Positions 1-64,000 of a stretch of 64,000 bases of DNA are shown piece after piece; within the stretch, counting starts at the first letter, position 1; the number at the start of each line of letters is the position of its first letter. Origin of the DNA: Chloroflexota bacterium (GTDB lineage: Bacteria; Chloroflexota; Anaerolineae; UBA2200; JACIWT01). The position numbers and the translations under genes are program-made. The DNA lies in contig JACIWT010000011.1 of NCBI GenBank assembly GCA_014360825.1, positions 1-64,000 on the forward strand, given 5' to 3'. The notes under the pieces were generated by a model. That model did no database searches. It worked only from the letters and a program-made list of their open reading frames with translations, and was not told the origin of the DNA.

Positions 1-2534
1 CGCTCGGTCAGGATTTCCATCCAGTAGACCGCATTGGCGCCACCTGTGTTGACTCCTTCGCGGGCCTGATAGTCCGACCTGCCCAGCATTTTGCGCACGG
101 CGTTCAGGGCCTTGGGGCGGGCGGTGAGCCAGGCGCTGGTGGGGTCATCGGCGTTCACCGGCGCGGCCTCAAACCCCAGCCTGCGGGTCAGGGCCATGAC
201 CTCTTCCAGGGTGCTGTCGTAGTCCAGGCCCTTGCCCCGCGCCTTCTTCTGCCAGTAGGTGTAGGGCACCGGGTAGCGCGTGGGCTGGCCCTTCTGCACC
301 ACGAAGACGCTGGTGCGATTGGTCGCCCCTTCAAACACCTGCAGGCTGCTCAGGTCGTCCACGTGCAGCACCCGCAGGGGAATGCCCTCACCCCCGGCCC
401 CTCTCCCGCTAGCGGGAGAGGGGAGTGTGAAGCGGCGGAAGCCCTGGCCAGCGCCTGCGGTCTTCCACACGCTCTGGGTGATGACGAAGCCCAGTTTCCC
501 ACCCTCCTTCAGATAGCGGTCAATGGCTACATAAGCCATCAGCGTGGATATATCTTTCTTGCCCTTTCCCAGGATGGTGTCCATGCCCGAGTGGACAAAC
601 AATCCGTAATCCTGCCACAGAGGCGCGCTTTGTTCTCTGTATCCCTGGGGCAAACTCTCCCAGTTGATCCAGGGCGGATTGCCCACCACGTAGTCGAAGG
701 GTTCCAGGAAGAGGGGCATGAAGGCGTTCTTGAGCACCCGCGCCCAGATGCTATCCAGCCCCCGGCGGTGCAGATCCGTCAGCCGCCCGTAGAGTTCCGC
801 CAGCGCCGCCTCGCTTTCCGGATGGGCGGCCACGTCGGGCAGTTCCGCCCGGCAGCGCTGCAGGAAAGCCTCCGGGCTGAAGTCGCCCTTCACGTATTCC
901 TCCAGGATGGCGGTCAGGCGGTCCATCTCCGGGCGGGAGTCAATCACCTCGGGCACGGGGAGTTCCCCTACTGCGGTGTCCAAGATGCGCCGGTTGTAGT
1001 CCGTCAATTCGCGCCCCCTAGACGGGGTCAGGATGCTATCGGCCAGATAGATGGGGATTTCCACCTCGCGGCGGCGGTAGGGCAGGAGATCGGCGATGGC
1101 CAGCAGGTAGTTCACCCGCGCCGCCAGCACCGCCAGTGGGTTGAGGTCAATCCCCACTACGCTGTTCAGGATGATCTCCAGCGTGTCCGCTTCGGCCAGG
1201 CCGGCCTCCTGGCAGTTGGCTTTGAGGCCGCGGATGGCCAGCACCAGGAAGGTGCCGGAGCCGCAGGCGGGATCCAGCAGGCGCTTGTTGGGTGTGGGGA
1301 TGCGCTTGCCGGGTTTGGGTGGCAGGAAGAGCGGCTCGTTCAACTGGGTCAGGAGGCGCTCGGCCAGCCAGTCCGGGGTGTAGAACTCGCCCAGGTCGTG
1401 GCGGATCTCGCGCGGCAAAAGGTAGTGGTACAGTTTCTTGAGTAGGTCGCGGGCCGAGTGAGGGTCATCCTGCACGGTGGCGGGATTGTACTCCGCCAGG
1501 CGGCCCAGGGTATCGCGCAGCGCCTCCTCCACTTCATCGTCCCAGGCGCTCAGATACCAGGAGAAGAAATCGCCCTCCAGGAGGTTTTTCAGCCCCAGGG
1601 CGCGGAAGATGTCGCCTTCCTCCATCCCTTTCAGTTCGTGGCGTAACGCTTCGCCCTGGAGGTTGGCGATGGTGGTCAGCGGCGTGGTGCCGAGGGCCCC
1701 GCCGGCGTGCGCTTGTAGAACCAGCCGGGCGATGTTTTTGACCAGGAACGAGAAGTAGGTGTGGATGGCGAAGAACAGGCGCGGTGCGTCCACCTGGCCG
1801 GGCTTGAGCCCCATGCCCCGCGCGAACTCGTGCAACTCTCCCTTGTGCTTGAGTTTGCCTTCGGCGGCCTCGTAGCCGGCCACCTCGCCGAAGAAGAGGC
1901 GCCATTGGGCGTAGAGACTCGCGGGCAGGCCCTCGGCGTGGGCTTCCAGGGCATTGTAGAAGGCCCGCGTTACTCGCTGGCTGTAGATGTTCTGGCTGCC
2001 GAAGTCCTCCACCAGGTTGTCGGGGATCAGGGCGCGCCCCGAGGCCAAGGAAAAGAGGGAGCGCAGGAACCGCTCGGCCGAGGCGCGGTTGACCGCCAGC
2101 GGTTGTTCGGTGAGGTAGTGGCCCTCGTGGTAGCGGACGAAGATGACGTAGTGCCCGTCAATGACGGCACCCAACAGGCGGTCGCGGCCGTGGCGCTCTT
2201 TGCTCGCCAGTCCCGCGATGTAATCTTTGGTTTGCTGGACGGCGTGCCGGGTGTGGCCGTGGTCCAAGGAGTCGCGCAGGGAACCCGGCGGTTCGTACTC
2301 GATGACGAAGCGGTTGTACACGGCGTCGGCGCGCCCGGTGGCCAGGGTGTACTCCTGGCGGAAGGTTACGCTCACGCCCAGGTCGTCGGCAATGGCGGCG
2401 ATGGCGTTGTTCATGGCGTGCTCGAACTCAGCTTCGTTGCGGGCCTCCCGAGCCGCTGTCTGGATACGCTGCGCGAACTCCGGGCTCACCCGGCGAATGT
2501 ACTCGTATTGTTCGGTGATGGAACGTTCGCCCAT
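1..2534 (-). CDS. N6-adenine DNA methyltransferase / type IIG-like restriction-modification protein (3' end outside window)
   Basis: Open from ATG at 2534 (ribosome site GGAGGGG a few bases upstream) to the window edge, at least 844 codons. The translation has the class I SAM-binding motif LLDPACGSGTFL near residue 400 and the adenine-methylase catalytic motif NPPW near residue 600, so it should methylate adenine N6 in DNA. The first ~300 residues carry no motif I recognise; in family terms (Eco57I/BREX PglX-like enzymes) an N-terminal region of this size may hold nuclease or target-recognition functions. No other restriction or BREX gene is visible in the window, so the system type is undecided. 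Odd: a perfect 26-bp palindrome (398-423) sits in frame just after the catalytic region and encodes a low-complexity Pro/Gly-rich insert. Confidence 0.85.
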   Translation of the reverse strand, partial: MGERSITEQYEYIRRVSPEFAQRIQTAAREARNEAEFEHAMNNAIAAIADDLGVSVTFRQEYTLATGRADAVYNRFVIEYEPPGSLRDSLDHGHTRHAVQQTKDYIAGLASKERHGRDRLLGAVIDGHYVIFVRYHEGHYLTEQPLAVNRASAERFLRSLFSLASGRALIPDNLVEDFGSQNIYSQRVTRAFYNALEAHAEGLPASLYAQWRLFFGEVAGYEAAEGKLKHKGELHEFARGMGLKPGQVDAPRLFFAIHTYFSFLVKNIARLVLQAHAGGALGTTPLTTIANLQGEALRHELKGMEEGDIFRALGLKNLLEGDFFSWYLSAWDDEVEEALRDTLGRLAEYNPATVQDDPHSARDLLKKLYHYLLPREIRHDLGEFYTPDWLAERLLTQLNEPLFLPPKPGKRIPTPNKRLLDPACGSGTFLVLAIRGLKANCQEAGLAEADTLEIILNSVVGIDLNPLAVLAARVNYLLAIADLLPYRRREVEIPIYLADSILTPSRGRELTDYNRRILDTAVGELPVPEVIDSRPEMDRLTAILEEYVKGDFSPEAFLQRCRAELPDVAAHPESEAALAELYGRLTDLHRRGLDSIWARVLKNAFMPLFLEPFDYVVGNPPWINWESLPQGYREQSAPLWQDYGLFVHSGMDTILGKGKKDISTLMAYVAIDRYLKEGGKLGFVITQSVWKTAGAGQGFRRFTLPSPASGRGAGGEGIPLRVLHVDDLSSLQVFEGATNRTSVFVVQKGQPTRYPVPYTYWQKKARGKGLDYDSTLEEVMALTRRLGFEAAPVNADDPTSAWLTARPKALNAVRKMLGRSDYQAREGVNTGGANAVYWMEILTE
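398..423. repeat. Perfect 26-bp palindrome inserted in the methylase reading frame
   Basis: The sequence is its own reverse complement around the centre GCTAGC, with C4/G4 ends. It lies inside the methylase gene and is read there as part of a Pro/Ser/Gly/Arg-rich stretch (TLPSPASGRGAGGEG) of about 15 residues that interrupts otherwise normal sequence. It resembles the dispersed palindromic elements known from intergenic regions of many bacteria. Confidence 0.8.
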
Positions 2535-2558
2535 CGCCCCTCCATTGATAACCCTATG

Positions 2559-2587
2559 GTAGGGGCACGGCAATGCCGCGCCCCTAC
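2559..2587. repeat. Intergenic palindrome of the GTAGGGGC family, copy 1
   Basis: Imperfect palindrome with 14-nt arms (GTAGGGGCACGGCA and its complement, one mismatch). A related copy lies at 9530-9557. It sits between the methylase start and the YhhN gene end; the TAG within its arm is the stop codon of the YhhN gene. It may also act as a transcript-end hairpin. Confidence 0.75.
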
Positions 2588-3333
2588 GGTGCTACATACA
2601 ACGCACTGGCCGTGGAGAACACGATCAACGCCTGGCCCGCGATGTAGGTCAGCCACACCACATCGCCCACCAGAGTCCAGACGTTGCCCCGGAAAAGTTC
2701 GTTGCCCAGGATGGTGTCGGAGACCAGGAATAGGATCGCCCCCAAGGCCAGGGGGATGAAGCGTGGCTCCTGCACGGCCAGGGCCACGGCCAGTCCAACC
2801 ATTGCCGATAGGAGCAGGGCATAGCCCAGCGAGCCGTAATTCAGCACCGCCGGGGCCTGTGGGCCGCGGATCAGGGCCCACCAGGTGGCCAGGGCCACTA
2901 TGAAAAGCGCGGCCAGCGAGAGGATTCGCGCCCGCCCGTCGGTCAGCCCCAGCGCCCCACCCAATCGCAGGTAGGCGGCGATGTAGAAGATGTGCCCCAG
3001 GCCGAAGGCCACCATGCCGTAGATAACCCGCTCCGGCATGGGGATGATCTCGGCGGCCATAATCAGGTCGCCCAGGAAGCCGCAGGCCATGCCCACTACG
3101 ATGAGCGCGGTGTAGCCGGCCAGCGGCCTCACACCCGCGCCGGCCCGCCACCATATCACCGCGCACAACACGAGAATGAACGAGGAGGCCATGCGGTTGG
3201 GCAGCGGGATGCGGTTGGTGCGGGTCTCGTTGAGCGGCCCGAAGGCGAAGCCGAAGACGAGCAGCATCGCCCACGAGAATAGCAGCACGTACAGCAGCCC
3301 GCGATAGGGTTGAGGGATGAGGAATGGATACAT
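2584..3333 (-). CDS. YhhN/TMEM86-family membrane protein (lysoplasmalogenase-like)
   Basis: 249 residues, starting at ATG 3333 (MYPFLIPQ) with a strong ribosome site GGAGGTGACC; a longer reading frame upstream lacks one. Seven to eight hydrophobic segments span almost the whole protein, with the family's polar pair G-D-L-I near residue 85 and the V-S-D-T-I-L-G-N and V-Y-x-A-G-Q-like segments toward the C-terminus. Characterised relatives hydrolyse the vinyl-ether bond of lysoplasmalogens; in bacteria the role is mostly inferred. The stop codon lies inside a dispersed palindrome. Confidence 0.8.
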   Translation of the reverse strand: MYPFLIPQPYRGLLYVLLFSWAMLLVFGFAFGPLNETRTNRIPLPNRMASSFILVLCAVIWWRAGAGVRPLAGYTALIVVGMACGFLGDLIMAAEIIPMPERVIYGMVAFGLGHIFYIAAYLRLGGALGLTDGRARILSLAALFIVALATWWALIRGPQAPAVLNYGSLGYALLLSAMVGLAVALAVQEPRFIPLALGAILFLVSDTILGNELFRGNVWTLVGDVVWLTYIAGQALIVFSTASALYVAP

Positions 3334-3466
3334 GGTCACCTCCATTGGCCTGCGCTGGGCAGAGAGACTGCTTGTTAACACCTATTATAACGCAAGGCAT
3401 TGGTGGCCGCAAGTACGACGGGGGTTTGTTTGCTGCACCACTCAGGCGATTGAAATCGCCCCTGGA

Positions 3467-3518
3467 GGGCACATCCGTGCCATCCGTCCACCTGCGTGGA
3501 CGGGAACCTTCGGCGTCC
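3467..3518 (+). repeat. 52-nt direct repeat, unit A
   Basis: Begins GGGCACATCCGTGCCA, contains the palindrome CGTCCACCTGCGTGGACG and ends at GGCGTCC. It matches unit B (3593-3644) with two mismatches. Confidence 0.85.
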
Positions 3519-3592
3519 TATTGTTCTCCAGCAGTTGCACTGCCGGCAGTAGAAGCCAACTCGCGGCAGTGCAACTGCCGCTGAACAATGGG

Positions 3593-3644
3593 GGGCACAT
3601 CCGTGCCAGCCGTCCACCTGCGTGGACGGGAACCTTCAGCGTCC
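3593..3644 (+). repeat. 52-nt direct repeat, unit B
   Basis: Second copy of the unit at 3467-3518, two substitutions, same orientation, 126 bp apart start to start. Both contain GGGCACATCCGTGCC and CGTCCACCTGCGTGGACG, each able to form a hairpin. Confidence 0.85.
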
Positions 3645-3707
3645 CCGTAGGGGGACGCCCGGCCCACGGGGTCCTGGAGGCGCGGTTTCAACCGCCAGGT
3701 ATTGTTA

Positions 3708-5111
3708 CTACGGGCACCCGGCTTTGTAACACCAACTATGCACCTCTTCCCCCGCCGCATTCCACAATATTGCCTTATCCCCATCGTCATTCCAAACATA
3801 GCCCTTCATCCAGAAGAGGTCAGTTGGCGGGTTAGATGGTTGAGCGTCCGCCCCGCTGTGCACTCGCACCCAAGATAAAGCCTCCAGTACAAAATCTGGT
3901 GGGAAGGTATACCACTGGTCTCCCTCCACAGACTGGATTTTCCAATCCTTCATCACCTGCGCGAATGGCCCCTCGTTGTAGATCTCCACGTATTCATCCC
4001 GTCCCTTGTATACGAGGTCTATGATGCGCAGCACGCCGTAGGGGGTGGGGGTCATCGTCGGCGTGGCTGTGCGGGTGGGCGTGTGGGTGGGGGTGGAGGT
4101 GCGGGTGGCCGTTTGAGTCGGCGTGGGAGTGTGGGTTCGGGTCGGGGTGATGGTCGGGGTCGAGGTCTCAGTGGGCAGGGGCGTGGCCACGCGATCCACT
4201 TTGATCAGCAGCGGTAGCCAGAGCCGGGGTATCCGATCCGCGTGAACGGTGTAGGTGATGCCGGTGGTCGTTACCGTTACCGTGCCGTAGATATCCGTTC
4301 GGTAGATAGTCGCTCCTGTCGCCTGCAGCCGATCCAACACCTCTTGGTGGGGATGCCCATCCCGGTTCCCGGCTCCCACGGAGATGATGGCCACCGCCGG
4401 CCCTACTGCGGTCAGGAAAGGCTCGGTCGAAGAGGTGCGGCTGCCATGATGCGCCACCTTCAGGATCTCGGCGTCCAGCCGCAGTCCCGAGGCGAGCATC
4501 GCCGTCTCCCCGGCCGCCTCTACATCGCCGGTCAGGAGGAAATCCACCGCCCCGTAGGAAGCGCGCAGGACGATGGAGTTGTTGTTGGTGTCCGCAGTGA
4601 GGGCAGAGGGATGGAGAACCGTGGTGGTCATCGCCGTGCCCCAGGTGAGGATGTCGCCGGTCCGCGCGATCACTGTTGGGATTGCGCAGGCGGCGACCAG
4701 GTCGAAGAAGTCCTGACAGGCTCGGGTGTCACAGTCCTCTCCGTTATGTACCACCTGTTGCACCGGGAACGTTCTGAGGATAGCGCTCAGTCCACCCACG
4801 TGATCCTGGTGGGCATGGGTCAGCACCACTACCTCGACATCCGTGATGCCGCGGGTCATCAGATAGTCGGCGATGACCGTTCCAGCGCTGACGGGACCGC
4901 CATCCACGAGGATATCCCAACCGTCCGGGGTGCGGACCCAGATCGCATCCCCCTGACCCACGTCGAAGAAGGTAACCGATGCTGGCGGACCAACTTGGTG
5001 TGGTGCGTTAGGCGACTGGGTCGGCGGCGAGGCCAGGACCCGGCCCACAACCGCCCATAATAGGCCGGCGAATAGGGCCAGTAACAGAAGCCGCGCCCGT
5101 TTGCCGTTCAT
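3708..5111 (-). CDS. Secreted metallo-beta-lactamase-fold (ComEC C-domain-like) protein with Thr/Pro linker and lamin-tail domain
   Basis: About 467 residues. An N-terminal signal segment (LLLLALFAGLLWAVVG) is followed by an MBL domain with V-T-F-F-D-V-G-Q-G-D, the metal motif T-H-A-H-Q-D-H and later D-F-L-L-T-G-D-V-E and V-A-H-H-G-S, as in the hydrolase domain of ComEC. A stretch R-L-W-L-P-L-L-I-K follows, then ~45 residues of T-P-T repeats, then a C-terminal lamin-tail-like domain (IIDLVYKG…EYVEIYNEG). Known relatives are predicted extracellular nucleases; the substrate here is not shown. GTG 5114 or ATG 5111 could start it; GGAGGG lies 7-10 nt upstream. Secretion plus a lamin-tail domain suggests DNA or phosphoester hydrolysis outside the cell, which is inference. 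Confidence 0.8.
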   Translation of the reverse strand: MNGKRARLLLLALFAGLLWAVVGRVLASPPTQSPNAPHQVGPPASVTFFDVGQGDAIWVRTPDGWDILVDGGPVSAGTVIADYLMTRGITDVEVVVLTHAHQDHVGGLSAILRTFPVQQVVHNGEDCDTRACQDFFDLVAACAIPTVIARTGDILTWGTAMTTTVLHPSALTADTNNNSIVLRASYGAVDFLLTGDVEAAGETAMLASGLRLDAEILKVAHHGSRTSSTEPFLTAVGPAVAIISVGAGNRDGHPHQEVLDRLQATGATIYRTDIYGTVTVTTTGITYTVHADRIPRLWLPLLIKVDRVATPLPTETSTPTITPTRTHTPTPTQTATRTSTPTHTPTRTATPTMTPTPYGVLRIIDLVYKGRDEYVEIYNEGPFAQVMKDWKIQSVEGDQWYTFPPDFVLEALSWVRVHSGADAQPSNPPTDLFWMKGYVWNDDGDKAILWNAAGEEVHSWCYKAGCP

Positions 5112-5345
5112 CACGCTTTACCCTCCGGAGTCTGTGGGCCACGCTATACAATTCTCAGCCGATTTCTATGATGAACTGTTTCCTTATGCTTGGGCTGTAG
5201 TCTTCCTGGTCTTGGTTCTGACTAAGTTGTCTGGTGAAGGCTGGCCTACGGCTCTCAAGTCACCAGCACGCTATGTGAAACAGTTTCGAAGAAAAAGGAG
5301 CCGTCCCTTTTCTGGGAGCAGCCCCCGAACGAGCGTTGCAGCAAC

Positions 5346-7073
5346 TTATGTGGACCCTGGCTTCAGCAAGATCGGCAGCCACAACTTGAGGCGCTGGTAC
5401 GCGCCGAAATCTTTGAGCACTGTGACGCTGTCATCTCCGGTGTTGGAAACCATCACGTATTTGGTGACTGGGTTGGCGGCGATGCCCTGCCGGGGAGCCT
5501 GGCCGACGTTGAACGTGGCGACCCAATGGTTGATGTTGGCGTTGTACACATACACCTTATTGGTGGGGACCGTCGTCACCCAGACGTTGTTCGTGGCGGT
5601 GTCCACAGCAAGGGCGTAGAGGCCGTTGCCGATGTCAGGTGGGTCCACCAGGCGTTCCACGGTATCGGTGTTGCCGTCCATGATGATCAGTTTGCCGTAG
5701 GTGGAGGCGACGTAGACCTTATGAGACTGGGGTTGCACGCCGATGCCGTAGGGGCGCGGGGCGAAATTCGGGTCCAGCACGTTTTGGGCCAGGGGAATGG
5801 TCTTGACCAAGGTGTCCGTGTTGGCATTGATGACAGCGACGGTGCTACGATTGAAAGCGAATCCGCCGTAGTTGGACACATAGACCTTGTTTGCCGCCTC
5901 GTCCAACGCCAATCGCACCGGCTCGGTACCCACACTGATCTCTTTGATCACGCTAAGGGTGTTGCCATTGATGACCGTCACTGTACCACGCCCCGCATTG
6001 GCCACATAGACCTTATGGGTGGACGGGTTCACAATGATGCCCTGTGGCTGGCTCCCTGTCTCCAGGGCGATGGAATTGATGAAGTTCGGACCCGCGGTGT
6101 CGAAGACGGTGACCAAATCGGCGTCGGTGTTGGTAACGAAGAGGCGGCCGAGGCCGGGGTCCACCGCCAGTTCGTTGGGACTATGGTCCGCGCTGCCCCG
6201 GATACTGACGCGCCAGTTCTGGTTGCCATCAATGATGGCCAGGCTTTGGCTACCATTGTTGGCGACGTAGTATTTGTTCGTCGTCGTGTCCACCGCGACG
6301 CCGTAGGGTCGGAAGCCCACTGGCAATGTGTTCTCGACGTAGAATACGGGAGTGGGCGAGACAGTGGGCGTTGGGGTGATGGTGGGCGAGGGCTGGGTGG
6401 TGGGCGTCGGGGTGGGGCCAGAGCCTTCCAAGTCCATCCACACATCGTCAATGTAGGTGGTGCAAACGCCCTGGGCGTCTTCCACCAAGACCTCCACGAA
6501 GACCACGAGGCGGTCGGCCTGGGCGGTGGCGGTAACGCGCAGGAAACTCCATTCCTTGTCGCTCCAGTTCCAATCGCTCCACACCACCTGAATCGAATCG
6601 GGGTTGGCCACGCCACGGGGGTGGATGCCGATGCGCTTGGCCATCTTGTTGGGCTTCTGGGTGCCCGTCAGGCCATTCCAGGCGGTTTTGACCCATGCTT
6701 TGGCCCGATAGACCTCGCCAGCCTGGATGCGAACGCCAGGACCACCGCCCGGCAGGATGGTGGTGAGGGTGGTCTGGAAAATGCCTGCCCGGTAGGGGGT
6801 GCCTTCGCTCTCGATGGCCTGGGCGTACTGGCCGGCGAAAGCGTGGGTGGAGCGATAGAAGCGGGGAACAGGGCGATACTGGGCTCCCACATAGGGCACC
6901 CAGAACTCAGCGACCTCTCCATCGCCGTACATGTAATAAGAGCCCTCGAAATCCCCGTTCTGGACCAGGTTGATGCCTACCGGGGGGATTCCTTGGGCTG
7001 AAGTCGAGGTGTGCGCCTGAAGTAGTACCAGGCTCAGGGCGAGGAGAAGGATGGGGAACAGTCCTCTTTTCAT
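5346..7073 (-). CDS. Secreted YVTN beta-propeller protein
   Basis: 575 residues from ATG 7073, preceded by AAGGAGG; a longer frame to 7148 is less likely because the signal peptide MKRGLFPILLLALSLVLL begins here. Residues ~30-220 form a carbohydrate-binding-like domain (N-L-V-Q-N-G-D-F-E-G at its start, Y-I-D-D-V-W-M at its end, typical of such beta-sandwich modules). A short Thr/Pro linker follows, then a propeller of repeated blades with the pattern V-A-V-D, K-V-Y-V-A-N-x-G, V-T-V-I-N-G-N. The extreme C-terminus is L-K-L-W-L-P-I-L-L-K-P, the tail motif seen in several exported proteins of this window. No enzyme activity is evident; a surface binding or structural role is likely. Confidence 0.85.
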   Translation of the reverse strand: MKRGLFPILLLALSLVLLQAHTSTSAQGIPPVGINLVQNGDFEGSYYMYGDGEVAEFWVPYVGAQYRPVPRFYRSTHAFAGQYAQAIESEGTPYRAGIFQTTLTTILPGGGPGVRIQAGEVYRAKAWVKTAWNGLTGTQKPNKMAKRIGIHPRGVANPDSIQVVWSDWNWSDKEWSFLRVTATAQADRLVVFVEVLVEDAQGVCTTYIDDVWMDLEGSGPTPTPTTQPSPTITPTPTVSPTPVFYVENTLPVGFRPYGVAVDTTTNKYYVANNGSQSLAIIDGNQNWRVSIRGSADHSPNELAVDPGLGRLFVTNTDADLVTVFDTAGPNFINSIALETGSQPQGIIVNPSTHKVYVANAGRGTVTVINGNTLSVIKEISVGTEPVRLALDEAANKVYVSNYGGFAFNRSTVAVINANTDTLVKTIPLAQNVLDPNFAPRPYGIGVQPQSHKVYVASTYGKLIIMDGNTDTVERLVDPPDIGNGLYALAVDTATNNVWVTTVPTNKVYVYNANINHWVATFNVGQAPRQGIAANPVTKYVMVSNTGDDSVTVLKDFGAYQRLKLWLPILLKPGST

Positions 7074-7246
7074 GTCGTCTGTGCATCCTCCTTGTTTTGG
7101 ATTTCTGGCCCGGCCTGGCCCAGTGGGGATGGGGGAGCAGTTTGGCATAATGCGGGCGGGGCGGCCGGATTAGTGAGCATTGTAGCACGGTTGGGGCAGG
7201 CTGTCAACTGCACAGCCAGTGCCACTCGTTACTCGCTGGTATGCCT

Positions 7247-7275
7247 TTGCGTTTGGTGCATTTTCATGGTAAAAT
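7247..7275 (+). promoter_or_regulatory. Putative sigma70 promoter of tRNA-Arg(TCT)
   Basis: TTGCGT, 17-nt spacer, TAAAAT, ending 14 nt before the tRNA. Confidence 0.5.
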
Positions 7276-7289
7276 AAAAATAAAGATGA

Positions 7290-7362
7290 GCCCCTGTAGC
7301 TCAGTGGACAGAGCAGTGGCCTTCTAAGCCATGTGTCGTGCGTTCGAATCGCACCAGGGGTG
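7290..7362 (+). tRNA. tRNA-Arg (TCT)
   Basis: Full cloverleaf: acceptor GCCCCTG/CAGGGGT (G1-U72 wobble), D arm GCTC/GAGC, anticodon loop CTTCTAA giving TCT (codon AGA), T loop TTCGAAT. No encoded CCA. It shares its 3' part with an unused upstream extension of the following reading frame. Confidence 0.95.
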
Positions 7363-7445
7363 CTGAGATGCAGTTGACAGAGAGCACTTGCTTGCCGCCA
7401 AATGGTGCACCCTCATTCAGACCTTGGCGGCAAAGACGGAGCGAT

Positions 7446-9533
7446 ATGAGCGTTCGGTTCGCAGTCCGATGGATGATCGGGGTCCTTCTCCTCACCACCG
7501 CCTGTAGCAACATCCCCTTCTTGCGCCCTGCGCCCACACCCACTCCCGCGCCTACCCTCGAAAGCGCATTAGCCACCGCCAGCGACTTCCTTTCCGCCTG
7601 GGAGAGGTGGGACTACGAAGGCATGTATGATCTCCTCTCCCCCAGCGCGAAGGAGACTATCTCCCGCGAGCGCTTTGTCACCCGCTACCGTAACATCGCC
7701 CAGGAGGCTACTATCACCGCCGTCAAAACCCAGCGCGGGTCGGGCCAGGTGGACGGGGAGACGGCCACTGTCGCATTCCGCGTGCTTATGGAGACGCAAT
7801 TAGTGGGTCAGATTGTGCTCGACAACAGCCTGCATCTCTCCTGGCGCGACTGGCACTGGGATGTGGACTGGACCCCCGCTGCTATCTTCCCCACCTTGAG
7901 CGGGGATAACTTGGTCCATCTCTTCCGCAACACCCCTGCCAGAGGAAGCATCTACGACCGCGACGGTTTGCCCTTGGCTACGTTAGGCAAGAAACTGGCG
8001 ATCGGCGTAGTCCCCGGGCAGATCGAGGATGAGGCCCGCCTGGTAAACGAATTGGGCCGCATCTTTCGACTCACGCCAGACCAGGTGCGCGCCAAGTATG
8101 CCAGTGCTGGCCGGCCCGACTGGTTCATGCCCGTGGGCGAGTTGTGGCCTGAGCAATACGTGGTGGAGAGGGCGGTGCTCGATGGGTTAGCGGGCGTGGC
8201 GGTGCGGGAGTTGGACGTGCGCATCTACCCCAACGGCTCTTTGGCCGGACAAGTGATAGGCTATCTGGGCGAAATCCAGCCCGATGACTTGTCGGTGTTG
8301 GAGCCGAGGGGCTACCGCGCGGGCGACATCGTCGGCGCCGCAGGGCTGGAGCGTTCGGCAGAGGAGTATCTGGCTGGCGGGCACGGCGCGACGCTGGCTA
8401 TTATCTCGCCGGAGGGCCAGATCGTGAACATCATCGCCCAGCGCCAAGCCACGCCTTCCAGTTCGGTCTACACTACGCTGGATACGAAACTCCAGCGTGC
8501 AGCCGAGGCTGCCCTGGCCGGGCGCAACGGGGCCATTGTGGCCTTGGACCCTCAGACCGGCGATGTGCTGGCCATGGCCTCGAGCCCTGGCTACGACCCC
8601 GGCAACCTCACTGCTGGGCTCACGGCCGAGCAGTGGGCCGCGCTGCTCAACGACCCCAACCATCCCCTCCTCAATCGAGCCACCCTGGGCCTATATCCAC
8701 TGGGCTCGACTTTCAAGATTGTGACCATGGCTGCAGGCATGGAGGAATTGGGGCTGACGGCGGATTCACACTATTACTGTGCCGGGCAATGGGAACTGGG
8801 CGACGGCTGGCCGCGAGCCTGCTGGATCTGGGCCGAGGCCCACACTGGGCACGGCGACATCAACCTGTTCAACGGGCTGGTGCACTCCTGTAACACTGTC
8901 TTCTGGGAAGTGGGCAAGGCGCTCGACGCCCACGACCCGACGGCGCTGCCCCGTATGGCCCGCGCCTTCGGCCTGGGAGCGACTACCGGCATCCAATGGC
9001 TGGAAGAAGCGACTGGCTTGGTGCCCGACCCTGCCTGGGTGGATGCTAATACCCCACGCAGTTGGGCGGTGAGCGATGCGGTGAACTTGGCCATTGGGCA
9101 GGGGTACTTGCAGGTCACGCCATTGCAAGCAGCAAATTTGATCGCTGCAGTGGCCAACGGGGGGACGCTCTACACGCCGCGCTTGGTGCGTCGCATTGTT
9201 TCGCCGACGGGCGGCGAACAGATCTTCGAGCCACAGGTGATCCGTCAGTTGCCGGTGTCGCCAGGCAACCTGGAGGTGATTCGCCAGGCGCTGGTGGCTG
9301 TGGCGCAGCGGGGCACGGCACGGAATACCTTGGCGGGCTTCACCGTATCCACGGCGGGCAAGACGGGCACTGCCGAAGCGCCCCCGGGGGCAACTCACGC
9401 CTGGTTTCTTGGCTACGCCCCGGCCGAGAACCCGCAGATTGCGGTGGCCGTCGTGGTCGAGCACGGCGGCCAGGGCAACCTGGTAGCCGCCCCCATCTTC
9501 CGCCAAGTATTGGAGGCGTTCTTCGGGATGTAG
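7446..9533 (+). CDS. Class B penicillin-binding protein, lipoprotein with NTF2-like (MecA-N) domain
   Basis: 695 residues from ATG 7446 (GGAG upstream). The frame stays open back into the tRNA, but the signal peptide fixes the start. Lipobox L-T-T-A-C with Cys20 suggests a lipid anchor on the outer face of the membrane. Residues ~35-155 resemble the NTF2-like MecA-N domain; ~165-340 the PBP dimerisation domain (R-G-S-I-Y-D-R-D-G); then the transpeptidase with active-site S-T-F-K, H-S-C-N (SxN) and K-T-G-T-A. All three catalytic motifs are intact, so it should cross-link peptidoglycan. MecA-N PBPs include the low-affinity resistance enzymes of Gram-positives, but are common and not evidence of resistance. 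The stop codon is inside a dispersed palindrome. Confidence 0.93.
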   Translation: MSVRFAVRWMIGVLLLTTACSNIPFLRPAPTPTPAPTLESALATASDFLSAWERWDYEGMYDLLSPSAKETISRERFVTRYRNIAQEATITAVKTQRGSGQVDGETATVAFRVLMETQLVGQIVLDNSLHLSWRDWHWDVDWTPAAIFPTLSGDNLVHLFRNTPARGSIYDRDGLPLATLGKKLAIGVVPGQIEDEARLVNELGRIFRLTPDQVRAKYASAGRPDWFMPVGELWPEQYVVERAVLDGLAGVAVRELDVRIYPNGSLAGQVIGYLGEIQPDDLSVLEPRGYRAGDIVGAAGLERSAEEYLAGGHGATLAIISPEGQIVNIIAQRQATPSSSVYTTLDTKLQRAAEAALAGRNGAIVALDPQTGDVLAMASSPGYDPGNLTAGLTAEQWAALLNDPNHPLLNRATLGLYPLGSTFKIVTMAAGMEELGLTADSHYYCAGQWELGDGWPRACWIWAEAHTGHGDINLFNGLVHSCNTVFWEVGKALDAHDPTALPRMARAFGLGATTGIQWLEEATGLVPDPAWVDANTPRSWAVSDAVNLAIGQGYLQVTPLQAANLIAAVANGGTLYTPRLVRRIVSPTGGEQIFEPQVIRQLPVSPGNLEVIRQALVAVAQRGTARNTLAGFTVSTAGKTGTAEAPPGATHAWFLGYAPAENPQIAVAVVVEHGGQGNLVAAPIFRQVLEAFFGM

Positions 9534-9557
9534 GGGCGTCGCATGCTACGCCCCTAC
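9530..9557. repeat. Intergenic palindrome of the GTAGGGGC family, copy 2
   Basis: Arms GTAGGGGCGT and ACGCCCCTAC are exact complements with an 8-nt loop. Related to 2559-2587. The TAG of its left arm is the stop codon of the PBP gene. Confidence 0.8.
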
Positions 9558-9561
9558 GGGT

Positions 9562-9593
9562 TGCGACCAGCAAATCGCCGTCTGGAGACGGCT
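9562..9593 (-). repeat. 32-nt dispersed repeat, copy 1
   Basis: Reverse complement reads AGCCGTCTCCAGACGGCGAT, then TTGCTGGTCGCA. It matches 14565-14596 (opposite orientation) with three differences. It contains a small hairpin CCGTCTCCAGACGG. Confidence 0.75.
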
Positions 9594-9617
9594 ACATATA
9601 CGGAATTCGAAAAAGGG

Positions 9618-9646
9618 TTGGCGTGATTCAGAAGTGGACGTATAAT
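9618..9646 (+). promoter_or_regulatory. Putative promoter of hicBA
   Basis: TTGGCG, 17-nt spacer, perfect TATAAT, 63 nt before the hicB start. Confidence 0.55.
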
Positions 9647-9708
9647 ACAATATAGCGTAAATTCTCGAGTTTGTGTCATGGCGCTGATTGGAGGAAGGAG
9701 GTGGGAAG

Positions 9709-9927
9709 ATGGAAAAGTTCACCGCGGTTTTTGAACAAGAGGGAGAATGGTGGATTGGGTATGTGGAGGAATTGCCAGGTGCCAATACGCAAGGCCGAAC
9801 CTTGGAGGAAGCGCGCGAGAACCTGAAAGAGGCCGTGCGTCTCGTCATTGAGGCCAACCGAGAGTTAGCGCGCCGCGAAACTGCGGGCAAAGGTGTTGTG
9901 CGAGAAGAGTTGATGGTGCCTGTGTAA
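9709..9927 (+). CDS. hicB: HicB-type antitoxin
   Basis: 72 residues with the HicB partial RNase-H-like fold: F-T-A-V-F-E-Q-E-G-E-W-W-I-G-Y-V-E-E-L-P-G-A-N-T-Q-G-R-T; then T-L-E-E-A-R-E-N-L-K-E-A-V-R-L. ATG 9709 has a strong AGGAGGT 7 nt upstream; a TTG further up in frame is not needed. It should neutralise HicA and repress its own promoter. Its stop overlaps the hicA start by one base (TAATG), so the two are translationally coupled with antitoxin first. Confidence 0.9.
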   Translation: MEKFTAVFEQEGEWWIGYVEELPGANTQGRTLEEARENLKEAVRLVIEANRELARRETAGKGVVREELMVPV

Positions 9928-10112
9928 TGAAGCGCCGCGCCTTACTGAAGCATCTCAGACTGTACGGCTGTGAGTTGTTGCGCGAAGGTGAGAAGCATTC
10001 TGTGTATTGGAACCCAGCCAATAGAAGAACATCGTCGGTGCCACGACACACTGAGATTGTGGACAAACTTGCTCGTAAGATCTGCAAAGACCTCGGGATC
10101 CCGACACCCTAA
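9927..10112 (+). CDS. hicA: HicA-type mRNA interferase toxin
   Basis: 61 residues, the usual HicA length, a single double-stranded-RNA-binding-like fold: R-A-L-L-K-H-L-R-L-Y-G-C-E-L-L-R-E-G-E-K-H and P-R-H-T-E-I. The conserved catalytic histidine of the family corresponds to the H in E-K-H-S-V-Y. It cleaves mRNA in a translation-independent way in studied members. Start ATG overlaps the antitoxin stop. Confidence 0.9.
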   Translation: MKRRALLKHLRLYGCELLREGEKHSVYWNPANRRTSSVPRHTEIVDKLARKICKDLGIPTP

Positions 10113-10132
10113 GGATAGACTGCCGGAAACGA

Positions 10133-10352
10133 ATGCCTGTGAACCCCCACCGACTCATAACTCTCACCCTCCTCATCCTCCTTCTCGCCATCGGCTGCCA
10201 GGCCAGCCCTGGGCCGACCGCCCTTCCCATCACGCTCACCGCTCCGGCGCCAGGCCCTTTCCCCTCGCTGACCCCAGCGCCCCGGGCGGCACGCTCATCG
10301 TCGGCCTGGATGCCCCGGTAGATAGCCTCGACCCAGCGGCCGCCTATGGCGC
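10133..10352 (+). pseudogene. Truncated duplicate of the N-terminus of the solute-binding lipoprotein gene
   Basis: About 220 bp nearly identical to the first part of the gene at 11268 (lipoprotein signal ending L-L-L-A-I-G-C-Q-A-S-P-G-P, then the first mature residues). One C is missing in the run before GGGCGGCACG, which shifts the frame after about 46 codons. Similarity stops abruptly at 10352 (CGCCTATGGCGC). The fragment and the intact gene flank a second toxin-antitoxin pair, so this looks like the scar of a duplication or insertion. Confidence 0.85.
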
Positions 10353-10384
10353 AACTTTGATGCAGCGCGGAGCACGTACTCCAC

Positions 10385-10413
10385 TTGTCTAGGACAACCG
10401 GCTGCGCTATAAT
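10385..10413 (+). promoter_or_regulatory. Putative promoter with direct repeats, second toxin-antitoxin operon
   Basis: TTGTCT, 17-nt spacer, perfect TATAAT. The heptamer CCGGCTG occurs at 10398-10404 and 10414-10420, bracketing the -10 element, a plausible operator for antitoxin autoregulation. Confidence 0.55.
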
Positions 10414-10508
10414 CCGGCTGTATCTCCTATAAGGGCCTGCGGATGGGGCAAGGCACTTATCCTTAAGTGGCTGAATTTTGTTTGGCGGACTGGCGGAGGG
10501 ACAAAACG

Positions 10509-10757
10509 ATGACAAACGCGTTGACTTATTTGGAGAAACTAATGCGTGAGACACAAAAATCCGAGGCTGAGGTGATGACTTTGGCCTTCCAGACTGGCCT
10601 ACGGCAGTTATGGCGGGAGCGCATCTTGGGCCGCTACCTGCGCGGGGAGATCGCCCGTGATGAGGCCATCGAAGCCGTGGGCATTGATTGGGTGGAGTTA
10701 GCCGAACGCCAGCACAAAGCAATGATGGAGGACCTGGCGTGGGCACTGGGGAACTGA
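10509..10757 (+). CDS. Small UPF0175-like antitoxin candidate
   Basis: 82 residues from ATG 10509, with AGGG about ten bases upstream. Sequence is helical and charged: E-A-E-V-M-T-L-A-F-Q-T-G-L-R-Q-L-W-R-E-R, then G-E-I-A-R-D-E-A-I-E-A-V-G-I-D-W-V-E-L-A-E, the pattern of UPF0175/VapB-like antitoxins. Its 3' end overlaps the next gene by 19 nt, and the next gene is a DUF3368-type PIN-like protein, the usual partner of UPF0175. Function is inferred mainly from this pairing. Confidence 0.7.
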   Translation: MTNALTYLEKLMRETQKSEAEVMTLAFQTGLRQLWRERILGRYLRGEIARDEAIEAVGIDWVELAERQHKAMMEDLAWALGN

Positions 10758-11266
10758 GTATCGCTGTAGCAGACGCTGGCCCGCTCATCCACCTGACCGA
10801 GATCGGCTGCCTGCCGCTCTTGCGTATCTTCGATGCTTTGCACATCCCAGACGCAGTGTGGTCGGAGACTGTCGAACAGGATCGCGTTCCACGGGATGAT
10901 GTTCTAAAACTAAGCACTGTTCAGCGGCACACCTTGTCACAGTCAGAGGTCACGCGGTTCACACAGGAAAACAGTCTTGAGGATCTGCACGATGGCGAAC
11001 GCGAATGCCTTTATCTTTGCCAGCAGATAGGTGTCTCCATTCTGTTAACCGATGACCTGGCTGTACGGGATGCCGCCAAGCGTCTGAATCTGACAGCAGT
11101 AGGCTCCTTGGGTATCGTGGTCCGGGCTTACCGATTGGGACACATCTCACTGGCCGATGCAGAACAGCACATCACGGATCTCTACGACGTGAGCAGTCTT
11201 TTTGCCACACGGACGATTGTGGAACTGGCGATCGAACAACTGCGCAAGCACTCTGGTCAAGGCTGA
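10739..11266 (+). CDS. DUF3368 PIN-like nuclease toxin
   Basis: 175 residues from GTG 10739, GGAGG 8 nt upstream, overlapping the antitoxin end. Acidic residues of a PIN-type active site are visible: V-A-D-A-G-P-L-I at the N-terminus, D-G-E-R-E-C in the middle and L-L-T-D-D-L-A-V-R-D at ~110, followed by G-S-L-G-I-V-V-R-A-Y, typical of DUF3368. Expected to be an RNase toxin held by the upstream protein. It ends one base before the solute-binding gene starts. Confidence 0.8.
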   Translation: MGTGELSIAVADAGPLIHLTEIGCLPLLRIFDALHIPDAVWSETVEQDRVPRDDVLKLSTVQRHTLSQSEVTRFTQENSLEDLHDGERECLYLCQQIGVSILLTDDLAVRDAAKRLNLTAVGSLGIVVRAYRLGHISLADAEQHITDLYDVSSLFATRTIVELAIEQLRKHSGQG

Positions 11267-11267
11267 T

Positions 11268-13076
11268 GTGACACCTGTGAATCCCCGTCACTTGATCCTT
11301 CCCATCTTGCTCCTCGCCATCGGCTGCCAGGCCAGCCCTGGGCCGACCGCCCTTCCCATCACACCCACCGCTCCGGCGCCGGGGCCTTTCCCCTCGCTGA
11401 CCCCAGCGCCCCCGGGCGGCACGCTCATCGTCGGCCTGGATGCTGCAGTAGATAGCCTCGACCCAGCAGCCGCCTATGGTGCTGCCTCGCATATCGCCCG
11501 CTGCCTGTATGATACCCTGGTGGACGTGGACACCAAGGGGCGTATCCGGCCCGCACTGGCCACCTCCTGGGTGGTCTCACCCCAGGGCGATGCGTGGACC
11601 TTCACTATCCGCCCCGACGTGCACTTCCACGACGGCCATACCCTCACCGCCGCCGACGTGGCCCACACCTTCCGCCGGCTGACCGAGGACACCGAGCAGT
11701 ATGGCTGGCCCGACCCGTTCGCCATCATCCGCAGCGTGCGCGCCATCGGCGATTCAACGGTGGTCTTCACCCTCACCCGACCCTGTGCCTCCTTCGCCGA
11801 GATCCTGGCGGACCCGCGAGCGGGCATCGTCCCTGCGGACAGCGGGGATTCGCTGGCTGAGCACCCAGTTGGCACAGGACCCTTCCGCTTCGCCGGTTGG
11901 GTGCGAGATGACTACGTGCGCCTGGTGCGCAACGAGGACTATTACCAGGGGCCCGGCGTCCCAGCACTGGCTGAGGTGATCTTCCGCATCCTGCCAAATG
12001 CGGAGGTGCGAGCGAAGGAACTGGAGCGCGGGGCGATAGACGTAGCCCTGGCTATCGCGCCTGAGCGGGTGCCAACTTTAGCCCAAAACGGCTTCGTTAT
12101 CCGACCGGTGCCCCTGGGCGCGGTGGTCATGCTCGCCATAAACCATGCCCGACCGCCGTTCGACGACCCCCGTGTGCGCCAGGCCCTTTGCTATGCAGTA
12201 GACCGGGCCCTACTAGTCCGCGAGGCCGAGGGCGGCTACGGGTATCCGGTTGTCGGGCCGCTGCCACCGTCCAGCCCATTCTACCAGGACTTCGCTGCCC
12301 GCTATCCACCCGACCTCTGGAAAGCCAGGATGTTGCTGGCGGAGGCCCACGTCAATCTCAGGGTAAGCATCCTGGCGGCGCGGGCCTATCCTGCTCACGT
12401 CCGAGCAGCCCAGGTGGTAGCCTCACAACTGGGCCAGGTAGGTATCCAGGCCACCGTGCAGGAATTGGATTGGGCGACATTCTCCCGTCGAGTATTCGGC
12501 GACCGCGACTACGACCTGGCCCTGGTAGGTCACACGGCCCGCTTGGCCCCAGAGTCTATGCTTTGGCGCTACGCAAGCGACTCTCCGGACAATTATTCTG
12601 GGTACGGGAGTACCGATTACGATGCACTGGTCGCCAAGGCAGGGGCCCTGAATGACACCCTCGTGCGGGCTCAGGTCTATGAGGCCATGCAATCCCAACT
12701 ACTGGACGACGCTGTGGCTGTTTTCCTGTACGCCCCGGCTCAGGTGACGGCCCATCGCGCCACCGTGCTGGGCTTGGAGGCAGGCCCGGTGGACGGCTAC
12801 GACCTGCGAACGGTGCGATACGCCGAGCCACCCGCGCCCGAGACGCCCCCGCCTCCCATCACAGAGGTCCCATCGCCCTGGCCGACTAAAACGGAGGTTG
12901 CACCGCCAGTGCTAACGGAGACCATGCCACCGACGCCCCTCCCCACAGCGACAGCACCCGGATACCCTGTGGCGACGGGCACGATCACACCTGCCCTGCC
13001 CACCGCGCCCCCTGTACCGGGCGGCTATCCCGCCCCCGAGACGCCAGCCTACCCGCCGCCCTCGTCCGGGCAATGA
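11268..13076 (+). CDS. Peptide/nickel-type ABC solute-binding lipoprotein (SBP_bac_5)
   Basis: 602 residues from GTG 11268 (GTG 11277 is also possible). Lipobox L-A-I-G-C anchors it outside the membrane. After a Pro/Thr spacer come the family motifs G-G-T-L-I-V-G, D-S-L-D-P-A, Y-D-T-L-V-D, A-L-A-T-S-W and F-T-I-R-P-D-V-H-F-H-D-G, then D-D-P-R-V-R-Q-A-L-C-Y-A-V-D-R. The last ~85 residues are unusually Pro/Thr-rich, ending G-Q, a C-terminal stalk not normal for this family. No permease or ATPase genes follow, so it may use a transporter elsewhere or have a non-transport role. Its 5' end is duplicated at 10133-10352. Confidence 0.88.
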   Translation: MTPVNPRHLILPILLLAIGCQASPGPTALPITPTAPAPGPFPSLTPAPPGGTLIVGLDAAVDSLDPAAAYGAASHIARCLYDTLVDVDTKGRIRPALATSWVVSPQGDAWTFTIRPDVHFHDGHTLTAADVAHTFRRLTEDTEQYGWPDPFAIIRSVRAIGDSTVVFTLTRPCASFAEILADPRAGIVPADSGDSLAEHPVGTGPFRFAGWVRDDYVRLVRNEDYYQGPGVPALAEVIFRILPNAEVRAKELERGAIDVALAIAPERVPTLAQNGFVIRPVPLGAVVMLAINHARPPFDDPRVRQALCYAVDRALLVREAEGGYGYPVVGPLPPSSPFYQDFAARYPPDLWKARMLLAEAHVNLRVSILAARAYPAHVRAAQVVASQLGQVGIQATVQELDWATFSRRVFGDRDYDLALVGHTARLAPESMLWRYASDSPDNYSGYGSTDYDALVAKAGALNDTLVRAQVYEAMQSQLLDDAVAVFLYAPAQVTAHRATVLGLEAGPVDGYDLRTVRYAEPPAPETPPPPITEVPSPWPTKTEVAPPVLTETMPPTPLPTATAPGYPVATGTITPALPTAPPVPGGYPAPETPAYPPPSSGQ

Positions 13077-13093
13077 GCAAGGGGAAAGTAACC

Positions 13094-14257
13094 ATGAGCG
13101 AACAACAGCCAGTAACCGATATCCCGGGCATTGACCCCGACCGCCAGCGAGTGGCGCAGGAATACGCGCGTCTCCGCTATCGCTTGTTGGCCCTCGACCT
13201 GGCATTGAGCGCGGCCTATGTCCTCCTTTGGCTGTTCAGTGGCCTCTCGGTGGCGGTGCGCGAGCGGCTGGCAACTCTGTCTCAGTGGCCTCTATTCGTA
13301 GTGGCTGGATACACCATCGTCTTCTTTGCCGCCTATGGGCTCCTTCTGGCACCGCTGGGTTATTACAGTGGCTTTGTGCTGCCCCACCGCTATGGCCTCT
13401 CCACCCAGACCCGGCGTGGCTGGATCGTGGATATGGTCAAAAGCAGTGCCCTCGGTGGGGCCATGACCCTGCTGGTGATGGAAGTCCTGTACGCTTTGCT
13501 GCGGATGGCGCCTGAGACCTGGTGGCTTTATATGGCCGCTTTCCTGCTCTTCGTGCAGGTCGTCCTGGCGACGCTGGCCCCCATACTCATCATGCCCATC
13601 TTCTGGAAACTGCGCCCCTTGGCCGACGAGGTTCTGGCTGAGCGGCTGGAGAACTTAGCCCGTCGGGCGGGACAGAGGGTGCGCGGCGTCTTCGTGATGG
13701 ATATGAGCACCCGCACGCGAGCGGCCAACGCCATGCTGATGGGACTCTTCGGCACCCGCCGCATCGTGCTGGGGGATACCTTGCTAGACCAATACACTCC
13801 CGATGAGATCGAGACCATCCTGGCCCACGAGTTGGCCCACCATGTGCACCATGACATCGGATGGAGCATCGTGTTGGACGTATTTCATACGATTATCGTC
13901 TTGTATTTGAGCCACCTGACCCTTCGTTGGGGGCTGGCGCGAGCGGGATTCGCTGCGCCGGGCGACGTGGCAGCATTCCCCATCCTGGCGGCAGTACTGG
14001 GTGGCTTCAGCGTCCTCACCACGCCGCTGACCAACGCCTACTCGCGCTGGCGGGAGAGCCTGGCGGACGGCTATGCACTAGTGATGACCGGCAACGCCAA
14101 TGCCTTCATCTCCAGCGAGGTGAAATTGGTGAACCAGAACCTGGCTGTCCTTTGGCCAGAGGCTTGGGTTGAAGCCTTGCTGTACACCCATCCTGCGCCC
14201 GGACGGCGTATCACGCGGGCGATGGCATTTCAGAGAGAGAAAGAGGGCACGCAATGA
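13094..14257 (+). CDS. M48-family (Ste24/CAAX prenyl protease-like) membrane metalloprotease
   Basis: 387 residues from ATG 13094 with AAGGGG upstream; ATG 13073 overlaps the previous stop but has no ribosome site. Four to five membrane segments precede the zinc motif in I-L-A-H-E-L-A-H-H-V, with the third ligand likely in the W-R-E-S-L-A-D region ~70 residues on, as in Ste24. It should cleave membrane-associated proteins. The stop overlaps the next start (ATGA). Confidence 0.88.
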   Translation: MSEQQPVTDIPGIDPDRQRVAQEYARLRYRLLALDLALSAAYVLLWLFSGLSVAVRERLATLSQWPLFVVAGYTIVFFAAYGLLLAPLGYYSGFVLPHRYGLSTQTRRGWIVDMVKSSALGGAMTLLVMEVLYALLRMAPETWWLYMAAFLLFVQVVLATLAPILIMPIFWKLRPLADEVLAERLENLARRAGQRVRGVFVMDMSTRTRAANAMLMGLFGTRRIVLGDTLLDQYTPDEIETILAHELAHHVHHDIGWSIVLDVFHTIIVLYLSHLTLRWGLARAGFAAPGDVAAFPILAAVLGGFSVLTTPLTNAYSRWRESLADGYALVMTGNANAFISSEVKLVNQNLAVLWPEAWVEALLYTHPAPGRRITRAMAFQREKEGTQ

Positions 14258-14553
14258 TCAGACCCGATGGCACATTCGATTTCCTCACCGAACTGATGAC
14301 GGTCGTGGAGGACTTCTTGGCCGAATACGAGCGCTGCGAAGGCCCATTCCGCAACTCATTGGAGAAAGGGCTGGTAATCTCCTACGTCCTGGGTACTATG
14401 CGCCAGGACCTCGATGCTCTCTGGGAGGCGCTGGAAAGAGCACCCGTTTTCAGGGGCGTCTCACCGCGTCGGGCTTACGAGGAGTACGGTGAGGCAGGAG
14501 AGCCAGGGCCTGACCTCCTGGCGGCCATCCGCGAACGCGGTTGGGTGGAATAA
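14254..14553 (+). CDS. Small acidic protein of unknown function, coupled to the M48 protease
   Basis: 99 residues, ATG overlapping the protease stop (ATGA), so translation is probably coupled. Largely helical and acidic: F-L-T-E-L-M-T-V-V-E-D-F-L-A-E-Y-E and L-E-K-G-L-V-I-S-Y-V-L-G-T-M-R-Q-D-L. No membrane segment, no cysteine pair beyond one Cys. I do not recognise the family; a cytoplasmic partner of the protease is possible. Confidence 0.7.
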   Translation: MIRPDGTFDFLTELMTVVEDFLAEYERCEGPFRNSLEKGLVISYVLGTMRQDLDALWEALERAPVFRGVSPRRAYEEYGEAGEPGPDLLAAIRERGWVE

Positions 14554-14564
14554 TTCCGCGTGGG

Positions 14565-14596
14565 AGCCGTCTCCAGATGGCGATCCGCTGGTCGCA
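14565..14596 (+). repeat. 32-nt dispersed repeat, copy 2
   Basis: Begins AGCCGTCTCCAGATGGCGAT; matches 9562-9593 in the opposite orientation with three differences. It lies between convergent genes. Confidence 0.75.
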
Positions 14597-14687
14597 GTCT
14601 GGAGATTACCCCCACTTAGGACAACTACAAGTTGTTCCGGTGGCGAGGCAAAAGGGACGGTCCGATACCTGCCCTTGATTCGTGCTT

Positions 14688-15401
14688 CTACCCCTCTTCT
14701 GGTTCATAGAGCGCTGGGCCGACAGGCACGCCTACCTTGGGCAAGCCAATCAAGAGCGGCGTGCCCACCACTGCTGCCCCTAAGGCGAAGGTCAGGCGTT
14801 CCACTGGAGCAATGAAAACCAGGGTGGCCCACAGTGCGCGAGGCAATTTGAACAGGTTCAGCGCTAACAGGTTCCCGACCGTCTGAGAAACCACGATGCC
14901 GGTCAGGGTAGTCAGGAACACCGCCACAAACAGCCGGGTGGGATTGGTACTGGATAGCCAGCCTTTGAAAACCGTCGCCAATAAACCTATGGCCACCACC
15001 CCCAGCAGGTAAACTGTGGGCATGAACCAGGCCTGACGCCCCAACGGAAAGAGATACCAGGCCAAGCCCAAGACGATGATCGCTACCAGTGGGACCAGCC
15101 ATTGCCTGCGCATAGCGAAGCCAGCGGCGATCGCGCCCGCCGTGGGTACGAGGAAAGTGGGCGGTCCGGCCCAGAAGGTGTTCGGGGCGAGCAGTCCCCC
15201 GATGATGGAGCCGATGGCAGCACAGAGCCCCCCGGCTAGTGGCCCGAAAAACACACCTGACAACGAGACCAGCGCCGAAGCGATGCTGAATGAGCCACCC
15301 GTCCCCAATATGGGGAAGGATGGCAGAAGGCTGGCCGCCGCGAGTACCGCTGCCCACACTGCAATGACAGCCATGTGGACCGGCATAGATTTCCTCGACA
15401 T
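14688..15401 (-). CDS. ECF transporter substrate-binding (S) component
   Basis: 237 residues from ATG 15401 with GGAGGAATGA upstream. Six to seven hydrophobic segments, with the S-component features G-G-S-F-S-I-A-S-A-L-V-S-L-S-G-V-F-F-G-P-L-A-G-G-L and a small-residue-rich helix A-I-G-S-I-I-G-G-L. It would bind the transported vitamin or precursor in the membrane and dock to EcfT. It is the last gene of the operon with EcfT, two ATPases, a hydantoinase and an M20 hydrolase; the sequence alone does not name the substrate. Confidence 0.8.
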   Translation of the reverse strand: MSRKSMPVHMAVIAVWAAVLAAASLLPSFPILGTGGSFSIASALVSLSGVFFGPLAGGLCAAIGSIIGGLLAPNTFWAGPPTFLVPTAGAIAAGFAMRRQWLVPLVAIIVLGLAWYLFPLGRQAWFMPTVYLLGVVAIGLLATVFKGWLSSTNPTRLFVAVFLTTLTGIVVSQTVGNLLALNLFKLPRALWATLVFIAPVERLTFALGAAVVGTPLLIGLPKVGVPVGPALYEPEEG

Positions 15402-15402
15402 T

Positions 15403-16629
15403 TCATTCCTCCTGAGTAGTATGCGTGAGTGCAAGCACCGATTTTGTTATCTCCGAATCCGCCCGCTCGAGCAGGTAATGACGCGCTGCCTCGACTAAAA
15501 GGGCGGTGGCAAACGGGATGGCATCCTCATCAATGTCGAAGTGTGACGTGTGGGTCTGGCGTGGCACACCGTCTTTCGGACGCGCTCCAACGAGGAAGTA
15601 CACGCCTGGTACGTGGCGGGCCAACAAACCAAAATCCTCAGAGACGGGGCTGGGCTTTTCTGGCAACACGTGGAGTCCCAACACCTGTCCCGCCACGCGC
15701 CGGATCAATTCTGTCAAAGCAACGTCATTGACGGTGGCCGGATGACCACCGGAGATGCGCAACTCGTAATCTCCACCCTGACAACGGGTCAGTTCACAGG
15801 CTTCCCGCAATCCGTCCAGTATTTGCTGGCGCACCTGGGGGTTGAAACTGCGAATAGTGCCAGTCAACACGACGTGGTCGGCCAAGATATTGGATTTGCG
15901 CCCTCCCGAGATGGTGCCCACTGTGATCACGCCCACTTCCATAGGATCAATGCGCCGCGCCATAATGCTCTGGATCGCATTGACCACCTGGGCAGCCAGC
16001 ACGATAGCGTCAATGCCGCGGTGCGGGTAAGCCCCATGACAAGCCTGGCCGAGGATAGCGAGTTCAAAAGTATCGGTGGCGGCCAGGATTGGCCCTGGCG
16101 AGACCAGCATCGTCCCCACAGGCGTATCACCCACCATATGCGCGGCCATCACTGCATCTACGCCCTCCATAACACCTGCCTCCAGGAGGCGTTGCGCTCC
16201 GCTTCGCCCTTCGTCGTCCACGGTCTCTTCGGCAGGCTGGAAGATCAGGCGCACTCGTCCAGGCAAATCCATTTCTCGTAGCAGGGATGCTGCACCCAAC
16301 AATGCCGCCACGTGGGCATCGTGGCCACAAGCATGCATCACCCCAGGGACCTCAGAGGCGTAGGAGACGGTGTTTCGTTCCTGTATCGGTAGCGCATCCA
16401 TGTCGGCTCGCAAGGCCACCGTAGGCCCCTCACCAGCCCCCACCTCGGCCACCACGCCTGTCCCGCCTACACCCATCTTGGGCGTGGTGCCCAAGACGGC
16501 AAGTTCGTCGGCCACGAGGCGCGCAGTCTCTACCTCCTGGAAGCCCAACTCTGGGTGGCGGTGGATACGCCGCCGAACGGAGACCAGGTGGTCTTGCAGT
16601 TGTTTAGCCTTTTCCAGTGTGGGGTGCAC
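15403..16629 (-). CDS. M20D-family amidohydrolase (N-acyl/N-carbamoyl amino acid hydrolase-like)
   Basis: About 408 residues. GTG 16629 has AGGAG at proper distance; GTG 16647 is an alternative and would extend further into the ATPase gene. Motifs: R-R-x-I-H-R-H-P-E-L-G-F, A-L-R-A-D-M-D-A-L-P-I, M-H-A-C-G-H-D-A-H, Q-P-A-E-E and near the end H-T-S-H-F-D-I-D-E, giving the metal-binding Cys, His and Glu set of the hippurate-hydrolase/IAA-amino-acid-hydrolase group. It removes an acyl or carbamoyl group from nitrogen. Sitting with a hydantoinase, it could act on the ring-opened carbamoyl product (inference). Confidence 0.87.
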   Translation of the reverse strand: MHPTLEKAKQLQDHLVSVRRRIHRHPELGFQEVETARLVADELAVLGTTPKMGVGGTGVVAEVGAGEGPTVALRADMDALPIQERNTVSYASEVPGVMHACGHDAHVAALLGAASLLREMDLPGRVRLIFQPAEETVDDEGRSGAQRLLEAGVMEGVDAVMAAHMVGDTPVGTMLVSPGPILAATDTFELAILGQACHGAYPHRGIDAIVLAAQVVNAIQSIMARRIDPMEVGVITVGTISGGRKSNILADHVVLTGTIRSFNPQVRQQILDGLREACELTRCQGGDYELRISGGHPATVNDVALTELIRRVAGQVLGLHVLPEKPSPVSEDFGLLARHVPGVYFLVGARPKDGVPRQTHTSHFDIDEDAIPFATALLVEAARHYLLERADSEITKSVLALTHTTQEE

Positions 16630-17503
16630 AGTAGTGACTCCTATCACCTTCTCTTCTGGCGAGAATACGTTCGCCCATTTCCCTGACGGTTAGCACGTCG
16701 CGTGGAAACCCCCATTTCTCAGGCATGGCCTGGGCCAGTTGCGTGATTTGTGGCGGCATCAAATGGGTGCGCTGAAGGAGGTGAGGTTGGGCGAAGACGC
16801 GCCGAGTGCTGTCATCTAAGATGATCTCCCCCTGGCACATGACAATCGTGCGCGGGGCGTATTCAGCCACGAGAGCCATATAATGCGTGACCATGACGAT
16901 GGTGTGCCCAGCTTTGTTCAGGGTGCGAGCGATCTCCATGATCTGGTGGCAACCGCGATCGTCCTGGCCGGTTGTGGGTTCGTCCAAAAGAATGATCCGC
17001 GGTCGCATGGCCAGCACTGCAGCGATGACCACTTTAGCGCGGTCACCCTTGCATAGTGCGGGGGGGAACTCCCGTCGCTGTTGCTCCAGACCCACCAAGG
17101 CGATAGCCTCATCCGTGCGTGCCCTCACCTCTTCTGCGCTCAGCCCCAGGTTGGTTGGACCAAAGGCTACCTCTTTCTCCACCGTTTCAGCGAACAGTTG
17201 CTGGTCGGGGTTCTGCAGGACGAGTCCGGCCCGGGTCGCCAATTCGGCCACGGTAGCGTCGCGGGTGTCCAGCCCTTGCACGAGAACGCGTCCGCGCGTG
17301 GGAGTAAGCAGGCCGAGGATGTTCTTGAGCAGGGTGGTTTTGCCTGCACCGTTCTGGCCGATAATAGCCACGAACTCTCCTGGCTCAATGCTCAGGCTGA
17401 CGTCGCGCAGGGCGACAGTGCCATGCGGCTGATAGACGTAATCCAAATGCTCCACCAAGATATCAGGAGTGGGAGCCACTTTCACCTCGTGATGGATAGT
17501 CAT
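16604..17503 (-). CDS. ECF transporter ATPase subunit with variant signature motif
   Basis: 299 residues. Walker A G-Q-N-G-A-G-K-T-T, Q-loop N-P-D-Q-Q-L-F, Walker B I-I-L-L-D-E-P-T-T-G-Q-D and H-loop V-T-H are all present, but the ABC signature normally LSGGQ reads L-C-K-G-D-R. Similar S-K-G-D-R variants are, as far as I recall, found in one ATPase of some paired ECF systems, so this is likely functional as half of a heterodimer. The 5' end overlaps the partner ATPase by 41 nt. Confidence 0.88.
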   Translation of the reverse strand: MTIHHEVKVAPTPDILVEHLDYVYQPHGTVALRDVSLSIEPGEFVAIIGQNGAGKTTLLKNILGLLTPTRGRVLVQGLDTRDATVAELATRAGLVLQNPDQQLFAETVEKEVAFGPTNLGLSAEEVRARTDEAIALVGLEQQRREFPPALCKGDRAKVVIAAVLAMRPRIILLDEPTTGQDDRGCHQIMEIARTLNKAGHTIVMVTHYMALVAEYAPRTIVMCQGEIILDDSTRRVFAQPHLLQRTHLMPPQITQLAQAMPEKWGFPRDVLTVREMGERILARREGDRSHYCAPHTGKG

Positions 17504-18425
17504 CAGCGTTAGGTGAATACAGCATAGGTGCAGCGGTAAGGCTCAACTCTTCCCCCAGCACAGCGATAGCCTCCGGCACAGTAACCGGGAACCTGGCCAA
17601 GGGTGCGCCGTGCTGGGCCAAATGCATTGCCAACTGCGATACTTGGGGCAAGCGTAACATCGCCTGAGCGTTCAATGTTGCGTCGGAGAATATTGCTGCT
17701 GGCGGGCCCTCTGCGATGAGTTCTCCCCGGTGTAAGACAAAAACGCGATCGGCAAACTCAGCCACTTCCTCCGCCCGGTCGGTGGCCATCACGACGGTCA
17801 TGCCGTGTTGCCGGTTCAAGGCTTTCGTCACCGAGAAAATCTCATAACTGCCCACGGGGTCCAATTGCGAAGTGGCTTCGTCGAGCACTAACACTTCAGG
17901 CCGCATAGCCAAGGCAGCCGCAATGGCTAACCGTTGTTTCTCTCCGCCGGAGAGGGTGCTGGGCAGGCGATTTTCATAGCCCTCCAGCCGCACCACACGC
18001 AAGGCCCAGACAACACGTTGCAAGATCTCATCCCGCGGCAGACCCAGGTTCTCCGGACCAAATGCCACCTCGTGAAGCACGGTGGTGGTGAAAAGTTGCG
18101 TCTCTGGGTCCTCCAAGACGATGCCCACTCGCTGTGCCAGTTCTGGAACGCCGACTTGCTGCGTGTCGAACCCGCAAATGATGACAGAGCCACTCATTCG
18201 CCCTCCGCGGGAGTTAGGGAGGACACCGTTGAGTGTCTGGCAGAAGGTGCTCTTGCCAGCGCCGTTCTCGCCCAGAATGGCGACGAATTCCCCGCGATAG
18301 ATGGTCAGCGTCAGATCGCGCAAGGCGTAGTCTTTGCCCCGCGGGTAGCGATACGATAGATTACGCACGATGATAACAGGCTCCCGGTCGTTCACGCTTT
18401 CTCCGATATTCGCCTCATAAGGCAA
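17463..18425 (-). CDS. ECF transporter ATPase subunit, canonical
   Basis: 320 residues with Walker A G-E-N-G-A-G-K-S-T, Q-loop D-P-E-T-Q-L-F, canonical signature L-S-G-G-E-K-Q-R, Walker B V-L-V-L-D-E-A-T-S-Q-L-D and the switch region V-V-M-A-T-D instead of the usual His (T-H) pattern. With the partner ATPase that has an intact His but variant signature, this gives an asymmetric pair of ATP sites. It overlaps EcfT upstream by 11 nt and the partner downstream by 41 nt. Confidence 0.9.
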   Translation of the reverse strand: MPYEANIGESVNDREPVIIVRNLSYRYPRGKDYALRDLTLTIYRGEFVAILGENGAGKSTFCQTLNGVLPNSRGGRMSGSVIICGFDTQQVGVPELAQRVGIVLEDPETQLFTTTVLHEVAFGPENLGLPRDEILQRVVWALRVVRLEGYENRLPSTLSGGEKQRLAIAAALAMRPEVLVLDEATSQLDPVGSYEIFSVTKALNRQHGMTVVMATDRAEEVAEFADRVFVLHRGELIAEGPPAAIFSDATLNAQAMLRLPQVSQLAMHLAQHGAPLARFPVTVPEAIAVLGEELSLTAAPMLYSPNADDYPSRGESGSHS

Positions 18426-19218
18426 AATTCAGCGCCAGGATGCCAAGGCCATAGATGATGAGCATGATCAGGAAAATCCAATCCCAAGTGGTCATACGGA
18501 TATCTTGGATGTAGGTGCGATTGCGCCACGCGCCGAAAGCGCGTGCATCCATAGCCACGGACATCAGTTGGGCCCGGCGCATAGCCCCAATGACCAGCGG
18601 AATGACCAATGGCGGGTAGGCGAGAATCTTCTGTAACATATTGCCTTTCTCAAACACGGTTAGGGCACGTAGCCGTTGGGCATCCATAATCGTGCGAGCC
18701 TCGTCGCGCAGGACAGGGACCAGGTTCAGTGCGGTGGTGATAGTGTAGGCGAGTTGGTAGGGTAGGCCCAGACGCACTAAACCCAAGACCAGGGAGTGTA
18801 TCGGTGTAGTCAGAGTCACCAGTGGCAGGAGGGAGACCATAGCCAGGAGACGGGTAGCAAGCAGGAGCCCAAAGAGGATGCCCTCGCGCGTGAGGATACC
18901 CAGGCCACCGAAAAGGGGCACCCAGCGAGGGATTAGCGGACCAAAGTAGGCAGTAACGCCGGGGTAAAGGAACGCCTGCACGATCAAGAGGAAGGCAAGG
19001 AACCCGACCATAACCCGGTAGTAACCGTAAAGAACGCGCAGCGGCAAGCCCGCCCCTACCCAGATGAAGAATATCGTAACCAGGACGGTGGAAGCCGACC
19101 ACAGATTGTTTGTCGCAAAAATCACTGCCGTGAAAATCGCCAGGAATGCGAGTTTGACTCGTGGGTCGATGCGGTGAAGGAAACTCTCACCTGCCTGATA
19201 TTGCACAGCCACACTCAT
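18415..19218 (-). CDS. ecfT: ECF transporter transmembrane (T) component
   Basis: 267 residues from ATG 19218, which overlaps the hydantoinase stop (ATGA); the longer frame upstream is not real. The protein begins S-V-A-V-Q-Y-Q-A-G-E-S-F-L-H-R-I-D-P-R-V-K-L, the standard EcfT start, has five to six membrane helices and the coupling-helix motifs D-A-Q-R-L-R-A and A-M-D-A-R-A-F-G-A, which link to the ATPases. Confidence 0.92.
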   Translation of the reverse strand: MSVAVQYQAGESFLHRIDPRVKLAFLAIFTAVIFATNNLWSASTVLVTIFFIWVGAGLPLRVLYGYYRVMVGFLAFLLIVQAFLYPGVTAYFGPLIPRWVPLFGGLGILTREGILFGLLLATRLLAMVSLLPLVTLTTPIHSLVLGLVRLGLPYQLAYTITTALNLVPVLRDEARTIMDAQRLRALTVFEKGNMLQKILAYPPLVIPLVIGAMRRAQLMSVAMDARAFGAWRNRTYIQDIRMTTWDWIFLIMLIIYGLGILALNFAL

Positions 19219-20585
19219 AGTACCGGTCTCTTCCGGGCCACAAACCGCCCCCAACCGCTCTGACCGACGAATTCGCCCTTTTGGACAACGACCCTTCCCC
19301 TTGAGAGCACTGTGTCCGGATAACCGCGCAGCCGCAGGCCCTCGTATGGGCAATAATCCACGTGTTGGTGCAGTGTCTGGTAGGAGAGCGTTACCTCGCG
19401 CTGCGGGTCGAAGATCACCAGGTCCGCATCGGCGCCGATAGCGATGCTGCCCTTCTGTGGTGCCAGGCCGAAAATGCGCGCCGGGGCGGTGCAACAAACC
19501 TCTACCCACCGCTGGAGGGAGAGACGACCTGCCCCCACTCCGAACGTGTAGAGAAGTGCCAGCCGTGTTTCTACACCGGGAATACCCCCGGGAATGCGCG
19601 AGAAGTCGTGGCGGCCCAGTTCCTTCTGTCCGACAAAGAAGAATGGGCAGTGGTCAGTCGCTACCACTTGGAGCACCCCATAGCGCAGTGCGTTCCACAA
19701 CGCCTCCTGGTCAGCCGCCGAGCGGGGCGGTGGCGACATCACGAATTTAGCGCCCTCGAAGTCGGGGCGGTCGTATTCGTCTGCGGTCAGGAGGAGGTAC
19801 TGCGGACAAGTTTCACCGTAAGCAGCCTGTCCCCGGGTCTGAGCACGTTCGACAACGGCAAGTGCCTCTTTGCAGGAAACATGAACGATGTACAGCGGTG
19901 TAGCGGTGAGGGCTGCAAGAGCCAGGACGCGGCCGGTGGCCTCGCCTTCCATCAAGGCTGGGCGGGTGAGAGGGTGGTAGCGGGGTTCGGTGTGCCCTTG
20001 GCGGCGGAAGCGCTCCACGAGGTATGCAATGGCGGCGTGATTTTCGGCGTGGACGATTGGCAGTGCGCCGTGTTGACCCAAGGCAGCGAGCACTCGCAGG
20101 AGTTGCTCATCTCGCAGCCGCAGGCCCTCGTAGGCCATGTACAGTTTGAAGGTGGTGCAACCCGCGTCTACGACCGCGGGTATCTCGGCCAGAGTCTCCT
20201 TGTCATCGTTGGCCAGCGTCATGTGCAGTCCATAGTCAATGGCCACGCGATCGTCGGCTTCGGCGCGGCGTGCCGCCAGAGCCTCCAAGAGGGACTGGCC
20301 ACCCTTCGCCTCCACGAAGTCCACAATGGTCGTCGTGCCTCCGCAGGCAGCAGCGATGGTGCCAGTGGCGAAATCATCACTGGACACCGTGCCTGCGACG
20401 GGCAATTGCATGTGCACGTGGGGATCAATCGCCCCTGGGATGAGGTATTTGCCAGTCGCATCGAGGATGTTTTCACCGCGAAGGTCGTGTCCGATGGCAG
20501 CGATGCGTTCGCCGACGATGCCCACATCGGCCTGGTAGGTTTCCGCCGCGGTGACAATGGTGCTGCCTTTGATGACCGTGTCCAA
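19215..20585 (-). CDS. Dihydropyrimidinase / D-hydantoinase family cyclic amidohydrolase
   Basis: 456 residues. The start is TTG at 20585 with AGGAG 8 nt upstream. Binuclear metal ligands are complete: H56 and H58 in D-P-H-V-H, carbamylated Lys147 in T-T-F-K-L-Y-M-A-Y, H179 in V-H-A-E-N, H235 in V-H-V-S-C, D311 in A-T-D-H-C-P-F. The enzyme opens cyclic ureides (dihydropyrimidines, hydantoins) to carbamoyl acids. It is first in the operon and is followed at once by the ECF transporter and M20 hydrolase, suggesting uptake and stepwise hydrolysis of one imported ring compound. Confidence 0.9.
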   Translation of the reverse strand: MDTVIKGSTIVTAAETYQADVGIVGERIAAIGHDLRGENILDATGKYLIPGAIDPHVHMQLPVAGTVSSDDFATGTIAAACGGTTTIVDFVEAKGGQSLLEALAARRAEADDRVAIDYGLHMTLANDDKETLAEIPAVVDAGCTTFKLYMAYEGLRLRDEQLLRVLAALGQHGALPIVHAENHAAIAYLVERFRRQGHTEPRYHPLTRPALMEGEATGRVLALAALTATPLYIVHVSCKEALAVVERAQTRGQAAYGETCPQYLLLTADEYDRPDFEGAKFVMSPPPRSAADQEALWNALRYGVLQVVATDHCPFFFVGQKELGRHDFSRIPGGIPGVETRLALLYTFGVGAGRLSLQRWVEVCCTAPARIFGLAPQKGSIAIGADADLVIFDPQREVTLSYQTLHQHVDYCPYEGLRLRGYPDTVLSRGRVVVQKGEFVGQSGWGRFVARKRPVL

Positions 20586-20744
20586 CGCTACACTCCTGTG
20601 CGTAGTATGGTCTTACCGCTGAGGCACCGAGTTCGCAGAGTTTCATCAATCTCTCTGCGACCTCAGCGTCTCCGCGGTTTTCATAAGCGCGCTTATTGTA
20701 CAATAGTTGCGCAGAAGGGCGAAATGTGCGTGGAAACGCGCGGT

Positions 20745-20773
20745 TTGACACCCTGGCGGTTTGCCCCTATAAT
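20745..20773 (+). promoter_or_regulatory. Consensus sigma70 promoter of tRNA-Lys
   Basis: Perfect TTGACA, 17-nt spacer, perfect TATAAT, 23 nt before the tRNA. Confidence 0.85.
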
Positions 20774-20796
20774 TGTGGCTGGTCATTATAGAATGT

Positions 20797-20869
20797 GGGC
20801 CGCTAGCTCAACTGGCAGAGCAACTGACTCTTAATCAGTGGGTTACAGGTTCGAGTCCTGTGCGGCTCA
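20797..20869 (+). tRNA. tRNA-Lys (CTT)
   Basis: Acceptor GGGCCGC/GCGGCTC, D arm GCTC/GAGC, anticodon loop CTCTTAA giving CTT (codon AAG), T stem ACAGG/CCTGT. No encoded CCA. A phage-type integrase fragment lies 70 nt downstream. Confidence 0.95.
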
Positions 20870-20939
20870 TAAATACACGATATGTGGTATTTCTTTTCCC
20901 GCTCCCTACTACCCATGGTGGTAAGAAGGGAGCGTTGCT

Positions 20940-21386
20940 ATGTGGGCGCCGAAAAAAGACCAACTGATTCGGCTAGTTTCCAGCAGCAGTTTGGGCATTG
21001 ATGTAGCCGCGTTTCTGCTAGATCGGAAAGCGCGGGGGCTGTCTCCCCGGACTATCCAATATTACGGAGACGAACTGCACCACCTACGAGATTTGCTTGC
21101 AGACGCGGGGATTAGTGAGATCCTGGGTCTGACTTCTCACCACCTGCGAAACTATCCCCTGTACCTGGGCCGTACTCGCAATCCTGGCGGGGTGCATGCC
21201 GCCTATCGGGCGGTTAGGGCTTTTCTCAGCTGGCGGGAGATTGAAACCGAGCCGGACGGCTGGGTCAACCCCATACGCAAGGTGAGGCCGCCAAAGGTCC
21301 CGCAAATGCTGTTAGAGCCGCTTTACTCCTGTTACGTGATCCGCAGGGTGATAACGATCCCGTTCGCCACGTACAATTACCACTGA
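20940..21386 (+). pseudogene. Truncated tyrosine recombinase (integrase N-terminal domain only)
   Basis: 148 codons. Residues ~15-110 match the core-binding SAM-like domain of XerC/phage integrases: F-L-L-D-R-K-A-R-G-L-S-P-R-T-I-Q-Y-Y, L-R-N-Y-P-L-Y-L, H-A-A-Y-R-A-V-R-A-F-L-S-W, then N-P-I-R-K-V-R-P-P-K-V-P. The catalytic domain (R-H-R-Y) is absent and the tail after ~125 is unrelated. Its position between tRNA genes suggests a decayed integrative element. Confidence 0.8.
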
Positions 21387-21388
21387 GT

Positions 21389-21418
21389 TTGACAGAAGCG
21401 CCCCGCGTGGAGTATACT
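21389..21418 (+). promoter_or_regulatory. Putative promoter of the tRNA-Ser/Ser/Arg cluster
   Basis: TTGACA, 18-nt spacer, TATACT, 7 nt before the first tRNA-Ser. Confidence 0.7.
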
Positions 21419-21425
21419 ATGCGCT

Positions 21426-21511
<86 letters not shown>

Positions 21512-21540
21512 AGCGGTTCACTTTCACAGCCGCACAGCGT

Positions 21541-21631
21541 GGGGAGGTGCCGGAGTGGTCGATCGGGGCCGCCTGCTAAGTGGTTGTAGGGCCAATAAGC
21601 TCTACCCAGGGTTCGAATCCCTGCCTCCCCG
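21541..21631 (+). tRNA. tRNA-Ser (GCT)
   Basis: Class II tRNA of 91 nt: acceptor GGGGAGG/CCTCCCC, anticodon loop CTGCTAA giving GCT, long variable arm, T loop TTCGAAT. Confidence 0.93.
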
Positions 21632-21639
21632 CTGGGTGC

Positions 21640-21712
21640 GCCCGTGTAGCTCAGGGGATAGAGCGCAGCGCTGCGGACGCTGAGGTCACAGGTTCGAGTC
21701 CTGCCACGGGTG
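21640..21712 (+). tRNA. tRNA-Arg (GCG)
   Basis: Acceptor GCCCGTG/CACGGGT (G1-U72), D arm GCTC/GAGC, anticodon stem CAGCG/CGCTG with loop CTGCGGA giving GCG (codon CGC). Most bacteria read this box with ACG modified to inosine, so a G34 version is worth noting. Confidence 0.92.
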
Positions 21713-21745
21713 CCTGAGGGTGCAATTGGCTTGAGCCAAGTCAGA

Positions 21746-21773
21746 GGGGGCTCTGTTTCAGGGAGCCCCTTTT
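21746..21773 (+). terminator. Rho-independent terminator after the tRNA cluster
   Basis: GGGGGCTC, 9-nt loop, GAGCCCC followed by TTTT, 34 nt past tRNA-Arg(GCG). Confidence 0.85.
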
Positions 21774-21930
21774 GACGTGAAAGGCTTTCCAATCAGGCTG
21801 GGCAAGTCATTGAACCTCCAATGCTCGGCAAATATGTATATGATGGAATGCTCAGATTATCAGCCCCTGCAGGGCTGAAGCGGCCTGCCGGTAACAGGGG
21901 GCAGTTTATGGTGTGCCCCCAGGAGGGTTT

Positions 21931-23817
21931 ATGAGAAGGACAGGGTGCGGTTTCACACACAAGGTTCTCCTTGTGTTCGCGCTCGCCCTGACCGCGCTTA
22001 TCCCCGCCGGCTGTGGCCTGACCGCCGACAAAAGTGATTTTGCAGGCCCCGATTGGAGCCGGGGAAAGTTGCTGGGGAAGGCCACTATCAATAACCGCCC
22101 TGGTATTGCCTGGCATCCCGAGGACAGATGCGCCATTCTCACCTGGCTGACGAGGACGGAGGGTCAGTGGCACTTCCAGTTCGTCCGCATCAACGACGAA
22201 GGCCAGGTTGCCAGTTCCCGAACTCTGGCTTTAGCCCCCCATCAACCCAGTCACCCCAAACTTTTGCCCGACAGTCAAGGCGGTTTCCACCTCTTCTGGC
22301 TGGACCGCGAGAGAGAAGGCCGTCCAGGGGTTTATCACGCTCGCATCACCGCGGAAGGGGAGATCCTGTCCGGGCCACAGAGGCTTTCGGATGCGGAAAG
22401 TGAGATCACCGGCTATTCCGTTGCCGAAGCAATGGTCGGGGTTCTGGACATATTCTGGTCGGATGTTGCTGCAAGTATTCCGGGGCTTTATCACGCTCGC
22501 ATAGGGACTTCGGGTGAGATGCTGCTGGCCCCGCGCGCTCTTGGCGCTGACGGAGAGCACCCCGCCTGCGCTGCGGACGCGAACGGGATCGTCCACTTAA
22601 CCTGGCATAAGACTGGAACCGAGGGGGGAGAAGAGGTCTTCTATGCCACCTTTGATCCGCAAAACCTTCATTTCGGTGAATCCAGCCTGATCGCCGCGTT
22701 TCCTGGTGGCACTGGGGTGATCCTCTACCCACCGGAGATCGGGCTCGACTCCGGGCACGTGTACATCTTCTGGTCGCAAGAGCGCAGGGCAGGAGGGTTA
22801 ACACCAGGCACTGCACAGACGTATTGCGCAATCTTCCCTATCGGCAACCCAAGTGTATATAAAGTGGTTGCTCTGGAGATTCCGGGGTCAGCACGACCGG
22901 AGTACGTGCCCGTTAGCGGTGCTTTCAATTATCAGCATCTCGGCTATTACCGCGAGGTCTCCGGAGAGATTGGCGTGGATGAGGAATTCATCCGCATCAT
23001 TAGAGCGCCCGGATGTGAACGGCTTCCTTACGGATATGTGGTCCCATACCACATGACTGTTGAGTACACGTACATGCCCTGCCCCATTCCGGGCCAGCGG
23101 GAAGAGGTAGGGATAGTGGTCAGCAGCATGATGGCCCTGTCTGAACACGCTGAAGGTCTGGTGCAGATCGCCTTTGTGGTGCTGAAAGATGGCCGGTGGA
23201 AGGGCCTGGAAGTGGCGGGCGTAACTCGCTCGTCTTCTATGCGTCCGTTTGCAGTTACAGATGACCAGGGTGCCATTCATCTCGCCTGGCTGGACGCCGC
23301 TGGATTCGGAGTGTACGATGTGTACTACGCCAGCACTTCCCCCTCGGTGAAGAGTGCGCTAAATCGCATCACAGTCGAGGATATTATCACTTCCCTGGCG
23401 GGAAGGATCTGGGGCGCTGTAGCCGCGTTCTCTTTCTTCCCCATGCTGATCCTATGGCTGCTTCTGCCCTCTGTCTGGCTGGTCCTTTTCTACTTCTCCC
23501 AACCGGACAGCGACTTGCGGATCAAGAGCGGATGGGTCGGCCTGACCGTTGCCATATCACTCTATCTTCTATCCAAGTTGTTCGCGGTTCCGGCGTTTCT
23601 GAGATATGCCCCGCTCCTGGATGTTGTGGGGCCACAATTTGAGGACCTGATCGTCTTCGGCTTTCCCCTTCTGATCGCCGCCATCAGCCTGTTGGCGATG
23701 GGGGTCTACATCCGGCGCTCCGAACGCAAAGCGGTTCTGGTCGCCTTTGTCATATTTGCGGCGACCGACTCCATAATCTCGCTCGTGCTCTACGTACCCA
23801 GAGCCGTTGGCATATAG
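21931..23817 (+). CDS. Lipoprotein with propeller-like ectodomain and C-terminal membrane helices, unknown function
   Basis: 628 residues from ATG 21931 (AGGAGGG upstream). Lipobox-like L-I-P-A-G-C. Residues ~40-480 contain repeated blade-like segments (G-G-F-H-L-F-W-L-D, G-V-L-D-I-F-W-S-D, G-I-V-H-L-T-W-H, G-A-I-H-L-A-W-L-D), the pattern of BNR/sialidase-like propellers. About four membrane helices fill residues 490-620, so the protein is anchored at both ends. I do not recognise a named family; a surface sensor or binding protein is possible. No partner genes adjoin it. Confidence 0.75.
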   Translation: MRRTGCGFTHKVLLVFALALTALIPAGCGLTADKSDFAGPDWSRGKLLGKATINNRPGIAWHPEDRCAILTWLTRTEGQWHFQFVRINDEGQVASSRTLALAPHQPSHPKLLPDSQGGFHLFWLDREREGRPGVYHARITAEGEILSGPQRLSDAESEITGYSVAEAMVGVLDIFWSDVAASIPGLYHARIGTSGEMLLAPRALGADGEHPACAADANGIVHLTWHKTGTEGGEEVFYATFDPQNLHFGESSLIAAFPGGTGVILYPPEIGLDSGHVYIFWSQERRAGGLTPGTAQTYCAIFPIGNPSVYKVVALEIPGSARPEYVPVSGAFNYQHLGYYREVSGEIGVDEEFIRIIRAPGCERLPYGYVVPYHMTVEYTYMPCPIPGQREEVGIVVSSMMALSEHAEGLVQIAFVVLKDGRWKGLEVAGVTRSSSMRPFAVTDDQGAIHLAWLDAAGFGVYDVYYASTSPSVKSALNRITVEDIITSLAGRIWGAVAAFSFFPMLILWLLLPSVWLVLFYFSQPDSDLRIKSGWVGLTVAISLYLLSKLFAVPAFLRYAPLLDVVGPQFEDLIVFGFPLLIAAISLLAMGVYIRRSERKAVLVAFVIFAATDSIISLVLYVPRAVGI

Positions 23818-23854
23818 CAACTGGCTAATGGTGAGATCTTCCCATTCGGGGCAA

Positions 23855-24163
23855 TCAATGCCGGATGTGCGCGAGAGTGCCTTCGCTCAGTATGTAGGCC
23901 AAAACTGCAATAAATAGAGCCGCGACGAGCATAAACAGGCCGAAGCAAAGCTGCATCAACCCTTTTGTGATTTTGTCCATGCCGTCCGCTGTCTTCTCTG
24001 TCCCTTTTGTCACCAAAAGCAATACCGTTACCACCATAGCCACGAGTCCTACTGCCGCGAGCAGTCGTGAACTGGTGATCGGGTCAAAGAGGGCCAGGAA
24101 ACTCTGGAACAGGGCATCCACGACTCCCCCCTTTCTGATTGGTCTGTAACTGGCTTCTACCAA
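23855..24163 (-). CDS. Small two-helix membrane protein of unknown function
   Basis: Up to 102 residues; the first candidate start is a TTG at 24163, and GTG 24121 behind GGGGGGAG would give 88. Two hydrophobic helices (L-L-A-A-V-G-L-V-A-M-V-V-T-V-L-L-L-V and L-C-F-G-L-F-M-L-V-A-A-L-F-I-A-V-L-A-Y) are joined by a short loop with T-K-G-T-E-K-T-A-D-G-M-D-K. No recognised family. Confidence 0.6.
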   Translation of the reverse strand: MVEASYRPIRKGGVVDALFQSFLALFDPITSSRLLAAVGLVAMVVTVLLLVTKGTEKTADGMDKITKGLMQLCFGLFMLVAALFIAVLAYILSEGTLAHIRH

Positions 24164-24237
24164 TGAGGTGTCCGAAGCCGGTTATCAGGCCGCTCCTTCC
24201 ACATACGCAGGTCGCGAGTGACCCATCCCATCTCTCT

Positions 24238-24254
24238 TGTTATATAGTATAACA
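24238..24254. promoter_or_regulatory. 17-bp palindrome between divergent genes, operator candidate
   Basis: TGTTATA-TAG-TATAACA, perfect arms, 35 nt upstream of the GntR promoter. Confidence 0.5.
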
Positions 24255-24288
24255 CAGGTTTTGGAAGATGTCAACGCTCGCGCAGCAA

Positions 24289-24317
24289 TTGACAACTTTC
24301 GGCATAAATGGTATAAT
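24289..24317 (+). promoter_or_regulatory. Consensus sigma70 promoter of the GntR-led operon
   Basis: Perfect TTGACA, 17-nt spacer, perfect TATAAT, 28 nt before the regulator start. Confidence 0.85.
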
Positions 24318-24326
24318 GTATATACA
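24317..24326. promoter_or_regulatory. Putative GntR operator overlapping the -10 element
   Basis: TGTATATACA is a perfect palindrome of the GT-N-AC type bound by HutC-group GntR proteins; it begins on the last base of the -10, so binding would block the promoter and give autorepression. Confidence 0.55.
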
Positions 24327-24345
24327 AAATCTCTGGAGATGTGCG

Positions 24346-25110
24346 GTGTCCATCAATATTGACCGCGCTAGCCCGATCCCACTCTACTATCAGATCCGCG
24401 AGCAATTGCGCGAGCAGATCGCGGAGGGCATCCTCAAACCTGGCGATGCCCTGCCAACCGAGGAGCAGATCTGCACCGAGTGTGGGGTCTCGCGTATGAC
24501 GGCACGCCTGGCTCTCACACAGCTGGCGAATGAGGGGTTGGTTGTGCGCCGTCAAGGCAAGGGCACGTTCGTCGCCGCTCCGAAGGCCGTCTTCACGGGA
24601 GAGCGGTTCCCGCTGCTCAGTTACACCGAGATCCTGCAGCGGCTGGGTCTCAGAGCAGGGGCTCATATCCGTAGCCAGGAGGTGGTACCCGCGTCGCCGG
24701 GAGTGGCACGGCAATTGCAACTTGCAGTCGGTGAGCCGGTTGTCAAGATCGTGCGCCTGCGGTTAGCGGATGGAGAGCCAATGTCTTTAGAGACCTCCTT
24801 CTATCCCCATCACCGCTTCCCCACATTGGCTGAACAGGACCTGACCAACCACAGCATCTACCGCCTCTTAGAAAAAGAATACCATATCGTGCCCGCATAC
24901 GCCGTGGAGACGACCGAACTATCGGTCTCCAGCGCTTACGAGGCGGAAGCGTTGGGGATCCGTGAAGGTGTGCCCATTGTTCTGTGCACTCGCCTCAGTT
25001 TCGACGCCGAAGAAAAGCCAATTGAGTTCACGCACACCGCTCACCGTGGCGACAGATTCCGTTCCGTTGTTCGCCTTTCGCGCCAACAGTTAGGTGAAAC
25101 GCTATTGTAG
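24346..25110 (+). CDS. GntR/HutC-family transcriptional repressor
   Basis: 254 residues from GTG 24346, with GGAGA nine bases upstream; the longer frame would begin upstream of the promoter. The N-terminal winged helix has the GntR signature I-P-L-Y-Y-Q-I-R-E-Q-L-R-E-Q-I, L-P-T-E-E-Q-I-C, G-V-S-R-M-T-A-R and R-R-Q-G-K-G-T-F-V. Residues ~90-250 are the UTRA ligand-binding domain (L-E-T-S-F-Y-P, F-T-H-T-A-H-R-G-D-R). It probably responds to a sugar phosphate or acid and controls the five genes downstream. Confidence 0.92.
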   Translation: MSINIDRASPIPLYYQIREQLREQIAEGILKPGDALPTEEQICTECGVSRMTARLALTQLANEGLVVRRQGKGTFVAAPKAVFTGERFPLLSYTEILQRLGLRAGAHIRSQEVVPASPGVARQLQLAVGEPVVKIVRLRLADGEPMSLETSFYPHHRFPTLAEQDLTNHSIYRLLEKEYHIVPAYAVETTELSVSSAYEAEALGIREGVPIVLCTRLSFDAEEKPIEFTHTAHRGDRFRSVVRLSRQQLGETLL

Positions 25111-25136
25111 AATATTCTTAGAAAAAGGAGGATCCA

Positions 25137-25526
25137 ATGCCCGCATTTGAGTCTAAGGAAGCCCTGGAGAAAGTCCTGGCGAAGTTGGCCGAGTTGGTTC
25201 AAAGCGACCCGGCTTTCATCACCGCCAGCAAAGGCCAGACCCTCACTATTGGGTATGAGTTCCCCGATCTGGAGGTCTCCTTCTACACCAATTTCCTGAA
25301 CGGCAAAGTGGAGGCAGGACTGGGTGAACCGCCTGAGGAGCCTATGATTCAACTGACTATGGACAGCGATGTCCTCGATGATGTCTTCACCGGCAAGGTG
25401 GCCGCGGCCAAGGCTGCGATGAAAGGCGATCTGGCATTCTCGGGCAATGTGATGGCCGCCATGCGCCTGCAGGGGCTAATGGCTGATTTCACACGCCTTT
25501 ATCAGCAGGCGAAGAGCAGTGCGTAA
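25137..25526 (+). CDS. SCP2 sterol-transfer-family protein
   Basis: 129 residues, AAAGGAGG upstream. The SCP2 fold is indicated by the N-terminal helix, the strand D-L-E-V-S-F-Y-T and the helix F-T-G-K-V-A-A-A-K-A-A-M-K-G-D-L-A-F-S-G, typical of bacterial stand-alone SCP2 proteins, which may bind hydrophobic ligands. Its role in a sugar-type operon is unclear. The 3' end overlaps the dehydrogenase gene by 8 nt. Confidence 0.82.
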   Translation: MPAFESKEALEKVLAKLAELVQSDPAFITASKGQTLTIGYEFPDLEVSFYTNFLNGKVEAGLGEPPEEPMIQLTMDSDVLDDVFTGKVAAAKAAMKGDLAFSGNVMAAMRLQGLMADFTRLYQQAKSSA

Positions 25527-26532
25527 GCGGCTGAATATCCTGATCACTGCCCAATTCGACGAAGAGGGCCTGGAGACCCTGCGTCGCTACGGCGAGGTAA
25601 CCTACAGTTGTTTCGGCGATGAGTCGCGCGTATTGGCGGGGCAGAAACTGGTGCAGGCCCTTCAAGGCGTACACATCCTGGTTACCGAGGTGGATCAGGT
25701 CAAGAGATATGTCTTGGCCAAGACCCCCGATCTAAAGGTCATCGCCAGTTGTCGGGGTGACCCGGTCAACATTGACGTGGCCGCAGCGACGGAGCGGGGC
25801 ATTCCAGTGCTGCGGGCCCCTGGCCGCAATGCCGATGCTGTGGCAGACCTGACGTTGCTTTTCATGCTCGCCCTCCTACGTCATTTCTTGCCCGTGGCCG
25901 CTATCCTGCGCCAGCCTGGCGACGGCATGGAGAAGTTGGCCCGCGCCTTTTTCGAGTACAAAGGTGTCGAACTGTGGGAGAAGACCGTGGGGCTGATCGG
26001 GTTGGGCGCTGTTGGACAGCGGGTAGCGAAACGGCTACAAGCCTTTGGGGCGCATGTGGTGGCTTACGACCCCTACGTCCCCGCCCACCAGGCTCACCAA
26101 ATCGGCGTCTCTCTCGTAAGCCTCGACGCCCTATTGGCCACGTCCGACATCGTCAGCCTGCACACGGTGGTCACCGACGAAACGGCCGGCATGTTCGGCG
26201 AGCGGGAGTTCCGCCTGATGAAAAAAGGCGCGTATTTTGTCAATACTGCCCGCGCTGCTTTGACCGATGAGGGGGCGCTCTATCGTGCGTTGCGCGACGG
26301 GCATCTGGCGGGCGCAGCACTAGATGTGTTCGCCGACGAGCCACCGTCACCTAATCACCCGCTGCTCACTCTGCCAAACGTGATCGCCACACCGCACATC
26401 GGTGGCAACACGCGTGAAGTGGTGATTCATCAGACGCGATTGGTTGTCGCCGATTTGGTGCGTCTATTTGAGGGCCAGCGACCGGAGAACATTGTCAATC
26501 CCGAGGTGTTGGAGCACTTCCGCTGGCCATAG
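25519..26532 (+). CDS. D-isomer-specific 2-hydroxyacid dehydrogenase
   Basis: 337 residues from GTG 25519. NAD-binding motif G-L-I-G-L-G-A-V-G at ~155, the N-T-A-R-A-A (catalytic Arg region), D-V-F-A-D-E-P (Glu) and T-P-H-I-G-G (catalytic His) are intact, as in phosphoglycerate-dehydrogenase relatives. It should interconvert a 2-hydroxyacid and a 2-oxoacid with NAD(P)H. Translation is coupled to the SCP2 gene. Confidence 0.9.
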   Translation: MRKRLNILITAQFDEEGLETLRRYGEVTYSCFGDESRVLAGQKLVQALQGVHILVTEVDQVKRYVLAKTPDLKVIASCRGDPVNIDVAAATERGIPVLRAPGRNADAVADLTLLFMLALLRHFLPVAAILRQPGDGMEKLARAFFEYKGVELWEKTVGLIGLGAVGQRVAKRLQAFGAHVVAYDPYVPAHQAHQIGVSLVSLDALLATSDIVSLHTVVTDETAGMFGEREFRLMKKGAYFVNTARAALTDEGALYRALRDGHLAGAALDVFADEPPSPNHPLLTLPNVIATPHIGGNTREVVIHQTRLVVADLVRLFEGQRPENIVNPEVLEHFRWP

Positions 26533-26563
26533 TGCAGTCGCACTTCCCAATGGAGGAATGGAT

Positions 26564-28069
26564 GTGAAACGCGATTGTGTCGTGGCGCTCGATGCTGGTA
26601 GCGGCTCAGGTCGCACTGTGATCCTGGATCTGGAAGGAAATCTGCTTGGCGCAGCGGCCGAGGAGTGGACTTTCCACGTGCCCGCCGATGAACCCTTCGG
26701 TTCGGAGTTCGATCCGGGTGAGATGTGGACCACATTGGCGCGGACCACTCGACGGGCGTTGTCGCGAGCAGGAATAGCGCCGGATTTGGTATGCGCCATT
26801 AGTGCCACCAGCCAACGTGATGGCGTCGTTTTCCTCGACGCGCAGGGTAAAGAAGTTCATTGTAGCACAAACCGCGACGCCCGCGGAGTATTACACGCTG
26901 AAGAGATCGCCAGGCAATTTGGGGAATTGATTTACCGCACCTGCGGGCGTTGGCCGCTCGGACTGGATGCCGCGGCGCGGCTGTGGTGGTTCCGCATTCA
27001 CCGCCCAGAGGTGTATGCACGCATAGCCAGGATCCAGATGATCAGCGATTGGCTGATCTACCGGCTGTGCGGTTGCACCTATTCGGAGCCAACCAATGCC
27101 AGCTCCTCGCTGCTCTTCGATGTCAGTCGCTGCCAGTGGTCGGAGGAGTTAGTCCGAGCGTTGGACTTCGCAACGGAGATCTGCCCCCCGTGCGCTTCCC
27201 CCGGCACAGTGGCGGGCACGCTGACCCCGCAAGCCGCCAAAGCCCTTAGCCTGCCAGTTGGCATTCCGGTTGCAATCGGGGCAGGCGATTCACAGGCTGC
27301 TTGTCTGGGCTGTGCTGCTTTCGACGACGGCACCACAACGGTCATCGCTGGGACCACTTTGCCCGTACAGATGGTGCTTTCCGCACCCGTCTTCGATGCA
27401 CTCCACCGCGTGCACACTGGAGCCTATGTCGTGCCAGACCACTGGGTTCTGGAGAGCAATGGCGGCATAGCAGGGGCCGCCTACCGTTGGTTCTCAGAAA
27501 CGTTCGCCCCTTCCGAGGCGGGTGGTCCAGACTTCGAGCGGCTGGAGCGCGAGGCAGCCACCGCCACCGCTGGTGGTGTGATGGCTGTGCTGGGACCGCA
27601 GGTGGCCGACTTCAGTTCACTGCCGTTCCCGCCGCCCTCGCTGTTCGTATTCCCCTTCGTCGGAGCGCTTGAGAGGCCCCTCACCCGGGGGATGTTCGCC
27701 CGCGCCGTCCTGGAGAACGTGGCCTACGCCACACGCGGCAACGTAGAGCAATTGGAGGAGATCAGCGGCAGGGTGGCTCTAAGTCTGAATCTGTGCGGGG
27801 GGCTGACACATTCGGCCACCTTGGTGCAAATCGTCGCCGATGTATGCAATCGCCCGGTGCGCGTGCCCCTGGTGCGCGAGGCCAGTAGCGTCGGAGCGGC
27901 CATCTGCGCCGCCGTGGGCGCGGGCGCGTTCCCAGATTTACGATCGGCTGCGCAGGCAATGGTCCACTGGGAGCCGCTGGTCGAGCCGGATCCGTCTTCT
28001 GCACGCCGCTACCGCGGCCTCTACCGGAAGTGGTTGGGATTGTTCGAGAAGGCACGCGGTTTACAGTAG
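26564..28069 (+). CDS. FGGY-family carbohydrate kinase
   Basis: 501 residues. GTG 26564 lies 7 nt after GGAGG, better spaced than ATG 26558. N-terminal phosphate loop V-V-A-L-D-A-G-S-G-S-G-R, then A-I-S-A-T-S-Q-R-D-G, central G-A-G-D-S-Q-A-A-C-L-G and the C-terminal L-C-G-G-L-T-H-S ATP site are present. It phosphorylates a sugar or polyol, substrate unknown. Next to a class II aldolase and a hydroxyacid dehydrogenase it likely feeds a kinase-then-aldolase pathway. Confidence 0.9.
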   Translation: MKRDCVVALDAGSGSGRTVILDLEGNLLGAAAEEWTFHVPADEPFGSEFDPGEMWTTLARTTRRALSRAGIAPDLVCAISATSQRDGVVFLDAQGKEVHCSTNRDARGVLHAEEIARQFGELIYRTCGRWPLGLDAAARLWWFRIHRPEVYARIARIQMISDWLIYRLCGCTYSEPTNASSSLLFDVSRCQWSEELVRALDFATEICPPCASPGTVAGTLTPQAAKALSLPVGIPVAIGAGDSQAACLGCAAFDDGTTTVIAGTTLPVQMVLSAPVFDALHRVHTGAYVVPDHWVLESNGGIAGAAYRWFSETFAPSEAGGPDFERLEREAATATAGGVMAVLGPQVADFSSLPFPPPSLFVFPFVGALERPLTRGMFARAVLENVAYATRGNVEQLEEISGRVALSLNLCGGLTHSATLVQIVADVCNRPVRVPLVREASSVGAAICAAVGAGAFPDLRSAAQAMVHWEPLVEPDPSSARRYRGLYRKWLGLFEKARGLQ

Positions 28070-28118
28070 CCAGTCAGAAATCCGCCTTCGATGCAAAGAT
28101 TTCTGGAGGAGATAGAGT

Positions 28119-28754
28119 ATGTCATCAGAAGAAGAATTGCGTCTGGAGATCGTGTCTATCCTCGAAGAACTGTTCGCTGCGCAATTGATCACTCCTACCG
28201 GTGGCAACCTCTCAGTGCGCATCACCGATGAAGAAGACGCTTTTCTCGTCACGCCGACTATGCTCTACAAGGGCGGGCTGAAGCCAGAGGACATCGTCAA
28301 AGTCAACAGCGCGGGCAAGCCTGCGAACCGCCGGCAGCGACCATCCGTCGAGACGCCTATGCATTTGGCGATCTACGCTGCGCGCTCCGACGTGGAGGGG
28401 ATCATCCACAGCCATGCTCCGCTGAGCACTGCGCTGGGACTAGTAGGCGGCAAGATCCCGGCCATCACGGTGGACGCTGCGCCGTTCATTCATACCCAAA
28501 TCGTTCCCTACGGATTGCCCGGCACACCCAAGTTAATTCAGAACGTGGTGCAGGCGTTGGAGCACAGCCCGGCGGTGCTGCTCCAGTGCCACGGTCTACT
28601 CACCGTTGGTTGGACTTTGCGCCAGGCAGCAAACCGAGCCTTGGCCCTGGAAGAGGTCGTTCGCATCTTGTTGGCCTGTCGTCTGTTTGGGCAAGAACCG
28701 GCTACCCTGCCGCAGGAGGCGCTTGCCTTCTTGCAAGCGGCAGGCGTGGCCTGA
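28119..28754 (+). CDS. Class II aldolase/adducin family protein
   Basis: 211 residues, GGAGGA upstream. Features of the L-fuculose-phosphate aldolase fold: T-P-T-G-G-N-L-S-V-R, the zinc ligands in I-H-S-H-A-P and the later L-L-Q-C-H-G-L-L-T histidine, and the acidic catalytic residue position in V-E-T-P-M-H. It would cleave the phosphorylated ketose made by the neighbouring kinase, or act as an epimerase. A second, diverged class II aldolase is at 34116-34715. Confidence 0.88.
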   Translation: MSSEEELRLEIVSILEELFAAQLITPTGGNLSVRITDEEDAFLVTPTMLYKGGLKPEDIVKVNSAGKPANRRQRPSVETPMHLAIYAARSDVEGIIHSHAPLSTALGLVGGKIPAITVDAAPFIHTQIVPYGLPGTPKLIQNVVQALEHSPAVLLQCHGLLTVGWTLRQAANRALALEEVVRILLACRLFGQEPATLPQEALAFLQAAGVA

Positions 28755-28774
28755 GCTGAGGGAGAAGATGAACA

Positions 28775-30733
28775 ATGCCGAATGGCTACCGGGGAAAAGT
28801 CCTCTTCGTTGATCTTTCTACTGGCCGTATAGAGGCGGAGACCTTGCCCGAAGACGTCTATCGTCACTATCTGGGTGGCTATGGCCTGGGCGCGTACATA
28901 CTTTACGAACGAATGCCTCGTGGAGCCGACCCACTCGGGCCGGACAATATCCTGGGGTTCCTGCCCGGGCTTCTCACTGGCAGCGGAGCGCTTTTCAGCG
29001 GGCGCTATATGGTTGTGGGCAAGTCGCCATTGACTGGGGGATGGGGCGATGCCAACTGCGGTGGACATTTCGGCCCAGCCCTGCGCGGCACAGGCTATGA
29101 TGGGGTTTTCATCAGGGGTGCTGCGGAACATCCTGTGTACCTCTACGTGGATGCAGAGCGTGTGGAACTGCGCGACGCAGGAGAACTCTGGGGCCTGGAC
29201 TCTGCTCAGACCCGGGAGACGATTCGCCAAGCCACTTCGCCCGATGTGCAGGTGGCGTGCATCGGCCCAGCGGGCGAGCAAGGCTCGCTCCTGGCAGCCA
29301 TTGTCACGGATGGTGAGCGGATCGCGGCCCGCTGTGGCCTGGGTGCGGTGATGGGAGCCAAGCGGCTGAAAGCCGTCGCCGTGCGTGGCAAGGGGCACCC
29401 TCCTCTGGCCGACCCTCAGGCGTTTGGGAAAGCAAACGCAGTGTACCGCCGTCTGTTCCAGAGCCGTCCATCGCGCTGGGCCTCTCTTATCCCGGGCTTC
29501 CTCGCCCGCTTTCTGCCCCTCCTCCGCCGCCTCCGCGCCAGACTCAGTGGCGGACCGGTCCAGATGGTGATTGACTCCTATCGCCGCTACGGCACGGCAG
29601 CAGGGACCGCAGCCCTGGTCGAACTCGGTGACACACCGGTGCGCAATTGGACCGGCATCGGTTTCCGTGATTTCCCCCTCCCGCTCTCCGAACGGTTGAG
29701 CGATGAGGCGGTCATCCGCGACAAGATCAAGCCGTACGCCTGCCACTCCTGCCCGGTGGCTTGCGGCGGGATCATCCGTCTCCCCGATGGCACGACCGGC
29801 CGCAAGCCAGAATATGAGACCTTGGCCGCATTGGGCCCGTTGGTGATGAACAGCGATCTGCGGGTGGTGGAGCAATGCAACCAACTCTGCAACCTGGCAG
29901 GGCTGGACACTATCTCCGTGGGTGTGGCCATCGCCTTCGCTATGGAGTGCTACGAAAAGGGATGGCTGCCGCAAGAATTGGCCACTGAACTGCCTTTGCG
30001 CTGGGGCGATGGGGAAGCGCTCGTCGAACTGGTGCGCCGCATCGCACGGCGGGAGCCAGGCCTGGGGGAATGGCTGGCCGACGGGGTGCGACGGGCAGCG
30101 GAGCGCCTAGGGCCGGAGGCTCAAGCAGCCGCTATGCACGCTGGCGGACAGGAATTGGCAATGCACCGCGGCCTCTATGAGCCGAATGTGGCCTTGGGCT
30201 ACCAGGTGGACCCTGCTCCCGGACGGCATACCTCGACCCTTTCTGGCATCGCCGGGGGACCGGCATTCGCTCCCTACTTTGCGTTGCAGGGGTGCAAGCC
30301 CGCTGCTCGCTACGACTACGCGGCCAAAGGCAAGACGATGGCGATCGTCATCTCGGTGCTGCGGGCCTTCGATTCCCTAGGATTATGTCACTTCGCGCTG
30401 ATGATGGGATCCCCGCCCTTTCTGGAATGGCTGAACGCCGCCACCGGCTGGGGATTCGACGAGGCGGAGTTCTTCCGCGCCGGCAAGCGCATCCAGGTGC
30501 TACGTCACGTTTTCAACGCCCGCGAGGGATTGCCAGCCCAGTTCCCTCTTCCAGCCCGCGAGCGGGGCGAACCACCGCAGGAGATAGGGCCGGTGGCGGG
30601 CATAATACTGGATATGGAGGCAATGGCCAGGGGTTATTTTGAGGCCATGGGCATCGATCCGGCGACGGGCTGGCCGCTGTCGGAGATGGTGAAGGAGATT
30701 GATATTGACAGGGAGATATCAAGCAAATTATAA
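28775..30733 (+). CDS. Aldehyde:ferredoxin oxidoreductase (tungsten/molybdenum bis-pterin enzyme)
   Basis: 652 residues. N-terminal domain with Y-x-G-K-V-L-F-V-D-L-S-T-G and the pterin-binding G-K-S-P-L-T-G-G-W-G-D-A-N-C-G-G-H-F-G. The 4Fe-4S cluster ligands are C323, C326 and C330 (Y-A-C-H-S-C-P-V-A-C) plus C538 in L-D/S-L-G-L-C. It oxidises aldehydes to acids and reduces ferredoxin, an oxygen-sensitive reaction of anaerobes. As the last gene of the operon it may oxidise the aldehyde released by the aldolase. Confidence 0.93.
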   Translation: MPNGYRGKVLFVDLSTGRIEAETLPEDVYRHYLGGYGLGAYILYERMPRGADPLGPDNILGFLPGLLTGSGALFSGRYMVVGKSPLTGGWGDANCGGHFGPALRGTGYDGVFIRGAAEHPVYLYVDAERVELRDAGELWGLDSAQTRETIRQATSPDVQVACIGPAGEQGSLLAAIVTDGERIAARCGLGAVMGAKRLKAVAVRGKGHPPLADPQAFGKANAVYRRLFQSRPSRWASLIPGFLARFLPLLRRLRARLSGGPVQMVIDSYRRYGTAAGTAALVELGDTPVRNWTGIGFRDFPLPLSERLSDEAVIRDKIKPYACHSCPVACGGIIRLPDGTTGRKPEYETLAALGPLVMNSDLRVVEQCNQLCNLAGLDTISVGVAIAFAMECYEKGWLPQELATELPLRWGDGEALVELVRRIARREPGLGEWLADGVRRAAERLGPEAQAAAMHAGGQELAMHRGLYEPNVALGYQVDPAPGRHTSTLSGIAGGPAFAPYFALQGCKPAARYDYAAKGKTMAIVISVLRAFDSLGLCHFALMMGSPPFLEWLNAATGWGFDEAEFFRAGKRIQVLRHVFNAREGLPAQFPLPARERGEPPQEIGPVAGIILDMEAMARGYFEAMGIDPATGWPLSEMVKEIDIDREISSKL

Positions 30734-30812
30734 TTATTAAACAGCAGCTCAAGAGGTCCGAACAAGTACAACTATAGTGTGCAAAAGGATGACGCGCACA
30801 GAGGAGGATAGC

Positions 30813-32897
30813 GTGAGTGAGGTACGACTACGATCACACTTAGACAGTCGTTCCCGTAGTATTCTCATGCTACTCCTGCAGTCTGAGATGCCATTGACTG
30901 CATCTGACATCGCGTCTCGGCTCAGCATGACCCCACGTACGGTGCGCTACAGACTTCGTGTTGCCGAAAAATGGTTGCAGAGTAGAGGCGCTCGCTTAGT
31001 AGCGAAACCCGGCTGGGGAACCCTAATTGATGCCCCTCGTCAGACCAAGAAACGTCTCATTAGAGAATTAAGCGGCCTGACTGGTTATGCCCCTCTATTG
31101 TCACGCACTGAGCGATTACATGTTCTTACCTTATACCTCTTGACTAGTAATCTGCCGTTGCTGGCCCAGCAAATGGCGTGCGAATTGAGCGTCTCGCGCA
31201 GCACTGTTTTGAAAGACCTGGACAGTGTTGCGAAATGGCTTCGGAAGTACGATCTCTCTCTGGTCAGGAGACCAAATTTTGGCTTCACGGTGAGCGGACG
31301 GGAGAAAGATTTTCAGGAAGCAATCGTGAACCTCTTGCTTGAGAGTATAGGGGAGGCCTTTTTACTGCCTTCATGCACAGGCTCTAAGGCGACCCAGTCG
31401 GCACTAACATGGAGTAACGCTGGTATTCAACATTATGCACGTGCGTTCCTCGACAATCTAGATTTGAGGCATTCTAGGTTATTAGTTGCACTGGCGGCAA
31501 CCGATATTGATATGCGATTTACAGACAGAGCGTATATTGTCACTGTATTGCATCTCGCTATTCTAATGCAACGAGCTCGGCAGGGACGACACTTAGACGT
31601 TTCCCCCGAATTTATAGAACAAGTGAAGAAACGGCAGGAGTTCCTTGTGGCAAAGAAAGTGGCCGAAAGGGTCAAAGACTACACGGGTGTCTCACTTACC
31701 GAGTCAGATGTCGCTTACATTGCAATGCGGTTCTTGGGTGCCGAGAGAGCACAAGGCGTAGGTACTACCGCTGGGAAAAAAGCAGAGAACGAGGGGATTG
31801 CACCAGAGGTACCTACCATCGTTCGCACTATACTGGAGAGGGTTTCTTTTTCTTTGCACCCCTGTCTGCTGGTTGATCAAGAGTTGATTCACAACTTGGT
31901 GGCCGATCTGACATGGTTGCTAGAGCACCTGCGATATGACATGCCTATCAGAAACCCCCTATTGATGAACATTCGAAGACAGTATCCCCGTATCTATCAA
32001 GTTGCTTGGGAAAGTTGCACATTTCTTGGTGACAGGCTGAGAAAGCCAGTGCCAATGGAGGTCGTCGGCTACATTACTATGCACCTTGCAGCCGCAATGG
32101 AACGGTTACGTGTCCCTAGGCGGGCGAATCGACGGGTTTTAATCGTTTGTCATGCAGGTATCGCTACGGCCTCGCTGCTGGAGTCCAGAATACAAGCGGA
32201 GTTTCCCCAGGTCGAGATTGTGGGGGTGGTATCAGCCTCGGAAGTAGAGAAATCACCTGACTTGAGCGAGATAGACGCAATAATCTCCACCGTACCAGTG
32301 GAGGTCAGAGACCTCCCTACTATAGTGGTCAATCCTCTTTTGAACGATGAAAGTATAGCTAAACTCAGGGCGTTTCTAAGCAAAGAAGATGCCCCGATCG
32401 CTTCAAGAAAGCAGGCTGTGCTCTACAAAACGAATGAGCCCTCCTTGCCGCATCTCCTCACTGCTGATACAATTAGGCTTAAGATACCCGTTCATAGCTG
32501 GCCAGAAGTGGTTTCCCGAGCGGGTAAATTGCTGCTTGACATTGGAGCGATAGAAGCCAGCTACATCCAGGCAATGAAAGACATGATACTGCAATATGGT
32601 CCTTACATGGTCGCTTGGCCAGGGATCGCTCTGCTTCACGCGCTTCCCGAGAATGGAGTCAAGCAGGTATGCATGAGTCTGGTAACGTTGCGAGAACCGG
32701 TCGCCTTTGGGCATCCTAACCACGATCCGGTCGATATAGCCATTGCTCTGGGCGCTGTAGACAACTACTCACACCTGAAGGCGTTAGGACAACTACAGCA
32801 ACTTTTGGAAACCCAGGAAGCCGTAGATAAGATCCATAATGCAGTCGACGTGTACCAGGTCGTAGATCTGATATCTAATTCGTTTTTTAATGAATGA
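30813..32897 (+). CDS. PRD-containing PTS transcriptional activator (MtlR/LicR-like) with EIIB- and EIIA-like domains
   Basis: 694 residues from GTG 30813 with GAGGAGGAT just upstream. Two N-terminal winged-helix domains (L-T-A-S-D-I-A-S-R-L-S-M-T-P-R-T-V-R and Q-Q-M-A-C-E-L-S-V-S-R-S-T-V) show it binds DNA rather than RNA. Two PRD domains follow (~185-430; M-H-L-A-A-A-M-E-R in the second), then an EIIB-like domain with phospho-cysteine I-V-C-H-A-G-I-A-T-A, then an EIIA-like domain with I-A-L-L-H-A-L-P-E. Its activity should follow PTS phosphorylation. It converges on the PTS/RuBisCO-like operon, its likely target. Confidence 0.9.
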   Translation: MSEVRLRSHLDSRSRSILMLLLQSEMPLTASDIASRLSMTPRTVRYRLRVAEKWLQSRGARLVAKPGWGTLIDAPRQTKKRLIRELSGLTGYAPLLSRTERLHVLTLYLLTSNLPLLAQQMACELSVSRSTVLKDLDSVAKWLRKYDLSLVRRPNFGFTVSGREKDFQEAIVNLLLESIGEAFLLPSCTGSKATQSALTWSNAGIQHYARAFLDNLDLRHSRLLVALAATDIDMRFTDRAYIVTVLHLAILMQRARQGRHLDVSPEFIEQVKKRQEFLVAKKVAERVKDYTGVSLTESDVAYIAMRFLGAERAQGVGTTAGKKAENEGIAPEVPTIVRTILERVSFSLHPCLLVDQELIHNLVADLTWLLEHLRYDMPIRNPLLMNIRRQYPRIYQVAWESCTFLGDRLRKPVPMEVVGYITMHLAAAMERLRVPRRANRRVLIVCHAGIATASLLESRIQAEFPQVEIVGVVSASEVEKSPDLSEIDAIISTVPVEVRDLPTIVVNPLLNDESIAKLRAFLSKEDAPIASRKQAVLYKTNEPSLPHLLTADTIRLKIPVHSWPEVVSRAGKLLLDIGAIEASYIQAMKDMILQYGPYMVAWPGIALLHALPENGVKQVCMSLVTLREPVAFGHPNHDPVDIAIALGAVDNYSHLKALGQLQQLLETQEAVDKIHNAVDVYQVVDLISNSFFNE

Positions 32898-32983
32898 CCA
32901 ACAACAGGAAGGGGAAGCACTTATGTGCCCGTGGTTTGCCGGTTTCGCTCAGGACGGCTATTGAATCCCCACTAGGGGATGCG

Positions 32984-33448
32984 CTATGTCTGAATTTTCT
33001 GCTGCTGAGAGTGTTCCCGGATGTCTCGAATCCATTTCTCCATGCCCTGCCTTGACTTGATCGCGTAAAGCCATCTCAGGCTGTACTGGGCATCTTTGCG
33101 CAAATCCGTCAAATATTCACCGTATTCTGCTTCCAGCCATTGTACCCACCCTGGCTTGATCCAAACCGGGGGATACTTGCCAAATGTAAATGCAACATAA
33201 ATAAGGAATCCTGTCCAGACCATGCAGAGGGGCCAACCTAGAACTCTTAGCAACACCTGACGGTTGCCGTAACCTATAAGCAGAATCCCAACCGGCATAA
33301 AGGTATAGACAAGTTGAGATTGAGGTCTCCAATACCAGTTTTTGTAAACACCCAAACGGGCTAGTATGCCAAGCCCCAGGAACGCGCAACCAAGCAAAGA
33401 GATCATGGCATCACTAACCAACGTATCCAGAAGCCGCGTAGTTGTCAT
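32984..33448 (-). CDS. Small membrane protein of unknown function, end of the PTS operon
   Basis: 154 residues from ATG 33448 (AAGGAGACGAGG upstream). Three hydrophobic segments in the first ~100 residues (S-L-L-G-C-A-F-L-G-L-G-I-L-A, Y-T-F-M-P-V-G-I-L-L-I-G-Y, W-P-L-C-M-V-W-T-G-F-L-I-Y-V-A-F), then a charged cytoplasmic-type tail with W-L-E-A-E-Y-G-E-Y-L. Not recognised; gene order suggests a link to the PTS operon. Confidence 0.65.
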   Translation of the reverse strand: MTTTRLLDTLVSDAMISLLGCAFLGLGILARLGVYKNWYWRPQSQLVYTFMPVGILLIGYGNRQVLLRVLGWPLCMVWTGFLIYVAFTFGKYPPVWIKPGWVQWLEAEYGEYLTDLRKDAQYSLRWLYAIKSRQGMEKWIRDIREHSQQQKIQT

Positions 33449-33518
33449 CCTCGTCTCCTTCAATTTCGTTGTGACGAGGTTAGAAAAATCCAATTGGTAG
33501 GCAACCGCCCCCCGTCCA

Positions 33519-33746
33519 TTAAGGGCGGTTTTTGAACTTCTTCTCTTGTTCTTTGAAGAAATCCTCCAAGGGGCATTTCTCAGTGTTAAGACAGATTTTG
33601 GATTCAGTCTTGCTTAGATGCCTGTTAACGCGTCTGCATACGATATAAGGCCCGAACTTGGGTATCAAGCGGTATTCACACTCTTTCATAAAAGTTTCGC
33701 TCACTCTCGCGCAAGATCCACAAACTTGGAGCAAGGACATACACAC
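33519..33746 (-). CDS. Small cysteine-rich protein, unknown
   Basis: 75 residues with Cys at C-G-S-C, K-E-C, I-V-C and C-L-N-T-E-K-C, a spacing that could bind a metal. No clear ribosome site for the GTG/ATG starts at 33746/33740. It lies between the EIIB and membrane protein genes on the same strand. It may be a real small gene or chance. Confidence 0.4.
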   Translation of the reverse strand: MCMSLLQVCGSCARVSETFMKECEYRLIPKFGPYIVCRRVNRHLSKTESKICLNTEKCPLEDFFKEQEKKFKNRP

Positions 33747-33800
33747 ATAGAGAAGAAAGGAAACTTTCCGCTAGGTTTCCCCAGGTCGCATAGTTGGATG

Positions 33801-34088
33801 CTAGTCTTCCATCGCTTTGAGACAGTCCAATATCTGCTGCTTGACAGGTCCAGTATTGGTGTTGGTCACAAATGGGACCCCATTGAACACCGGGCACCCC
33901 GGATCGGGAACGGGCGTTGTTGAAATAACGATGTCTGGCTTGTAATTTGGCAACTCATTTATCTTACACTTGATAAATTCCGCTCTGATGCCTTCGTTCG
34001 TCAGCCACTCTTTCACACGATTGGTAACAATCGTAGAGGTAGCTATGTTCGCTCCGCAACAGATAGCGATTGAATATTTCTTCTTCAC
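33801..34088 (-). CDS. PTS galactitol-type EIIB component
   Basis: 95 residues, the usual length of a free EIIB. GTG start at 34088 behind AAAGGAG. The phosphorylation loop is I-A-I-C-C-G-A-N-I-A-T-S-T near residue 10, with two adjacent cysteines, one being the phosphocysteine. It passes phosphate from EIIA to the sugar carried by the EIIC at 34929. Confidence 0.9.
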   Translation of the reverse strand: MKKKYSIAICCGANIATSTIVTNRVKEWLTNEGIRAEFIKCKINELPNYKPDIVISTTPVPDPGCPVFNGVPFVTNTNTGPVKQQILDCLKAMED

Positions 34089-34115
34089 GTGACCGCTCCT
34101 TTCCGTTTTCCCACG

Positions 34116-34715
34116 TTAATGCTGAGGTAGCGTCGTCACACTTCCCATAGCCTGCGCGTAGAAGACGATCTGTGCCGCCTTTTCTAGAGTGAGGACGTTC
34201 TTAACGGCGAGTTCGATGGTTTGTCCTGCAACCAACACCCCGTGGTTCTTCAGCAACACAGCATTTGCTTGCCCGAGCACCCTGCCTATGTTTTGTGCAA
34301 GGAGTTCAGTTCCCAAGGGTGCATACTCGGCACAAGGGACCGCGCCACCCAGTGTTTCCATGATTTCCAGAGCATACGGAATAGGCATCCCTGCTACTGC
34401 GAATGCTGTCGCGAAAGGGCTGTGCGAGTGGATGACACATTGCACATCAGGACGTAAGTTGTAAATGATCTTGTGCATTGGCACACCGGAGGACGGTTTG
34501 AGCTCACCGCGGATAACTTTTCCCTCGAAGTCCACAACTACAAGCATCTCTGGCGTTACTTGTCCAGCCTTAACACCCGCCGGGGTAATCAGCATCTGAT
34601 CTGAATTGGGCAAACGCACACTCAGATTACCATCACGCTCGAGCAAACCGTGTTCGAGCAGTTCTCTCCCAGCCTTGGTCAATCTTTCTCTCAACTCTCT
34701 TTCTTTTTCATCCAT
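34116..34715 (-). CDS. Class II aldolase (L-fuculose/ribulose-phosphate aldolase-like) of the PTS operon
   Basis: 199 residues, GGAGGGGG upstream. Motifs L-E-R-D-G-N-L-S-V-R, T-P-A-G-V, I-H-S-H-S-P (zinc), A-P-L-G-T and L-L-K-N-H-G-V-L-V (zinc) are intact, closer to the classic L-fuculose-1-phosphate aldolase pattern than the copy at 28119. It likely cleaves the sugar phosphate produced after PTS uptake and oxidation. Confidence 0.9.
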   Translation of the reverse strand: MDEKERELRERLTKAGRELLEHGLLERDGNLSVRLPNSDQMLITPAGVKAGQVTPEMLVVVDFEGKVIRGELKPSSGVPMHKIIYNLRPDVQCVIHSHSPFATAFAVAGMPIPYALEIMETLGGAVPCAEYAPLGTELLAQNIGRVLGQANAVLLKNHGVLVAGQTIELAVKNVLTLEKAAQIVFYAQAMGSVTTLPQH

Positions 34716-34750
34716 AATACCCCCTCCAAGTCAGTCATTCTACAACTTGC

Positions 34751-34776
34751 AAGGGGCCAAACACACAAGGCCCCTT
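34751..34776 (-). promoter_or_regulatory. 5'-UTR hairpin upstream of the aldolase gene
   Basis: AAGGGGCC and GGCCCCTT, perfect 8-bp stem with a 10-nt loop, between the internal promoter (34836-34864) and the aldolase. No U-tract follows, so an attenuator, RNA-processing site or mRNA stabiliser is more likely than a terminator. Confidence 0.5.
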
Positions 34777-34835
34777 ACAGGCATCTCTCCATCTTCCAAA
34801 CAGGCAAGTATGACAAATTCACTTACTAACCAATT

Positions 34836-34864
34836 ATTATATCCAGACCATGGGGAACTGTCAA
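34836..34864 (-). promoter_or_regulatory. Perfect sigma70 promoter inside the PTS operon
   Basis: On the minus strand TTGACA (34859-34864), 17-nt spacer, TATAAT (34836-34841). It would drive the aldolase, EIIB and the two small genes separately from the upstream part. Confidence 0.8.
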
Positions 34865-34916
34865 AGCCCGCCCGTGCTAAGGGCTCGTAGGCGGTCTCAC
34901 GTCCCCCATGGTCTGG
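34843..34916. promoter_or_regulatory. Inverted repeat pair with one arm in the promoter spacer, operator candidate
   Basis: CCAGACCATGGGG at 34843-34855 and its exact complement at 34904-34916, 48 nt apart. The first arm fills most of the -35/-10 spacer of the promoter at 34836-34864. A shorter nested stem AGCCC/GGGCT lies between the arms. Confidence 0.65.
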
Positions 34917-34928
34917 TGTGACCATGCT

Positions 34929-36311
34929 CTACTTTTCAGCCTCCATATCAATTGCGGCGCAGCGAGCAGGTTCGTCCCGCACCCACCACCAGATCAGGAA
35001 GTAAGTAGCCAAGATAAAGATGCCCACGAGGAGCTGCCACATAGCCCCCTTTCCTACCAACGGCTGCATGATCAGGACCAGCACCCAAGGGAAGAATTGT
35101 CTGCCGGCTAGCATATCAGTGGCCAACATGCCCTCGGGTAGTTTGGCCCCAATCAGCTTGAACCCTTCGTGCGCGTATTCGGCAACTATTGTGGTCCCGT
35201 ACAGAATGACGGCCATGATAAAGAGACCGCCGATCAGAGTGCGGACCACATTCCCCTTGGAAGGAGCTACCGCCCAACAGATGGGGAAGAAAATGGATGC
35301 CAGCATAGAGTAAGGCAGAGTCCCATTCCCAGGTAGGATTATCGCCAGCAGCAAAGTGATGGGCACCAAGAAATAAGACACAGCGAGAGTGGTGGGGTGA
35401 CCCACGATCAGCGCCGCATCCATGCCAATATAGATCTCACGGCCAGGGAAACGCTGGGTAACATAGTCGCGGATGCCATCTGCCAAGGGGATCAGCCCCT
35501 CTACAATTAGGCTGATCACTCTGGGCATGATGATCAGACCAGCGGCCATAGTCACACCCAGTTTCAAGATTCCCTGCAAGTTGTACCTAGCCAGAGCACC
35601 AATGACGATGCCCATAATCAAACCAATAACCGAGGGTTCGCCGAATACGCCGAAGCGCTTCGCAAGATCCTCTGGGGTTGCCTTCCAGTCCCTGACACCT
35701 GGGATCTTATCCAACACCTTATTGATAGCGTAGACATAAGGCGCCCAAGCAATCGTGCCAGAATGCGCGAGTGTGATGCCAGGGATGTTAAAAGTTTGAG
35801 GGTCGGCACACGCCGGGTAAGCCCAGTCAGCCAACTTGTAAGTAACGTAAGCAGTCAAAACGGCAATGGCGAGGGAAAGCGGAACATTCTGGGTCAACAG
35901 GTAAGGGACTGCAGCAGCAAAAGCAAAGTGCCAGTAATTCCAGATGTCAATGTGGAAAGTCTTGGTAAGGTTAAGGGCTAACATAATGAGGTTCACTACT
36001 AGAATTAGGGGTATGATAAACATCGAGGTAGGAACCGCCCAGGTCATTGCCGCGAGGCCGCCGATATCCAGGGCCTTGAATTGTAAGTGCAAGTTATCTA
36101 CCATGGCCTTGGCCGCAGGCCCCATACTTCCTGTGATTAGTGAGACGATAGTACTGATGCCGATCAAACCCATCCCGGTCATGAGACCAGCCTTGAATGA
36201 TCGGCCAAATCCCTGGCGCATAACAAGGCCAAAGACGGTGATCACAATGGGCATCATCACTGGAGCCCCTGCATCCAGTAGCCATTTTACGACAGTTCTT
36301 ACCGCTTCCAT
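34929..36311 (-). CDS. PTS galactitol-family EIIC permease
   Basis: 460 residues, GGAGGG upstream, about ten to twelve membrane helices. Family landmarks: D-A-G-A-P-V-M-M-P-I, the N-L-T-K-T segment, T-L-A-H-S-G-T-I and the P-G-R-E-I-Y-I-G-M-D-A-A-L-I-V-G-H-P-T-T loop typical of GatC/SgcC proteins. It imports and phosphorylates an alditol or similar sugar with the EIIA (38865) and EIIB (33801) of the same operon. The natural substrate is not shown by the sequence. Confidence 0.92.
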   Translation of the reverse strand: MEAVRTVVKWLLDAGAPVMMPIVITVFGLVMRQGFGRSFKAGLMTGMGLIGISTIVSLITGSMGPAAKAMVDNLHLQFKALDIGGLAAMTWAVPTSMFIIPLILVVNLIMLALNLTKTFHIDIWNYWHFAFAAAVPYLLTQNVPLSLAIAVLTAYVTYKLADWAYPACADPQTFNIPGITLAHSGTIAWAPYVYAINKVLDKIPGVRDWKATPEDLAKRFGVFGEPSVIGLIMGIVIGALARYNLQGILKLGVTMAAGLIIMPRVISLIVEGLIPLADGIRDYVTQRFPGREIYIGMDAALIVGHPTTLAVSYFLVPITLLLAIILPGNGTLPYSMLASIFFPICWAVAPSKGNVVRTLIGGLFIMAVILYGTTIVAEYAHEGFKLIGAKLPEGMLATDMLAGRQFFPWVLVLIMQPLVGKGAMWQLLVGIFILATYFLIWWWVRDEPARCAAIDMEAEK

Positions 36312-36356
36312 CGATCTACCCTCCTCTCAAATTGTAGAAATCGTCTTGCCAAAAAT

Positions 36357-36374
36357 CAAATAACCCGTTATTTG
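36357..36374. promoter_or_regulatory. 18-bp perfect palindrome upstream of the EIIC gene
   Basis: CAAATAAC-CC-GTTATTTG. On the transcribed strand a run of T follows, so it could be a weak terminator/attenuator or a protein-binding site. It overlaps the end of a five-codon leader frame. Confidence 0.55.
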
Positions 36375-36385
36375 TCGAATTGCAT
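36368..36385 (-). other. Five-codon leader reading frame with complete Shine-Dalgarno
   Basis: ATG-Q-F-D-K-TAA, directly overlapped by an 11-nt full anti-16S complement (AAGGAGGTGAT at 36384-36394). It ends in the palindrome at 36357-36374, 57 nt before EIIC. It might load ribosomes for EIIC or act in attenuation; too short to be sure it is translated. Confidence 0.35.
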
Positions 36386-36420
36386 CACCTCCTTACACAA
36401 CGCCAAAAGCTCGGTTTTGC

Positions 36421-37479
36421 TTATGACATGATCAATCCCACTTTCATTGCTTCCGGTGTCCCATGGATGCGGAAAGCCCTATCAATCTCCTCAAAAGGTA
36501 GCACTGGCCGGCGAATCTTAGATACTTGAACTCGACCACTGTTGATCAACTCGAGCGCGCGCTTGAAGTACTTAGGGCTGTAGCTGCGCGTGCCGGTCAG
36601 ATGAATCTCTCGATAGTGAATCGTATTAGGTTCTACGGTGATTCTCAAGTCCTCAGGATAAGTGCCAGCATAAATATTGACAATGGAGTATACGCCGGCC
36701 ATCTGTAAAGCTTGTTCTGTCGCAGCAGCTTGAGCACTGCCGCCCACAGTGACTATAACCACGTCCGCGCCGCGCCCGGATGGGCCCGGCGCCCATTTCG
36801 TCCAATGCCTGACCGCTTCGATGGGATCGGTCTTCGAAGCATTTATCACTATGTCAGCACCCATCTCCTTGGCTATATCACACCGACTTTGGATCAAATC
36901 AATGCCCATCACCTGGGCACCTAATAGATGGCATACCTGCACATGCATACAGCCCATAGGCCCAAGCCCTATCACAACCACCTTCTTACCTAGAGTGACT
37001 TTACTTCTCTCCTGGTCAGCCCTGAATATGCTCGCTAGTGGCTCCGTGACCGAAGCATCGCCGAACGATGTCCCCTCCGGGATCTCCAAAACAGAACTCT
37101 CTTTTACCACGGCGTACTCACCAAATCCGCCGTGATTATTCTGTAAGTTCTCGCAGTGAGAGTATAGAAACTCCCGGCAGTTCTCACACTGAAAGCACGG
37201 CGTCCACGACTGGGGTACAACGCGCATGCCCGGTTTAATTCTCTTCACATTTTTGCCCACTGCTTCAACAATACCAGCATACTCATGGCCTGGGTGCTGG
37301 GGTTTGTCAGGAGGAGGAGCTTTAACTAGCCCACGGAAGATTCTCAAATCGCTGGGGCAAACAGACGCTTCTTTCACGCGAATCAACACTTCGTCATCCT
37401 TAGGGACAATCATTGGTAGTTCTACAATTCGCACATCCCCCTCGCCGTATACTAGAGCACGTCGAAAGGTTTTGCCCAT
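36421..37479 (-). CDS. Zinc-dependent medium-chain alcohol/polyol dehydrogenase
   Basis: 352 residues. Catalytic zinc site V-C-P-S-D and H-P-G-H-E-Y-A-G, structural zinc cysteines C-F-Q-C-E-N-C-x7-C (one ligand-spaced set), and NAD-binding V-V-V-I-G-L-G-P-M-G. Of the sorbitol/threonine dehydrogenase type. It probably oxidises the phosphorylated polyol delivered by the PTS, as galactitol-1-phosphate dehydrogenase does in the gat operon. Confidence 0.9.
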   Translation of the reverse strand: MGKTFRRALVYGEGDVRIVELPMIVPKDDEVLIRVKEASVCPSDLRIFRGLVKAPPPDKPQHPGHEYAGIVEAVGKNVKRIKPGMRVVPQSWTPCFQCENCREFLYSHCENLQNNHGGFGEYAVVKESSVLEIPEGTSFGDASVTEPLASIFRADQERSKVTLGKKVVVIGLGPMGCMHVQVCHLLGAQVMGIDLIQSRCDIAKEMGADIVINASKTDPIEAVRHWTKWAPGPSGRGADVVIVTVGGSAQAAATEQALQMAGVYSIVNIYAGTYPEDLRITVEPNTIHYREIHLTGTRSYSPKYFKRALELINSGRVQVSKIRRPVLPFEEIDRAFRIHGTPEAMKVGLIMS

Positions 37480-37515
37480 GACAAATCTCTTCCTCTCCGT
37501 GGTTGGGACTAGTCT

Positions 37516-38799
37516 TTAGTATCGCTTCGTTGCAGGCCTCTTATAGATGCCCCATAGTGCAACTGCTTCGCCCAGTTCTTTATGTTCTTTAGCCGCTTCC
37601 TCGAGCGGAATATCAGACATGACAGCATCAATTGCTTGCCGAAGCGCTTTGACTCCCGCCGCAGACCCGGAGGGATGGCCATGCACCGCCCCCCCCCCCC
37701 CCACCATGACATCCAGACCGTAACTCTCAATGACAGTGGGTACTAAGCCTGGTACGGCCGAGGAAAGAATGAATATGCGTTCTATGCCCGGTATAGGCGC
37801 CTGCAGAATGTGCTTGCTTCGAATTGTTGGGGCAAAGGCTCCACCCTCTCCCCACTTTCCCCAGGTACCACCTGATAGAGCCACATCCGCACCAGCGAAC
37901 CTAGCGAGCTTGTTCCACACCATAGGGCTTATGCCAGTGTAGCCTGACATACCACAAGGATGGAACAGCAGTGGCACATTGATATTGGGATCTTCGGCAA
38001 CAGCTCTGAGCATCTCGATGCCAGAGATGAAGTTGACCATCAATGCATTGGCGCCATGCTCAACTGCCCATTTGGCTTTCTCAAGTTGCTTGCGAACCGT
38101 ATCTGTCGTGCTAATAAAATAGAGCACTTTCTTGCCCGTTTCCTCTTCGGCTCGCTTCAGAGCAGCCATGACCTCCATAAGCCGCTCCCTGAAACTACAG
38201 TTGTAGGTTTCACTAATCATTTCGTCGTCTTTGATAGTGTCTACACCGGCCACAGCAACCTCATAACAAAGATTGCCAATTTGTTTAGGCGTCAGTCCGA
38301 CTTTTGGTTTGATCATGCAGTTTACAAGAGGGCGTTGGGGGACTTCAAGCAATTTGCGTATCCCAGAAACCCCGAACTTCGGGCCAGGAAGTTGCTTGAC
38401 GAAGGCGGCAGGCAGGTCTATATCTAATAGTTTAATTTCCCCTGGCATGCCCAAGATATTCCCGCCAATCCCAGTCAGCATAGCAGCAGTGCTACCTAAA
38501 TACCCTGTGGGCCCGCGCATGGGAAATGCCAGCCGTACGACAGCAGCCTGCCAACCCTCGTGTTGGCTTTCAACGGGATAATAGCCAACAACCCGGGCGC
38601 TGAGCGCCTCTCTCACTTGCGGCGTCTCGCCCGGAAAGTCAATCCATCCCCCCGTCGAGGCTTCGAGTGCCATATAACCCACAACCTCTAAGTGCTCGTA
38701 CGCTTCCTGTTCAAAATAATAGGTAGCTATTATATAATCTTCTGGAGTGATACCCTCCATGGTGTTTTCAAAGATATTCGGGTCATATAGCGTTTTCAT
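37516..38799 (-). CDS. RuBisCO-like protein (RuBisCO large-subunit superfamily, form IV-type)
   Basis: 427 residues from ATG 38799; AAGGAGG lies upstream inside a longer GTG frame. The catalytic barrel signature is clear: M-I-K-P-K-V-G-L (K164), the metal-site segment T-I-K-D-D-E with carbamylatable K190, D192 and E193, L-L-F-H-P-C-G with H280, G-G-T-W-G-K-W-G (K315 at the loop-6 lysine position) and the phosphate-binding V-G-G-G-G-A-V-H-G-H-P-S-G. So most enolisation residues are kept while the sequence is not a CO2-fixing RuBisCO. Characterised relatives act in methionine salvage or in apiose/isoapionate-phosphate breakdown. In a PTS-dehydrogenase-aldolase operon an enolase, isomerase or decarboxylase step on a sugar phosphate is likely. 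Confidence 0.92.
   Translation of the reverse strand: MKTLYDPNIFENTMEGITPEDYIIATYYFEQEAYEHLEVVGYMALEASTGGWIDFPGETPQVREALSARVVGYYPVESQHEGWQAAVVRLAFPMRGPTGYLGSTAAMLTGIGGNILGMPGEIKLLDIDLPAAFVKQLPGPKFGVSGIRKLLEVPQRPLVNCMIKPKVGLTPKQIGNLCYEVAVAGVDTIKDDEMISETYNCSFRERLMEVMAALKRAEEETGKKVLYFISTTDTVRKQLEKAKWAVEHGANALMVNFISGIEMLRAVAEDPNINVPLLFHPCGMSGYTGISPMVWNKLARFAGADVALSGGTWGKWGEGGAFAPTIRSKHILQAPIPGIERIFILSSAVPGLVPTVIESYGLDVMVGGGGAVHGHPSGSAAGVKALRQAIDAVMSDIPLEEAAKEHKELGEAVALWGIYKRPATKRY
37689..37702 (-). repeat. 14-nt homopolymer (G14 on the coding strand) in the RuBisCO-like gene
   Basis: Encodes the four glycines of the phosphate-binding loop with GGG codons only. A change of one base would shift the frame and truncate the last ~60 residues. 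Confidence 0.9.
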
Positions 38800-38864
38800 T
38801 AAGGTAGTTTCCTCCTTTCTGCTCACAGCAACTCGAGAAGGAAAAGGTGTGCGGAATTCCGTTC

Positions 38865-39344
38865 TTATTCTCCTTTCCCCAAGGCTTTTTCGAGCTCCAT
38901 GACCAAAGCCCGGCGCTCTGTCGTCGACAGGACCCTCTCAAGAAAGTGCGTGCACCCTAAAAGTGTAGACAATTTCTGCAACCAGGTTACTTGCATATCC
39001 GGGTCATTCAAGGCAAATAAGAATACGAGCCGGACCGGAAGTTCATTTTCGGGATTACCCATCTCTCGGAACGCGACGGGCTCTTTGAGAGTAGCGACTG
39101 CAAGTGCAGACCGCTTACAGTACTTCGCATCCTCATGGGGTATAGCCACCGGAATGGCACTAGGCAAACCTGTAGGGAACTTACACTCTCTTTCTAACAC
39201 GGCCTCAACAAATCCGTCAGTAACATAGCCTTTTTTCACTAAACTTCCCGCCATTTTCCCAATCACTTCCTCCCTGTTTCTGGCCTCAAGATCAATAAAG
39301 ACCAAGTCCTCCTCAATCATCACTTCACGTCCATCAGGCATCAT
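38865..39344 (-). CDS. PTS EIIA component (fructose/galactitol type)
   Basis: 159 residues. The phosphorylated histidine is H70 in A-I-P-V-A-I-P-H-E-D-A, followed by A-L-A-V-A-T-L-K-E-P-V-A-F, both standard for EIIA-fructose/galactitol domains. GAAGGTGA precedes the ATG. First gene of the minus-strand PTS operon; its upstream region should hold the main promoter. Confidence 0.9.
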   Translation of the reverse strand: MMPDGREVMIEEDLVFIDLEARNREEVIGKMAGSLVKKGYVTDGFVEAVLERECKFPTGLPSAIPVAIPHEDAKYCKRSALAVATLKEPVAFREMGNPENELPVRLVFLFALNDPDMQVTWLQKLSTLLGCTHFLERVLSTTERRALVMELEKALGKGE

Positions 39345-39832
39345 TCACCTTCGGTCCAAAAGAGTTAATTAGGACTTCCAGGAAAAAAACGTAATCACAA
39401 TCGCTGCGATGTTTTTTCCCACTTACAGGTTGGTAGTCGCTCAGAATTTATCAATACCGTCTGCTAGTTCTGAGTAAATGAAAGACAAGTTATTCTATAC
39501 TAAAGGATACCACAAAAACGCCAGTCGGTTAAGCCTAAATCTACTGTTTTTGCGCGCAAGGGGTTGTTACAAAACTATACTAATTCCGGCAAACTCAGTG
39601 CGCCCACCGTGGACGGTGGGCGCACCTTGAGCGGCTTGGTAGCCCCTCTGTCTGCCACGCTATACCGCACCCGGGTGTGCCAATCGAGCGGCATGGTTTA
39701 CGCGCCGTCGCAATCCAAACGCCCTTTGTGTAAACCATGGACTTGCTGGCGTTGCGTAAGGCAGTGGAGTGGTACCGTAGCCACGGATACGCACCATAAA
39801 GACGCGGATCAGGCTCGCGGAGGCATCCGCCA
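39345..39832. other. Gene-free region upstream of the PTS operon
   Basis: 488 bp with no credible gene. Contains an inverted repeat CTCAGAA-N21-TTCTGAG (39440-39474), a possible activator site; a palindrome TTGCGCGCAA (39550-39559); a strong hairpin at 39598-39625; and a change back to GC-rich sequence at about 39.6 kb. A 20-codon frame at 39737 is too short to support. Confidence 0.6.
39598..39625. repeat. Strong 13-bp hairpin
   Basis: GTGCGCCCACCGT-GG-ACGGTGGGCGCAC, perfect arms, two-base loop. It lies at the edge between the AT-richer PTS block and GC-rich sequence. No poly-T on either side. Confidence 0.7.
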
Positions 39833-40372
39833 TCACAACTTCCTGGCATAGAACAGGGCAATGTCCCCGCTGGGGTAATAATCGTCGTTGAACCCGCAGA
39901 AGGTGAAGCCGTGCTTCTGGTAGAACTGGATGGCTGGGTCGTTTTTAGTCTGCGCCTCGGCAGTTACCATCCGCAGCCGCTGGCCTGAGGCCCACTCCAG
40001 CGCCCGATTGAGCAGCGTGGAACCAATCCCCCGCCGCCGCCAGGCTTTATCCACCACCAAGTGATGGATCCACGCTGTCTTGTTCCATCCAATAGTCATC
40101 AGAGTGATGAAGCCGCGCACCGCCTGGCGGTCTGTGGCCACCAGGAAGCACTCTCGGCGGCGGAAATCTCCCAGAAGATCGCTGGAATCTCGAGGGTAGG
40201 CCACATCCATCGGCCAGGGTAGCCGGACGCGGACGAACGTGATCTCCAACTGTCCCTCCACCTCGCCCAAGCGCATCTGCCAGACGTGTTCGGTCTCACC
40301 AGAAGCATCGAGAGAGGCACAGTCTTCCAGATCCTTCAACACAGCGTTGCGGATAAACAGTTCGGAATTCAT
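39833..40372 (-). CDS. GNAT-family N-acetyltransferase
   Basis: 179 residues from ATG 40372, 5 nt after the DUF58 stop; the longer frame is unnecessary. Acetyl-CoA motif V-V-D-K-A-W-R-R-R-G-I-G-S-T-L-L and Y-Q-K-H-G-F near the end are typical. Substrate unknown. Likely co-transcribed with the DUF58 gene. Confidence 0.88.
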   Translation of the reverse strand: MNSELFIRNAVLKDLEDCASLDASGETEHVWQMRLGEVEGQLEITFVRVRLPWPMDVAYPRDSSDLLGDFRRRECFLVATDRQAVRGFITLMTIGWNKTAWIHHLVVDKAWRRRGIGSTLLNRALEWASGQRLRMVTAEAQTKNDPAIQFYQKHGFTFCGFNDDYYPSGDIALFYARKL

Positions 40373-40377
40373 AGCGC

Positions 40378-41667
40378 CTATACCCCTTCCCACCAGGCGC
40401 GCTGACTCAGCACGACCCTCAGATCGTCTCCTTGACGAACCCGATAGGCGGGGAGCCCATTCTGCGCAAGGACGGCGAGAAGCGGCTCTGTGCCCACTGG
40501 TCCACCGAAACTCTCGGGATCGATCACAACGGCCACCCCGCGGATGTCTCGCCGGCTGAGATCTCGCAAGACCTCGACCCACTCCACTTCAGCGGAGGGC
40601 GTAATGGCCACGACAGAGGTATTTCGTCCCAGCATAGCCCCTTCTGCTGACAAGATAGTAGCCAGTGGGATGGTACCTTGGGCGCGAGTAACGGCTAACA
40701 TCTCCAGGATCTTGCTCAACTGCCGCTCCCCTCGGTCGGCAGGGAGCACTTGGCGCTGTTGCGCATAGGCCACCAGCCCTACTGCCCGGTTCTCTGAGAG
40801 GAAGTGTTTGGCAAGGGACGCCGCAATGGTGACGGTATATTCTTCGGTGGTAGGGTCCATCAGCGAAGTCGGTTTCTTCGCCAGCAGCGCGGGTTCGGGT
40901 ACCTCGATCTCTTCGGTGACCAAGCCGAAGTGCACGCGGCTCTGCATATCTACGAAGAGCCACACATCTGCAGTGGGGTCTAGTTCGAACTCTTTGACGA
41001 TGAGGCGTCCGGTGCGTGCTGTGGAGGGCCAGTGAATGCGGTGGAAACTATCCCCGGGGTAGTAATCGCGCACACCGGCGACATTGGTAGTCACATAGTG
41101 GGTGCGGCGACGCATCGTCCCGCCCCCGGGCAAATCGCCGATTGGTATGGCAAAGCGGGGCAAGTCTACCGTCGCGGGGTAAACGACGATGGTAGAAGTG
41201 TCGCTCAGTTCGCGCCGCCGCTCAAACAGGCCAAAGGGATCGCCGCTGATGATGGTGAGGGGCCCGAGGATGAAGCGGCCCCGTCGCCGGCAAAAGGTCC
41301 TCACTGTCCAGCCGCGTCGCTGCCGCGAGCCCAGAGAAGCGATGACCCGGCTGGTGTGATGATGGGGCAAGGTGGAGTGGTCGCGTACCTCCAGCCAGAG
41401 TTTGGGCAGAAAGGTGGCATTGTGCACCACGAAGCGCTCTTCCACCACTCCGCCCACCTGCGTGTGCTCTGCGTGGGTCTGGCGAATGATCTCCACGCCG
41501 TTCACATTGACCCAAGTCCAGAAGTACGAGAGCACAAAAAGGATGATGAACAGATAAGAGATACTAAACCAGATGCGCTGGCCAACCGGCGACATGCTCG
41601 ACCGGGCGGCGAGGCCCAGGAGCAACGCCAGCCCCAGTATAGCCAGCGCGACCCAACTCCTTCTCAC
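40378..41667 (-). CDS. DUF58-domain membrane protein
   Basis: 429 residues from GTG 41667. Two N-terminal membrane segments, then a beta-rich part and the DUF58 signature Y-Y-P-G-D-S-F-H-R-I-H-W-P-S-T-A-R-T-G-R with L-I-V-K-E-F-E. DUF58 proteins have a von Willebrand A-like fold and normally neighbour a MoxR ATPase and transglutaminase; neither is here. Role probably in envelope-protein assembly, not proven. Confidence 0.88.
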   Translation of the reverse strand: MRRSWVALAILGLALLLGLAARSSMSPVGQRIWFSISYLFIILFVLSYFWTWVNVNGVEIIRQTHAEHTQVGGVVEERFVVHNATFLPKLWLEVRDHSTLPHHHTSRVIASLGSRQRRGWTVRTFCRRRGRFILGPLTIISGDPFGLFERRRELSDTSTIVVYPATVDLPRFAIPIGDLPGGGTMRRRTHYVTTNVAGVRDYYPGDSFHRIHWPSTARTGRLIVKEFELDPTADVWLFVDMQSRVHFGLVTEEIEVPEPALLAKKPTSLMDPTTEEYTVTIAASLAKHFLSENRAVGLVAYAQQRQVLPADRGERQLSKILEMLAVTRAQGTIPLATILSAEGAMLGRNTSVVAITPSAEVEWVEVLRDLSRRDIRGVAVVIDPESFGGPVGTEPLLAVLAQNGLPAYRVRQGDDLRVVLSQRAWWEGV

Positions 41668-41700
41668 CGCGATTTCACCCTATTCTGCAGGGCGGAGGCT

Positions 41701-41994
41701 TTACCCTGATGGATACGGCCCGACGGTCGGGGTGGGTTGAGGGCCGGGGTATGGTCCTTCCGTGGGCGGTGGAAGTGGGGTTTGTGGGGTTTCGGGTGTG
41801 GCAGTCATAATGCGAATTGGGCCTGTGGGCGGCGGGGGCACTGTATCCGTCGCCAGGACAACGGGCGTGTGAGTAGCCTGCGGTTCTGGGGTCACGCGCT
41901 CGATCCTGCAACCCGCTGCGATGATCAGGATCAAGCCGAGCGCCAAGGCCGCTAAGAGCAAACGCCTGGGGTGGGCGTGGTCTCGGTGCGCCAT
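41701..41994 (-). CDS. Small Pro/Thr-rich lipoprotein
   Basis: 97 residues with AAGGAGG 10 nt upstream. A signal helix L-L-L-A-A-L-A-L-G-L-I-L-I-I-A-A-G-C gives a lipobox Cys29; the rest is a disordered Pro/Thr stretch ending G-P-Y-P-S-G. No folded domain. Similar in character to the tail of the solute-binding protein at 11268. Confidence 0.75.
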   Translation of the reverse strand: MAHRDHAHPRRLLLAALALGLILIIAAGCRIERVTPEPQATHTPVVLATDTVPPPPTGPIRIMTATPETPQTPLPPPTEGPYPGPQPTPTVGPYPSG

Positions 41995-42130
41995 GATGAA
42001 ATGTCCTCCTTCGGTTCAGGTAACAGCGCCCTGAGGCTGGCGCTGTGCGGTTTACAGGTTCAAGTATAACACGCCCGACCTCAAATGCCAAAAAACGCAG
42101 CGTTCATGTTAGCGCAACGAATCGCGGGCC

Positions 42131-42937
42131 TTATGTCTCGTCTGCACCTTCTGGAAAAACTTCCCTCACGCTCTCCGATTTGCGGGCGAAGACCAAGTAG
42201 CCGGTGTGGGCCACCATCCGATCGACAGGGCGCAGGCGGGTGGGGACAGGCTTGTACGAACGCAGCAGGATCTCGCAGACCTCGATATCCATAAACTCCT
42301 TGCGCCCCAATACATCTATCAGTTCGCTCACCTGATTGGCTGTGGGCACGATGGCACCGAAGAAACCGCCGTCCGAGAGCGCCTCGCGGGCCTGATCCAG
42401 GTAGAGCCAGGGTGTGCGCACATCCAAAAACACAGCGTCCGCATCGCGCTCGTCGAAGCCGGTGGCGATGTCGCGCTGTTTGATCTCCACCACGTCTGCC
42501 AGCCCCACATTGGCCAGGTTCTTGGCCGCCAGACGGCACATGTCCTCGCGGGACTCGTAGGTATAAACCCGCCCGTCGGGGCGCACGGCATGGGCCAGCA
42601 CCATAGTCAGCGCGCCGCTACCCGTCCCACCCTCCACAACGCGGCTGCCAGGTCCCACGTTCAGTTTCAACAGGATGTAGCCCGCCTCTTTGGGATAGAC
42701 GATCTGCGAGGCGCGCTTGATGTCCATCACCAGGTCGTGGATGGAGGGCCGCAGGGCCACGTAGGGGTAGCCCAAGTGAGTCTGGCGCACCTGGCCCAGG
42801 GGCGCGCCGATCAGGTCGTCGTGGGCGATGATGCCGCGGTGGGTGTGGAGCAATTGCCCTCGCTCCAGCCGGACGATGAAACGCTTGCCGTCTTTGGCTA
42901 GGATCAGGAGAAGATCGCTTTCGCGGGCCAGGGCCAT
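42131..42937 (-). CDS. trmI: tRNA (adenine-58-N1)-methyltransferase
   Basis: 268 residues from ATG 42937 with GGAG 5 nt upstream; a GTG four codons earlier is less likely. The family's N-terminal domain (H-T-H-R-G-I-I-x-H-D-D-L-I-G) is followed by I-Y-P-K-E-A-G-Y-I, SAM motif V-V-E-G-G-T-G-S-G-A-L-T and D-A-V-F-L-D-V-R-T-P-W. It makes m1A58 in the T loop of tRNA, important for stability especially in thermophiles. Confidence 0.92.
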   Translation of the reverse strand: MALARESDLLLILAKDGKRFIVRLERGQLLHTHRGIIAHDDLIGAPLGQVRQTHLGYPYVALRPSIHDLVMDIKRASQIVYPKEAGYILLKLNVGPGSRVVEGGTGSGALTMVLAHAVRPDGRVYTYESREDMCRLAAKNLANVGLADVVEIKQRDIATGFDERDADAVFLDVRTPWLYLDQAREALSDGGFFGAIVPTANQVSELIDVLGRKEFMDIEVCEILLRSYKPVPTRLRPVDRMVAHTGYLVFARKSESVREVFPEGADET

Positions 42938-43056
42938 GGTGTTCTCCACAGGGCTGACACTACAGTGCCAGCCAGTCCTCCAAATGGAAATGGGGTGCGA
43001 ACGGGTTCACGAAAAGTATAAGCCGAAATCATGGAATTGCAATAACCGGCCAGAGC

Positions 43057-46000
43057 TCACCTCCCACTGAGAGAGAAAGAAAGGGTGAGAACCAAAGAAC
43101 TTTCCTCCCCTCCCTGGCACGTCCAGACTTCGCTTGCGCCGGAGGTCTGGTAGGCAGTGATCTGGAGGGTCAGCCCTGTGCGGGTGCCACACCAGGAGCG
43201 CGCGTTATAGGTGTACATGCCGGGAGCCAGGTTCCAGTAATGCGTGCCGGGACTGAAACTGCGCGCCCCCAGGCCGATGATCTCCAATGTCAGCACACCA
43301 CCCGTCTCGTTGTTAATCTGCCAGGTGCCGCGGTTGGGCGGGAGCGACTTCAGGTCGCTCCAGGGGCTGGTGCAGCCATGACCCGTTGCCCGCACGCGGT
43401 AGAAATAGGTGGCCAGAGGATTGCGCCCTGCGAGAGCGACACTGGTGGCCGGCCCCGAGTACACCTGCGCCGGGCTAGTAAAGGGCACGTGGTCGTCCTC
43501 TTCGAGGGTATAGGTCTCGGCGTTCAGGTCGGCGCTCCACGAGACAGTGTAGTTGCCATCTCCCTCGGGGTCGCTGATCTCGTTCAGGGTCGGCTTGGCC
43601 GGACAGCCGGGCACGTACACTGAGCGAATGTTGCTCCAGGCACTGTTGCCGTAGGCGTTCTCGGCCCGGACGCGGTAGTAATAAGTAACTCCCAGCGGGC
43701 GGTCCGTCAACTCGACGCTGGTATCGGGGCCGTTGTAAACAACGTGGGGCGAGGAGAAGGCACTGTTATCGTCCTCTTGGAGGTGGTATGAGGTGGCCCA
43801 TGCCGCAGTTGTCCAGGAGACGGTGTAGCGGTTGTCGCCGTCGGCGTTATCAATGGGGTTCAACATAGGCGTGGCAGGCAGGGGCGGATAATACTTCAGG
43901 ACGATGGGCATGTACAGGTTGCCGTACCAGTTAGGCAGCGTCGGCGTAGGTGTTATGGTAGGGGCCGAGCGGATCAGGATGGCGTTCACCATAGCCTGGC
44001 CGATGACAGGCGGAAAGTCAATGTTCAACTGCCCGTCGCTCACCGTTGCCAGCAACTGGCGAGCGTAGGCGGTCTTGTTCCCAGCCAGGGCGAAGATGTC
44101 CATGTAACGCAGGATGGTCTGACCCTCCACGCGCACATCAAACACGCGCTGGTGCATCTCGGTGATGGTCAATTCGGCGAAGCGCAGTTCGATCAGATAG
44201 TTGCCGTTGGGCAGATCAAAGGCATAGCCCGACATCCCGACGCGTTGGGTCTGATAGAGGGGGTCTTCCTCGGTCAGGGTGATGGGTTCGGTAGTGGAGA
44301 CTGACCCGCCACCGATAAAACCCCAACTGCCGGGTGCATAGGGTTGATCGGCCAGCCAGGTGAGGCCATTGGGAGCAGTGTAGGCCGGGCCACCGCAGTT
44401 ATAGGCCCGTTCGTCGCCAGTCGGAGGTAGTGGGGGTGTCACTGTAGGAGTGGGCGTCGGCGTGACCAAAGTGAACGGCGCACCCAGATAGAGCCGCCCC
44501 CTGCCGAACACGTTATCCTTGCCCGGTGCGCCCAGGTCTTTGGCATTGTCCTCCAAGCACTGGCGGACGTAAGTCATGGGGCGGGTTGGGTTAGCGCCCC
44601 TCACCAGCGCCGCTGCGCCCGCCACATGCGGGCAGGCCGCAGAAGTGCCGACGAAGCCGTTGTACCCATAGCGGTTGGTGGAGACGCCACTGTAGGCGGC
44701 AATGTCCGGCTTGATCAGGCCACTTCGGGTGGGCCCACGGGAACTGAAGGGCTCGCTGGTGGCCGGATTGGAGACAGGCACTGCCCCGACGGTGAAGGAA
44801 GCAGGTGCATCAGCGGGCACGATCAGGCTGCTTCGCGCGGTGACGTGTTCCAGAATCCGGCCCGTGGGGTTGAACAAGAACAGGTCGAAGTTGGGATTAC
44901 GAGAACTATGCACTCTCCACACCGCCACGTGATAACGGCCCGACGCTGGGGCAGTGATGGTGATCTCTTCCCAAGGCTGGTGGCCGGGGTCGCCGTTCTG
45001 GCTATTGGTGGATGAGGCCACGAGCACTCGCTCCCCACTGCCAGTTTGTCGGTAGAGGTATAGGTCATAGTCATTCCCTGCCCCGCCCCAAGGATCATCC
45101 CAGCGCAAGAAAAGGTATATAGGCTCGCCGACGGAGGCGTCGAACTCGTTGGTCTCATCGCCCATGGCCCAGTTCAGCCAACCGTTGCCCTCGGGGTCGC
45201 TCCAGATCAGGTCGTAGTGGCGCTGCGCATAGTTGCCGGCGGAGTTCACCCATAGTATGCCCGCATTGGTGGCTCGGGCAACTGCGTCGCAGATGAGACC
45301 AGTGCCATCGCCAGATCCACCGCGGGGTAGGCCGGCGGAATGGGAAATGATGCTCACTCCCTGGGCGATGAGCCAGTCCACGGCGTTCAAGAAGAAAACG
45401 TCGGAGTCATAGTTCACCAGATAGAGCGACGCCTGGGGGGCCATATCGTGGACGATCTCGGCGCAGGCAGTGCCGTGGTCCTCACCGCCGCCACCGATAT
45501 CACCGCTGGAAGTGAAGGAGCGAACGGTTACGGTAGGTGGGAGTTCAGTGCCCAACAAGCCCTGGTAGCCGGTGAAACCCACGTCGAGAACGGCGATTTT
45601 CACCCCGCTGCCTTTGTGGCCGGCAGTATGCCAGGCGTTGGCATTGGAGAGGGCCACGCCCTCGCTGGTGATGGCGTTGACCACCGGGCGCGCTGGGGGG
45701 CGGACGTACTGCACACCCGGCAGATCTGCCAGTTCGGCGAGTGCTGATAGGGGAACGGACATTTGTACTAGATTGTCGTATGTGGCCTGAACGGTTGCGC
45801 CGAGGGGAGCCTTTGCGGTGATGGCATCCATCGCGTCGAGGTCAGTTTCCACAACCACCTCGACCGTAGCATCTCGCAACACTAAACCCGACTGGGCGGC
45901 GAGGGCTCTTGCGCCAGGCAAGCCCTGGCGGGAGTAAGCATCAGCCAGGGCTACCAGGGACGACGCCAGGCGAGGGTGTTTGGCAGGCGAGACAGGGGGT

Positions 46001-46110
46001 GGTGGAAGAGGATGCCCAGATGGAAGTGGCGAGGCAGCGGAGAGGGTCGCTGCCACGGTAAGTGCCAACGCCAAGGATAACGCAATGCGGCTGAACACAG
46101 ACAGACGCAC
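43057..46110 (-). CDS. Large secreted subtilisin-like (S8) protease with malectin-like and fibronectin III domains
   Basis: 1017 residues from GTG 46110, GGAGG 7 nt upstream; it begins directly with a signal peptide. Catalytic D176 (A-V-L-D-V), H212 (E-D-H-G-T-A), oxyanion N293 (S-A-G-N) and S490 (G-T-S-A-A-C-P-H-V-A-G) are all present. A beta-sandwich insert lies between N293 and S490. After a Thr/Pro linker comes a malectin-like domain (~580-720: Y-N-C-G-G-P-A-Y, F-D-V-R-V-E-G), then the motif N-L-Y-M-P-I-V-L-K, two FN3-like repeats (each W-S/T-x-E-D-D and Y-Y-R-V-R-A) and a final beta domain. Extracellular proteolysis of proteins is expected. Confidence 0.92.
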   Translation of the reverse strand: MRLSVFSRIALSLALALTVAATLSAASPLPSGHPLPPPPVSPAKHPRLASSLVALADAYSRQGLPGARALAAQSGLVLRDATVEVVVETDLDAMDAITAKAPLGATVQATYDNLVQMSVPLSALAELADLPGVQYVRPPARPVVNAITSEGVALSNANAWHTAGHKGSGVKIAVLDVGFTGYQGLLGTELPPTVTVRSFTSSGDIGGGGEDHGTACAEIVHDMAPQASLYLVNYDSDVFFLNAVDWLIAQGVSIISHSAGLPRGGSGDGTGLICDAVARATNAGILWVNSAGNYAQRHYDLIWSDPEGNGWLNWAMGDETNEFDASVGEPIYLFLRWDDPWGGAGNDYDLYLYRQTGSGERVLVASSTNSQNGDPGHQPWEEITITAPASGRYHVAVWRVHSSRNPNFDLFLFNPTGRILEHVTARSSLIVPADAPASFTVGAVPVSNPATSEPFSSRGPTRSGLIKPDIAAYSGVSTNRYGYNGFVGTSAACPHVAGAAALVRGANPTRPMTYVRQCLEDNAKDLGAPGKDNVFGRGRLYLGAPFTLVTPTPTPTVTPPLPPTGDERAYNCGGPAYTAPNGLTWLADQPYAPGSWGFIGGGSVSTTEPITLTEEDPLYQTQRVGMSGYAFDLPNGNYLIELRFAELTITEMHQRVFDVRVEGQTILRYMDIFALAGNKTAYARQLLATVSDGQLNIDFPPVIGQAMVNAILIRSAPTITPTPTLPNWYGNLYMPIVLKYYPPLPATPMLNPIDNADGDNRYTVSWTTAAWATSYHLQEDDNSAFSSPHVVYNGPDTSVELTDRPLGVTYYYRVRAENAYGNSAWSNIRSVYVPGCPAKPTLNEISDPEGDGNYTVSWSADLNAETYTLEEDDHVPFTSPAQVYSGPATSVALAGRNPLATYFYRVRATGHGCTSPWSDLKSLPPNRGTWQINNETGGVLTLEIIGLGARSFSPGTHYWNLAPGMYTYNARSWCGTRTGLTLQITAYQTSGASEVWTCQGGEESSLVLTLSFSLSGR

Positions 46111-46256
46111 GGGCTTCCCTCCAGGGGTGTTCAATGGGGATTTTAGCACAGGGAACGGGGGCTGTCAACGAATTGGGTAATGGAGAAAAGGTAGGCTGTC
46201 GCGGTATTCCACGGTTTGTCAGCCGCCTTCGCCCAATCGCAAACCTGGCCACAGTT

Positions 46257-48206
46257 TCACGACCTTCGCCAAGCCATTATCGGGAAATACAGCCGGTATG
46301 GTCTACCCCAACGAGCGATCATCCCTGTTGTGATGTCCAAATACTGGCGGGCGTAATTCTCGCTGGGCTCGATGTGGGTGTTGCTCCGGAAATCGTTCCA
46401 CGAGTTGATCACCAGCCAATCTGCTGCGCTGGCAAGCGCTGCCTCGTAGCACAGCGTGTAAGTAGCGCCATTCAGCCGAGGCCGATATTGGCCCGGGTAA
46501 CCAATGCGCCGCTGGTCACTGCCCGGAGACAGGGTCGCCACCCACAGACGTGCAGGCCTCCTCGGCGCCACAGCCGAATTGGCCCGTACTCCCACCATCC
46601 ATCGCTGATTTGCCGACGGCAGCGTATGATAAAGATAGACCGCCTCTTGCATAAGTCCATCGAAGGCAGTCAATATATCTGGGTTGGTGCTATCGGCGAT
46701 ATAGAGTGCTCCGCGGCCTTCGGTCCACAACTGCTCGAAGATATAATCCCATAAGGCAGGCGAGACCTTGTCCGCTGCACTGACCCATACTACCGGTAAC
46801 CCGCCCAGGCGATAATAGGCAGGGTGGCCACCGTAGTTATCGAGTAGATAGCGCAAGTCGCTGGTCACACCAGCAATGTTGACCTGGCCCGAAGCGTTAG
46901 ATTGACCCGCCAGCGATACACTCACGTAGAACCCCTGTCGTTCGGCTTCGGTTAGGAGGAGGGGCAAAACGGAATCGGCTCCATTTCCTGGGGACCAATT
47001 GGCCAACACGAAACCGTCTAGGAACGCCGCTTTGGCCTGAGCCACGTGTCGGGCAATAGCATCAGGGTCGCTGGAGATATAGCGTGACGCGGGGCGATCA
47101 ACGTAGATCTCGCTGTCCCAATCGGCGAGGCGCTGATAATCCGCGTGATAGGTGGCCCAGGTCAGGCGAGGCACATCGCGCCGTGCTTCATCCAGGGATA
47201 CTGGCCCAGAAGCCAATAGCAACTCGCCTGCAACTTCCAGAATTCGTGGAGTGGTATTCGATACCTCTATCTCACCCACGAGGACAGGTTGGTCTCCGTT
47301 GTAGTTGAACACTGCCACGCGGGTGGTTCCGCCGTTACCCTGCTCTATCTGCCACTCCACGGTGCCGGTGATGCTTACATTGCTGAACACGGCATCTACC
47401 ACTGCTGTCTGCTCTGGGTTGGCGGTAGTCCGTGCATTAGGCCCGCTTTGGTAGAGGATATGGCCGGAGGTTGTGGCCCCTGACCCGTTCACAGACACCA
47501 AGTACACCGCCAGGATCTTCGCCCCCTGTACCAGCGTGACTGAGGCCCAGGTGGAGGTGCTGTGTACTTCCACTCGCGTGCGCACCACGCCTTCAGGGAA
47601 CTGCGGCCCGGGGGGAACTGGATCAGCGCGACCCCTTGTGGCGCGAAGGTCGTCCAAATCGGCCTGCACGGGTCCGCCGATCACCAAGTCGGCACTGTTC
47701 ACGGTGAAGGTGGTGCTGGAAGCAGTGTGGATAGTGGCAACACAATTTTCCTGAGGTCCGTTGCCATTGGCGATGCAGGCGGTGACGTCGCCGCCAGACG
47801 ATTGCTCGACGGCGAAGGTAACGGTCGTGCCGGCAAAGGACTGAATGAGCATCAGAGCGCGGACGGAAGCCGTTACCGTTTCCATTGTGCCATTACTGGC
47901 AAGGGCTAAGCCAACGCCACTGCTCTCATCCACGAGCACGTCGGCGTCACCGCTCCAGTTGAGCACAATGACGGCAGCCACCGTTGCGCCGGATTGGAGA
48001 CGAAGCCAAGCAGATGACGTGCCGGTGGCAGTCAGGTCAAGCAAGGAGAAGTAATAGAAATCTGCCTCAGCATGAATAGGCTCTGCACTTGCAACGGTGC
48101 AACGAGTTCCAGCGGGGCTTAGGCAGGGGGCAAACCATAGCAGAGACAGGGCTATGGCCAGGGCGAGCGCGAATTTGAGAGTGCTTAAACGACAGCGTGT
48201 GGACAT
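46257..48206 (-). CDS. Secreted protein with GH99/GH71-like catalytic domain
   Basis: 649 residues with a signal peptide (L-A-L-A-I-A-L-S-L-L-W-F-A). Residues ~45-320 are two beta-rich repeats rich in Ser/Thr/Gly. From ~345 the sequence has a TIM-barrel-like pattern (W-A-T-Y-H-A-D-Y, F-V-L-A-N-W-S, G-G-L-P-V-V-W-V) ending N-S-W-N-D-F-R-S-N-T-H-I-E-P-S, the hallmark of GH99-type endo-mannosidase and WbsX-like domains. It may cut mannose-type polysaccharides. The C-terminus is Y-R-L-Y-F-P-I-M-A-W-R-R-S, a variant of the exported-protein tail motif. Confidence 0.8.
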   Translation of the reverse strand: MSTRCRLSTLKFALALAIALSLLWFAPCLSPAGTRCTVASAEPIHAEADFYYFSLLDLTATGTSSAWLRLQSGATVAAVIVLNWSGDADVLVDESSGVGLALASNGTMETVTASVRALMLIQSFAGTTVTFAVEQSSGGDVTACIANGNGPQENCVATIHTASSTTFTVNSADLVIGGPVQADLDDLRATRGRADPVPPGPQFPEGVVRTRVEVHSTSTWASVTLVQGAKILAVYLVSVNGSGATTSGHILYQSGPNARTTANPEQTAVVDAVFSNVSITGTVEWQIEQGNGGTTRVAVFNYNGDQPVLVGEIEVSNTTPRILEVAGELLLASGPVSLDEARRDVPRLTWATYHADYQRLADWDSEIYVDRPASRYISSDPDAIARHVAQAKAAFLDGFVLANWSPGNGADSVLPLLLTEAERQGFYVSVSLAGQSNASGQVNIAGVTSDLRYLLDNYGGHPAYYRLGGLPVVWVSAADKVSPALWDYIFEQLWTEGRGALYIADSTNPDILTAFDGLMQEAVYLYHTLPSANQRWMVGVRANSAVAPRRPARLWVATLSPGSDQRRIGYPGQYRPRLNGATYTLCYEAALASAADWLVINSWNDFRSNTHIEPSENYARQYLDITTGMIARWGRPYRLYFPIMAWRRS

Positions 48207-48252
48207 TTCACTCCCCAGGCTATGCCCTCACGTAGAGGTGAGGTACAAATTT

Positions 48253-48281
48253 ATTATAGCACAGTTACAAAAAAGATACAA
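48253..48281 (-). promoter_or_regulatory. Putative promoter of the GH99-like gene
   Basis: Minus strand TTGTAT, 17-nt spacer, perfect TATAAT, 47 nt before the start codon. The leader holds a hairpin CCTCA…TGAGG. Confidence 0.65.
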
Positions 48282-48379
48282 ATCGTCTACATCATGCACC
48301 TGAGTGGAACTTCCTTGCTCTGTACTGCCTCGGTATTCCATCGGCAAATCACCAAAAGATGGGAAACCAGCGAGGACAT

Positions 48380-48408
48380 TTGACATCCCCGCCCTCATGG
48401 GGTACAAT
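48380..48408 (+). promoter_or_regulatory. Putative promoter of the pro-region/papain-like protease pair
   Basis: Perfect TTGACA, 17-nt spacer, TACAAT, 52 nt before the 95-residue gene. Confidence 0.75.
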
Positions 48409-48459
48409 GGATAATGTGGAAGACCAAGCGAGGAGATAGAGCAGTCAAGGGGTGAAGGT

Positions 48460-48747
48460 ATGAACCTGAAAACGGGCAAAAGACTTGCCAACGTGAGTTG
48501 GCTCTCCATAGATCAGAAAAGAAAACTTGCCGAAATCTCCATCACCACGGTTCCGGAATTCATCGCCCTGGCGCATTTCGACTCCCGCAATCTGGCGCGT
48601 TATCTGGGCATCAAAACCCGCGAGTTACGAACCTTGAAGAAGGAGGCTACCGCCGAGATCCCAGAGTCGCAACTCAGCCGCATCCTAAAAGCGCCGAAGG
48701 AGGAGTTTGTCACCGGCGCGCTGCCGCCTACCAAAGCAGACCGTTAG
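48460..48747 (+). CDS. Stand-alone homologue of the neighbouring protease's pro-region
   Basis: 95 residues, no signal peptide. It aligns with the first ~95 residues of the next gene: L-S-I-D-Q-K-R-K-L-A-E-I-S-I-T-T-V against L-S-P-D-Q-I-R-A-L-E-A-L-S-I-T-R-V, a middle helical part, then E-E-F-V-T-G-A-L-P-P against E-E-Y-A-M-G-A-L-P-P. The helical region looks like a helix-hairpin-helix/SAM-type fold. It ends five residues after G-A-L-P-P. It could be an inhibitor, chaperone, or substrate of the protease; no family recognised. Confidence 0.75.
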   Translation: MNLKTGKRLANVSWLSIDQKRKLAEISITTVPEFIALAHFDSRNLARYLGIKTRELRTLKKEATAEIPESQLSRILKAPKEEFVTGALPPTKADR

Positions 48748-48781
48748 TCCAACACAACCGTCCCAGAAAGGAGCATTGAGC

Positions 48782-49840
48782 GTGGTCAAAGAGATCGGAA
48801 CCCCATTGAGCCAGACAGACTTGAGTCCAGATCAAATTCGGGCACTAGAGGCGCTTTCCATCACCCGGGTCGAGGAGTTGCTCGGCCTGCCTCCCTATTA
48901 TCTAAACAAATTAGCACCCTATATCCCAGATTTTGCCAAAGTGAAGAAGTGGGTGAGTGCACAAACCCCTCCGCAGATGGAAGTCGCCGCAGAGACAGGC
49001 ACCGAAGCCGCAGAGGTGGACCTTGCAGCCGAGGAATATGCGATGGGTGCGCTGCCGCCTCGACGCCAACTGGCTCACATGGAAGCCCAGTTCTTCATCC
49101 CGGAGCAGCCGAATGCTGCTCTGGCCGAAGCGCAGGGCGAACGGGCAGTGAATTTGGTAGCCCATTTTCCACCCGTACGGGATCAGGGGCGCCGCGGCAC
49201 TTGTGTGGCCTACGCGGTGGTCGCGATGCGCGAGTACGCTTACAAACTCAAGAACGGCGAGGAAGTCGCCCTTTCAGAGCAGTTCCTTTACTGGTTGTGC
49301 AAGGAGAACGATAACCGCCCGCGGTCCCATGGCACTTTCGCCATGATCGCCGTGCCCATCGCGGTGCGATTCGGAATATGTTTGGCCACCACCTGGCCTT
49401 ATAACCCTGAACCTATGGAAGACAACGAAGGCCAGGGGCCACCGCCAGAGGGGGCAATGGAAGAGGCCTCGCGATACAAGGTTCGGCAGGGGCTTGTCTT
49501 AGACCCGCGTTCGGTGGAGGACATCCAGGAGCGGCTGGAGAACGGTTATCCAGTGGCGGTCAGCATTCCCGCCTACAGGAGTTGGTTGCTGAACCCCGTG
49601 GTGCGGCGCACTGGCAACATCCAGATGCCCGTCCCTGGGACGCGGGCCAGTGGTGGTCATGCTGTGCTCATCGTGGGGTTTGGCGCAGACCCGGAATTTG
49701 CCGGCGGCGGTTATTTTATCGTGCGCAATAGTTGGGGGACGCGCTGGGGCGTGGAAAGCCCCTTCGGCGTCGGCTATGGGACGCTCCCCTACAACTATAT
49801 CCGCTACTACGGCTGGGAGGCTTTCAGCTGTAACGACTGA
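48782..49840 (+). CDS. Papain-like (C1A) cysteine protease with novel-looking N-terminal domain
   Basis: 352 residues from GTG 48782, AGGAG 8 nt upstream. Catalytic set complete: Q134 in V-R-D-Q-G, C140 in R-R-G-T-C-V-A-Y-A, H292 in S-G-G-H-A-V-L-I-V-G, N315 in V-R-N-S-W-G-T-R-W-G. Residues 1-92 form a helical pro-like domain ending G-A-L-P-P, homologous to the upstream 95-residue protein. No signal peptide or membrane segment, so it is probably cytoplasmic, unusual for C1A enzymes. Probably one transcript with the gene upstream. Confidence 0.9.
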   Translation: MVKEIGTPLSQTDLSPDQIRALEALSITRVEELLGLPPYYLNKLAPYIPDFAKVKKWVSAQTPPQMEVAAETGTEAAEVDLAAEEYAMGALPPRRQLAHMEAQFFIPEQPNAALAEAQGERAVNLVAHFPPVRDQGRRGTCVAYAVVAMREYAYKLKNGEEVALSEQFLYWLCKENDNRPRSHGTFAMIAVPIAVRFGICLATTWPYNPEPMEDNEGQGPPPEGAMEEASRYKVRQGLVLDPRSVEDIQERLENGYPVAVSIPAYRSWLLNPVVRRTGNIQMPVPGTRASGGHAVLIVGFGADPEFAGGGYFIVRNSWGTRWGVESPFGVGYGTLPYNYIRYYGWEAFSCND

Positions 49841-49907
49841 GGAAAGGGCTCTGCTCCTCCTACTCGCGCAGTGCAAGAGATACCGCCAGAAATCGGTAGA
49901 TGGGCGC

Positions 49908-50153
49908 TTAGGTTGATGGACCTCTGGTCAAGACCTGCCCAACGACGAATGCCAGCACGAACCAAATAACGATATTCAGCACCAGATTGACCCAATTCAC
50001 CGTCCAGTCTGCACCTGGGTAGACAACGCGAGTCAACCAGGTGAAAGGCAGGCCGCGGTTCGTCGCCCCTAATAAGTGGCGCACATCGAACAGGCCAGTG
50101 AACAGTGTGATCACTGCGCTGATTCCCAAAGCGATGACTGCTTTTCTCAGCAT
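49908..50153 (-). CDS. Small two-helix membrane protein, coupled to the DUF89 gene
   Basis: 81 residues; ATG 50153 overlaps the end of the DUF89 gene by 7 nt. Two hydrophobic segments (V-I-A-L-G-I-S-A-V-I-T-L-F-T-G-L-F and L-V-L-N-I-V-I-W-F-V-L-A-F-V-V-G). Not recognised. Confidence 0.7.
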   Translation of the reverse strand: MLRKAVIALGISAVITLFTGLFDVRHLLGATNRGLPFTWLTRVVYPGADWTVNWVNLVLNIVIWFVLAFVVGQVLTRGPST

Positions 50154-51445
50154 TGCTTACCCTCCGTTTGCTTTTGGGGCTCCACCAACTGGATAAGCCC
50201 ACGTTGCCCATTTACCATCCAATTTGGATCCTCTTCAAATAATCGGTTCACTCGCTCCGGGGTTAAGTCCAGTATCACTTCCGCTTTCATCGTGCGCAGG
50301 GACAGGAAAGGAGCGGGGAAATAGGCCGCCACCTCGGATAGACGCGTGGTGCAGGGCCAATGCCGGTCGCCCACCAGCCGGCGATAGTTGAGATCCCCCT
50401 TGAGCACAACGAGATCAGCCTGCCCCAGTTCCTGCCGTAGCGATGGCCACAGCGCAGGATAGCAGAACGGACTGGTCCAGAACCAGTGGTCCAACAAGCA
50501 CACACGTCCAGCAGCAATGTAATCCTGCACGGCCGCCGTCAGCGCTTGCACTGCAGTGCTCTCCGCCCCGGCCAGGAATTCCAGCGCCTCATACACGTCG
50601 GCCACCATCGCATCGGAGATGTAAAACGGCTGTGCCTTCAGGTGGAACGCCACCTCGTGCACTCCCGCGCGGTGTATCAAGGCATCGGCCAGGGCCAGGT
50701 CATAGAGTAGCTCCAGACCGGCGTTATCGGCGATAATGTCCACCCGCCGATGTCGGCCACCCGATAGGGTAGCGACAGCACGGGGCGTGTCGTCAATCAG
50801 CAAGTTCTGGCGTTCGCGAACGATGTCCGGCACCCCTTTGGCTCGCTCGGCCACAGCCCGGTAACTTAGGTCCGCGCGGTTGCTCCACAGGTTGTAGTGC
50901 AGGAGGGCGGTAAGGGCGTCGGCGCGGTCCAGGCTGGCCAACGACTCATAGACTGGTGTGAATTGAGTGATGGCCCCACTGGGTTCGGTGTAATGAGCGC
51001 GTTTAATGACCGCGTAAGGATCGAAACCCTGCCAAGGCCCTGGCTGAAAGTACCCCGTGGCCTCCAGAATGCGCCGGTGCAGGTAAGCCTCGGCGAAATA
51101 CCAAGGCAATTCAAACCAACTTTTGCCCCGATGGGGAGTCCAGGCCCAGTCCCAGAGAGCGCGATCGGGAGCATCTTCTGTGAGCGGGCGGACGGGATGC
51201 CGGCCTGTGATCTCCCGTTCAATGGCCAGTATGCGGCGAGCAATGGAGGAGGGGAAGGCATTGTGGGCCACCACGTCGCGGATGAGGCGGGGGATACGCT
51301 GGCGCACGGTATCATAGGCAAAGGAACCCAATTCCGCAATCAGGAGAGGCGGTGGAAGTGTGGGGTCATCGGAGCCCACTAAGCAGTTGAGTTCTTCTAT
51401 AGTGGGGTAGCGCCTGGCATCCTCGAGAACTCTCTGGAGTGACAT
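50147..51445 (-). CDS. DUF89/ARMT1-family damage-control phosphatase
   Basis: 432 residues from ATG 51445; the longer frame runs through tRNA-His and is not real. Metal-binding and catalytic motifs I-A-D-N-A-G-L-E-L-L-Y-D and L-K-G-D-L-N-Y-R-R-L-V-G-D-R-H-W match the family. Members remove phosphate from damaged or excess sugar and nucleotide phosphates, such as fructose-1-phosphate. The stop overlaps the small membrane protein gene. Confidence 0.9.
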   Translation of the reverse strand: MSLQRVLEDARRYPTIEELNCLVGSDDPTLPPPLLIAELGSFAYDTVRQRIPRLIRDVVAHNAFPSSIARRILAIEREITGRHPVRPLTEDAPDRALWDWAWTPHRGKSWFELPWYFAEAYLHRRILEATGYFQPGPWQGFDPYAVIKRAHYTEPSGAITQFTPVYESLASLDRADALTALLHYNLWSNRADLSYRAVAERAKGVPDIVRERQNLLIDDTPRAVATLSGGRHRRVDIIADNAGLELLYDLALADALIHRAGVHEVAFHLKAQPFYISDAMVADVYEALEFLAGAESTAVQALTAAVQDYIAAGRVCLLDHWFWTSPFCYPALWPSLRQELGQADLVVLKGDLNYRRLVGDRHWPCTTRLSEVAAYFPAPFLSLRTMKAEVILDLTPERVNRLFEEDPNWMVNGQRGLIQLVEPQKQTEGKQC

Positions 51446-51545
51446 GGTAGGTGGGATTCTACCATAGGTGAGGGTAGATGTCAATGATTCGCGGTGCCAC
51501 ATAAATGGCCTGCGCCCGTATAGGCGGGGCAGGCCAATCAATTGG

Positions 51546-51619
51546 GGTGAGCGGAGGGATTCGAACCCTCGATCGCCTGGGCCACAACCAGGAGCCTTAA
51601 CCGCTCGGCTACGCTCACC
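51546..51619 (-). tRNA. tRNA-His (GTG)
   Basis: Minus strand GGTGAGCG-TA start shows the extra G(-1) pairing with C73, specific to tRNA-His. Anticodon stem CCTGG/CCAGG with loop TTGTGGC giving GTG, T loop TTCGAAT. No encoded CCA. Confidence 0.95.
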
Positions 51620-51697
51620 ATTTCTCAAAAGATATTATAGCGCAAAATGGCAAAGGTGCAAAACGCCCAAAAGCCTTCGTGCGGGCAACGGCGAAGA

Positions 51698-52411
51698 TCA
51701 CCCATCACCAAGCAAGGCCTGAAACCGCCCAGCATCCTCCCACATAGATACATTGTTGAAGAGAACGTAGGCATCGCCAGCAGCCCGACTCCACTGGGCT
51801 AGTTGGGCCAGATCATCGTCGGTATAACGGTAGCGGTACCCTGCACGCCCGTGAAGGCGAAAGTAGGCTGGTCGACCGTGCAAACAGGGACGGACAAAAG
51901 GGTCGGTGGCGTGGAGAAGATCCAGTTCCTGGCAGAGGGCGCGCACTATCTCGTCGGACCAGTCGCCGCGCGGCTCCCAGGCCAGAGCAAACCCAGCGCG
52001 GTCAATGCGCCGAAAGAAGGCTCGTAGGTCGGCGACGTGTTCGTCGGTGGGGGTGAAGCGGGCGGGACACTGGAAGAGGACCACATCGGCTCGTAGCGCC
52101 CGGGCGATCTCCAAGGTGTGCTCCCAAGCGGCGTCCACCTCGGGCGTTGGCCGGAAAAAGCCGTATCGGCTGGCTTGGTCGACTGGTACTTGTACACCAG
52201 CCTTGCGATAGGTGGGGCTGGACGGGTCATGGGTGATCAGTTGCCAAGCCTTGATGGTGAAGCGGAAGTCGGATGGCACTTCCTCTCGCCAGCGCTGGGC
52301 AGTCGCCGCCTGGGGAGGTTTGTAGAATGTCTGCTGTATTTCTACCAGCCCGAAGCGCTCGACATAGCGAGCCCGTGCCGCAGCCCATCCGCAACAGCCA
52401 ACCAAGATCAT
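51698..52411 (-). CDS. DUF72 (YecE-like) protein
   Basis: 237 residues. Starts I-L-V-G-C-C-G-W, then V-E-I-Q-Q-T-F-Y, F-R-F-T-I-K-A-W, F-Q-C-P, W-E-P-R-G and A-Y-F-R-L-H-G, with a final Y-V-L-F-N-N, the conserved strands of the DUF72 TIM-like barrel. Biochemical role unknown; relatives are common in bacteria and archaea. Confidence 0.9.
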   Translation of the reverse strand: MILVGCCGWAAARARYVERFGLVEIQQTFYKPPQAATAQRWREEVPSDFRFTIKAWQLITHDPSSPTYRKAGVQVPVDQASRYGFFRPTPEVDAAWEHTLEIARALRADVVLFQCPARFTPTDEHVADLRAFFRRIDRAGFALAWEPRGDWSDEIVRALCQELDLLHATDPFVRPCLHGRPAYFRLHGRAGYRYRYTDDDLAQLAQWSRAAGDAYVLFNNVSMWEDAGRFQALLGDG

Positions 52412-52476
52412 CCATCAACTCCGGTGAAAATTATACCACAGGAGCCACTGATCCCGCAGCCGTAACAACTGACCTT

Positions 52477-52998
52477 TTATTTCTTCAAACCCTCCAACAT
52501 CGAGCGGGGCGGGAAAAAGATGGCATCGCGGTCGCAGGTGGCGGCACAAGCGTTGCAACCTACCATGCAGTTGAAGGGTTCGGCGACCACTACCTTATCT
52601 TGGGCTTCGTTCCAAGCATATACGCCGAAGGAACAGAACTTCAGGCATTTGCCACAGCCATCGCACTGCTCTTCATGGATGACGGGATACCAAGGGACTT
52701 GTTCGCGGGGTATGCCGCGCCAAGGTTTGTATTGAGGAGCGGCTCTCTCGCCCTCCCCTTTCCTGCAGAATGCGTTGTACTCCCGTAGCAATGCCTCGGC
52801 GTATTCATTCTCTGCGGCAGCAGGGATGTAGTTGTGCTTTCGAGCCAGGGTAAGCAGTTCGCTTTTGAGATCATCGGTTGGCACACGGCCGGAATCCCGC
52901 AGGCTCTTGAAAATGTCGGTTAGCCCGGTCATTCCGACTACCATGTGGCCAACCCGAATTTGCCGATAATCCGATGAGTTTGTCATCTCCGATTTCAC
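52477..52998 (-). CDS. Two-cluster ferredoxin with helical N-terminal extension
   Basis: 173 residues. C-terminal half carries C-D-G-C-G-K-C-L-K-F-C and C-M-V-G-C-N-A-C-A-A-T-C, two 4Fe-4S sites. Before them is I-P-R-E-Q-V-P-W-Y-P-V-I, a signature shared with the ferredoxins at 57284 and 58097. The N-terminal ~85 residues are helical and unique to this copy. It may start at GTG 52998 or ATG 52986. It closes the redox operon and probably passes electrons among its members. Confidence 0.85.
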   Translation of the reverse strand: MKSEMTNSSDYRQIRVGHMVVGMTGLTDIFKSLRDSGRVPTDDLKSELLTLARKHNYIPAAAENEYAEALLREYNAFCRKGEGERAAPQYKPWRGIPREQVPWYPVIHEEQCDGCGKCLKFCSFGVYAWNEAQDKVVVAEPFNCMVGCNACAATCDRDAIFFPPRSMLEGLKK

Positions 52999-53029
52999 TC
53001 TAAGTTAATAGTGTATTTTGCCTGGCCTA

Positions 53030-53563
53030 TCATGACGATGGCATCTCCCCAAAGAGTTCGGCCAGTTTATGAAGTGATTGGCGATATTTCTCTGTATACA
53101 GCGGTGGGCACTGATTCAGGTGGGCTTGCCCGGCGACCAGTTTCAGAGCAAAGACGAAACAGGTGGGCTGCCCACAGGCCTTGCAATTCTCACCGGGCAG
53201 CAAGCGGTACACATCTAAAGCCTTGGGTGGCTCCCGTCGCTCGTAGCGGGGTTCAATCTCTCCTCGCTTCTCCCAGGTGCGGTTCACCATCTCCACTAAG
53301 CGGTCCACCACGGCTCGGGCCTCTTCGCGGTCCTCCAGATTGCTGACCGCGATCTGACGCGGCCGGATGGAGACTGCGCGTCCGCCCATACGCCAGGTGA
53401 GTATTTGCGCCTTGTGATCGTAGATCGCGCCTTTGAGGGTTGCATTCAAATAGGGCAAGACCTCCGCAATGTCCACAGATAGGTCTGCGAAGGCACTCCA
53501 TCGCTCACTACCCGGATCACAAGGCGGGGACGTGACTGTTAACTCATAGCCTTCGATCAACAT
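53030..53563 (-). CDS. Fe-S protein with corrinoid-iron-sulfur-protein-type cluster motif
   Basis: 177 residues. Near residue 125 the motif N-C-K-A-C-G-Q-P-T-C followed by a Cys 17 positions later (C-x2-C-x4-C-x16-C) is the 4Fe-4S binding pattern of the CFeSP large subunit and related Fes domains. The N-terminal ~110 residues are an alpha/beta domain with no clear family. Cytoplasmic; a likely electron carrier in the operon. Confidence 0.82.
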   Translation of the reverse strand: MLIEGYELTVTSPPCDPGSERWSAFADLSVDIAEVLPYLNATLKGAIYDHKAQILTWRMGGRAVSIRPRQIAVSNLEDREEARAVVDRLVEMVNRTWEKRGEIEPRYERREPPKALDVYRLLPGENCKACGQPTCFVFALKLVAGQAHLNQCPPLYTEKYRQSLHKLAELFGEMPSS

Positions 53564-53631
53564 ATGAAATACCTCTCAGTTCTTACACAGCGGGCTGCAA
53601 GCAGCGACGCTCGACATCAGTCACCCTCCGA

Positions 53632-54441
53632 TCATCTGGATTTCCGGGAACGCCACAGAACGATCATCAGCAAGACCACGATACTCAGCCCGAGAGGCAA
53701 AAAGAACCCTTCTGCCAAGGTTGCCGTTTGCCCGATTGTCTCGGTCGGCGCGTGTGAAGGCCCTGGTATTGGGGTGGATGTAAATTCTGCCGTAGGAGGT
53801 GCAGTTTTGGTCTGAGTAGGCATTGCTGTTATCACGCCCAGGCTCGGTATCCTGGTTGGCACACTCGTAACCGACATTGTAACCGTGGGAGTAATAGTAG
53901 GCGTTTTGGTAGGTGCTGTCGTGGCGGTAGCAGTAGCGGTGTTGGTAGCCGTTACAGTCCAGGTTTCCGGTGGCGTCATCGTCGTCGTGCTCGACGGTGC
54001 CTTCGCCGGCGGCAACTTGGTAGCCGTGGGATGCACCGATGTTCTCGTTGGCGACACCGTCTTGGTAGGCGAAGGGACATCGGTCGGCGGTGCTTGGGTG
54101 GCCGTAGGAAGAGCCAGCGATGGCGTAGGCGATGCTGCCGTGGTGGGCGAGAGCGTTTCCGTCGGTGGCACCTCGGTAGCAGTGGGAGAGGCAGGTGGTT
54201 CCGTTGGCGAGACTAACAGTGTGGGCGAAGGAATCTCGGTGGCTGTTGGCTCGGGTGTGGCAGTCGGCGCGCACGGCGTCGGGATAGCAGTCGGTCACTG
54301 TCCCGGTGGTTGTGCTCTCGTCCCCACGGTTCCACCACAATATAGCCCCATTGCACATACTGCCAAGGCTAGGACGCGACATATTTCCAAAACCCCCTTC
54401 CGAGGGGTCATTCGCTGCCGTTTTCCGAGTTCCGCTGTCAT
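53632..54441 (-). CDS. Exported Thr/Pro-stalk protein with C-terminal membrane anchor, interrupted by an in-frame TGA
   Basis: 270 codons from ATG 54441 (TAGGAA upstream). Codons 1-48 give a signal-type hydrophobic segment (V-L-A-L-A-V-C-A-M-G-L-Y-C-G-G). Codon 49 is TGA (54295-54297). The same frame then continues as P-T-A-I-P-T-P and ~170 residues of Thr/Pro/Ser stalk, ending F-F-L-P-L-G-L-S-I-V-V-L-L-M-I-V-L-W-R-S-R-K-S-R, a membrane anchor. No good start lies just after the TGA. It could be a nonsense mutation, readthrough, or recoding; the gene directly upstream has an in-frame TGA too. Confidence 0.7.
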
Positions 54442-54451
54442 AGCGCGATTC

Positions 54452-55261
54452 CTACGAGGCGCTGCCCTTCATCACAACCGGCAGACAAACCACGAAGCGA
54501 GGTGGCGCTTCAAACGCCATCGTTGCCTGATAGACTTCCTTCTGTGCTCCCACAGGATCTTGTACGAAGGCGATAGCCTCGACCAAACTACGATCCTCGG
54601 CGGATACTGGTTCTGACAAAGCCGAGTACGTGTTGCGCAGTCCCGGCACTAGACTACCGGCAGGAAGGGGGCCAATGACCTGTAGGGCGTAGAAGGGGGT
54701 CATAGCCACCTTGCGCTGCGTATATATGGCGAAGAAAACCTGGGCATTTTCGATCGTGGAGGAACACGTAGGTGTAATGATCACAGAAAGGGCCAACTGG
54801 TTGCCTTCCCAGGTCCGTGTAGCAGCTATATCCATAGGGCTGGGCCTGCTGAGTTCGGCTTCTATCAGCGGGCGATAGGCCGCGTAATAGTCAGGCTGGT
54901 AACCCGTGATGTGACCAGAAAATCCATCCACCATCACGTTAGGCCAGTCAAATGATCCAGCATAGTAGGCCAATCGTGACTGCCCCAACTGGTAATTGAA
55001 AGCCAGATCATACTCCAAGATCAACAATTGTTGGCGCGAATATTCCGCTCCCAGACGTTCCACCGCCCGACCCGCGGACGGACTCGGACAGGGCCCTCAA
55101 GTAGTGTACCAACAGAAGTGCTCGAACAGCACAGCGCGTGGGCTGTCGGCTTTCACTTCAGAAGCCAAGGCAAACAGAGCCACAAGGATGAGCACTGATA
55201 TCCAAAACACGACTTGCTTGGGTCTATGTATTTCTATTTCACGCTCGTATTCGTGACTCAC
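54452..55261 (-). CDS. Secreted thioredoxin-fold protein, candidate selenoprotein (U-G-P-C)
   Basis: 270 codons from GTG 55261 to TAG 54452, with one in-frame TGA as codon 55 (55097-55099). Read through, the protein has a membrane/signal segment (residues 17-34), then A-V-L-F-E-H-F-C-W-Y-T-T-U-G-P-C-P, the normal start of an Omp28/thioredoxin-like domain, with TGA exactly where the first Cys of C-G-P-C belongs. Frame, spacing and composition continue unbroken for 215 residues (L-A-Y-Y-A-G-S-F-D-W-P, V-D-G). A 7-bp hairpin follows the TGA. It ends R-F-V-V-C-L-P-V-V-M-K-G-S-A-S, the exported-protein tail. It sits 15 nt after the CcdA/thioredoxin gene, its likely reductant. The alternative is a recent nonsense mutation, with translation restarting at GTG 55063. 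Confidence 0.72.
55063..55081 (-). promoter_or_regulatory. Candidate bacterial SECIS hairpin
   Basis: CCGTCCG, loop CGGGT, CGGGCGG: a continuous 7-bp stem (one G-U) whose G-rich five-base loop begins 23 nt after the TGA. Bacterial SECIS elements sit within the coding region just after UGA with a G (and often GGU) in the apical loop, which this fits. Confidence 0.55.
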
Positions 55262-55276
55262 GTCACACTCTTTTAC

Positions 55277-57193
55277 TTAAAGCAGACTACTGAAAAGCCA
55301 AACGGCCAGTGCAGCAAAGAGGATGGCGGTGAGCAATTTGACGGGGGCCACGTGCTGCTCCAGGAAAGATCCCAATTGCCGCGACGTAGTGCCGTAAAAG
55401 GCGAGCAAGAAAACTATCACCAATGGCGCAATAAACATTAAATTATACAGCACCAAGTACAAGACTCCGTAAGCACGTAACTCCGCCACGCCAGCCACAA
55501 AGATGATAGTGGGCAAATACACCTGGCCAGTGCAGGCCAACTCCAATAACGAGACGACGACACCCGTTCCCAATGCTCCCCACACAAAACCGCTCAATCG
55601 CGATTGGGTGCGGATGGTATGGTGTATCTGCTGGTGAACGCGTTTGGGCAGCCGCAGACGCATTTCTTCCGGGCGGCCGCGCCGAGCCTGGATGAAATCA
55701 TAGGCGCTGAGTATAGCGAAAGCAGCACATAAGAGTGCCGTCGCCAAGTAGACCAGGCGGGACAGAATGCTCAAGAAGGCCAGCGAGGTGATGAATTTCA
55801 ATGCTCCCAGACCGACTAGTAGGTAGGTGAGGAACACGCCCAGGGTGAAAGCCGCACCCACCAGTATGATATCGCGCCCTTTGCGTCCGATAAAAGCCAG
55901 GTAGGAGATGAAGAAGACGATGGTTGTGAAAGCGCAGGGGTTCACACCGTCCAGCAACCCTGCCCCAATGACGGTGAGCACCCCCAACGATCGGAAGCGC
56001 CGGATAATGCTCTCGGTGGAGGCGTTGGGATCGAAATCGCGCCAGATCGGGTCCGCACCTGTGGCCACATAACGTGCCAACAGCGATTCTATCTCTCGAG
56101 CATTTACGTCTTGGCCAACTAAGGCATCCTTCCCCACGAAAACAGCCGGCGCAGTCAGCCGCTTCTCTTCGGGAACGGCAGTGGCTTCGCCGAGCCATTC
56201 GAGCAGCGCAGCCTCAGCCCGGGCATCGAAGGACACTACCACCAGTTGGGGATATCGAGTTTTCAGAAATCTTAGATCTAGTTCTGCCCGGTCACATTCC
56301 TGACAACCCGGCTGGTAGAAATAGGCGAGGTAGATAAGAGGCAACCCTGCGCTTTCGCTGGAACCGCACCACCGACACCCCTCTTCGGGCAGCCGTTCGA
56401 AACGCTCCTCGACTCGCGACGGGGTCTCAGTAACCGTCTCTATTTCATCTGGAGTCGGCAATGGGGCACCCCCGGACTCAAGATACTGCGACACCAGGAA
56501 AGGCAGCCTCTCTCTGATCTCTGCTTCCCCGATCAGCGCGTGTTTGCCGATGAAAACTTCCGGCATAGAGGGCTTTTTGACGCCGTATGCTTCCTCCAAT
56601 GCGCGGATCAAGCGGTAGTTCTCCACCGATGTCTCGACATCGTGCTCCATCACTGCCAATCGCGCGCCGTACTGGCTTTGGAGGACGCCGATCACCTCCT
56701 CGCGGATAACCGCACACTCCGGACACTTCCTGCTGTAAAAGAAGCGCAGGTGCACAATGGATTCAGGCTGGGCAGTCGGAGTGGCAACTGGGGACGCGGT
56801 AGGGTCGGGGAAATCCGTGCCCCCTGCTTCGAAATAGGCAGCGATCACCTGGCCGGCCCGGGCGCGAATATCCTCTTCGCCAAGCAGAACCGTATCGCCC
56901 ACGAACATCTCAGGGATCGTGGCTATATCCGGGGTCACACCGTAGATGGCTTCCAGCGCCAGCAGTTGCGAATAGACTTCAGGGTCGGAAATCTCCAACA
57001 GTTTGATTGCAAGCCGGTCTCCATACTCCATTTGAAGTTGCGGCACAATCTCTTGCAAGACGCGTTGGCAGTGAGGACAGTCTTCAGCGTAGAAAAGAAG
57101 CGCCCGCACAACCGGCTCGTCAGCCAATACAGAGTTGCAGAAAACAAGCCCCGCTATCGCGAGAACGATCACACCAGTTGCCACACGATTCAT
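55277..57193 (-). CDS. Three thioredoxin-like domains fused to a CcdA/DsbD-type transmembrane electron carrier
   Basis: 638 residues. Signal segment, then three small thioredoxin-like domains with active-site pairs C39-P-H-C42, C-P-E-C (~167) and C-Q-E-C (~300), each followed by the P-E-M/V-F-V/I-G-x-x-x-L-G/I pattern. The first two domains are linked by short Thr/Pro stretches. From ~410 a CcdA domain of six helices carries G-V-N-P-C-A-F-T-T and the second conserved Cys in L-A-C-T-G-Q-V-Y-L-P. It should move electrons from a cytoplasmic dithiol across the membrane to the outer thioredoxin domains and on to the U-G-P-C protein encoded next. Confidence 0.92.
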   Translation of the reverse strand: MNRVATGVIVLAIAGLVFCNSVLADEPVVRALLFYAEDCPHCQRVLQEIVPQLQMEYGDRLAIKLLEISDPEVYSQLLALEAIYGVTPDIATIPEMFVGDTVLLGEEDIRARAGQVIAAYFEAGGTDFPDPTASPVATPTAQPESIVHLRFFYSRKCPECAVIREEVIGVLQSQYGARLAVMEHDVETSVENYRLIRALEEAYGVKKPSMPEVFIGKHALIGEAEIRERLPFLVSQYLESGGAPLPTPDEIETVTETPSRVEERFERLPEEGCRWCGSSESAGLPLIYLAYFYQPGCQECDRAELDLRFLKTRYPQLVVVSFDARAEAALLEWLGEATAVPEEKRLTAPAVFVGKDALVGQDVNAREIESLLARYVATGADPIWRDFDPNASTESIIRRFRSLGVLTVIGAGLLDGVNPCAFTTIVFFISYLAFIGRKGRDIILVGAAFTLGVFLTYLLVGLGALKFITSLAFLSILSRLVYLATALLCAAFAILSAYDFIQARRGRPEEMRLRLPKRVHQQIHHTIRTQSRLSGFVWGALGTGVVVSLLELACTGQVYLPTIIFVAGVAELRAYGVLYLVLYNLMFIAPLVIVFLLAFYGTTSRQLGSFLEQHVAPVKLLTAILFAALAVWLFSSLL

Positions 57194-57283
57194 TTGAGGT
57201 TCATCTTCCTGTTCCCGTATCTACCGTTTGCCGCTGGAGCCAGGCATACACCAACGAATGGCTTGTCCGTGCTCCAAGCACTT

Positions 57284-57571
57284 TTACGCACCAGAATGAT
57301 CAGCCGAGACCTCCTGCGCTGCTGCGCGCATGGCGGCCACCAATTCCTCTTTGGTCGGGAAGTGGATGGCACCAGCCTCGCACAGGTTGGCGCAGGCGCT
57401 ACATCCCACTACACAGTTGTACGGGTTGGTAACAAGGGGATGACTTTCATCATCATCCCATTCGAAGACGCCATTTCCGCAGAAGTTAAAGCATTCTTGG
57501 CACCCGACACATACTTCGTAGTCAATGGTCGGATACCAAGGGATTTTCTCTCTCGGGATTCTCGAACTCAT
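57284..57571 (-). CDS. Small two-cluster ferredoxin
   Basis: 95 residues. I-P-R-E-K-I-P-W-Y-P-T-I then C-V-G-C-Q-E-C-F-N-F-C and C-V-V-G-C-S-A-C-A-N-L-C, two 4Fe-4S clusters. Shares the I-P-R-x3-P-W-Y-P-x-I start with the ferredoxins at 52477 and 58097. GGAGG upstream. Cytoplasmic electron carrier of the operon. Confidence 0.9.
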   Translation of the reverse strand: MSSRIPREKIPWYPTIDYEVCVGCQECFNFCGNGVFEWDDDESHPLVTNPYNCVVGCSACANLCEAGAIHFPTKEELVAAMRAAAQEVSADHSGA

Positions 57572-57670
57572 GACAGTATTAACCTCCAGGTTGATTGCTG
57601 TTTTGTGCGCCTGGCGGGCTTTGTATTCCCACCAGGCGCAGTTGCTTAGAACTTGGTAGTGCTTGTGGAC

Positions 57671-58036
57671 CTATTTCTCGGTCAGTTTCTCAATAGTCTC
57701 CGCCACTTTTTTCATTGCATCCTCAGTGGACATATTGCGGAGATCGAGGGAGACTACCTGTTTGTCGAAGTCACCACCCATTTCTGCGAAGACGTCTTTG
57801 AACATCTTACGCTGCATCTTGGGGTCGCAGGCTCCGACAACATAGGTTATCCCCGGCTTAGCGTAATCGCGCCAGAACCGGTCGCCATCATCCACGCAGA
57901 GTTGTGGGTGAACGATGGCATACTCCACACCCAACTCTGTACGCACGTAGTTGATCAGCCTCCAGAGATCCAGTTTGGAGAACCCAGGGCACTCTCCCGT
58001 GCAAATGCACATTACGAATCTCGGTTTCTCGCTCAT
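57671..58036 (-). CDS. HdrA N-terminal-domain-like protein
   Basis: 121 residues, GGAGGAAAAA upstream. Resembles the N-terminal domain of heterodisulfide reductase subunit A: V-M-C-I-C-T-G-E-C-P-G at the start, H-P-Q-L-C-V-D-D in the middle and Y-V-V-G-A-C-D-P-K-M-Q-R-K-M-F at ~85. Four to five cysteines could hold a cluster. The flavin domain of full HdrA is absent, so it is probably a small Fe-S or thiol partner acting with the flanking ferredoxins. Confidence 0.78.
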   Translation of the reverse strand: MSEKPRFVMCICTGECPGFSKLDLWRLINYVRTELGVEYAIVHPQLCVDDGDRFWRDYAKPGITYVVGACDPKMQRKMFKDVFAEMGGDFDKQVVSLDLRNMSTEDAMKKVAETIEKLTEK

Positions 58037-58096
58037 TGCGTTTTTCCTCCTTCCTTGAGTTGTTTTATTGCAATCGAGATAGTGATTCTTTGGCTT

Positions 58097-58390
58097 CTAC
58101 TGAGGAGGATATTCTCCCCGCAGTTCTTTGATGACTGCTTTGACCGATGCTTTGTCTGGGAATGAGATAGCATTGGCATCGCACACGAATTGGCAGCTCT
58201 GGCAGTATACCTCGCAGTTGTACGGGTTGGCTACCGATACACTCGGTGAACCCCCATCCAACACGTACACATCGTGTTTGCAGTGCATCACACAAGCGCT
58301 GCACCCTTTCACGCAAGCGTCTGGATCTATGCGCGGATACCAGGGAATCAGTGCTCGTGGTATACCCAGGTAGCGTTTGTCTTGCTGCAT
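58097..58390 (-). CDS. Small ferredoxin, third paralogue
   Basis: 97 residues: I-P-R-A-L-I-P-W-Y-P-R-I, then C-V-K-G-C-S-A-C-V-M-H-C (first site with an extra residue) and C-E-V-Y-C-Q-S-C-Q-F-V-C. First structural gene after the regulator. Two 4Fe-4S clusters are likely, the first with altered spacing. Confidence 0.88.
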   Translation of the reverse strand: MQQDKRYLGIPRALIPWYPRIDPDACVKGCSACVMHCKHDVYVLDGGSPSVSVANPYNCEVYCQSCQFVCDANAISFPDKASVKAVIKELRGEYPPQ

Positions 58391-58430
58391 TGTTGTCCAG
58401 GTCCTTTCTATTGTTAAGGTGTATTTTGAA

Positions 58431-58808
58431 CTACAGATGAGACCGTTCCGCCCGGCACTCAGGACAGGAGCAATTCAGCTCTGCACGCGCGGGTAGTCTG
58501 ATTTGCAGTAGAGACTCCTCACCGGACGCGGTAGCCAGGCGAAGGCGAACCTCGCGCAATACCCGCACAATGTCCGTGTCCGCCAGATGGTAGTAGACGT
58601 AGAGGCCCACCTTCCTATCGGCGACCAGTCCTGCCTCTTTTAGGATAGCCAGTTGCTGTGAGACATAGGCCTGGCGCTGTTGCAGAACAGCCACAAGATG
58701 GCAGACGCAAGCCTCGCCTTGGGTCAGTATGTCTAGGATCTGCAGACGCACTGGATGCGCCAGAGCGCTGTAGAATCGCGCCTCTCGGTCAAACACCTCT
58801 TGTGTCAT
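58431..58808 (-). CDS. ArsR-family transcriptional repressor
   Basis: 125 residues from ATG 58808; a TTG eight codons upstream overlaps the operator. Winged helix with A-L-A-H-P-V-R-L-Q-I-L-D-I-L, C-V-C-H-L-V, Q-A-Y-V-S-Q-Q-L-A-I-L-K-E-A-G-L-V and Y-H-L-A-D. Cys pair C-V-C in the helix before the recognition helix is the arsenic/metal type position, and extra Cys lie in N-C-S-C-P-E-C at the tail. It probably senses a thiophilic metal(loid) or a redox signal and represses this operon. Confidence 0.9.
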   Translation of the reverse strand: MTQEVFDREARFYSALAHPVRLQILDILTQGEACVCHLVAVLQQRQAYVSQQLAILKEAGLVADRKVGLYVYYHLADTDIVRVLREVRLRLATASGEESLLQIRLPARAELNCSCPECRAERSHL

Positions 58809-58824
58809 ATTCTGCCCCAGACTG

Positions 58825-58842
58825 TATTCCAAATATGGAATA
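58825..58842. promoter_or_regulatory. Putative ArsR operator
   Basis: TATTCCA-AATA-TGGAATA, perfect 7-nt arms, placed directly after the -10 element, where binding would block transcription. Confidence 0.7.
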
Positions 58843-58844
58843 TA

Positions 58845-58873
58845 CTTATAGCATAGTTTCGCTGAGATGTCAA
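58845..58873 (-). promoter_or_regulatory. Promoter of the ArsR/ferredoxin/thioredoxin operon
   Basis: Minus strand perfect TTGACA (58868-58873), 17-nt spacer, TATAAG (58845-58850), 37 nt before the ArsR start. Confidence 0.8.
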
Positions 58874-59043
58874 ACTTGGGGTGAGCATGTTTGCGCCTGA
58901 TGATAGGGGCAAGAGGGTCTCAAGACGTATTACTGAAAGCAAGATGGTGGCTCTCTGGGAAACCAAGCAGATGCCACCATCTCAACGAACTGCTTATCCA
59001 CTTCGCGATCCGCACGGTGACGAGGCAAAATTATCCTCGGCGC

Positions 59044-60600
59044 TCATCCCTCCCGTTCTACCCGCGTCGTTACGGCGTGCATTAGATCCTTCAACCCTGG
59101 ATAAGTAGCAACATATTTATGGAAATAGAAGTCGTAGACTTCCTCCAAGTCCGGATTGGGTTCTACTCGGCGTGTGACCCGCACCATCCGTTCCGCTGCC
59201 TCTTGTAAATCACGATATTGGCCCGAGCCAACTGCAGCACAGATAGCCGAACCCAAGGTCGTGGCCTCTTGTACCTCCGTCAAACTAATGGGCAGTTGGC
59301 AGACATCCGCGTGAATCTGCATCCACAGGGAACTCTTGGTTCCGCCCCCGCAGGCGATCATTTCCGTCACCCGCAAACCAGCCTTGGCCATATCCTCCAA
59401 GATGTGCCGAGTGCCATAGGCAGTGCCCTCGTAGATGGCCCGAAACAGATGTCCCACACTGTGTTTCAGGCTCAGGCCCCAGATAACACCTCGCGCCAAG
59501 GGGTCGCGCAGAGGTGAGCGGTTGCCCTGCCAGTAGTCCAAGAGAACTAAGCCCTCAGCGCCTGGGCACACTGCCGCAGCCTTCTCATCTAGAATCTCAT
59601 AGACGCTTATCCCCCTTTTCTGTGCCTCTACCTGCTCTTGGTAGGCGAAGTTATCGGCAAACCATTTAACAATGGACCCCGTGGAGACCTGACCTCCCTC
59701 CAGAATCCAGAGCCCAGGGATCACAGCATCTGGGTATGGTCCCCAGGCCATAGACCCGAAGACTCCTTCCTGGCTCACGGCCAAGTGGCAGGTGGAAGAG
59801 CCCATGATGAGCGCCAACCGACCCGGCTGGACGACATTTAAGCCGATCATCCCAGCATAAGCGTCTATGCAGCCTTCAATGACCGGAGTGCCAGGGACGA
59901 GGCCCAATTCCGCAGCCACTTCTGGCAACAGCGGACCAACTGGCGCTCCCACTGGCAGTACATCCGGCGGCCACTTGGCGGGCAGGTCGTCCAAGCCCAC
60001 ATCGGCCAGCAACTTCTGCGACCAGCCACCCTCCGGACGGGCGTAGTTCCACTTGCACGTCACGTTGTTGATCGAGGCTACCCAGCGCCCAGTCAGTTTG
60101 TAAGTCAGCCAGTCCAGGCTCTCCACAATCTTGTCTGCCTCGCGGTAGATCTCAGGTTCGTTCTCTTTTATCCACAGCGCTTTGGGCAACATCCATTCTG
60201 GCGATTCGATGTTGCCCACGTATTTGAGAATGGGGTCACCGCTGGCAGTCACCCGCTCGGCTTGGTCGTGAGCCCGCACATCCATCCAGAGGAGAGCCCG
60301 CCGCAGAGGGTTACCGTCTTTGTCCACTGGGAGCATGGTGCAGGAGGTATTGTCGAGGCTCAGCCCCACAATTTCCTCGGTGGGCACTCCGCTTTCGGCC
60401 AGACACTCCCGCACAGTGGCCACAGTTGCCTCCCACCAATCCCATGGCTCCTGCTCCGCCCAGCCAGGCTTGGGATGGTACACCGGATACTCACGGGTGG
60501 CGAAGACCAACGGCCTGCCCTCCAAATCAAAGAGCCCAGAACGCAGACTCTGAGTGCCAGAGTCAATCCCTAAAACGTACGGGGGCCTGTGAGCGACCAT
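59044..60600 (-). CDS. FGGY-family carbohydrate kinase (xylulokinase/ribulokinase-like)
   Basis: 518 residues from ATG 60600, GGAGGG upstream. Motifs V-L-G-I-D-S-G-T-Q-S-L-R (phosphate loop), W-M-D-V-R-A, G-C-I-D-A-Y-A-G-M (catalytic Asp), M-G-S-S-T-C-H and A-C-G-G-G-T-K-S (ATP). The N-terminus suits a D-ribulokinase or xylulokinase-type enzyme, but substrate cannot be fixed. With the isomerase next to it, it likely phosphorylates the ketose made there. Confidence 0.9.
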   Translation of the reverse strand: MVAHRPPYVLGIDSGTQSLRSGLFDLEGRPLVFATREYPVYHPKPGWAEQEPWDWWEATVATVRECLAESGVPTEEIVGLSLDNTSCTMLPVDKDGNPLRRALLWMDVRAHDQAERVTASGDPILKYVGNIESPEWMLPKALWIKENEPEIYREADKIVESLDWLTYKLTGRWVASINNVTCKWNYARPEGGWSQKLLADVGLDDLPAKWPPDVLPVGAPVGPLLPEVAAELGLVPGTPVIEGCIDAYAGMIGLNVVQPGRLALIMGSSTCHLAVSQEGVFGSMAWGPYPDAVIPGLWILEGGQVSTGSIVKWFADNFAYQEQVEAQKRGISVYEILDEKAAAVCPGAEGLVLLDYWQGNRSPLRDPLARGVIWGLSLKHSVGHLFRAIYEGTAYGTRHILEDMAKAGLRVTEMIACGGGTKSSLWMQIHADVCQLPISLTEVQEATTLGSAICAAVGSGQYRDLQEAAERMVRVTRRVEPNPDLEEVYDFYFHKYVATYPGLKDLMHAVTTRVEREG

Positions 60601-60690
60601 CCCCTCACCCTCCTTCGCTGACTGTGCAGAAGTCAACGTTTTTCTCTCCCATGCGCTCGTATCCGCGTTGGACCCGCAGGGCAGCGAGGT

Positions 60691-62115
60691 TCAGTCTCGA
60701 CCAAAGACCTTGGCCTCTATCCCCAGCAGATCGCAGACCATTACCAATTCATCAACCCAGTCGCCGTAGATAGCGTGGATGTGGTTGGAGGCGTACGTAG
60801 ATAAAAACTCCTCACCAGTGCATCGGAACTTGGCAAAAGCATGGGGCCATTCGTAAGTGGTCTGCTTCATTAGGGCTTGGTTCTTCTCTTCGTCGAAGCG
60901 GAGGAACTCCCCGCGAATAATGGCCATCCAATATCGCCCGTCCAAGCGTGTCAGACGGGCGAATGTGGCCTCACCTGGCGCTGTCAGATGGTGCACTGAG
61001 GCCCCACCAGCGGGAAAGTAGAGTTCGCTCTCCGGCATGAAGTGCACGTGGGGCATATTATCGGCGGGATCGAAACTCCGGCCAGCAAAATAGGTGGCGT
61101 GCTCACCAGAGTTCACCAGATCGAAGATGCCCAGATCTTCGTGGTAATGCCGTACGTCAGCGAAGAGGGCCGGGGTACCCGAGAGGTGTTTCATGATCTC
61201 CATGGTGAGCGCCGCATCGGTATCAGCCTCGGTGGCACAGACAATGATATCTTTGGGCCCATCCCAATCGTAGGGATCATTGAGAAAGGCCTCGGTGACA
61301 TCCATCGTGCAAAAGTTGTTGGTCAATTCTGGCTGCGCTTTGATGCCACAGAAGTCGAGTCTCCACTCATCGATCAGGCGACGAACGGCATAATAACTGC
61401 GGACCTGGCGCCCCAGCGTCTCCCGAGTGAGTTGCTTGCCATCGTAATGGACATTGCCCCAACGCTCTAACCAGCGGATAGCCTTATCCACTTTGGACTG
61501 GGGTACCTCATCGGCCAAACGCACGATCTCCCACTGGTCGATATGTTCGATGTCGATCCCAAATTGCTTCATCCATTGGTCTGTATTGGACACGGCGGTG
61601 TACATTCCCATAGGACGGCCCCCGAAGAGGCCATAGGTTTCACCTTTGATCCTCTTCACTGCTGCCCCAGCCGCTACAAAGGTTTTCACCCGTTTGTACA
61701 CTTCATCATCCTCGATTTCACCCCAGGTTCGATAGTACTTTACCCCAATTTGGTTAAGCGCACCGGCAGCAGCCAACATGCCCACCAAGCCGGGGTACTG
61801 GGGATTCACGTTGGAGAACAGAAGGATAGGTTGGGGCACGAAGCGGGAGGCAATGGCCGGCAGATGGGGGAAAGCCCATACCGCGAAGTTGAAGATGGTG
61901 ACGTCGCAGCATTCCTGAGTCAATCTGGTTCCTTCCCGCTTGGCAACTTCGTTATTCCAGACGATCTCCTCACCAGCGACGACCTCGTATCCATCCGCCT
62001 CCAATCGCTTCCTGAGGCGCTCCTGAAACCCCATATTCATTTCGATCAGTTGGTTATGGACAAATTCCCGTCCATCCGAGAACGTGAGAACGCCTACTCT
62101 GGCTTTGCTACTCAT
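60691..62115 (-). CDS. L-fucose/L-arabinose isomerase-superfamily protein
   Basis: 474 residues from ATG 62115, AGGAGGTGG upstream. N-terminal V-G-V-L-T-F-S-D-G-R, F-N-F-A-V-W-A-F-P-H-L-P, G-L-F-G-G-R-P-M-G-M-Y, then C-T-M-D-V-T-E-A (metal Glu region), C-A-T-E-A-D-T-D and H-I-H-A-I-Y-G near the C-terminus, as in fucose isomerase-like proteins. Converts an aldose to a ketose with Mn2+. Substrate unknown. Confidence 0.88.
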   Translation of the reverse strand: MSSKARVGVLTFSDGREFVHNQLIEMNMGFQERLRKRLEADGYEVVAGEEIVWNNEVAKREGTRLTQECCDVTIFNFAVWAFPHLPAIASRFVPQPILLFSNVNPQYPGLVGMLAAAGALNQIGVKYYRTWGEIEDDEVYKRVKTFVAAGAAVKRIKGETYGLFGGRPMGMYTAVSNTDQWMKQFGIDIEHIDQWEIVRLADEVPQSKVDKAIRWLERWGNVHYDGKQLTRETLGRQVRSYYAVRRLIDEWRLDFCGIKAQPELTNNFCTMDVTEAFLNDPYDWDGPKDIIVCATEADTDAALTMEIMKHLSGTPALFADVRHYHEDLGIFDLVNSGEHATYFAGRSFDPADNMPHVHFMPESELYFPAGGASVHHLTAPGEATFARLTRLDGRYWMAIIRGEFLRFDEEKNQALMKQTTYEWPHAFAKFRCTGEEFLSTYASNHIHAIYGDWVDELVMVCDLLGIEAKVFGRD

Positions 62116-62192
62116 GTCCACCTCCTGGAGATTATCTAGTGAGTTTAAGAATATTGGGTGTTGGGATAACGAAACCACCGGTTCTTACGCTG

Positions 62193-64000
62193 CTAGGTTT
62201 CTAAGTCGACCCTGAGAGTTGCGCTGGCTCTGAGAGTGAGGCCCTGGTGAAAGGCTAGATGTACTTCTCTGTTCTTTTCGTGCCACTTTGCTTCCAATGG
62301 AGCATTGTCCAAGGTTACCGCTACCGAACGGATGGGGGCGGTCAGGCAACGATAAAAAGTCAGGGTACCCAAGTCCAGTAGTCCATAGGCTAAATGCAGC
62401 ACCTGGCATTGCCGGTCCCCCTCCAGTCGCTGTGCGAAGTAGCCCCAACCATTGGCCGTAACGAAGAAGGCTCGGTGATCTTCTGGACTCAGGCGAGGAG
62501 CAAATGCCAACGCCTTGGCCATGGCATCATAGTGATAGCCTGAGGCAGCCTCCAAGAGTGCCCAACTGCTCATGGGGCGCACATAGTGATCGCCACACTC
62601 TACTTCATTCCACGGACTGCGTCGTGTGCCGTCGTAACGGGCACGCACCCCCCGAATGATTGTCAGCGCTTCTTCGACCATACCTTCCCACAAGAGGAGG
62701 GCCGCTACTTCATACTCGATCCCAGTCCAGACCTCATCGCTATACAATATGGGCACCGCTGGCCTCCCTCCCCGTGGCCACGTGCAGTTCAGCAATCCCG
62801 CATCGCCCTCGTCAGCAAACATGCGAGGCTGTTGTCGAAATCCGATGAAGTTCCTCCGCCAGTTGTAGCGCATGATAGATTGCAAAGTGGCACGGATATG
62901 CTCTCGCGGCAGAAGATACCCTAGATCGAGAAGATGTGCCCACCATTGGCCGAACAACTGGTCAGAGTGGCAGCCTTGACCATACTGATACTTGGGGTGT
63001 TTCCGTAGATCTACATCCTGGATGTAGTATTCCCCGTTCCAAAGCAAGAGATCCAGCAGTTCCCGACCTCGCTCGAAGCGCTCGCGATAGTGGTCTGCCA
63101 TCTCTTGCTCTCCCTGCACACGGGCCATCTCCTCAGCGCTTCGCAACGCAGCCAGATAGAGAGTGCCGATGAAACTGTTGGCTCCATGGAGAGAGATGTC
63201 GTAAGTGTTAGGTTGCTCGCCTTTGATTACGCCATCACCGTCAGTGTCGTGATCATCCATCAGATGAGTCATCAAGCGTTTCACAGCGGGCCATAAACGA
63301 TCGAACCAAGCACGACTGGCTCCATGGCGCACTTCCCGATAGACCTTGAGCACTGTGCCCAGTTCGCCGTCTACGGCATGGTTGTCAGGCCCACCGATCT
63401 TTAACCCCCAAGGTCGTGGCAAATCAAGGGGCAGCGGTGTGCGATGAGGAATAACTCCCTCGGGGCTCATCTGTACCAGGAGATCCACTTCGCGCATGCC
63501 ACGTTCCAGTACCGGGAATAGCCTCGCCAGAGAGTGGGCATAGTTCCAGACATGGGTGCAGTTCAGTGGACAACAGCCGCCGGTGTGCCCTTCTCGCGTG
63601 CTTGCGCCGCGGCATCCCTCAAATCCGTAAAAGTAACCATCCTCGGCCCAGAAGCAAGTTGGCGACCGCGGTACGGAGAGAGGCGCAGAGACAGCATCGA
63701 GCAAGACCGGGGGAAGAGTGCTTTCGAACAACATTTCTCGAAAGAGGCGTGTGATGTTGGTGAGACGTTCTACATGTCCATGCACATATTCGACCACAGC
63801 TAGCGCGTTGTCAAAGCGATGGCTGTAGTGATTGCCAATGCGGTAACGGTGCTCGTCAGTTGGCACCCCCAAAAAGGTCTGATCCCAATCCACATAGCGA
63901 TTGGGGAAGTGCCAACACAAGAGGAACGTAACCGTAAGCCTCTCTGCAGGCGCTAATGTAAATGGCACGACCAGAGCAGCGTTCCAAGTACGTCCAACAG
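62193..64000 (-). CDS. GH116-type glycosidase (glucosylceramidase-like), 5' part outside window
   Basis: At least 602 residues, still open at the window end (T-W-N-A-A-L-V-V-P-F-T-L-A-P-A-E-R). The C-terminal (alpha/alpha)6 catalytic domain shows C-T-H-V-W-N-Y-A-H-S-L-A-R-L-F-P, D-x-D-T-D-G-D-G-V-I, Q-P-N-T-Y-D, D-E-V-W-T-G-I-E-Y and W-N-E-V-E-C-G-D-H-Y-V-R-P, all GH116 landmarks. It releases glucose or xylose from beta-linked glycosides. Adjacent isomerase and kinase would process the freed sugar. Confidence 0.9.
   Translation of the reverse strand, partial: VGRTWNAALVVPFTLAPAERLTVTFLLCWHFPNRYVDWDQTFLGVPTDEHRYRIGNHYSHRFDNALAVVEYVHGHVERLTNITRLFREMLFESTLPPVLLDAVSAPLSVPRSPTCFWAEDGYFYGFEGCRGASTREGHTGGCCPLNCTHVWNYAHSLARLFPVLERGMREVDLLVQMSPEGVIPHRTPLPLDLPRPWGLKIGGPDNHAVDGELGTVLKVYREVRHGASRAWFDRLWPAVKRLMTHLMDDHDTDGDGVIKGEQPNTYDISLHGANSFIGTLYLAALRSAEEMARVQGEQEMADHYRERFERGRELLDLLLWNGEYYIQDVDLRKHPKYQYGQGCHSDQLFGQWWAHLLDLGYLLPREHIRATLQSIMRYNWRRNFIGFRQQPRMFADEGDAGLLNCTWPRGGRPAVPILYSDEVWTGIEYEVAALLLWEGMVEEALTIIRGVRARYDGTRRSPWNEVECGDHYVRPMSSWALLEAASGYHYDAMAKALAFAPRLSPEDHRAFFVTANGWGYFAQRLEGDRQCQVLHLAYGLLDLGTLTFYRCLTAPIRSVAVTLDNAPLEAKWHEKNREVHLAFHQGLTLRASATLRVDLET

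Follow-up and report, generated by a model that had tools for sequence, protein, structure and literature searches.

A RuBisCO-like protein (RLP) encoded inside a PTS operon of the window, by which is meant the whole 64,000-nucleotide stretch of DNA analysed here, keeps the catalytic residues of true RuBisCO yet has lost the residues that hold the second phosphate of its substrate, and is probably, judging from these residues, an enolising isomerase or epimerase that acts on a sugar monophosphate. The reading favoured here, which we regard as plausible and somewhat short of probable, is that the operon serves to break down a polyol, or a related sugar, taken up through the PTS, with RLP as its Mg2+/carbamyl-lysine enolising enzyme; within this reading we infer the substrate, the reaction, the order of the pathway and the cooperation of two gene clusters.

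The operon occupies positions 39344-33801 of the minus strand, in the order EIIA, RLP, zinc dehydrogenase, EIIC, AldII_b and EIIB, and is convergent (tail to tail) with the gene of a PRD regulator. This gene set had been described in an earlier sequence-only reading of the same DNA, and each member is present where that reading had placed it, with Pfam support and with cut-offs passed by the named operon genes; two promoters are listed with them here:

38865..39344, minus strand: PTS EIIA, fructose/mannitol/galactitol type (PF00359, 100.6 bits)
37516..38799, minus strand: RuBisCO-like protein, 427 aa (PF00016, 169.3 bits; PF02788, 36.5 bits)
36421..37479, minus strand: zinc-dependent medium-chain dehydrogenase (PF08240 and PF00107)
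34929..36311, minus strand: PTS EIIC, galactitol family (PF03611, 248.3 bits)
34836..34864, minus strand: perfect sigma-70 promoter, TTGACA-17-TATAAT, upstream of AldII_b and EIIB
34116..34715, minus strand: class II aldolase/epimerase family protein AldII_b (PF00596, 168.5 bits)
33801..34088, minus strand: PTS EIIB, galactitol-like, with Cys motif CCGANIATSTIV (PF02302, 29.6 bits)
30777..32897, plus strand: PRD regulator, MtlR/BglG type, with HTH, Mga, EIIB-like and EIIA domains (Pfam domains)
30705..30734, plus strand: perfect sigma-70 promoter, upstream of the PRD gene

An ORF at 32984-33493 has no Pfam or NCBIfam family match. The label of a galactitol-type PTS given by the earlier reading stands at the level of the family, where Pfam cut-offs are reached, and falls at the level of specificity. 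EIIC scores 382.7 against a TIGR00827 cut-off of 542.2, EIIB 44.8 against 95 for GatB, and EIIA 61.4 of 139 for GatA (its best NCBIfam match, fruA, being likewise below cut-off at 66.3 of 103.5), so that a galactitol assignment of the PTS was ruled out. The dehydrogenase is no more specific, with NCBIfam scores of 154.7, 133.8 and 116.4 for IolM, Tdh and GatD, each far under its cut-off. EI and HPr are encoded elsewhere in the same genome. A rhamnose assignment for the window was also ruled out, given that no rhamnulokinase above cut-off was found in the genome.

RLP belongs to the RuBisCO superfamily, far beyond chance. The longest ORF of its gene starts at GTG 38826, upstream of the start used here, ATG 38799, which is preceded by a AGAAAGGAGG motif (AGGAGG); numbering from this ATG reproduces exactly the K164, K190, D192, E193, H280 and K315 of the earlier reading. 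The catalytic domain (PF00016) exceeds its cut-off of 30.1 bits with an E-value of 1.6e-49, and a phmmer comparison with solved RLPs gives an E-value of 3e-60. Furthermore, in a fold comparison (VIA-align) of an AlphaFold model all 50 matches listed are RuBisCO or RLP structures (Z 26.5-30.2, rmsd 5.5-7.0). The model, built from an alignment of 3 sequences, has a mean pLDDT of 64 with loops below 50, and it was used for the fold only because it is too weak for judging active-site loops.

The active site was compared across 44 aligned sequences in spinach RuBisCO numbering. RLP keeps E60, W66, N123, K175, K177, K201, D203, E204, H294, K334, S379, G403 and G404, among them all seven catalytic residues of true RuBisCO (K175, K177, K201, K334, D203, E204 and H294), as well as the GGG-x-x-HGHP loop, which in its own numbering includes G369 and G370. 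The alignment thus recovers every residue singled out from the sequence by the earlier reading: K164, the carbamylation site at K190-E193, H280, K315 and the glycine-rich loop. K177 and K334 are used by true RuBisCO around the carboxylation step, and among the 44 aligned sequences both are kept only by the window RLP and the three true RuBisCOs. The second phosphate site is altered through R295P (Pro281) and H327L (Leu308), and the first phosphate site is altered too, with Gly at the T65 position and the G381 position removed by a 2-residue deletion. The altered first site counts against the favoured reading. The residues kept, together with R295P and H327L, show that the enolisation machinery has been retained and that the site for the second phosphate of RuBP is gone; since R295 and H327 hold that phosphate in RuBisCO, their loss points to isomerisation or epimerisation of a monophosphate. 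It is very improbable that RLP instead uses K175, K177, carbamyl-K201 and K334 to add or remove CO2 once a ketose monophosphate derived from PTS import has been turned into its enediol, which would make it a carboxylase-type RLP without a second phosphate site.

In searches of genome contigs, viral contigs, phages and plasmids, no relative above 43% identity to RLP was found. The scan of genome contigs with RLP returned only 3 loci, at 39-40%; viral contigs and phages held no homologue, and plasmids held RLPs only below 60%, the highest listed being 35.5% (the genome samples of the different searches overlap, and their counts are not additive). In the free tree, from which L050_A, L060_A, Terrarub_RLP and L031_D were left out as partial or near-identical, forms I-III make up their own starred group (99/96) with the window RLP outside it, and RLP groups with an uncharacterised clade, clade A, at 100/98 support. 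As to a methionine-salvage placement, for which the earlier reading had proposed a tree, RLP thus falls outside the MtnW clade when the tree is free, while the AU test, run additionally without L033_D, L044_A, L045_A and FormII_Cereibacter, gives only p 0.057 against a forced MtnW grouping. That RLP is a DK-MTP-1-P enolase of methionine salvage, present in the PTS operon by chance, draws on this incomplete rejection, on the top NCBIfam and PDB scores of RLP, which are to MtnW, and on an mtnA gene in the genome. The MtnW equivalog models are nonetheless missed by far (NF007095, 263.1 of 409; TIGR03332, 226.9 of 513.6), all four MtnW-group rows have G60, K123 and S334 and lack K177 where RLP carries E60, N123, K334 and K177, no salvage gene was found among the scanned neighbours, and mtnA lies on a different contig, which together make this reading highly unlikely.

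The earlier reading had also left open whether RLP isomerises or decarboxylates its substrate, and here the loss of R295 and H327 favours isomerisation. If RLP were to decarboxylate or transcarboxylate a beta-keto acid sugar phosphate in the manner of OiaX/OiaT, it would receive a 3-keto acid phosphate from the dehydrogenase and release CO2, with an aldolase-family protein finishing the pathway. Such a role fits the retention of K334, as in OiaX-type rows, and the presence in Streptomyces of a dehydrogenase and an RLP adjoining a four-carbon acid sugar kinase, and a class II protein without its Glu might suit such an enzyme. We consider it unlikely, because OiaX-type rows retain R295 and, for the most part, H327 as well (the OiaX row itself has Q there) and adjoin a four-carbon acid sugar kinase in several records, and because a forced grouping with OiaX-type RLPs is rejected by the AU test (p 8.9e-5). 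The OiaX model, moreover, reaches 177.5 of 700 bits, an acid sugar kinase is absent among the scanned neighbours of RLP, and we know of no transport of sugar acids by a galactitol-family PTS.

The placement of RLP as second of the six same-strand genes, 65 bases from EIIA and 36 from the dehydrogenase, and its full length with catalytic residues intact, argue against incidental adjacency, in which an RLP of another pathway would have been inserted into, or merely co-transcribed with, the PTS genes. On the other side, RLP clades of this class occupy several unrelated gene contexts, and no PTS gene adjoins an RLP at the 35 RLP stretches inspected, nor is an RLP found in 10 stretches around other galactitol-family PTS genes (drawn from 41 EIIC match places; three are other copies in the same genome and one is only 3.8 kb long). 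The conserved linkage that a neighbourhood survey had been expected to bring out was therefore not demonstrated, and the RLP-PTS link rests on one genome; incidental adjacency is, on balance, unlikely. The 23 loci of clade A (L041-L050, L060, L161-L172; 40-43% identity to RLP) keep E60, N123 and K177, have lost R295 and H327, and carry Ser at K334. Their clusters include a sugar-isomerase-like TIM barrel (17 of the 18 loci with at least 1 kb upstream), a PDH-like E1 alpha (19 of the 22 with any downstream room) and a rhamnulokinase (12 of the 17 with 5 kb or more downstream), and no PTS genes; the rhamnulokinase implies a ketose-1-phosphate, and clade A hints at a further RLP function, as yet unassigned, in clusters of rhamnose type. 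E1/E2 was discarded as a specific link between clade A and galactitol-family PTS operons (E1 in 6 of the 10 stretches), since the E1 scores are near those of ordinary pyruvate dehydrogenase.

In the favoured reading of polyol catabolism, PTS import would yield a polyol phosphate, of which the zinc dehydrogenase would oxidise one hydroxyl to give a ketose phosphate. RLP would enolise this monophosphate and shift its carbonyl along the chain, or epimerise it, giving a ketose-1-phosphate that a class II aldolase would cleave to DHAP and an aldehyde. Adjacency makes it possible that an adjoining plus-strand cluster cooperates with the RLP operon:

24268..25110, plus strand: GntR/UTRA regulator, first gene of the cluster (possible partner)
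25519..26532, plus strand: D-2-hydroxyacid dehydrogenase (possible partner; PF02826, 198.1 bits)
26444..28069, plus strand: FGGY sugar kinase (possible partner; nearest models AI-2 kinase, 320.9 of 528, and xylulokinase, 204.9 of 380.25)
28119..28754, plus strand: class II aldolase AldII_a, catalytic Glu intact (possible partner)
28775..30733, plus strand: aldehyde:ferredoxin oxidoreductase family protein (possible partner; PF01314, 296.1 bits; PF02730, 252.9 bits)

Because a perfect promoter lies at 24289, the GntR/UTRA gene probably starts further downstream than listed. AldII_a is a likelier candidate for the cleavage than AldII_b, and the aldehyde could be handled by two further enzymes of that cluster, the aldehyde:ferredoxin oxidoreductase family protein and the D-2-hydroxyacid dehydrogenase. 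AldII_b keeps its metal-binding His residues (HSH and KNHG motifs) and has Gly in place of the catalytic Glu/Asp (SSGVPMH), at a position that is Asp in 28/28 class homologues and Glu or Asp in 7/7 other aligned proteins. It also lies behind its own promoter, one of 4 perfect sigma-70 sites in the 64-kb window (0.00 expected from 100 shuffles), which suggests that transcription of AldII_b and EIIB can be separable from that of RLP. Cleavage by the aldolase of the operon, as the earlier reading had it, is doubtful on both counts. A CATGGTCTGG repeat around 34836-34864 was considered as an operator and dropped, being not above chance at one mismatch. The best subfamily model of AldII_b is L-ribulose-5-phosphate 4-epimerase (173.2 of 251), and Asp at the catalytic position, as in its class homologues, is typical of epimerases in this family. 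RLP (at C3) and AldII_b (at C4) might accordingly form an epimerase pair that converts an uncommon ketopentose-5-phosphate to a widespread one without aldol cleavage; the loss of that Asp in AldII_b, and the fact that we know of no RLP acting as a 3-epimerase of plain ketopentose phosphates, make this rather improbable.

The claim that a PTS-fed pathway with such chemistry is undescribed has held up, no description of a PTS-fed RLP having been found in the open-access literature, and the proposed reaction has a precedent in another setting. The R. rubrum RLP, a 5-methylthio-D-ribulose-1-phosphate 1,3-isomerase of the MTA-isoprenoid shunt whose sequence lies outside the compared rows, has the same form IV RuBisCO fold and interconverts 5-methylthioribulose-1-phosphate and 1-methylthioxylulose-5-phosphate, according to PMC6302742, a carbonyl migration on a ketose monophosphate of the kind proposed for the window RLP. 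It differs in serving sulfur salvage, and is not known to work with a PTS or a polyol dehydrogenase. MtnW (2OEK, 2ZVI) is the nearest solved structure by sequence and fold and shares R295P and H327L, but it lacks E60, N123, K177 and K334, all present in the window RLP, and forms a separate clade in the free tree. OiaX, a 3-oxo-isoapionate-4-phosphate decarboxylase, is likewise an RLP of sugar catabolism with K334 kept, but it retains R295, has Ser at K177, falls in another clade and is associated with ABC transport (one record) rather than a PTS. Clade A differs in its Ser at K334 and in its neighbours, a sugar-isomerase-like protein, PDH-like E1/E2 and rhamnulokinase instead of a PTS. The window RLP is hence the sole one among those compared to combine K177 and K334 with the loss of the second phosphate site, and its operon offers, through PTS and dehydrogenase, a ready route to its likely substrate. 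To our knowledge only a few RLP reactions are known (methionine salvage, the MTA shunt and apiose breakdown); the reaction of this RLP, once found, would extend the known chemistry of the superfamily and would bear on the origin of RuBisCO from enolising sugar enzymes. The galactitol operon of E. coli comprises GatABC and GatD, in a pathway with a tagatose-6-phosphate kinase and an FBP-type aldolase. The window operon resembles it in the PTS family and in its GatD-type zinc dehydrogenase; in place of that kinase and aldolase, neither of which was found among the scanned genes, it has RLP and a FucA-family protein, and RLP would here take the place of the kinase of the galactitol pathway.

The gene set claimed by the sequence-only reading is borne out: six consecutive minus-strand genes of the window encode EIIA, the RuBisCO-like protein (RLP, 427 aa), a zinc dehydrogenase, EIIC, a class II aldolase-family protein (AldII_b) and EIIB, and a plus-strand PRD regulator is convergent with them.

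38865-39344, minus strand, EIIA
37516-38799, minus strand, RLP
36421-37479, minus strand, zinc dehydrogenase
34929-36311, minus strand, EIIC
34116-34715, minus strand, AldII_b, class II aldolase-family protein
33801-34088, minus strand, EIIB
30777-32897, plus strand, PRD regulator

From EIIA to EIIB, the intergenic spacings are about 65, 36, 109, 213 and 27 bases. The genome is 2.9 Mb in size, with the window as contig C11 and with EI and HPr on contig C4, so that the PTS phosphate chain is complete. Between the PRD gene and EIIB lies an ORF (32984-33493, 169 aa) that has no match in Pfam or NCBIfam and is, by eye, apparently a membrane protein. The RLP ORF as listed opens at GTG 38826, with ATG 38799 preceded by AGAAAGGAGG; the residue numbers first assigned to RLP are exact when ATG 38799 is taken as the start.

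RLP meets PF00016 and PF02788 in Pfam, and its nearest PDB relatives are MtnW (DK-MTP-1-P enolase) proteins. For its AlphaFold model (mean pLDDT 64, built from three sequences), every one of the 50 solved structures among the VIA-align matches listed is a RuBisCO or an RLP (Z 26.5 to 30.2, rmsd 5.5 to 7.0). Assignment to any NCBIfam equivalog failed at every cut-off (MtnW, 263.1 of 409; form III RuBisCO, 231.6 of 497; the decarboxylase OiaX, 177.5 of 700). The sequence-only reading had left membership of the MtnW clade to tree placement. A free 40-row tree puts RLP outside that clade, away also from OiaX-type proteins and forms I-III, and clusters it with the uncharacterised clade A (support 100/98), but constraining it to MtnW costs 27 log units with a p-AU of 0.057; the MtnW grouping is disfavoured rather than excluded. 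A constrained OiaX grouping is ruled out (p-AU 8.9e-5). Overlapping draws of 100, 400 and 396 genomes and a scan of genome contigs gave no relative above 43% identity, and none of 366 plasmid records matched RLP at 60% identity.

Across 44 aligned sequences (spinach numbering), RLP retains E60, W66, N123, K175, K177, K201, D203, E204, H294, K334, S379, G403 and G404. K177 and K334 occur together in only four rows, those of RLP and of the three true RuBisCOs (forms I, II and III). Position 334 is Ser in clade A, which retains K177, and position 177 is Cys in clade B, which retains K334; the MtnW group lacks both lysines, as well as E60 and N123. RLP carries Gly for T65, Pro for R295, Leu for H327 and Ala for G380, and a two-residue deletion removes the G381 position. 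Since R295 and H327 are the residues holding the second phosphate of RuBP, their loss makes a substrate with one phosphate likely.

A neighbourhood search for the RLP-PTS pairing yielded no second instance: no PTS gene adjoins an RLP in 23 RLP stretches (BLAST of window proteins against ORFs) or in 12 further clade-A stretches (tblastn), and an RLP is absent from 10 of 10 other galactitol-family PTS stretches, taken from 41 EIIC match places. Support for the pairing comes from this single genome. In six of those ten stretches (L139, L142, L144, L145, L147, L148) the PTS genes have PDH-like E1 alpha and E1 beta as neighbours, and the three checked of these six contain a sugar-binding (DeoR/LsrR-type) regulator. 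The genome also encodes a second, clade-B RLP (G000:C8:138270-139505; L053 9270-10505), which, as in L051 and L052, forms an unassigned conserved trio with a class III aminotransferase and an FGGY kinase that scores near the xylulokinase model; L034 has the kinase, and its aminotransferase is nearer to HemL.

A conserved cluster surrounds the clade-A RLPs (L041-L050, L060, L161-L172), comprising GntR/UTRA, a sugar-isomerase-like TIM barrel, the RLP itself, PDH-like E1 alpha with E1 beta and E2, and rhamnulokinase. Counting, among the 23 stretches of this clade, those with enough flanking DNA, 17 of the 18 with 1 kb or more upstream have the TIM barrel on that side, E1 alpha follows the RLP in 19 of 22 with any downstream room (the 23rd stops at the RLP), and 12 of 17 with at least 5 kb downstream include rhamnulokinase. 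L050 has RhaA, and L048 a BMC shell protein and an aldehyde dehydrogenase. Rhamnulokinase yields rhamnulose-1-phosphate, and a ketose-1-phosphate is therefore a reasonable candidate substrate class for clade-A RLPs. The cluster points to an RLP step, as yet undescribed, in catabolism of the rhamnose type; the available part of a rhamnose regulon paper does not mention RuBisCO (PMC3870299). No rhamnulokinase exceeds the cut-off in the window's genome; a further FGGY-type kinase ORF (59044-60636) weakly matches that model.

The aldol cleavage first ascribed to AldII_b is called into question by its catalytic-acid motif, SSGVPMH, which places Gly at the catalytic Glu/Asp position, and by a promoter of its own. 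The metal-binding histidine motifs are retained. The Gly position is Asp in 28 of 28 class homologues, Glu or Asp in seven further aligned proteins, and Glu in the solved FucA and DrdA chains among the matches listed; in DrdA, this conserved glutamate directs proton transfer, according to PMC6079011. Four perfect TTGACA-17-TATAAT promoters occur in the window vs. 0.00 in shuffles.

34864-34836, minus strand, perfect promoter ahead of AldII_b and EIIB
24289, perfect promoter of the GntR gene
30705, perfect promoter of the PRD gene
20745-20773, perfect sigma-70 promoter

The adjoining plus-strand cluster encodes GntR/UTRA, a 2-hydroxyacid dehydrogenase, an FGGY kinase, a second class II aldolase with its catalytic Glu intact (AldII_a) and an aldehyde:ferredoxin oxidoreductase. 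If the pathway finishes by aldol cleavage, AldII_a would be the better candidate.

Searches of the open-access literature turned up no RLP within a PTS operon, and the claim that a PTS-fed RLP pathway is undescribed stands within that scope. The window RLP is a new single-member lineage in a new setting, with a putative reaction. A review (PMC6302742) covers three kinds of RLP reaction: DK-MTP-1-P enolisation, the 1,3-isomerisation of methylthioribulose-1-phosphate, and, with 3-oxo-isoapionate-4-phosphate as substrate, decarboxylation or transcarboxylation/hydrolysis. A GatD-type dehydrogenase would place the carbonyl far from the phosphate and a FucA-type aldolase would require it beside the phosphate, a gap between product and substrate that carbonyl migration by RLP could bridge. 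Because such migration would connect the two steps, the 1,3-isomerisation of methylthioribulose-1-phosphate appears to be the best-fitting precedent among these reviewed reactions.

Follow-up and report, generated by a model that had tools for sequence, protein, structure and literature searches.

The window, the whole stretch of 64,000 nucleotides analysed here, harbors two adjacent genes on the forward strand, which encode a papain-like protease and a small protein related to the N-terminal region of that protease. Their organization is as follows:

48460..48747, + strand: free pro-domain protein of 95 aa, an ATG ORF with homology to the pro-regions of the neighbouring and of other proteases
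48709..48729, + strand: free-protein motif V-T-G-A-L-P-P at residues 84-90, five residues from the C-terminus
48776..49840, + strand: C1 (papain-family) cysteine protease of 354 aa (Pfam Peptidase_C1)
48776..49069, + strand: protease pro-region, residues 1-98, with homology to the free protein
49043..49060, + strand: protease motif M-G-A-L-P-P (residues 90-95) with the invariant Gly91, the proposed cleft-plugging segment

The protease starts with TTG at 48776 or, alternatively, with GTG at 48782, an AGGAG-like ribosome site is located ahead, and the gap between the free ORF and the TTG start amounts to 28 bp. The free protein is composed of a helix-hairpin-helix-like (HhH-like) helical domain (about residues 15-80) and a C-terminal tail with VTGALPP; as the initial annotation had stated, it ends five residues after G-A-L-P-P. 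By inspection, a signal-peptide-like N-terminus is absent from both window proteins, which accordingly look cytoplasmic from their sequences, in line with the location assumed at the outset. The protease exhibits a clear Peptidase_C1 match (PF00112; E 4.7e-19, 69.8 bits vs a cut-off of 20.7), the window free protein has no significant match in Pfam, and its family has none in Pfam, NCBIfam or PADLOC. The surrounding genes, namely those for a subtilase with a malectin domain (43057-46149, minus strand), a GH99-like protein (46257-48206, minus strand) and an ARMT1-like protein (50147-51628, minus strand), show no evident link to the pair. The source genome contains a second, distant C1 protease (G000:C9:18758-19429, L024) with 28% identity over the catalytic part, for which no pro-domain copy was detected.

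In a single BLASTP comparison, residues 15-92 of the free protein pair with protease residues 16-97 at 30% identity (E=4e-7), and GALPP closes both aligned segments. A profile of the pro-regions of other proteases, built without either window protein and without any free copy, assigns 55.5 bits to the free protein (E 3e-19 for one sequence), and the best of 2000 shuffles of this protein reaches 8.0 bits. At the level of sequence these comparisons confirm the initial proposal that the free protein is a stand-alone copy of the pro-domain of the neighbouring protease. In the shared module, a linker connects an HhH-like (DUF4332-like) domain to a motif of the form (L/T)-G-(A/L)-(L/I/V). The search for related loci with the single free protein as query returned no matches and required an alignment.

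The AF2 model of the free protein (mean pLDDT 84) predicts helices at residues 17-25, 31-40, 42-49, 53-65 and 69-77 followed by a low-confidence tail. Its best Foldseek matches are the HhH domains of RAD51/RadA (N-terminal domain) and of the RNA polymerase alpha CTD, with a best E of 0.14 (prob 0.97) and a TMt of 0.70 for the N-terminal domain of RAD51C. Weak Pfam matches to DUF4332/HhH (PF14229, PF14520) occur in 2/8, 3/61 and 3/16 sequences of three scans, and those to DUF4332 (E 0.0007-0.003 in few members) fall below the cut-off. Since the fold matches are weak and the DUF4332 matches few and below the cut-off, the HhH-like identity of the module is probable rather than proven. No I29 match was obtained in the Pfam scans of free copies or pro-regions, so that the fold apparently differs from that of I29, as originally supposed; a very remote kinship is possible. 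Pfam also matched the free protein to Calmod_bind_M, PhyR_sigma-like and Death, but with E above 0.006 and without general recurrence among its relatives, so that these matches were discarded; the TAL-effector repeat matches in the PDB were discarded as spurious because they cover about 20 profile residues in repeat proteins. DUF4332/HhH domains probably resemble the shared module in fold, but typical HhH members are nucleic-acid-associated, and we know of none that carries a G-A-L tail.

The search of named genomes driven by the catalytic domain provided 80 protease loci from Chloroflexota, Planctomycetota, Acidobacteriota, Verrucomicrobiota, Pseudomonadota, Bacteroidota, Myxococcota, Clostridia and Thermoplasmata, and all 61 relatives scanned (61/61) match Peptidase_C1 in Pfam. 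The 354-aa protease of the window has no C-terminal extension; enzymes of about 620-680 aa from the same class, which do have C-terminal extensions, and enzymes of about 940-1040 aa from Chloroflexia likewise carry the N-terminal module ahead of the catalytic domain. A few relatives (L131, L144, L168) begin with signal-peptide-like stretches and are apparently secreted, which fits a zymogen pro-region. For the window protease, AF2 yields a model of high overall confidence (mean pLDDT 91, pTM 0.91), including the helical pro-domain. Xylellain (PDB 3ois) represents the closest solved structure both by sequence (E 5.8e-40) and by fold (Z 28.6, rmsd 3.0 over 240 residues, model residues 78-354). 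A protease with 97% identity to that of the window is located on a 3.2-kb contig from another Chloroflexi bin (L120, JADBJK010000095.1; G459:C31, L118), but it is cut off inside the pro-region, so the presence of a free gene cannot be judged there, and the assignment of the bin to a different family suggests that the contig may be misbinned. Two relatives have unusual architectures: a Myxococcales ORF (L193:13-3288) fuses the pro-domain and the C1 protease to a DEAD/DEAH helicase, and a Clostridia protease (L137:5980-9045) carries a Cys-rich repetitive C-terminal tail (KPIVLCKPS-like), and the protein encoded after it is of the radical SAM/SPASM type and contains a PqqD domain, an arrangement that might be of the modified-peptide (RiPP-like) kind. 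A viral origin of the pair is unsupported because viral relatives align almost exclusively over the catalytic domain.

Our alignment of 61 proteases showed that the motif Gly (window residue 91) is the sole invariant residue of the pro-region, and that the catalytic residues Q137, C143, H295 and N318 (window numbering) are likewise invariant. In the window protease Gly91 is located 52 residues ahead of Cys143, and thus the motif precedes the catalytic domain as first described; across the 61 proteases this spacing ranges from 41 to 60 residues with a median of 45. The Gly is mostly followed by Ala or Leu and then by Leu, Ile or Val, and these residues vary. The catalytic Cys of cathepsin L is Cys25, so that with a proregion of 96 residues Gly77 of procathepsin L is located 44 residues before it. 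This Gly is part of the cleft-contacting sequence M75-N-G-F-Q79 (PMC4089206). By position, the motif thus appears to correspond to the zymogen segment that crosses the active-site cleft in procathepsin L and in the propeptide-like inhibitors BCPI and crammer, and we infer the same cleft position for the window protease. The sequence S-G-Y-G-Y-I-P of xylellain aligns with G-A-L-P-P, residue 92 is an isolated bridge residue according to DSSP on the AF2 model, and its predicted bridge partner may be T187 from the conserved G186-T187, which presumably occupies the place of Gly65-Gly66 of papain. The free copies terminate 5-40 residues past the motif, with tails such as YGLGALPP (L136), FGLGAVIED (L137), GLGALRP (L175), PLGALPE (L129) and PTGAL (L128, L143); L125, L148 and L155 have a looser form of the motif.

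A profile search for further pairs identified a free copy adjoining a C1 protease in 17 of the 80 loci, additional to the window. They belong to Anaerolineae (L125, L129, L139, L155), Phycisphaerae (L128, L143), Verrucomicrobia (L133, L146, L148, L163), Bradyrhizobium (L158, L167), Methylococcaceae (L136), Cytophagaceae (L175), Clostridia (L137), an unclassified bacterium (L142) and an archaeon of the Thermoplasmata (L123); the range of the free form thus comprises Chloroflexota, Planctomycetota, Verrucomicrobiota, Pseudomonadota, Bacteroidota and Clostridia as well as an archaeon. The two genes overlap by 4 bp in L142 and L143 and by 26 bp in L129, are 3 bp apart in L125 and are elsewhere separated by gaps of up to 359 bp. 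The pair is divergently oriented in L137, and L148 and L175 have the free gene downstream on the opposite strand; its persistence in differing orientations points to a functional linkage. One free protein (L139:5037-5726) contains two domains in tandem, and in Methylococcaceae (L136:1494-2282) the free pro-domain is part of a 263-aa ORF whose N-terminal part opens with a lipoprotein-like signal stretch, for which a fusion and an internal start are both possible.

The 12 re-searched genomes with a free copy contain exactly one high-scoring representative each, located beside the protease. No strong free match away from an adjacent protease was found in about 1,800 genomes, for the large sets of which the best 12-16 first-look candidates per genome were scored, so that a weak unlinked free copy could be missed. 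Neither the 396 Anaerolineae nor the samples from three other groups yielded a high-scoring unlinked free copy, and among the 288, 297 and 296 genomes that represent these three groups the genome used as centre alone harbors a strong free copy. Weaker matches (E above about 1e-7) are DUF4332-like ORFs of 135-200 aa or unrelated HhH proteins. The HhH fold is common, but the free copies of this family were found only beside C1 proteases. Together with the conservation of the motif, this speaks against the conditions under which the initial annotation would have been refuted, namely a widespread domain unrelated to proteases or a motif without conservation. The pair is rare: most proteases of this type, including all those of Chloroflexia, lack an adjacent free copy, so that the free gene is dispensable. 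Neither a genomic partner nor a defence-island context of the pair was constant among the loci, and hints of PglW/BREX were discarded as far below the cut-off. Caspase (C14) plus FGE-sulfatase-domain proteins are encoded near the pair in two Phycisphaerae (L128:7380-9335, L143:5268-7097), and kinase plus FGE-sulfatase proteins in L142.

The sole close pair available, from two Bradyrhizobium genomes, shows that the free gene is under strong purifying selection, with 17 synonymous and 3 nonsynonymous differences (pN/pS 0.058); the corresponding pN/pS of the protease is 0.18, and that of the window protease vs its 97%-identical L120 copy is 0.055. The distances of 16 free copies correlate with those of the catalytic domains (Mantel r 0.51, p 5e-5), which shows shared inheritance, not contact. 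The own partner is closest (rank 1) in 4 of 16 loci, and the free copies are not consistently nearest to their own protease. In the poorly resolved tree they are more clustered than shuffled labels, with seven label changes, and the topology is compatible both with one origin of the free form and with several separate ones.

The most likely explanation, to which we assign a probability of roughly 0.6, is that the locus encodes an intracellular papain-like protease of the zymogen type together with a stand-alone copy of its pro-domain, which inhibits the neighbouring enzyme in trans. In cis, the HhH-like domain of the protease would pack alongside its catalytic domain; G-A-L-(x)-P-P would run across the cleft like the Met-Asn-Gly-Phe segment of procathepsin L. 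The free protein bears both elements, the HhH-like domain and the C-terminal G-A-L tail, and could bind the same protease surface in trans, its domain docking and its tail entering the cleft, thereby keeping the protease off; alternatively, it may mop up protease whose own pro-region has been moved or removed. This inhibitor reading is favored by a homology far above chance, the invariant motif Gly, the recurrence of the linkage across phyla, the confident zymogen model, the xylellain alignment that runs across the motif, the need of crammer and BCPI for the matching Gly region, the correlated divergence of free copies and catalytic domains, and the low pN/pS of the Bradyrhizobium free gene. 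It is weakened by the looser motif of some free copies (L125, L148, L155), by the identity of only about 30% between the window free copy and the pro-region of its neighbour, by the inconsistent ranking of the own partner, by the dispensability of the free gene, and by the observation that the homologous Gly of CTLA-2alpha is mutable without loss (PMC4089206). The motif Gly provides a single-residue prediction from the pair.

The initial annotation left the choice between a protease-inhibitor and a protease-substrate module, perhaps with cleavage at G-A-L-P-P; the inhibitor is the probable part, and cleavage at this site found no support. As a substrate or activator, the free protein would be cut near G-A-L-P-P, and either the product or competition with the own pro-region would activate the protease or signal onward. 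The identity of the free motif with the sequence preceding the catalytic domain, the end of the free copies soon after it and a low-confidence, probably flexible tail in the AF2 model are consistent with such a role. We nevertheless regard it as unlikely, because the motif is placed where other papain-family zymogens and the propeptide inhibitors have a cleft segment that binds non-productively (PMC4089206; xylellain alignment), the pro/mature junction would fall about 20 residues past it, and the residues following the Gly vary. In terms of position, the cleft-crossing segment is accordingly to be read as a putative active-site plug, not as an established cleavage site.

It is a little harder to envisage that the HhH-like domains of both proteins pair in the style of Death domains and recruit or cluster the protease, without inhibition at the active site. 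The tandem free protein of L139, weak Death-domain/FADD matches (E 0.13 and about 0.1) and the proximity of caspase-FGE-sulfatase genes in L128 and L143 would suit an adaptor or scaffold, but the Death matches are not significant and the model resembles HhH domains (RAD51/RadA, RNA polymerase alpha CTD). Moreover, an adaptor has no need of the G-A-L tail, yet most free copies have kept it, and there is no constant third partner. A folding helper comparable to an intramolecular chaperone, supplied in trans and inhibitory only incidentally, would have a parallel in the free propeptide homologue CTLA-2alpha, which stabilises cathepsin L at neutral pH (PMC4089206), but each protease already possesses its own pro-region in cis, which makes this role very improbable. 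A functionless relic, left when the 5' end of a protease gene was duplicated and truncated, would agree with several separate origins (seven label changes) and with the missing free gene beside most proteases. It is already disfavored to the point of being barely credible, since the ORFs have stayed intact across several phyla, the one close pair is under strong purifying selection (17 synonymous vs 3 nonsynonymous changes) and the free copies are linked exclusively to proteases.

The self-locked protease and its diffusible lock could form an intracellular control module, sporadically distributed over bacterial phyla and an archaeon, that acts as a toxin-antitoxin or abortive-like switch and represents a prokaryotic counterpart of the propeptide-type cathepsin inhibitors, evolved independently on an HhH fold; this extension is tentative, and we consider it rather doubtful. 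If it were true, losing or removing the free pro-domain would unleash the protease inside the cell. The pair would offer a compact genetically encoded candidate inhibitor-protease system for testing zymogen control inside prokaryotic cells.

Several known systems share individual traits with the pair. Among solved structures, xylellain is nearest to the catalytic domain; in its crystal the N-terminal segment blocks the active site, and G-Y-G-Y-I-P of this segment aligns with G-A-L-P-P; the profile match, however, begins at position 78 and leaves the HhH-like domain unaligned, and we know of no free pro-domain copy for xylellain. The inhibitor genes of staphostatins and of Bacteroides Bfi adjoin cysteine protease genes, and their products are lipocalin-like and unrelated to the pro-regions of their proteases (PMC2873492). 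Stand-alone homologues of a C1 protease pro-region exist in animals as I29 propeptide-like inhibitors, namely CTLA-2alpha, Drosophila crammer and Bombyx BCPI (PMC4089206), a likeness of architecture, not of membership. Crammer and BCPI depend on a critical C-terminal Gly-containing cleft segment, with the protein ending soon after it: the exchange G73A, which affects the important C-G residues of crammer, increases the Ki over 200-fold, and L77A/G78A, which affects the important L-G residues of BCPI, over 500-fold (PMC4089206). The C-terminus of BCPI, RLGLRLPAKKT (PMC4089206), is close in layout to VTGALPPTKADR. The difference resides in the helical I29 domain of these inhibitors versus the HhH-like domain of the pair. 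They are animal genes and, to our knowledge, not known as linked protease-inhibitor pairs.

The Spi gene of Streptococcus pyogenes is located next to that of the C10 protease SpeB, with which it is co-transcribed, and encodes an inhibitor homologous to the pro-region (Kagawa 2005, as cited in PMC2873492). The window and the 17 further loci conform to this scheme in that the gene beside the papain-clan protease is small and its product is homologous to the pro-region of this very protease, and close or overlapping genes in several pair loci are compatible with co-transcription. In contrast to SpeB, the window protease belongs to family C1 and not to C10 according to Pfam, and the pair spans several phyla and an archaeon. 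Whereas SpeB is secreted, the window pair looks cytoplasmic, and Spi is not known to us to be HhH/DUF4332-like, unlike the pro-domain described here. The principle of a free pro-region inhibitor is thus already known from the animal I29 proteins and from Spi/SpeB; a limited literature search found no earlier description of this fold or this protease family in such a role, of the range of phyla, or of bacterial and archaeal genes paired in this way. In view of their joint recurrence in several bacterial phyla and an archaeon, the two genes probably represent an overlooked protease-inhibitor pair on a fold different from the known ones, which, if true, would document a convergent strategy for controlling papain-like proteases that employs a different domain with C1 enzymes in several phyla and an archaeon.

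Follow-up and report, generated by a model that had tools for sequence, protein, structure and literature searches.

In a 64,000-nucleotide stretch of DNA from a Chloroflexota bacterium (hereafter the window), a run of genes on the minus strand extends from 58832 to 52477 and is headed by arsR. The repressor gene is followed, in this order, by those for a ferredoxin, a 121-aa protein resembling the N-terminal domain of HdrA (HdrA-N-like), a second ferredoxin, a thioredoxin/CcdA-like membrane protein, a TGA-containing exported protein, a PT-rich frame, a PF04060 Fe-S protein and a third ferredoxin (Table 1). All the genes that a preliminary description of this DNA had named down to 52477 were found on the minus strand. 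The single promoter that it had also proposed was not recovered, as a sigma-70 scan returned 5 sites against a shuffle mean of 4.6, indicating no excess. Terminator-like sites numbered 11, compared with 5.9 in shuffles; on the minus strand, five lay within coding frames of the run and one just 3' of ferredoxin 3 (52460-52435). With the sigma-70 scan at shuffle level, we infer from strand and spacing that the run forms one transcript. The window was analysed within a set of 37 non-redundant loci from several bacterial phyla and archaea, for which gene calls were our own six-frame choice rather than curated annotation, and partner family names were assigned from representatives.

Table 1. Features of the arsR-headed gene run in the window, in the direction of the run
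Feature	Position	Strand	Profile match
Operator-like inverted repeat TATTCCA-N4-TGGAATA, just upstream of the probable arsR ATG	58825..58842	-	
ArsR/SmtB-family repressor, CVC motif; likely ATG start 58808	58431..58832	-	NF033788, 86.9 bits
Ferredoxin 1, two 4Fe-4S motifs, IPRALIPWYPRI	58097..58390	-	
Stand-alone HdrA N-terminal-domain-like protein, 121 aa, Cys10, 12, 16, 47, 70	57671..58036	-	
Ferredoxin 2, two 4Fe-4S motifs, IPREKIPWYPTI	57284..57571	-	
Exported triple thioredoxin-like / CcdA(ArsG)-like membrane protein, 638 aa; CPHC, CPEC, CQEC	55277..57193	-	
Probable exported selenoprotein with U-G-P-C; TGA 55097-55099	54452..55261	-	
PT-rich frame, hydrophobic N-terminal stretch, C-terminal TM-like end, TGA interruption 54295-54297	53632..54444	-	
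Fe-S protein with C-terminal PF04060 domain as in corrinoid/iron-sulfur protein and RnfB	53030..53563	-	
Ferredoxin 3: small NYIP/ALLREY domain fused to two-cluster ferredoxin, IPREQVPWYPVI	52477..52998	-	

The repressor exceeded the NF033788 cut-off of 55 bits and carries its CVC motif at residues 42-44, a motif with an As(III) role in the ArsR of E. coli R773. The ArsR operator described earlier corresponds to the operator-like inverted repeat, and an ATATTC...GAATAT repeat recurs 5' of arsR in L035, L036 and L037 (4 of the 28 upstream stretches examined, including that of the window). Like ars operons, the run opens with the gene of an ArsR/SmtB repressor. No known catalytic arsenic enzyme was found in the window operon and no ACR3 in the genome, where ArsP_1 had one half-length match outside the run.

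To our knowledge, the HdrA N-terminal domain has been known only as part of HdrA. The earlier HdrA-N-like call was confirmed by profile, fold and cysteines, all of which match the N-terminal Fe-S domain of HdrA and indicate a real relative of that domain. The predicted fold (pLDDT 91) gave Z values of 11-13 to HdrA chains of heterodisulfide reductase (5odc, 7bkb, 8rvy), compared with 8.7 for the next row, and Cys10, 12, 47 and 70 were common to all 14 HdrA sequences. Unlike HdrA, the 121-aa chain contained neither the FAD-binding thioredoxin-reductase domain nor in-chain ferredoxin domains in a Pfam scan, and it has one additional cysteine, Cys16, which was invariant in the HdrA-N-like family (22/22), whereas Ile occupies this position in 14/14 HdrA sequences. 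According to an excerpt of PMC9012536, a partner subunit supplies one ligand of the HdrA N-terminal cluster, so an extra cysteine of its own would fit a free-standing form.

The shared ferredoxin signature noted previously, I-P-R-x3-P-W-Y-P-x-I, was matched literally in all three ferredoxins of the run. This strict form was rarer in relatives, being present in 7 of the 54 members of a loose ferredoxin cluster that also holds non-ferredoxins, and a wider form, hPRxxhPW[YF]P, occurs there. Because cluster 1 of our gene grouping (ferredoxins) also took in DGC-domain proteins and stand-alone NYIP domains, the ferredoxin counts given below were drawn from a motif-based count. The predicted fold of ferredoxin 3 had a mean pLDDT of 62, with a good N-terminal domain.

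The best curated matches of the window ferredoxins include an HgcAB-like fusion and HgcB, far below the cut-offs (22-32 bits versus 99 for HgcB), and the PF04060 domain is closest to that of corrinoid/iron-sulfur protein. An excerpt of PMC10349881 reports that hgcAB, the mercury-methylation gene pair of anaerobes, which includes a ferredoxin and has ars genes nearby, is ArsR-regulated in one strain. It is conceivable that the locus serves in reductive activation or methyl chemistry of the hgcAB kind, with the ferredoxins and the PF04060 protein maintaining a corrinoid or methyl-metalloid enzyme in its reduced state. However, neither an HgcA corrinoid protein nor any other corrinoid-binding or methyltransferase match was found among the window proteins scanned, and the PF04060 protein was on the same strand in 8 of the 37 loci. 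We consider this reading very improbable, and membership in hgcAB was rejected.

The membrane protein has a hydrophobic N-terminus, followed by CPHC39, CPEC157 and CQEC297 (plus CRWC273) and a hydrophobic C-terminal half. The three CxxC motifs attributed to it earlier were present, but its identity as CcdA was weak, with no Pfam match, and thus none to a CcdA/DsbD family profile, and no PDB match in a profile search with the CcdA-like part. NCBIfam ArsG was matched at E 0.013 by the window protein and at 2e-6 and 1.5e-4 by two homologues, the homologue matches being below the cut-off. Across CcdA-like proteins, ArsG matches reached at best 68 bits, against a cut-off of 200. This weakly matching protein was the only efflux or arsenate-reductase candidate of the window operon; such genes are present in many relatives. 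The family was found in 5 of the 37 loci, all of the window's class, and the cysteines of its NPCAF and ELACTGQ motifs were conserved in all five members, including the window protein. Proteins of L062 and L066, which cluster 9 of the gene grouping had joined via their thioredoxin parts, belong to another membrane type (VKOR-like by eye) and were removed from this count.

Directly downstream of the membrane protein gene, the frame encoding the U-G-P-C protein is interrupted by a single in-frame TGA, which stands at the same aligned place in 3 of 5 homologues (4 of 6 sequences with the window). The genome encodes SelB (353 bits, cut-off 242) and has a full-length tRNA-Sec match (71 bits, cut-off 47). 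Given these two components and the conserved TGA, the protein likely carries selenocysteine. A check for a SECIS hairpin downstream of the TGA gave a fold z of -0.9.

The preliminary description had proposed that low-potential electrons pass from ferredoxin via the HdrA-like protein and on across the membrane through CcdA, reaching thiol and selenol proteins outside the cytoplasm. The operon order, the triple-CxxC export arm with its conserved cysteines and the adjoining probable selenoprotein gene are consistent with such a path, as are genes next to CcdA-like genes at other loci (e.g. L055, L035 and L033) that encode Trx-like proteins with a hydrophobic N-terminus. Nevertheless, we regard it as unlikely, considering the weak CcdA profile, the restriction of the Trx-CcdA protein to five loci and the lack of the U-G-P-C protein in the other 36 of the 37 loci. 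Moreover, transmembrane electron flow was rated less likely in ars operons in PMC2963123, because ArsC is cytoplasmic.

Across the 37 loci, the feature that recurred was the pairing of the HdrA-N gene with a ferredoxin gene, which lay on the same strand at a distance of ≤400 bp in 31 loci and ≤2500 bp in 33. A same-strand ArsR gene was found ≤10 kb from the HdrA-N gene in 21 loci, in 18 of which the protein had the CVC motif. The earlier view that these genes belong together is borne out by this co-occurrence in relatives. Among 150 nearer relatives, whose genomes include MAGs, 15 encoded the HdrA-N protein, compared with 2 of 400 genomes phylum-wide; a related ferredoxin was found in 22 of the 150, including all 15. 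These 15 class relatives had 42 ArsR matches in about 50 Mb, and 10 of them had an ArsR gene ≤5 kb from the HdrA-N gene, versus about 0.13 expected. The flanks differed widely from locus to locus and terminator-like sites occur within the run, albeit inside coding frames, as might be seen in a loose neighbourhood of unrelated genes that share one strand by chance. But the linkage of the pair and ArsR is conserved across phyla, which makes that explanation very improbable overall and unlikely for the core pair, although the PT-rich frame and the selenoprotein gene may be such chance neighbours. The conserved neighbourhood indicates a gene grouping beyond chance, and by comparison of the loci its conserved core is the cytoplasmic HdrA-N protein with ferredoxin.

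Same-strand partners within 10 genes included ArsE-type Trx (12 loci), ArsP-like (9), CcdA/ArsG-like (6), ACR3-like (5) and LMW ArsC-like (3) proteins. In L053, the gene for ArsD (116.6 bits, cut-off 90) is followed by those for an ErpA/IscA-like protein, for HdrA-N, for two ferredoxins and for ArsA, and then by an ArsR-like and an ArsC-like gene, so that the HdrA-N/ferredoxin pair sits between arsD and arsA; the ArsR-like gene falls outside the ArsR cluster, and the locus was counted as having an ars-type partner via its ArsC-like gene. These neighbours, together with the CVC-bearing ArsR, agree with the metal(loid) control proposed earlier, and metalloid control of the operon is well supported by genomic context. 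Twelve of the 37 loci had no same-strand ArsR, ArsP-like, ACR3-like, ArsE-type Trx or ArsC-like gene within 10 genes. They include some short contigs and three loci with an opposite-strand ArsR (L063, L064 and L073), as well as long loci without any of these partners (L043, L044, L061, L065 and L067). In a diverged subfamily (36-42% identity, 6 loci), ArsR was found in one locus. The tree excluded L045, L072 and L073, whose three rows were fragmentary or truncated.

Some neighbours would fit a role in protecting or repairing Fe-S clusters during metalloid stress, in which HdrA-N and the ferredoxins would act with SUF as cluster carriers or expendable thiol/Fe-S sinks, and ArsR would turn them on, given that Fe-S enzymes are damaged by As(III). 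Same-strand SufC-like and SufBD-core genes were present no more than 10 genes away in 6 of the 37 loci, representing both subfamilies, and in L039, L043 and L066 they adjoin the HdrA-N gene. MIP18-like genes were present in four loci, and the ErpA/IscA-like gene of L053 stands beside HdrA-N. However, 31 loci, the window included, had no SufBD gene nearby, and the near-constant two-cluster ferredoxin partner resembles an electron donor, so we judge this role improbable.

With nearly even confidence, we instead read the run as a metalloid-stress operon under ArsR control, most probably directed against arsenic, with an Fe-S electron-input module as its conserved core. As(III) or a similar thiophilic metal would release ArsR. 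Anaerobes make reduced ferredoxin in plenty, and this would hand electrons to the HdrA-N-like protein, which would hold a [4Fe-4S] cluster by its own cysteines and act like a ferredoxin:disulfide reductase. From this putative path, electrons would feed thioredoxin-type partners, namely an ArsE-type thioredoxin, an ArsC-type reductase or, here, the triple-Trx/CcdA-like protein, and the arsenicals to be exported would be reduced or held in a trivalent thiol form. As the window genome yielded no ACR3, the role of membrane partner there may fall to the CcdA(ArsG)-like protein. The module would replace the NADPH/thioredoxin-reductase input of ordinary ars operons.

A broader proposal, which we put forward tentatively as possible but rather doubtful, is that the free-standing HdrA-N domain and its dedicated ferredoxins form a new reductase of disulfides or arsenicals that depends on ferredoxin. 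It would be the Fe-S counterpart of thioredoxin reductase, spread by transfer among anaerobic bacteria and archaea for arsenic detoxification. Arsenic detoxification is mostly known from organisms that draw NADPH electrons via thioredoxin or glutathione. If true, the existence of a branch run on ferredoxin would reveal how anaerobes among the Chloroflexota, the Omnitrophota and several archaeal groups detoxify arsenic with the reductant available to them, and the HdrA N-terminal domain would have a free-standing job. That the gene pair lies next to arsenic-resistance genes in widely separated bacteria and archaea points to an unstudied Fe-S handling of arsenic-like stress, for which HdrA-N and ferredoxin offer a small, testable pair of soluble proteins.

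A search of open-licence PMC text found no HdrA-N/ferredoxin pair. SaoE, TsoR and TsoB matches were below the NCBIfam cut-offs and do not support membership in the SAO or Tso systems; in the same literature, one paper mentions SAO in passing and none matched the phrase tried for Tso. HdrA-N and ferredoxins are not known to belong to the set of ArsE and ArsG, which NCBIfam models as arsenical export proteins. For arsC contexts of Fusibacter 3D3, ferredoxin was proposed to drive arsenate reduction, in an excerpt of PMC9751042 that does not mention HdrA. Ars operons with CcdA and thioredoxin are already known (PMC2963123) and share with our loci the operon setting, a CcdA-like protein, an ArsE/MTH895-type thioredoxin and, in some loci, ArsC, whereas neither "ferredoxin" nor "heterodisulfide" occurs in that paper and ferredoxin with HdrA-N is the conserved core here. 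In relatives of the window, the neighbouring small Trx reached the NCBIfam cut-off of the MTH895/ArsE subfamily.

All the genes named in the preliminary description (ArsR, three ferredoxins, an HdrA-N-like, a CcdA-like and a U-G-P-C protein) were present on the minus strand, in the order ArsR, ferredoxin 1, HdrA-N-like protein, ferredoxin 2, Trx/CcdA-like membrane protein (638 aa), TGA-containing exported protein, PT-rich frame, PF04060 Fe-S protein and ferredoxin 3. The genome holding the window (as contig G000:C11) is 2.89 Mb long and 98% complete. No ACR3 was found in it, and ArsP_1 gave a single match.

Coordinates of the gene run and of associated features (L, compared locus; G000, genome of the window)
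Feature	Coordinates	Strand	Remark
Gene run	58832-52477	-	
HdrA-N-like protein	57671-58036	-	121 aa
TGA-containing exported protein	54452-55261	-	
In-frame TGA of exported protein	55097-55099	-	
PT-rich frame	53632-54444	-	
TGA in PT-rich frame	54295-54297	-	directly after hydrophobic N-terminal stretch
Ferredoxin 3	52477-52998	-	N-terminal NYIP/ALLREY domain
ArsP_1 match	G000:C8:21633-21992		half-length; 187-aa frame
Free-standing NYIP/ALLREY protein	L034:7921-8217		
Free-standing NYIP/ALLREY protein	L052:9551-9799		
DGC-domain protein	L031:9965-10504		Pfam match
DGC-domain protein	L040:6151-6558		by eye

At an E limit of 0.1, neither NCBIfam nor Pfam contained a model that matched the window HdrA-N-like protein itself. 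An HdrA model was matched by 14 of the 22 family members (E up to 0.5; best 5.9e-06), and the PDB matches of the 22-member profile up to E 0.1 were HdrA chains only (E 3e-4, 0.006 and 0.017). The AlphaFold model (pLDDT 91) aligned with the first ~130 residues of HdrA at Z 11.1-13.1 and rmsd 2.5-2.7 over 116-118 residues, the next row having Z 8.7, and Foldseek agreed, with seven HdrA chains below E 0.001. Cys10, Cys12, Cys47 and Cys70 were common to the protein and all 14 HdrA sequences from relatives. Family profile, predicted fold and common cysteines thus bear out the original HdrA-N assignment. Cys16 was invariant across the 22-row family alignment and kept in 12/12 stand-alone sequences aligned with HdrA, while all 14 HdrA sequences had Ile there. 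One ligand of the HdrA N-terminal-domain cluster is reported to come from another subunit (PMC9012536); the extra Cys16 may replace it in the stand-alone protein.

A contig scan for similar loci yielded 28, all from MAGs and with 62-80% identity to the window HdrA-N (Chloroflexi, Anaerolineae, Dehalococcoidia, Omnitrophota, Acetothermia, Coprothermobacterota, Nitrososphaeria, Bathyarchaeota and unplaced). Adding wider stretches and removing duplicates gave a comparison set of 37 loci, window included, in which ferredoxins were called by a 4Fe-4S motif plus a WxP element and neighbours were named from single representatives. HdrA-N and ferredoxin co-occur in this set: a same-strand ferredoxin lay within 400 bp in 31/37 loci and within 2500 bp in 33/37. 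Among the remaining four (L045, L072, L059 and L073), the HdrA-N gene was <400 bp from the contig end in L045 and L072. A functional tie between the two is well supported by this context.

A same-strand ArsR lay within 10 kb in 21/37 loci, upstream in 17 and CVC-bearing in 18. Same-strand partners within 10 genes were ArsE-type Trx (12 loci), ArsP-like (9), PF04060 protein (8), SufC/ABC (8), SufBD (6), CcdA/ArsG-like (6), ACR3-like (5), MIP18-like (4) and LMW ArsC-like (3). At least one of ArsR, ArsP-like, ACR3-like, ArsE-type Trx or ArsC-like occurred on the same strand within 10 genes in 25 loci, and none in 12. In 15 class relatives carrying the HdrA-N protein (~50 Mb), NF033788 had 42 matches; 14 of these, by hand count from listed positions, were no more than 5 kb away from the HdrA-N gene and were spread over 10 genomes, against ~0.13 genomes expected. 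Metalloid-type control of the run is well supported by context. The five unlinked genomes (G089, G033, G093, G117 and G066) all carry the diverged subfamily of 36-42% identity. This subfamily (L039-L044) is mostly without ArsR and adjoins SufC/SufBD; TauE/SafE-like and NifX-like genes were also seen beside it by eye.

The HdrA-N-like protein would carry an Fe-S cluster and receive electrons from ferredoxin, with thioredoxin-type proteins or arsenicals as putative acceptors. The strongest rival to this electron input is a role of the HdrA-N/ferredoxin set in Fe-S repair, so ranked because SufC/SufBD recur in 6/37 loci. The path to exported selenol proteins proposed originally is possible in the window's genome, outside the conserved core.

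Locus L053 has the order ArsD, ErpA/IscA-like, HdrA-N, two ferredoxins, ArsA, ArsR-like and ArsC-like. ArsD scored above its cut-off and ArsA above the TRC40/GET3/ArsA cut-off; ArsR-like reached 53.0 bits (cut-off 55) and ArsC-like 107 bits (cut-off 174). The MAG is labelled Coprothermobacterota, but in the tree its HdrA-N is nested among Omnitrophota rows; the gene may have been transferred, or the bin may be mixed. Ferredoxin genes adjoin arsC in Fusibacter (PMC9751042), and hgcAB is described as under ArsR control (PMC10349881). We found no description of the HdrA-N/ferredoxin pair in open-licence PMC literature, where unread full texts may mention it.

The HdrA-N protein stood above the HdrA background in 15/150 nearer relatives' genomes, and occurred in 2/400 genomes of an even phylum-wide draw. 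The nearest named rows to the window protein in the tree were Chloroflexota, Anaerolineae among them, and the closest sequences from other phyla were 77-79% identical. Neither Chloroflexota nor Omnitrophota formed a single clade (4 and 3 changes), with modest support for this short protein. Judged from these sequences, horizontal spread of the gene is likely.

The TGA of the exported protein recurred at the same aligned place in 3/5 homologues from 150 genomes searched and was absent there in two (4/6 with the window; relatives L079-L083). SelB and a tRNA-Sec match lie ~5 kb apart on contig C9 of the window's genome. The protein had no Pfam or NCBIfam match and was not found in the 36 other compared loci; it may represent an unnamed selenoprotein family, with a putative tie to the operon from its position. 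The TGA of the PT-rich frame could be a sequencing error, a broken gene or another recoding.

The NYIP/ALLREY domain of ferredoxin 3 also occurred near the HdrA-N gene as free-standing proteins, which matched nothing in Pfam or NCBIfam. DGC-domain putative zinc-binding proteins likewise recurred near the HdrA-N gene.
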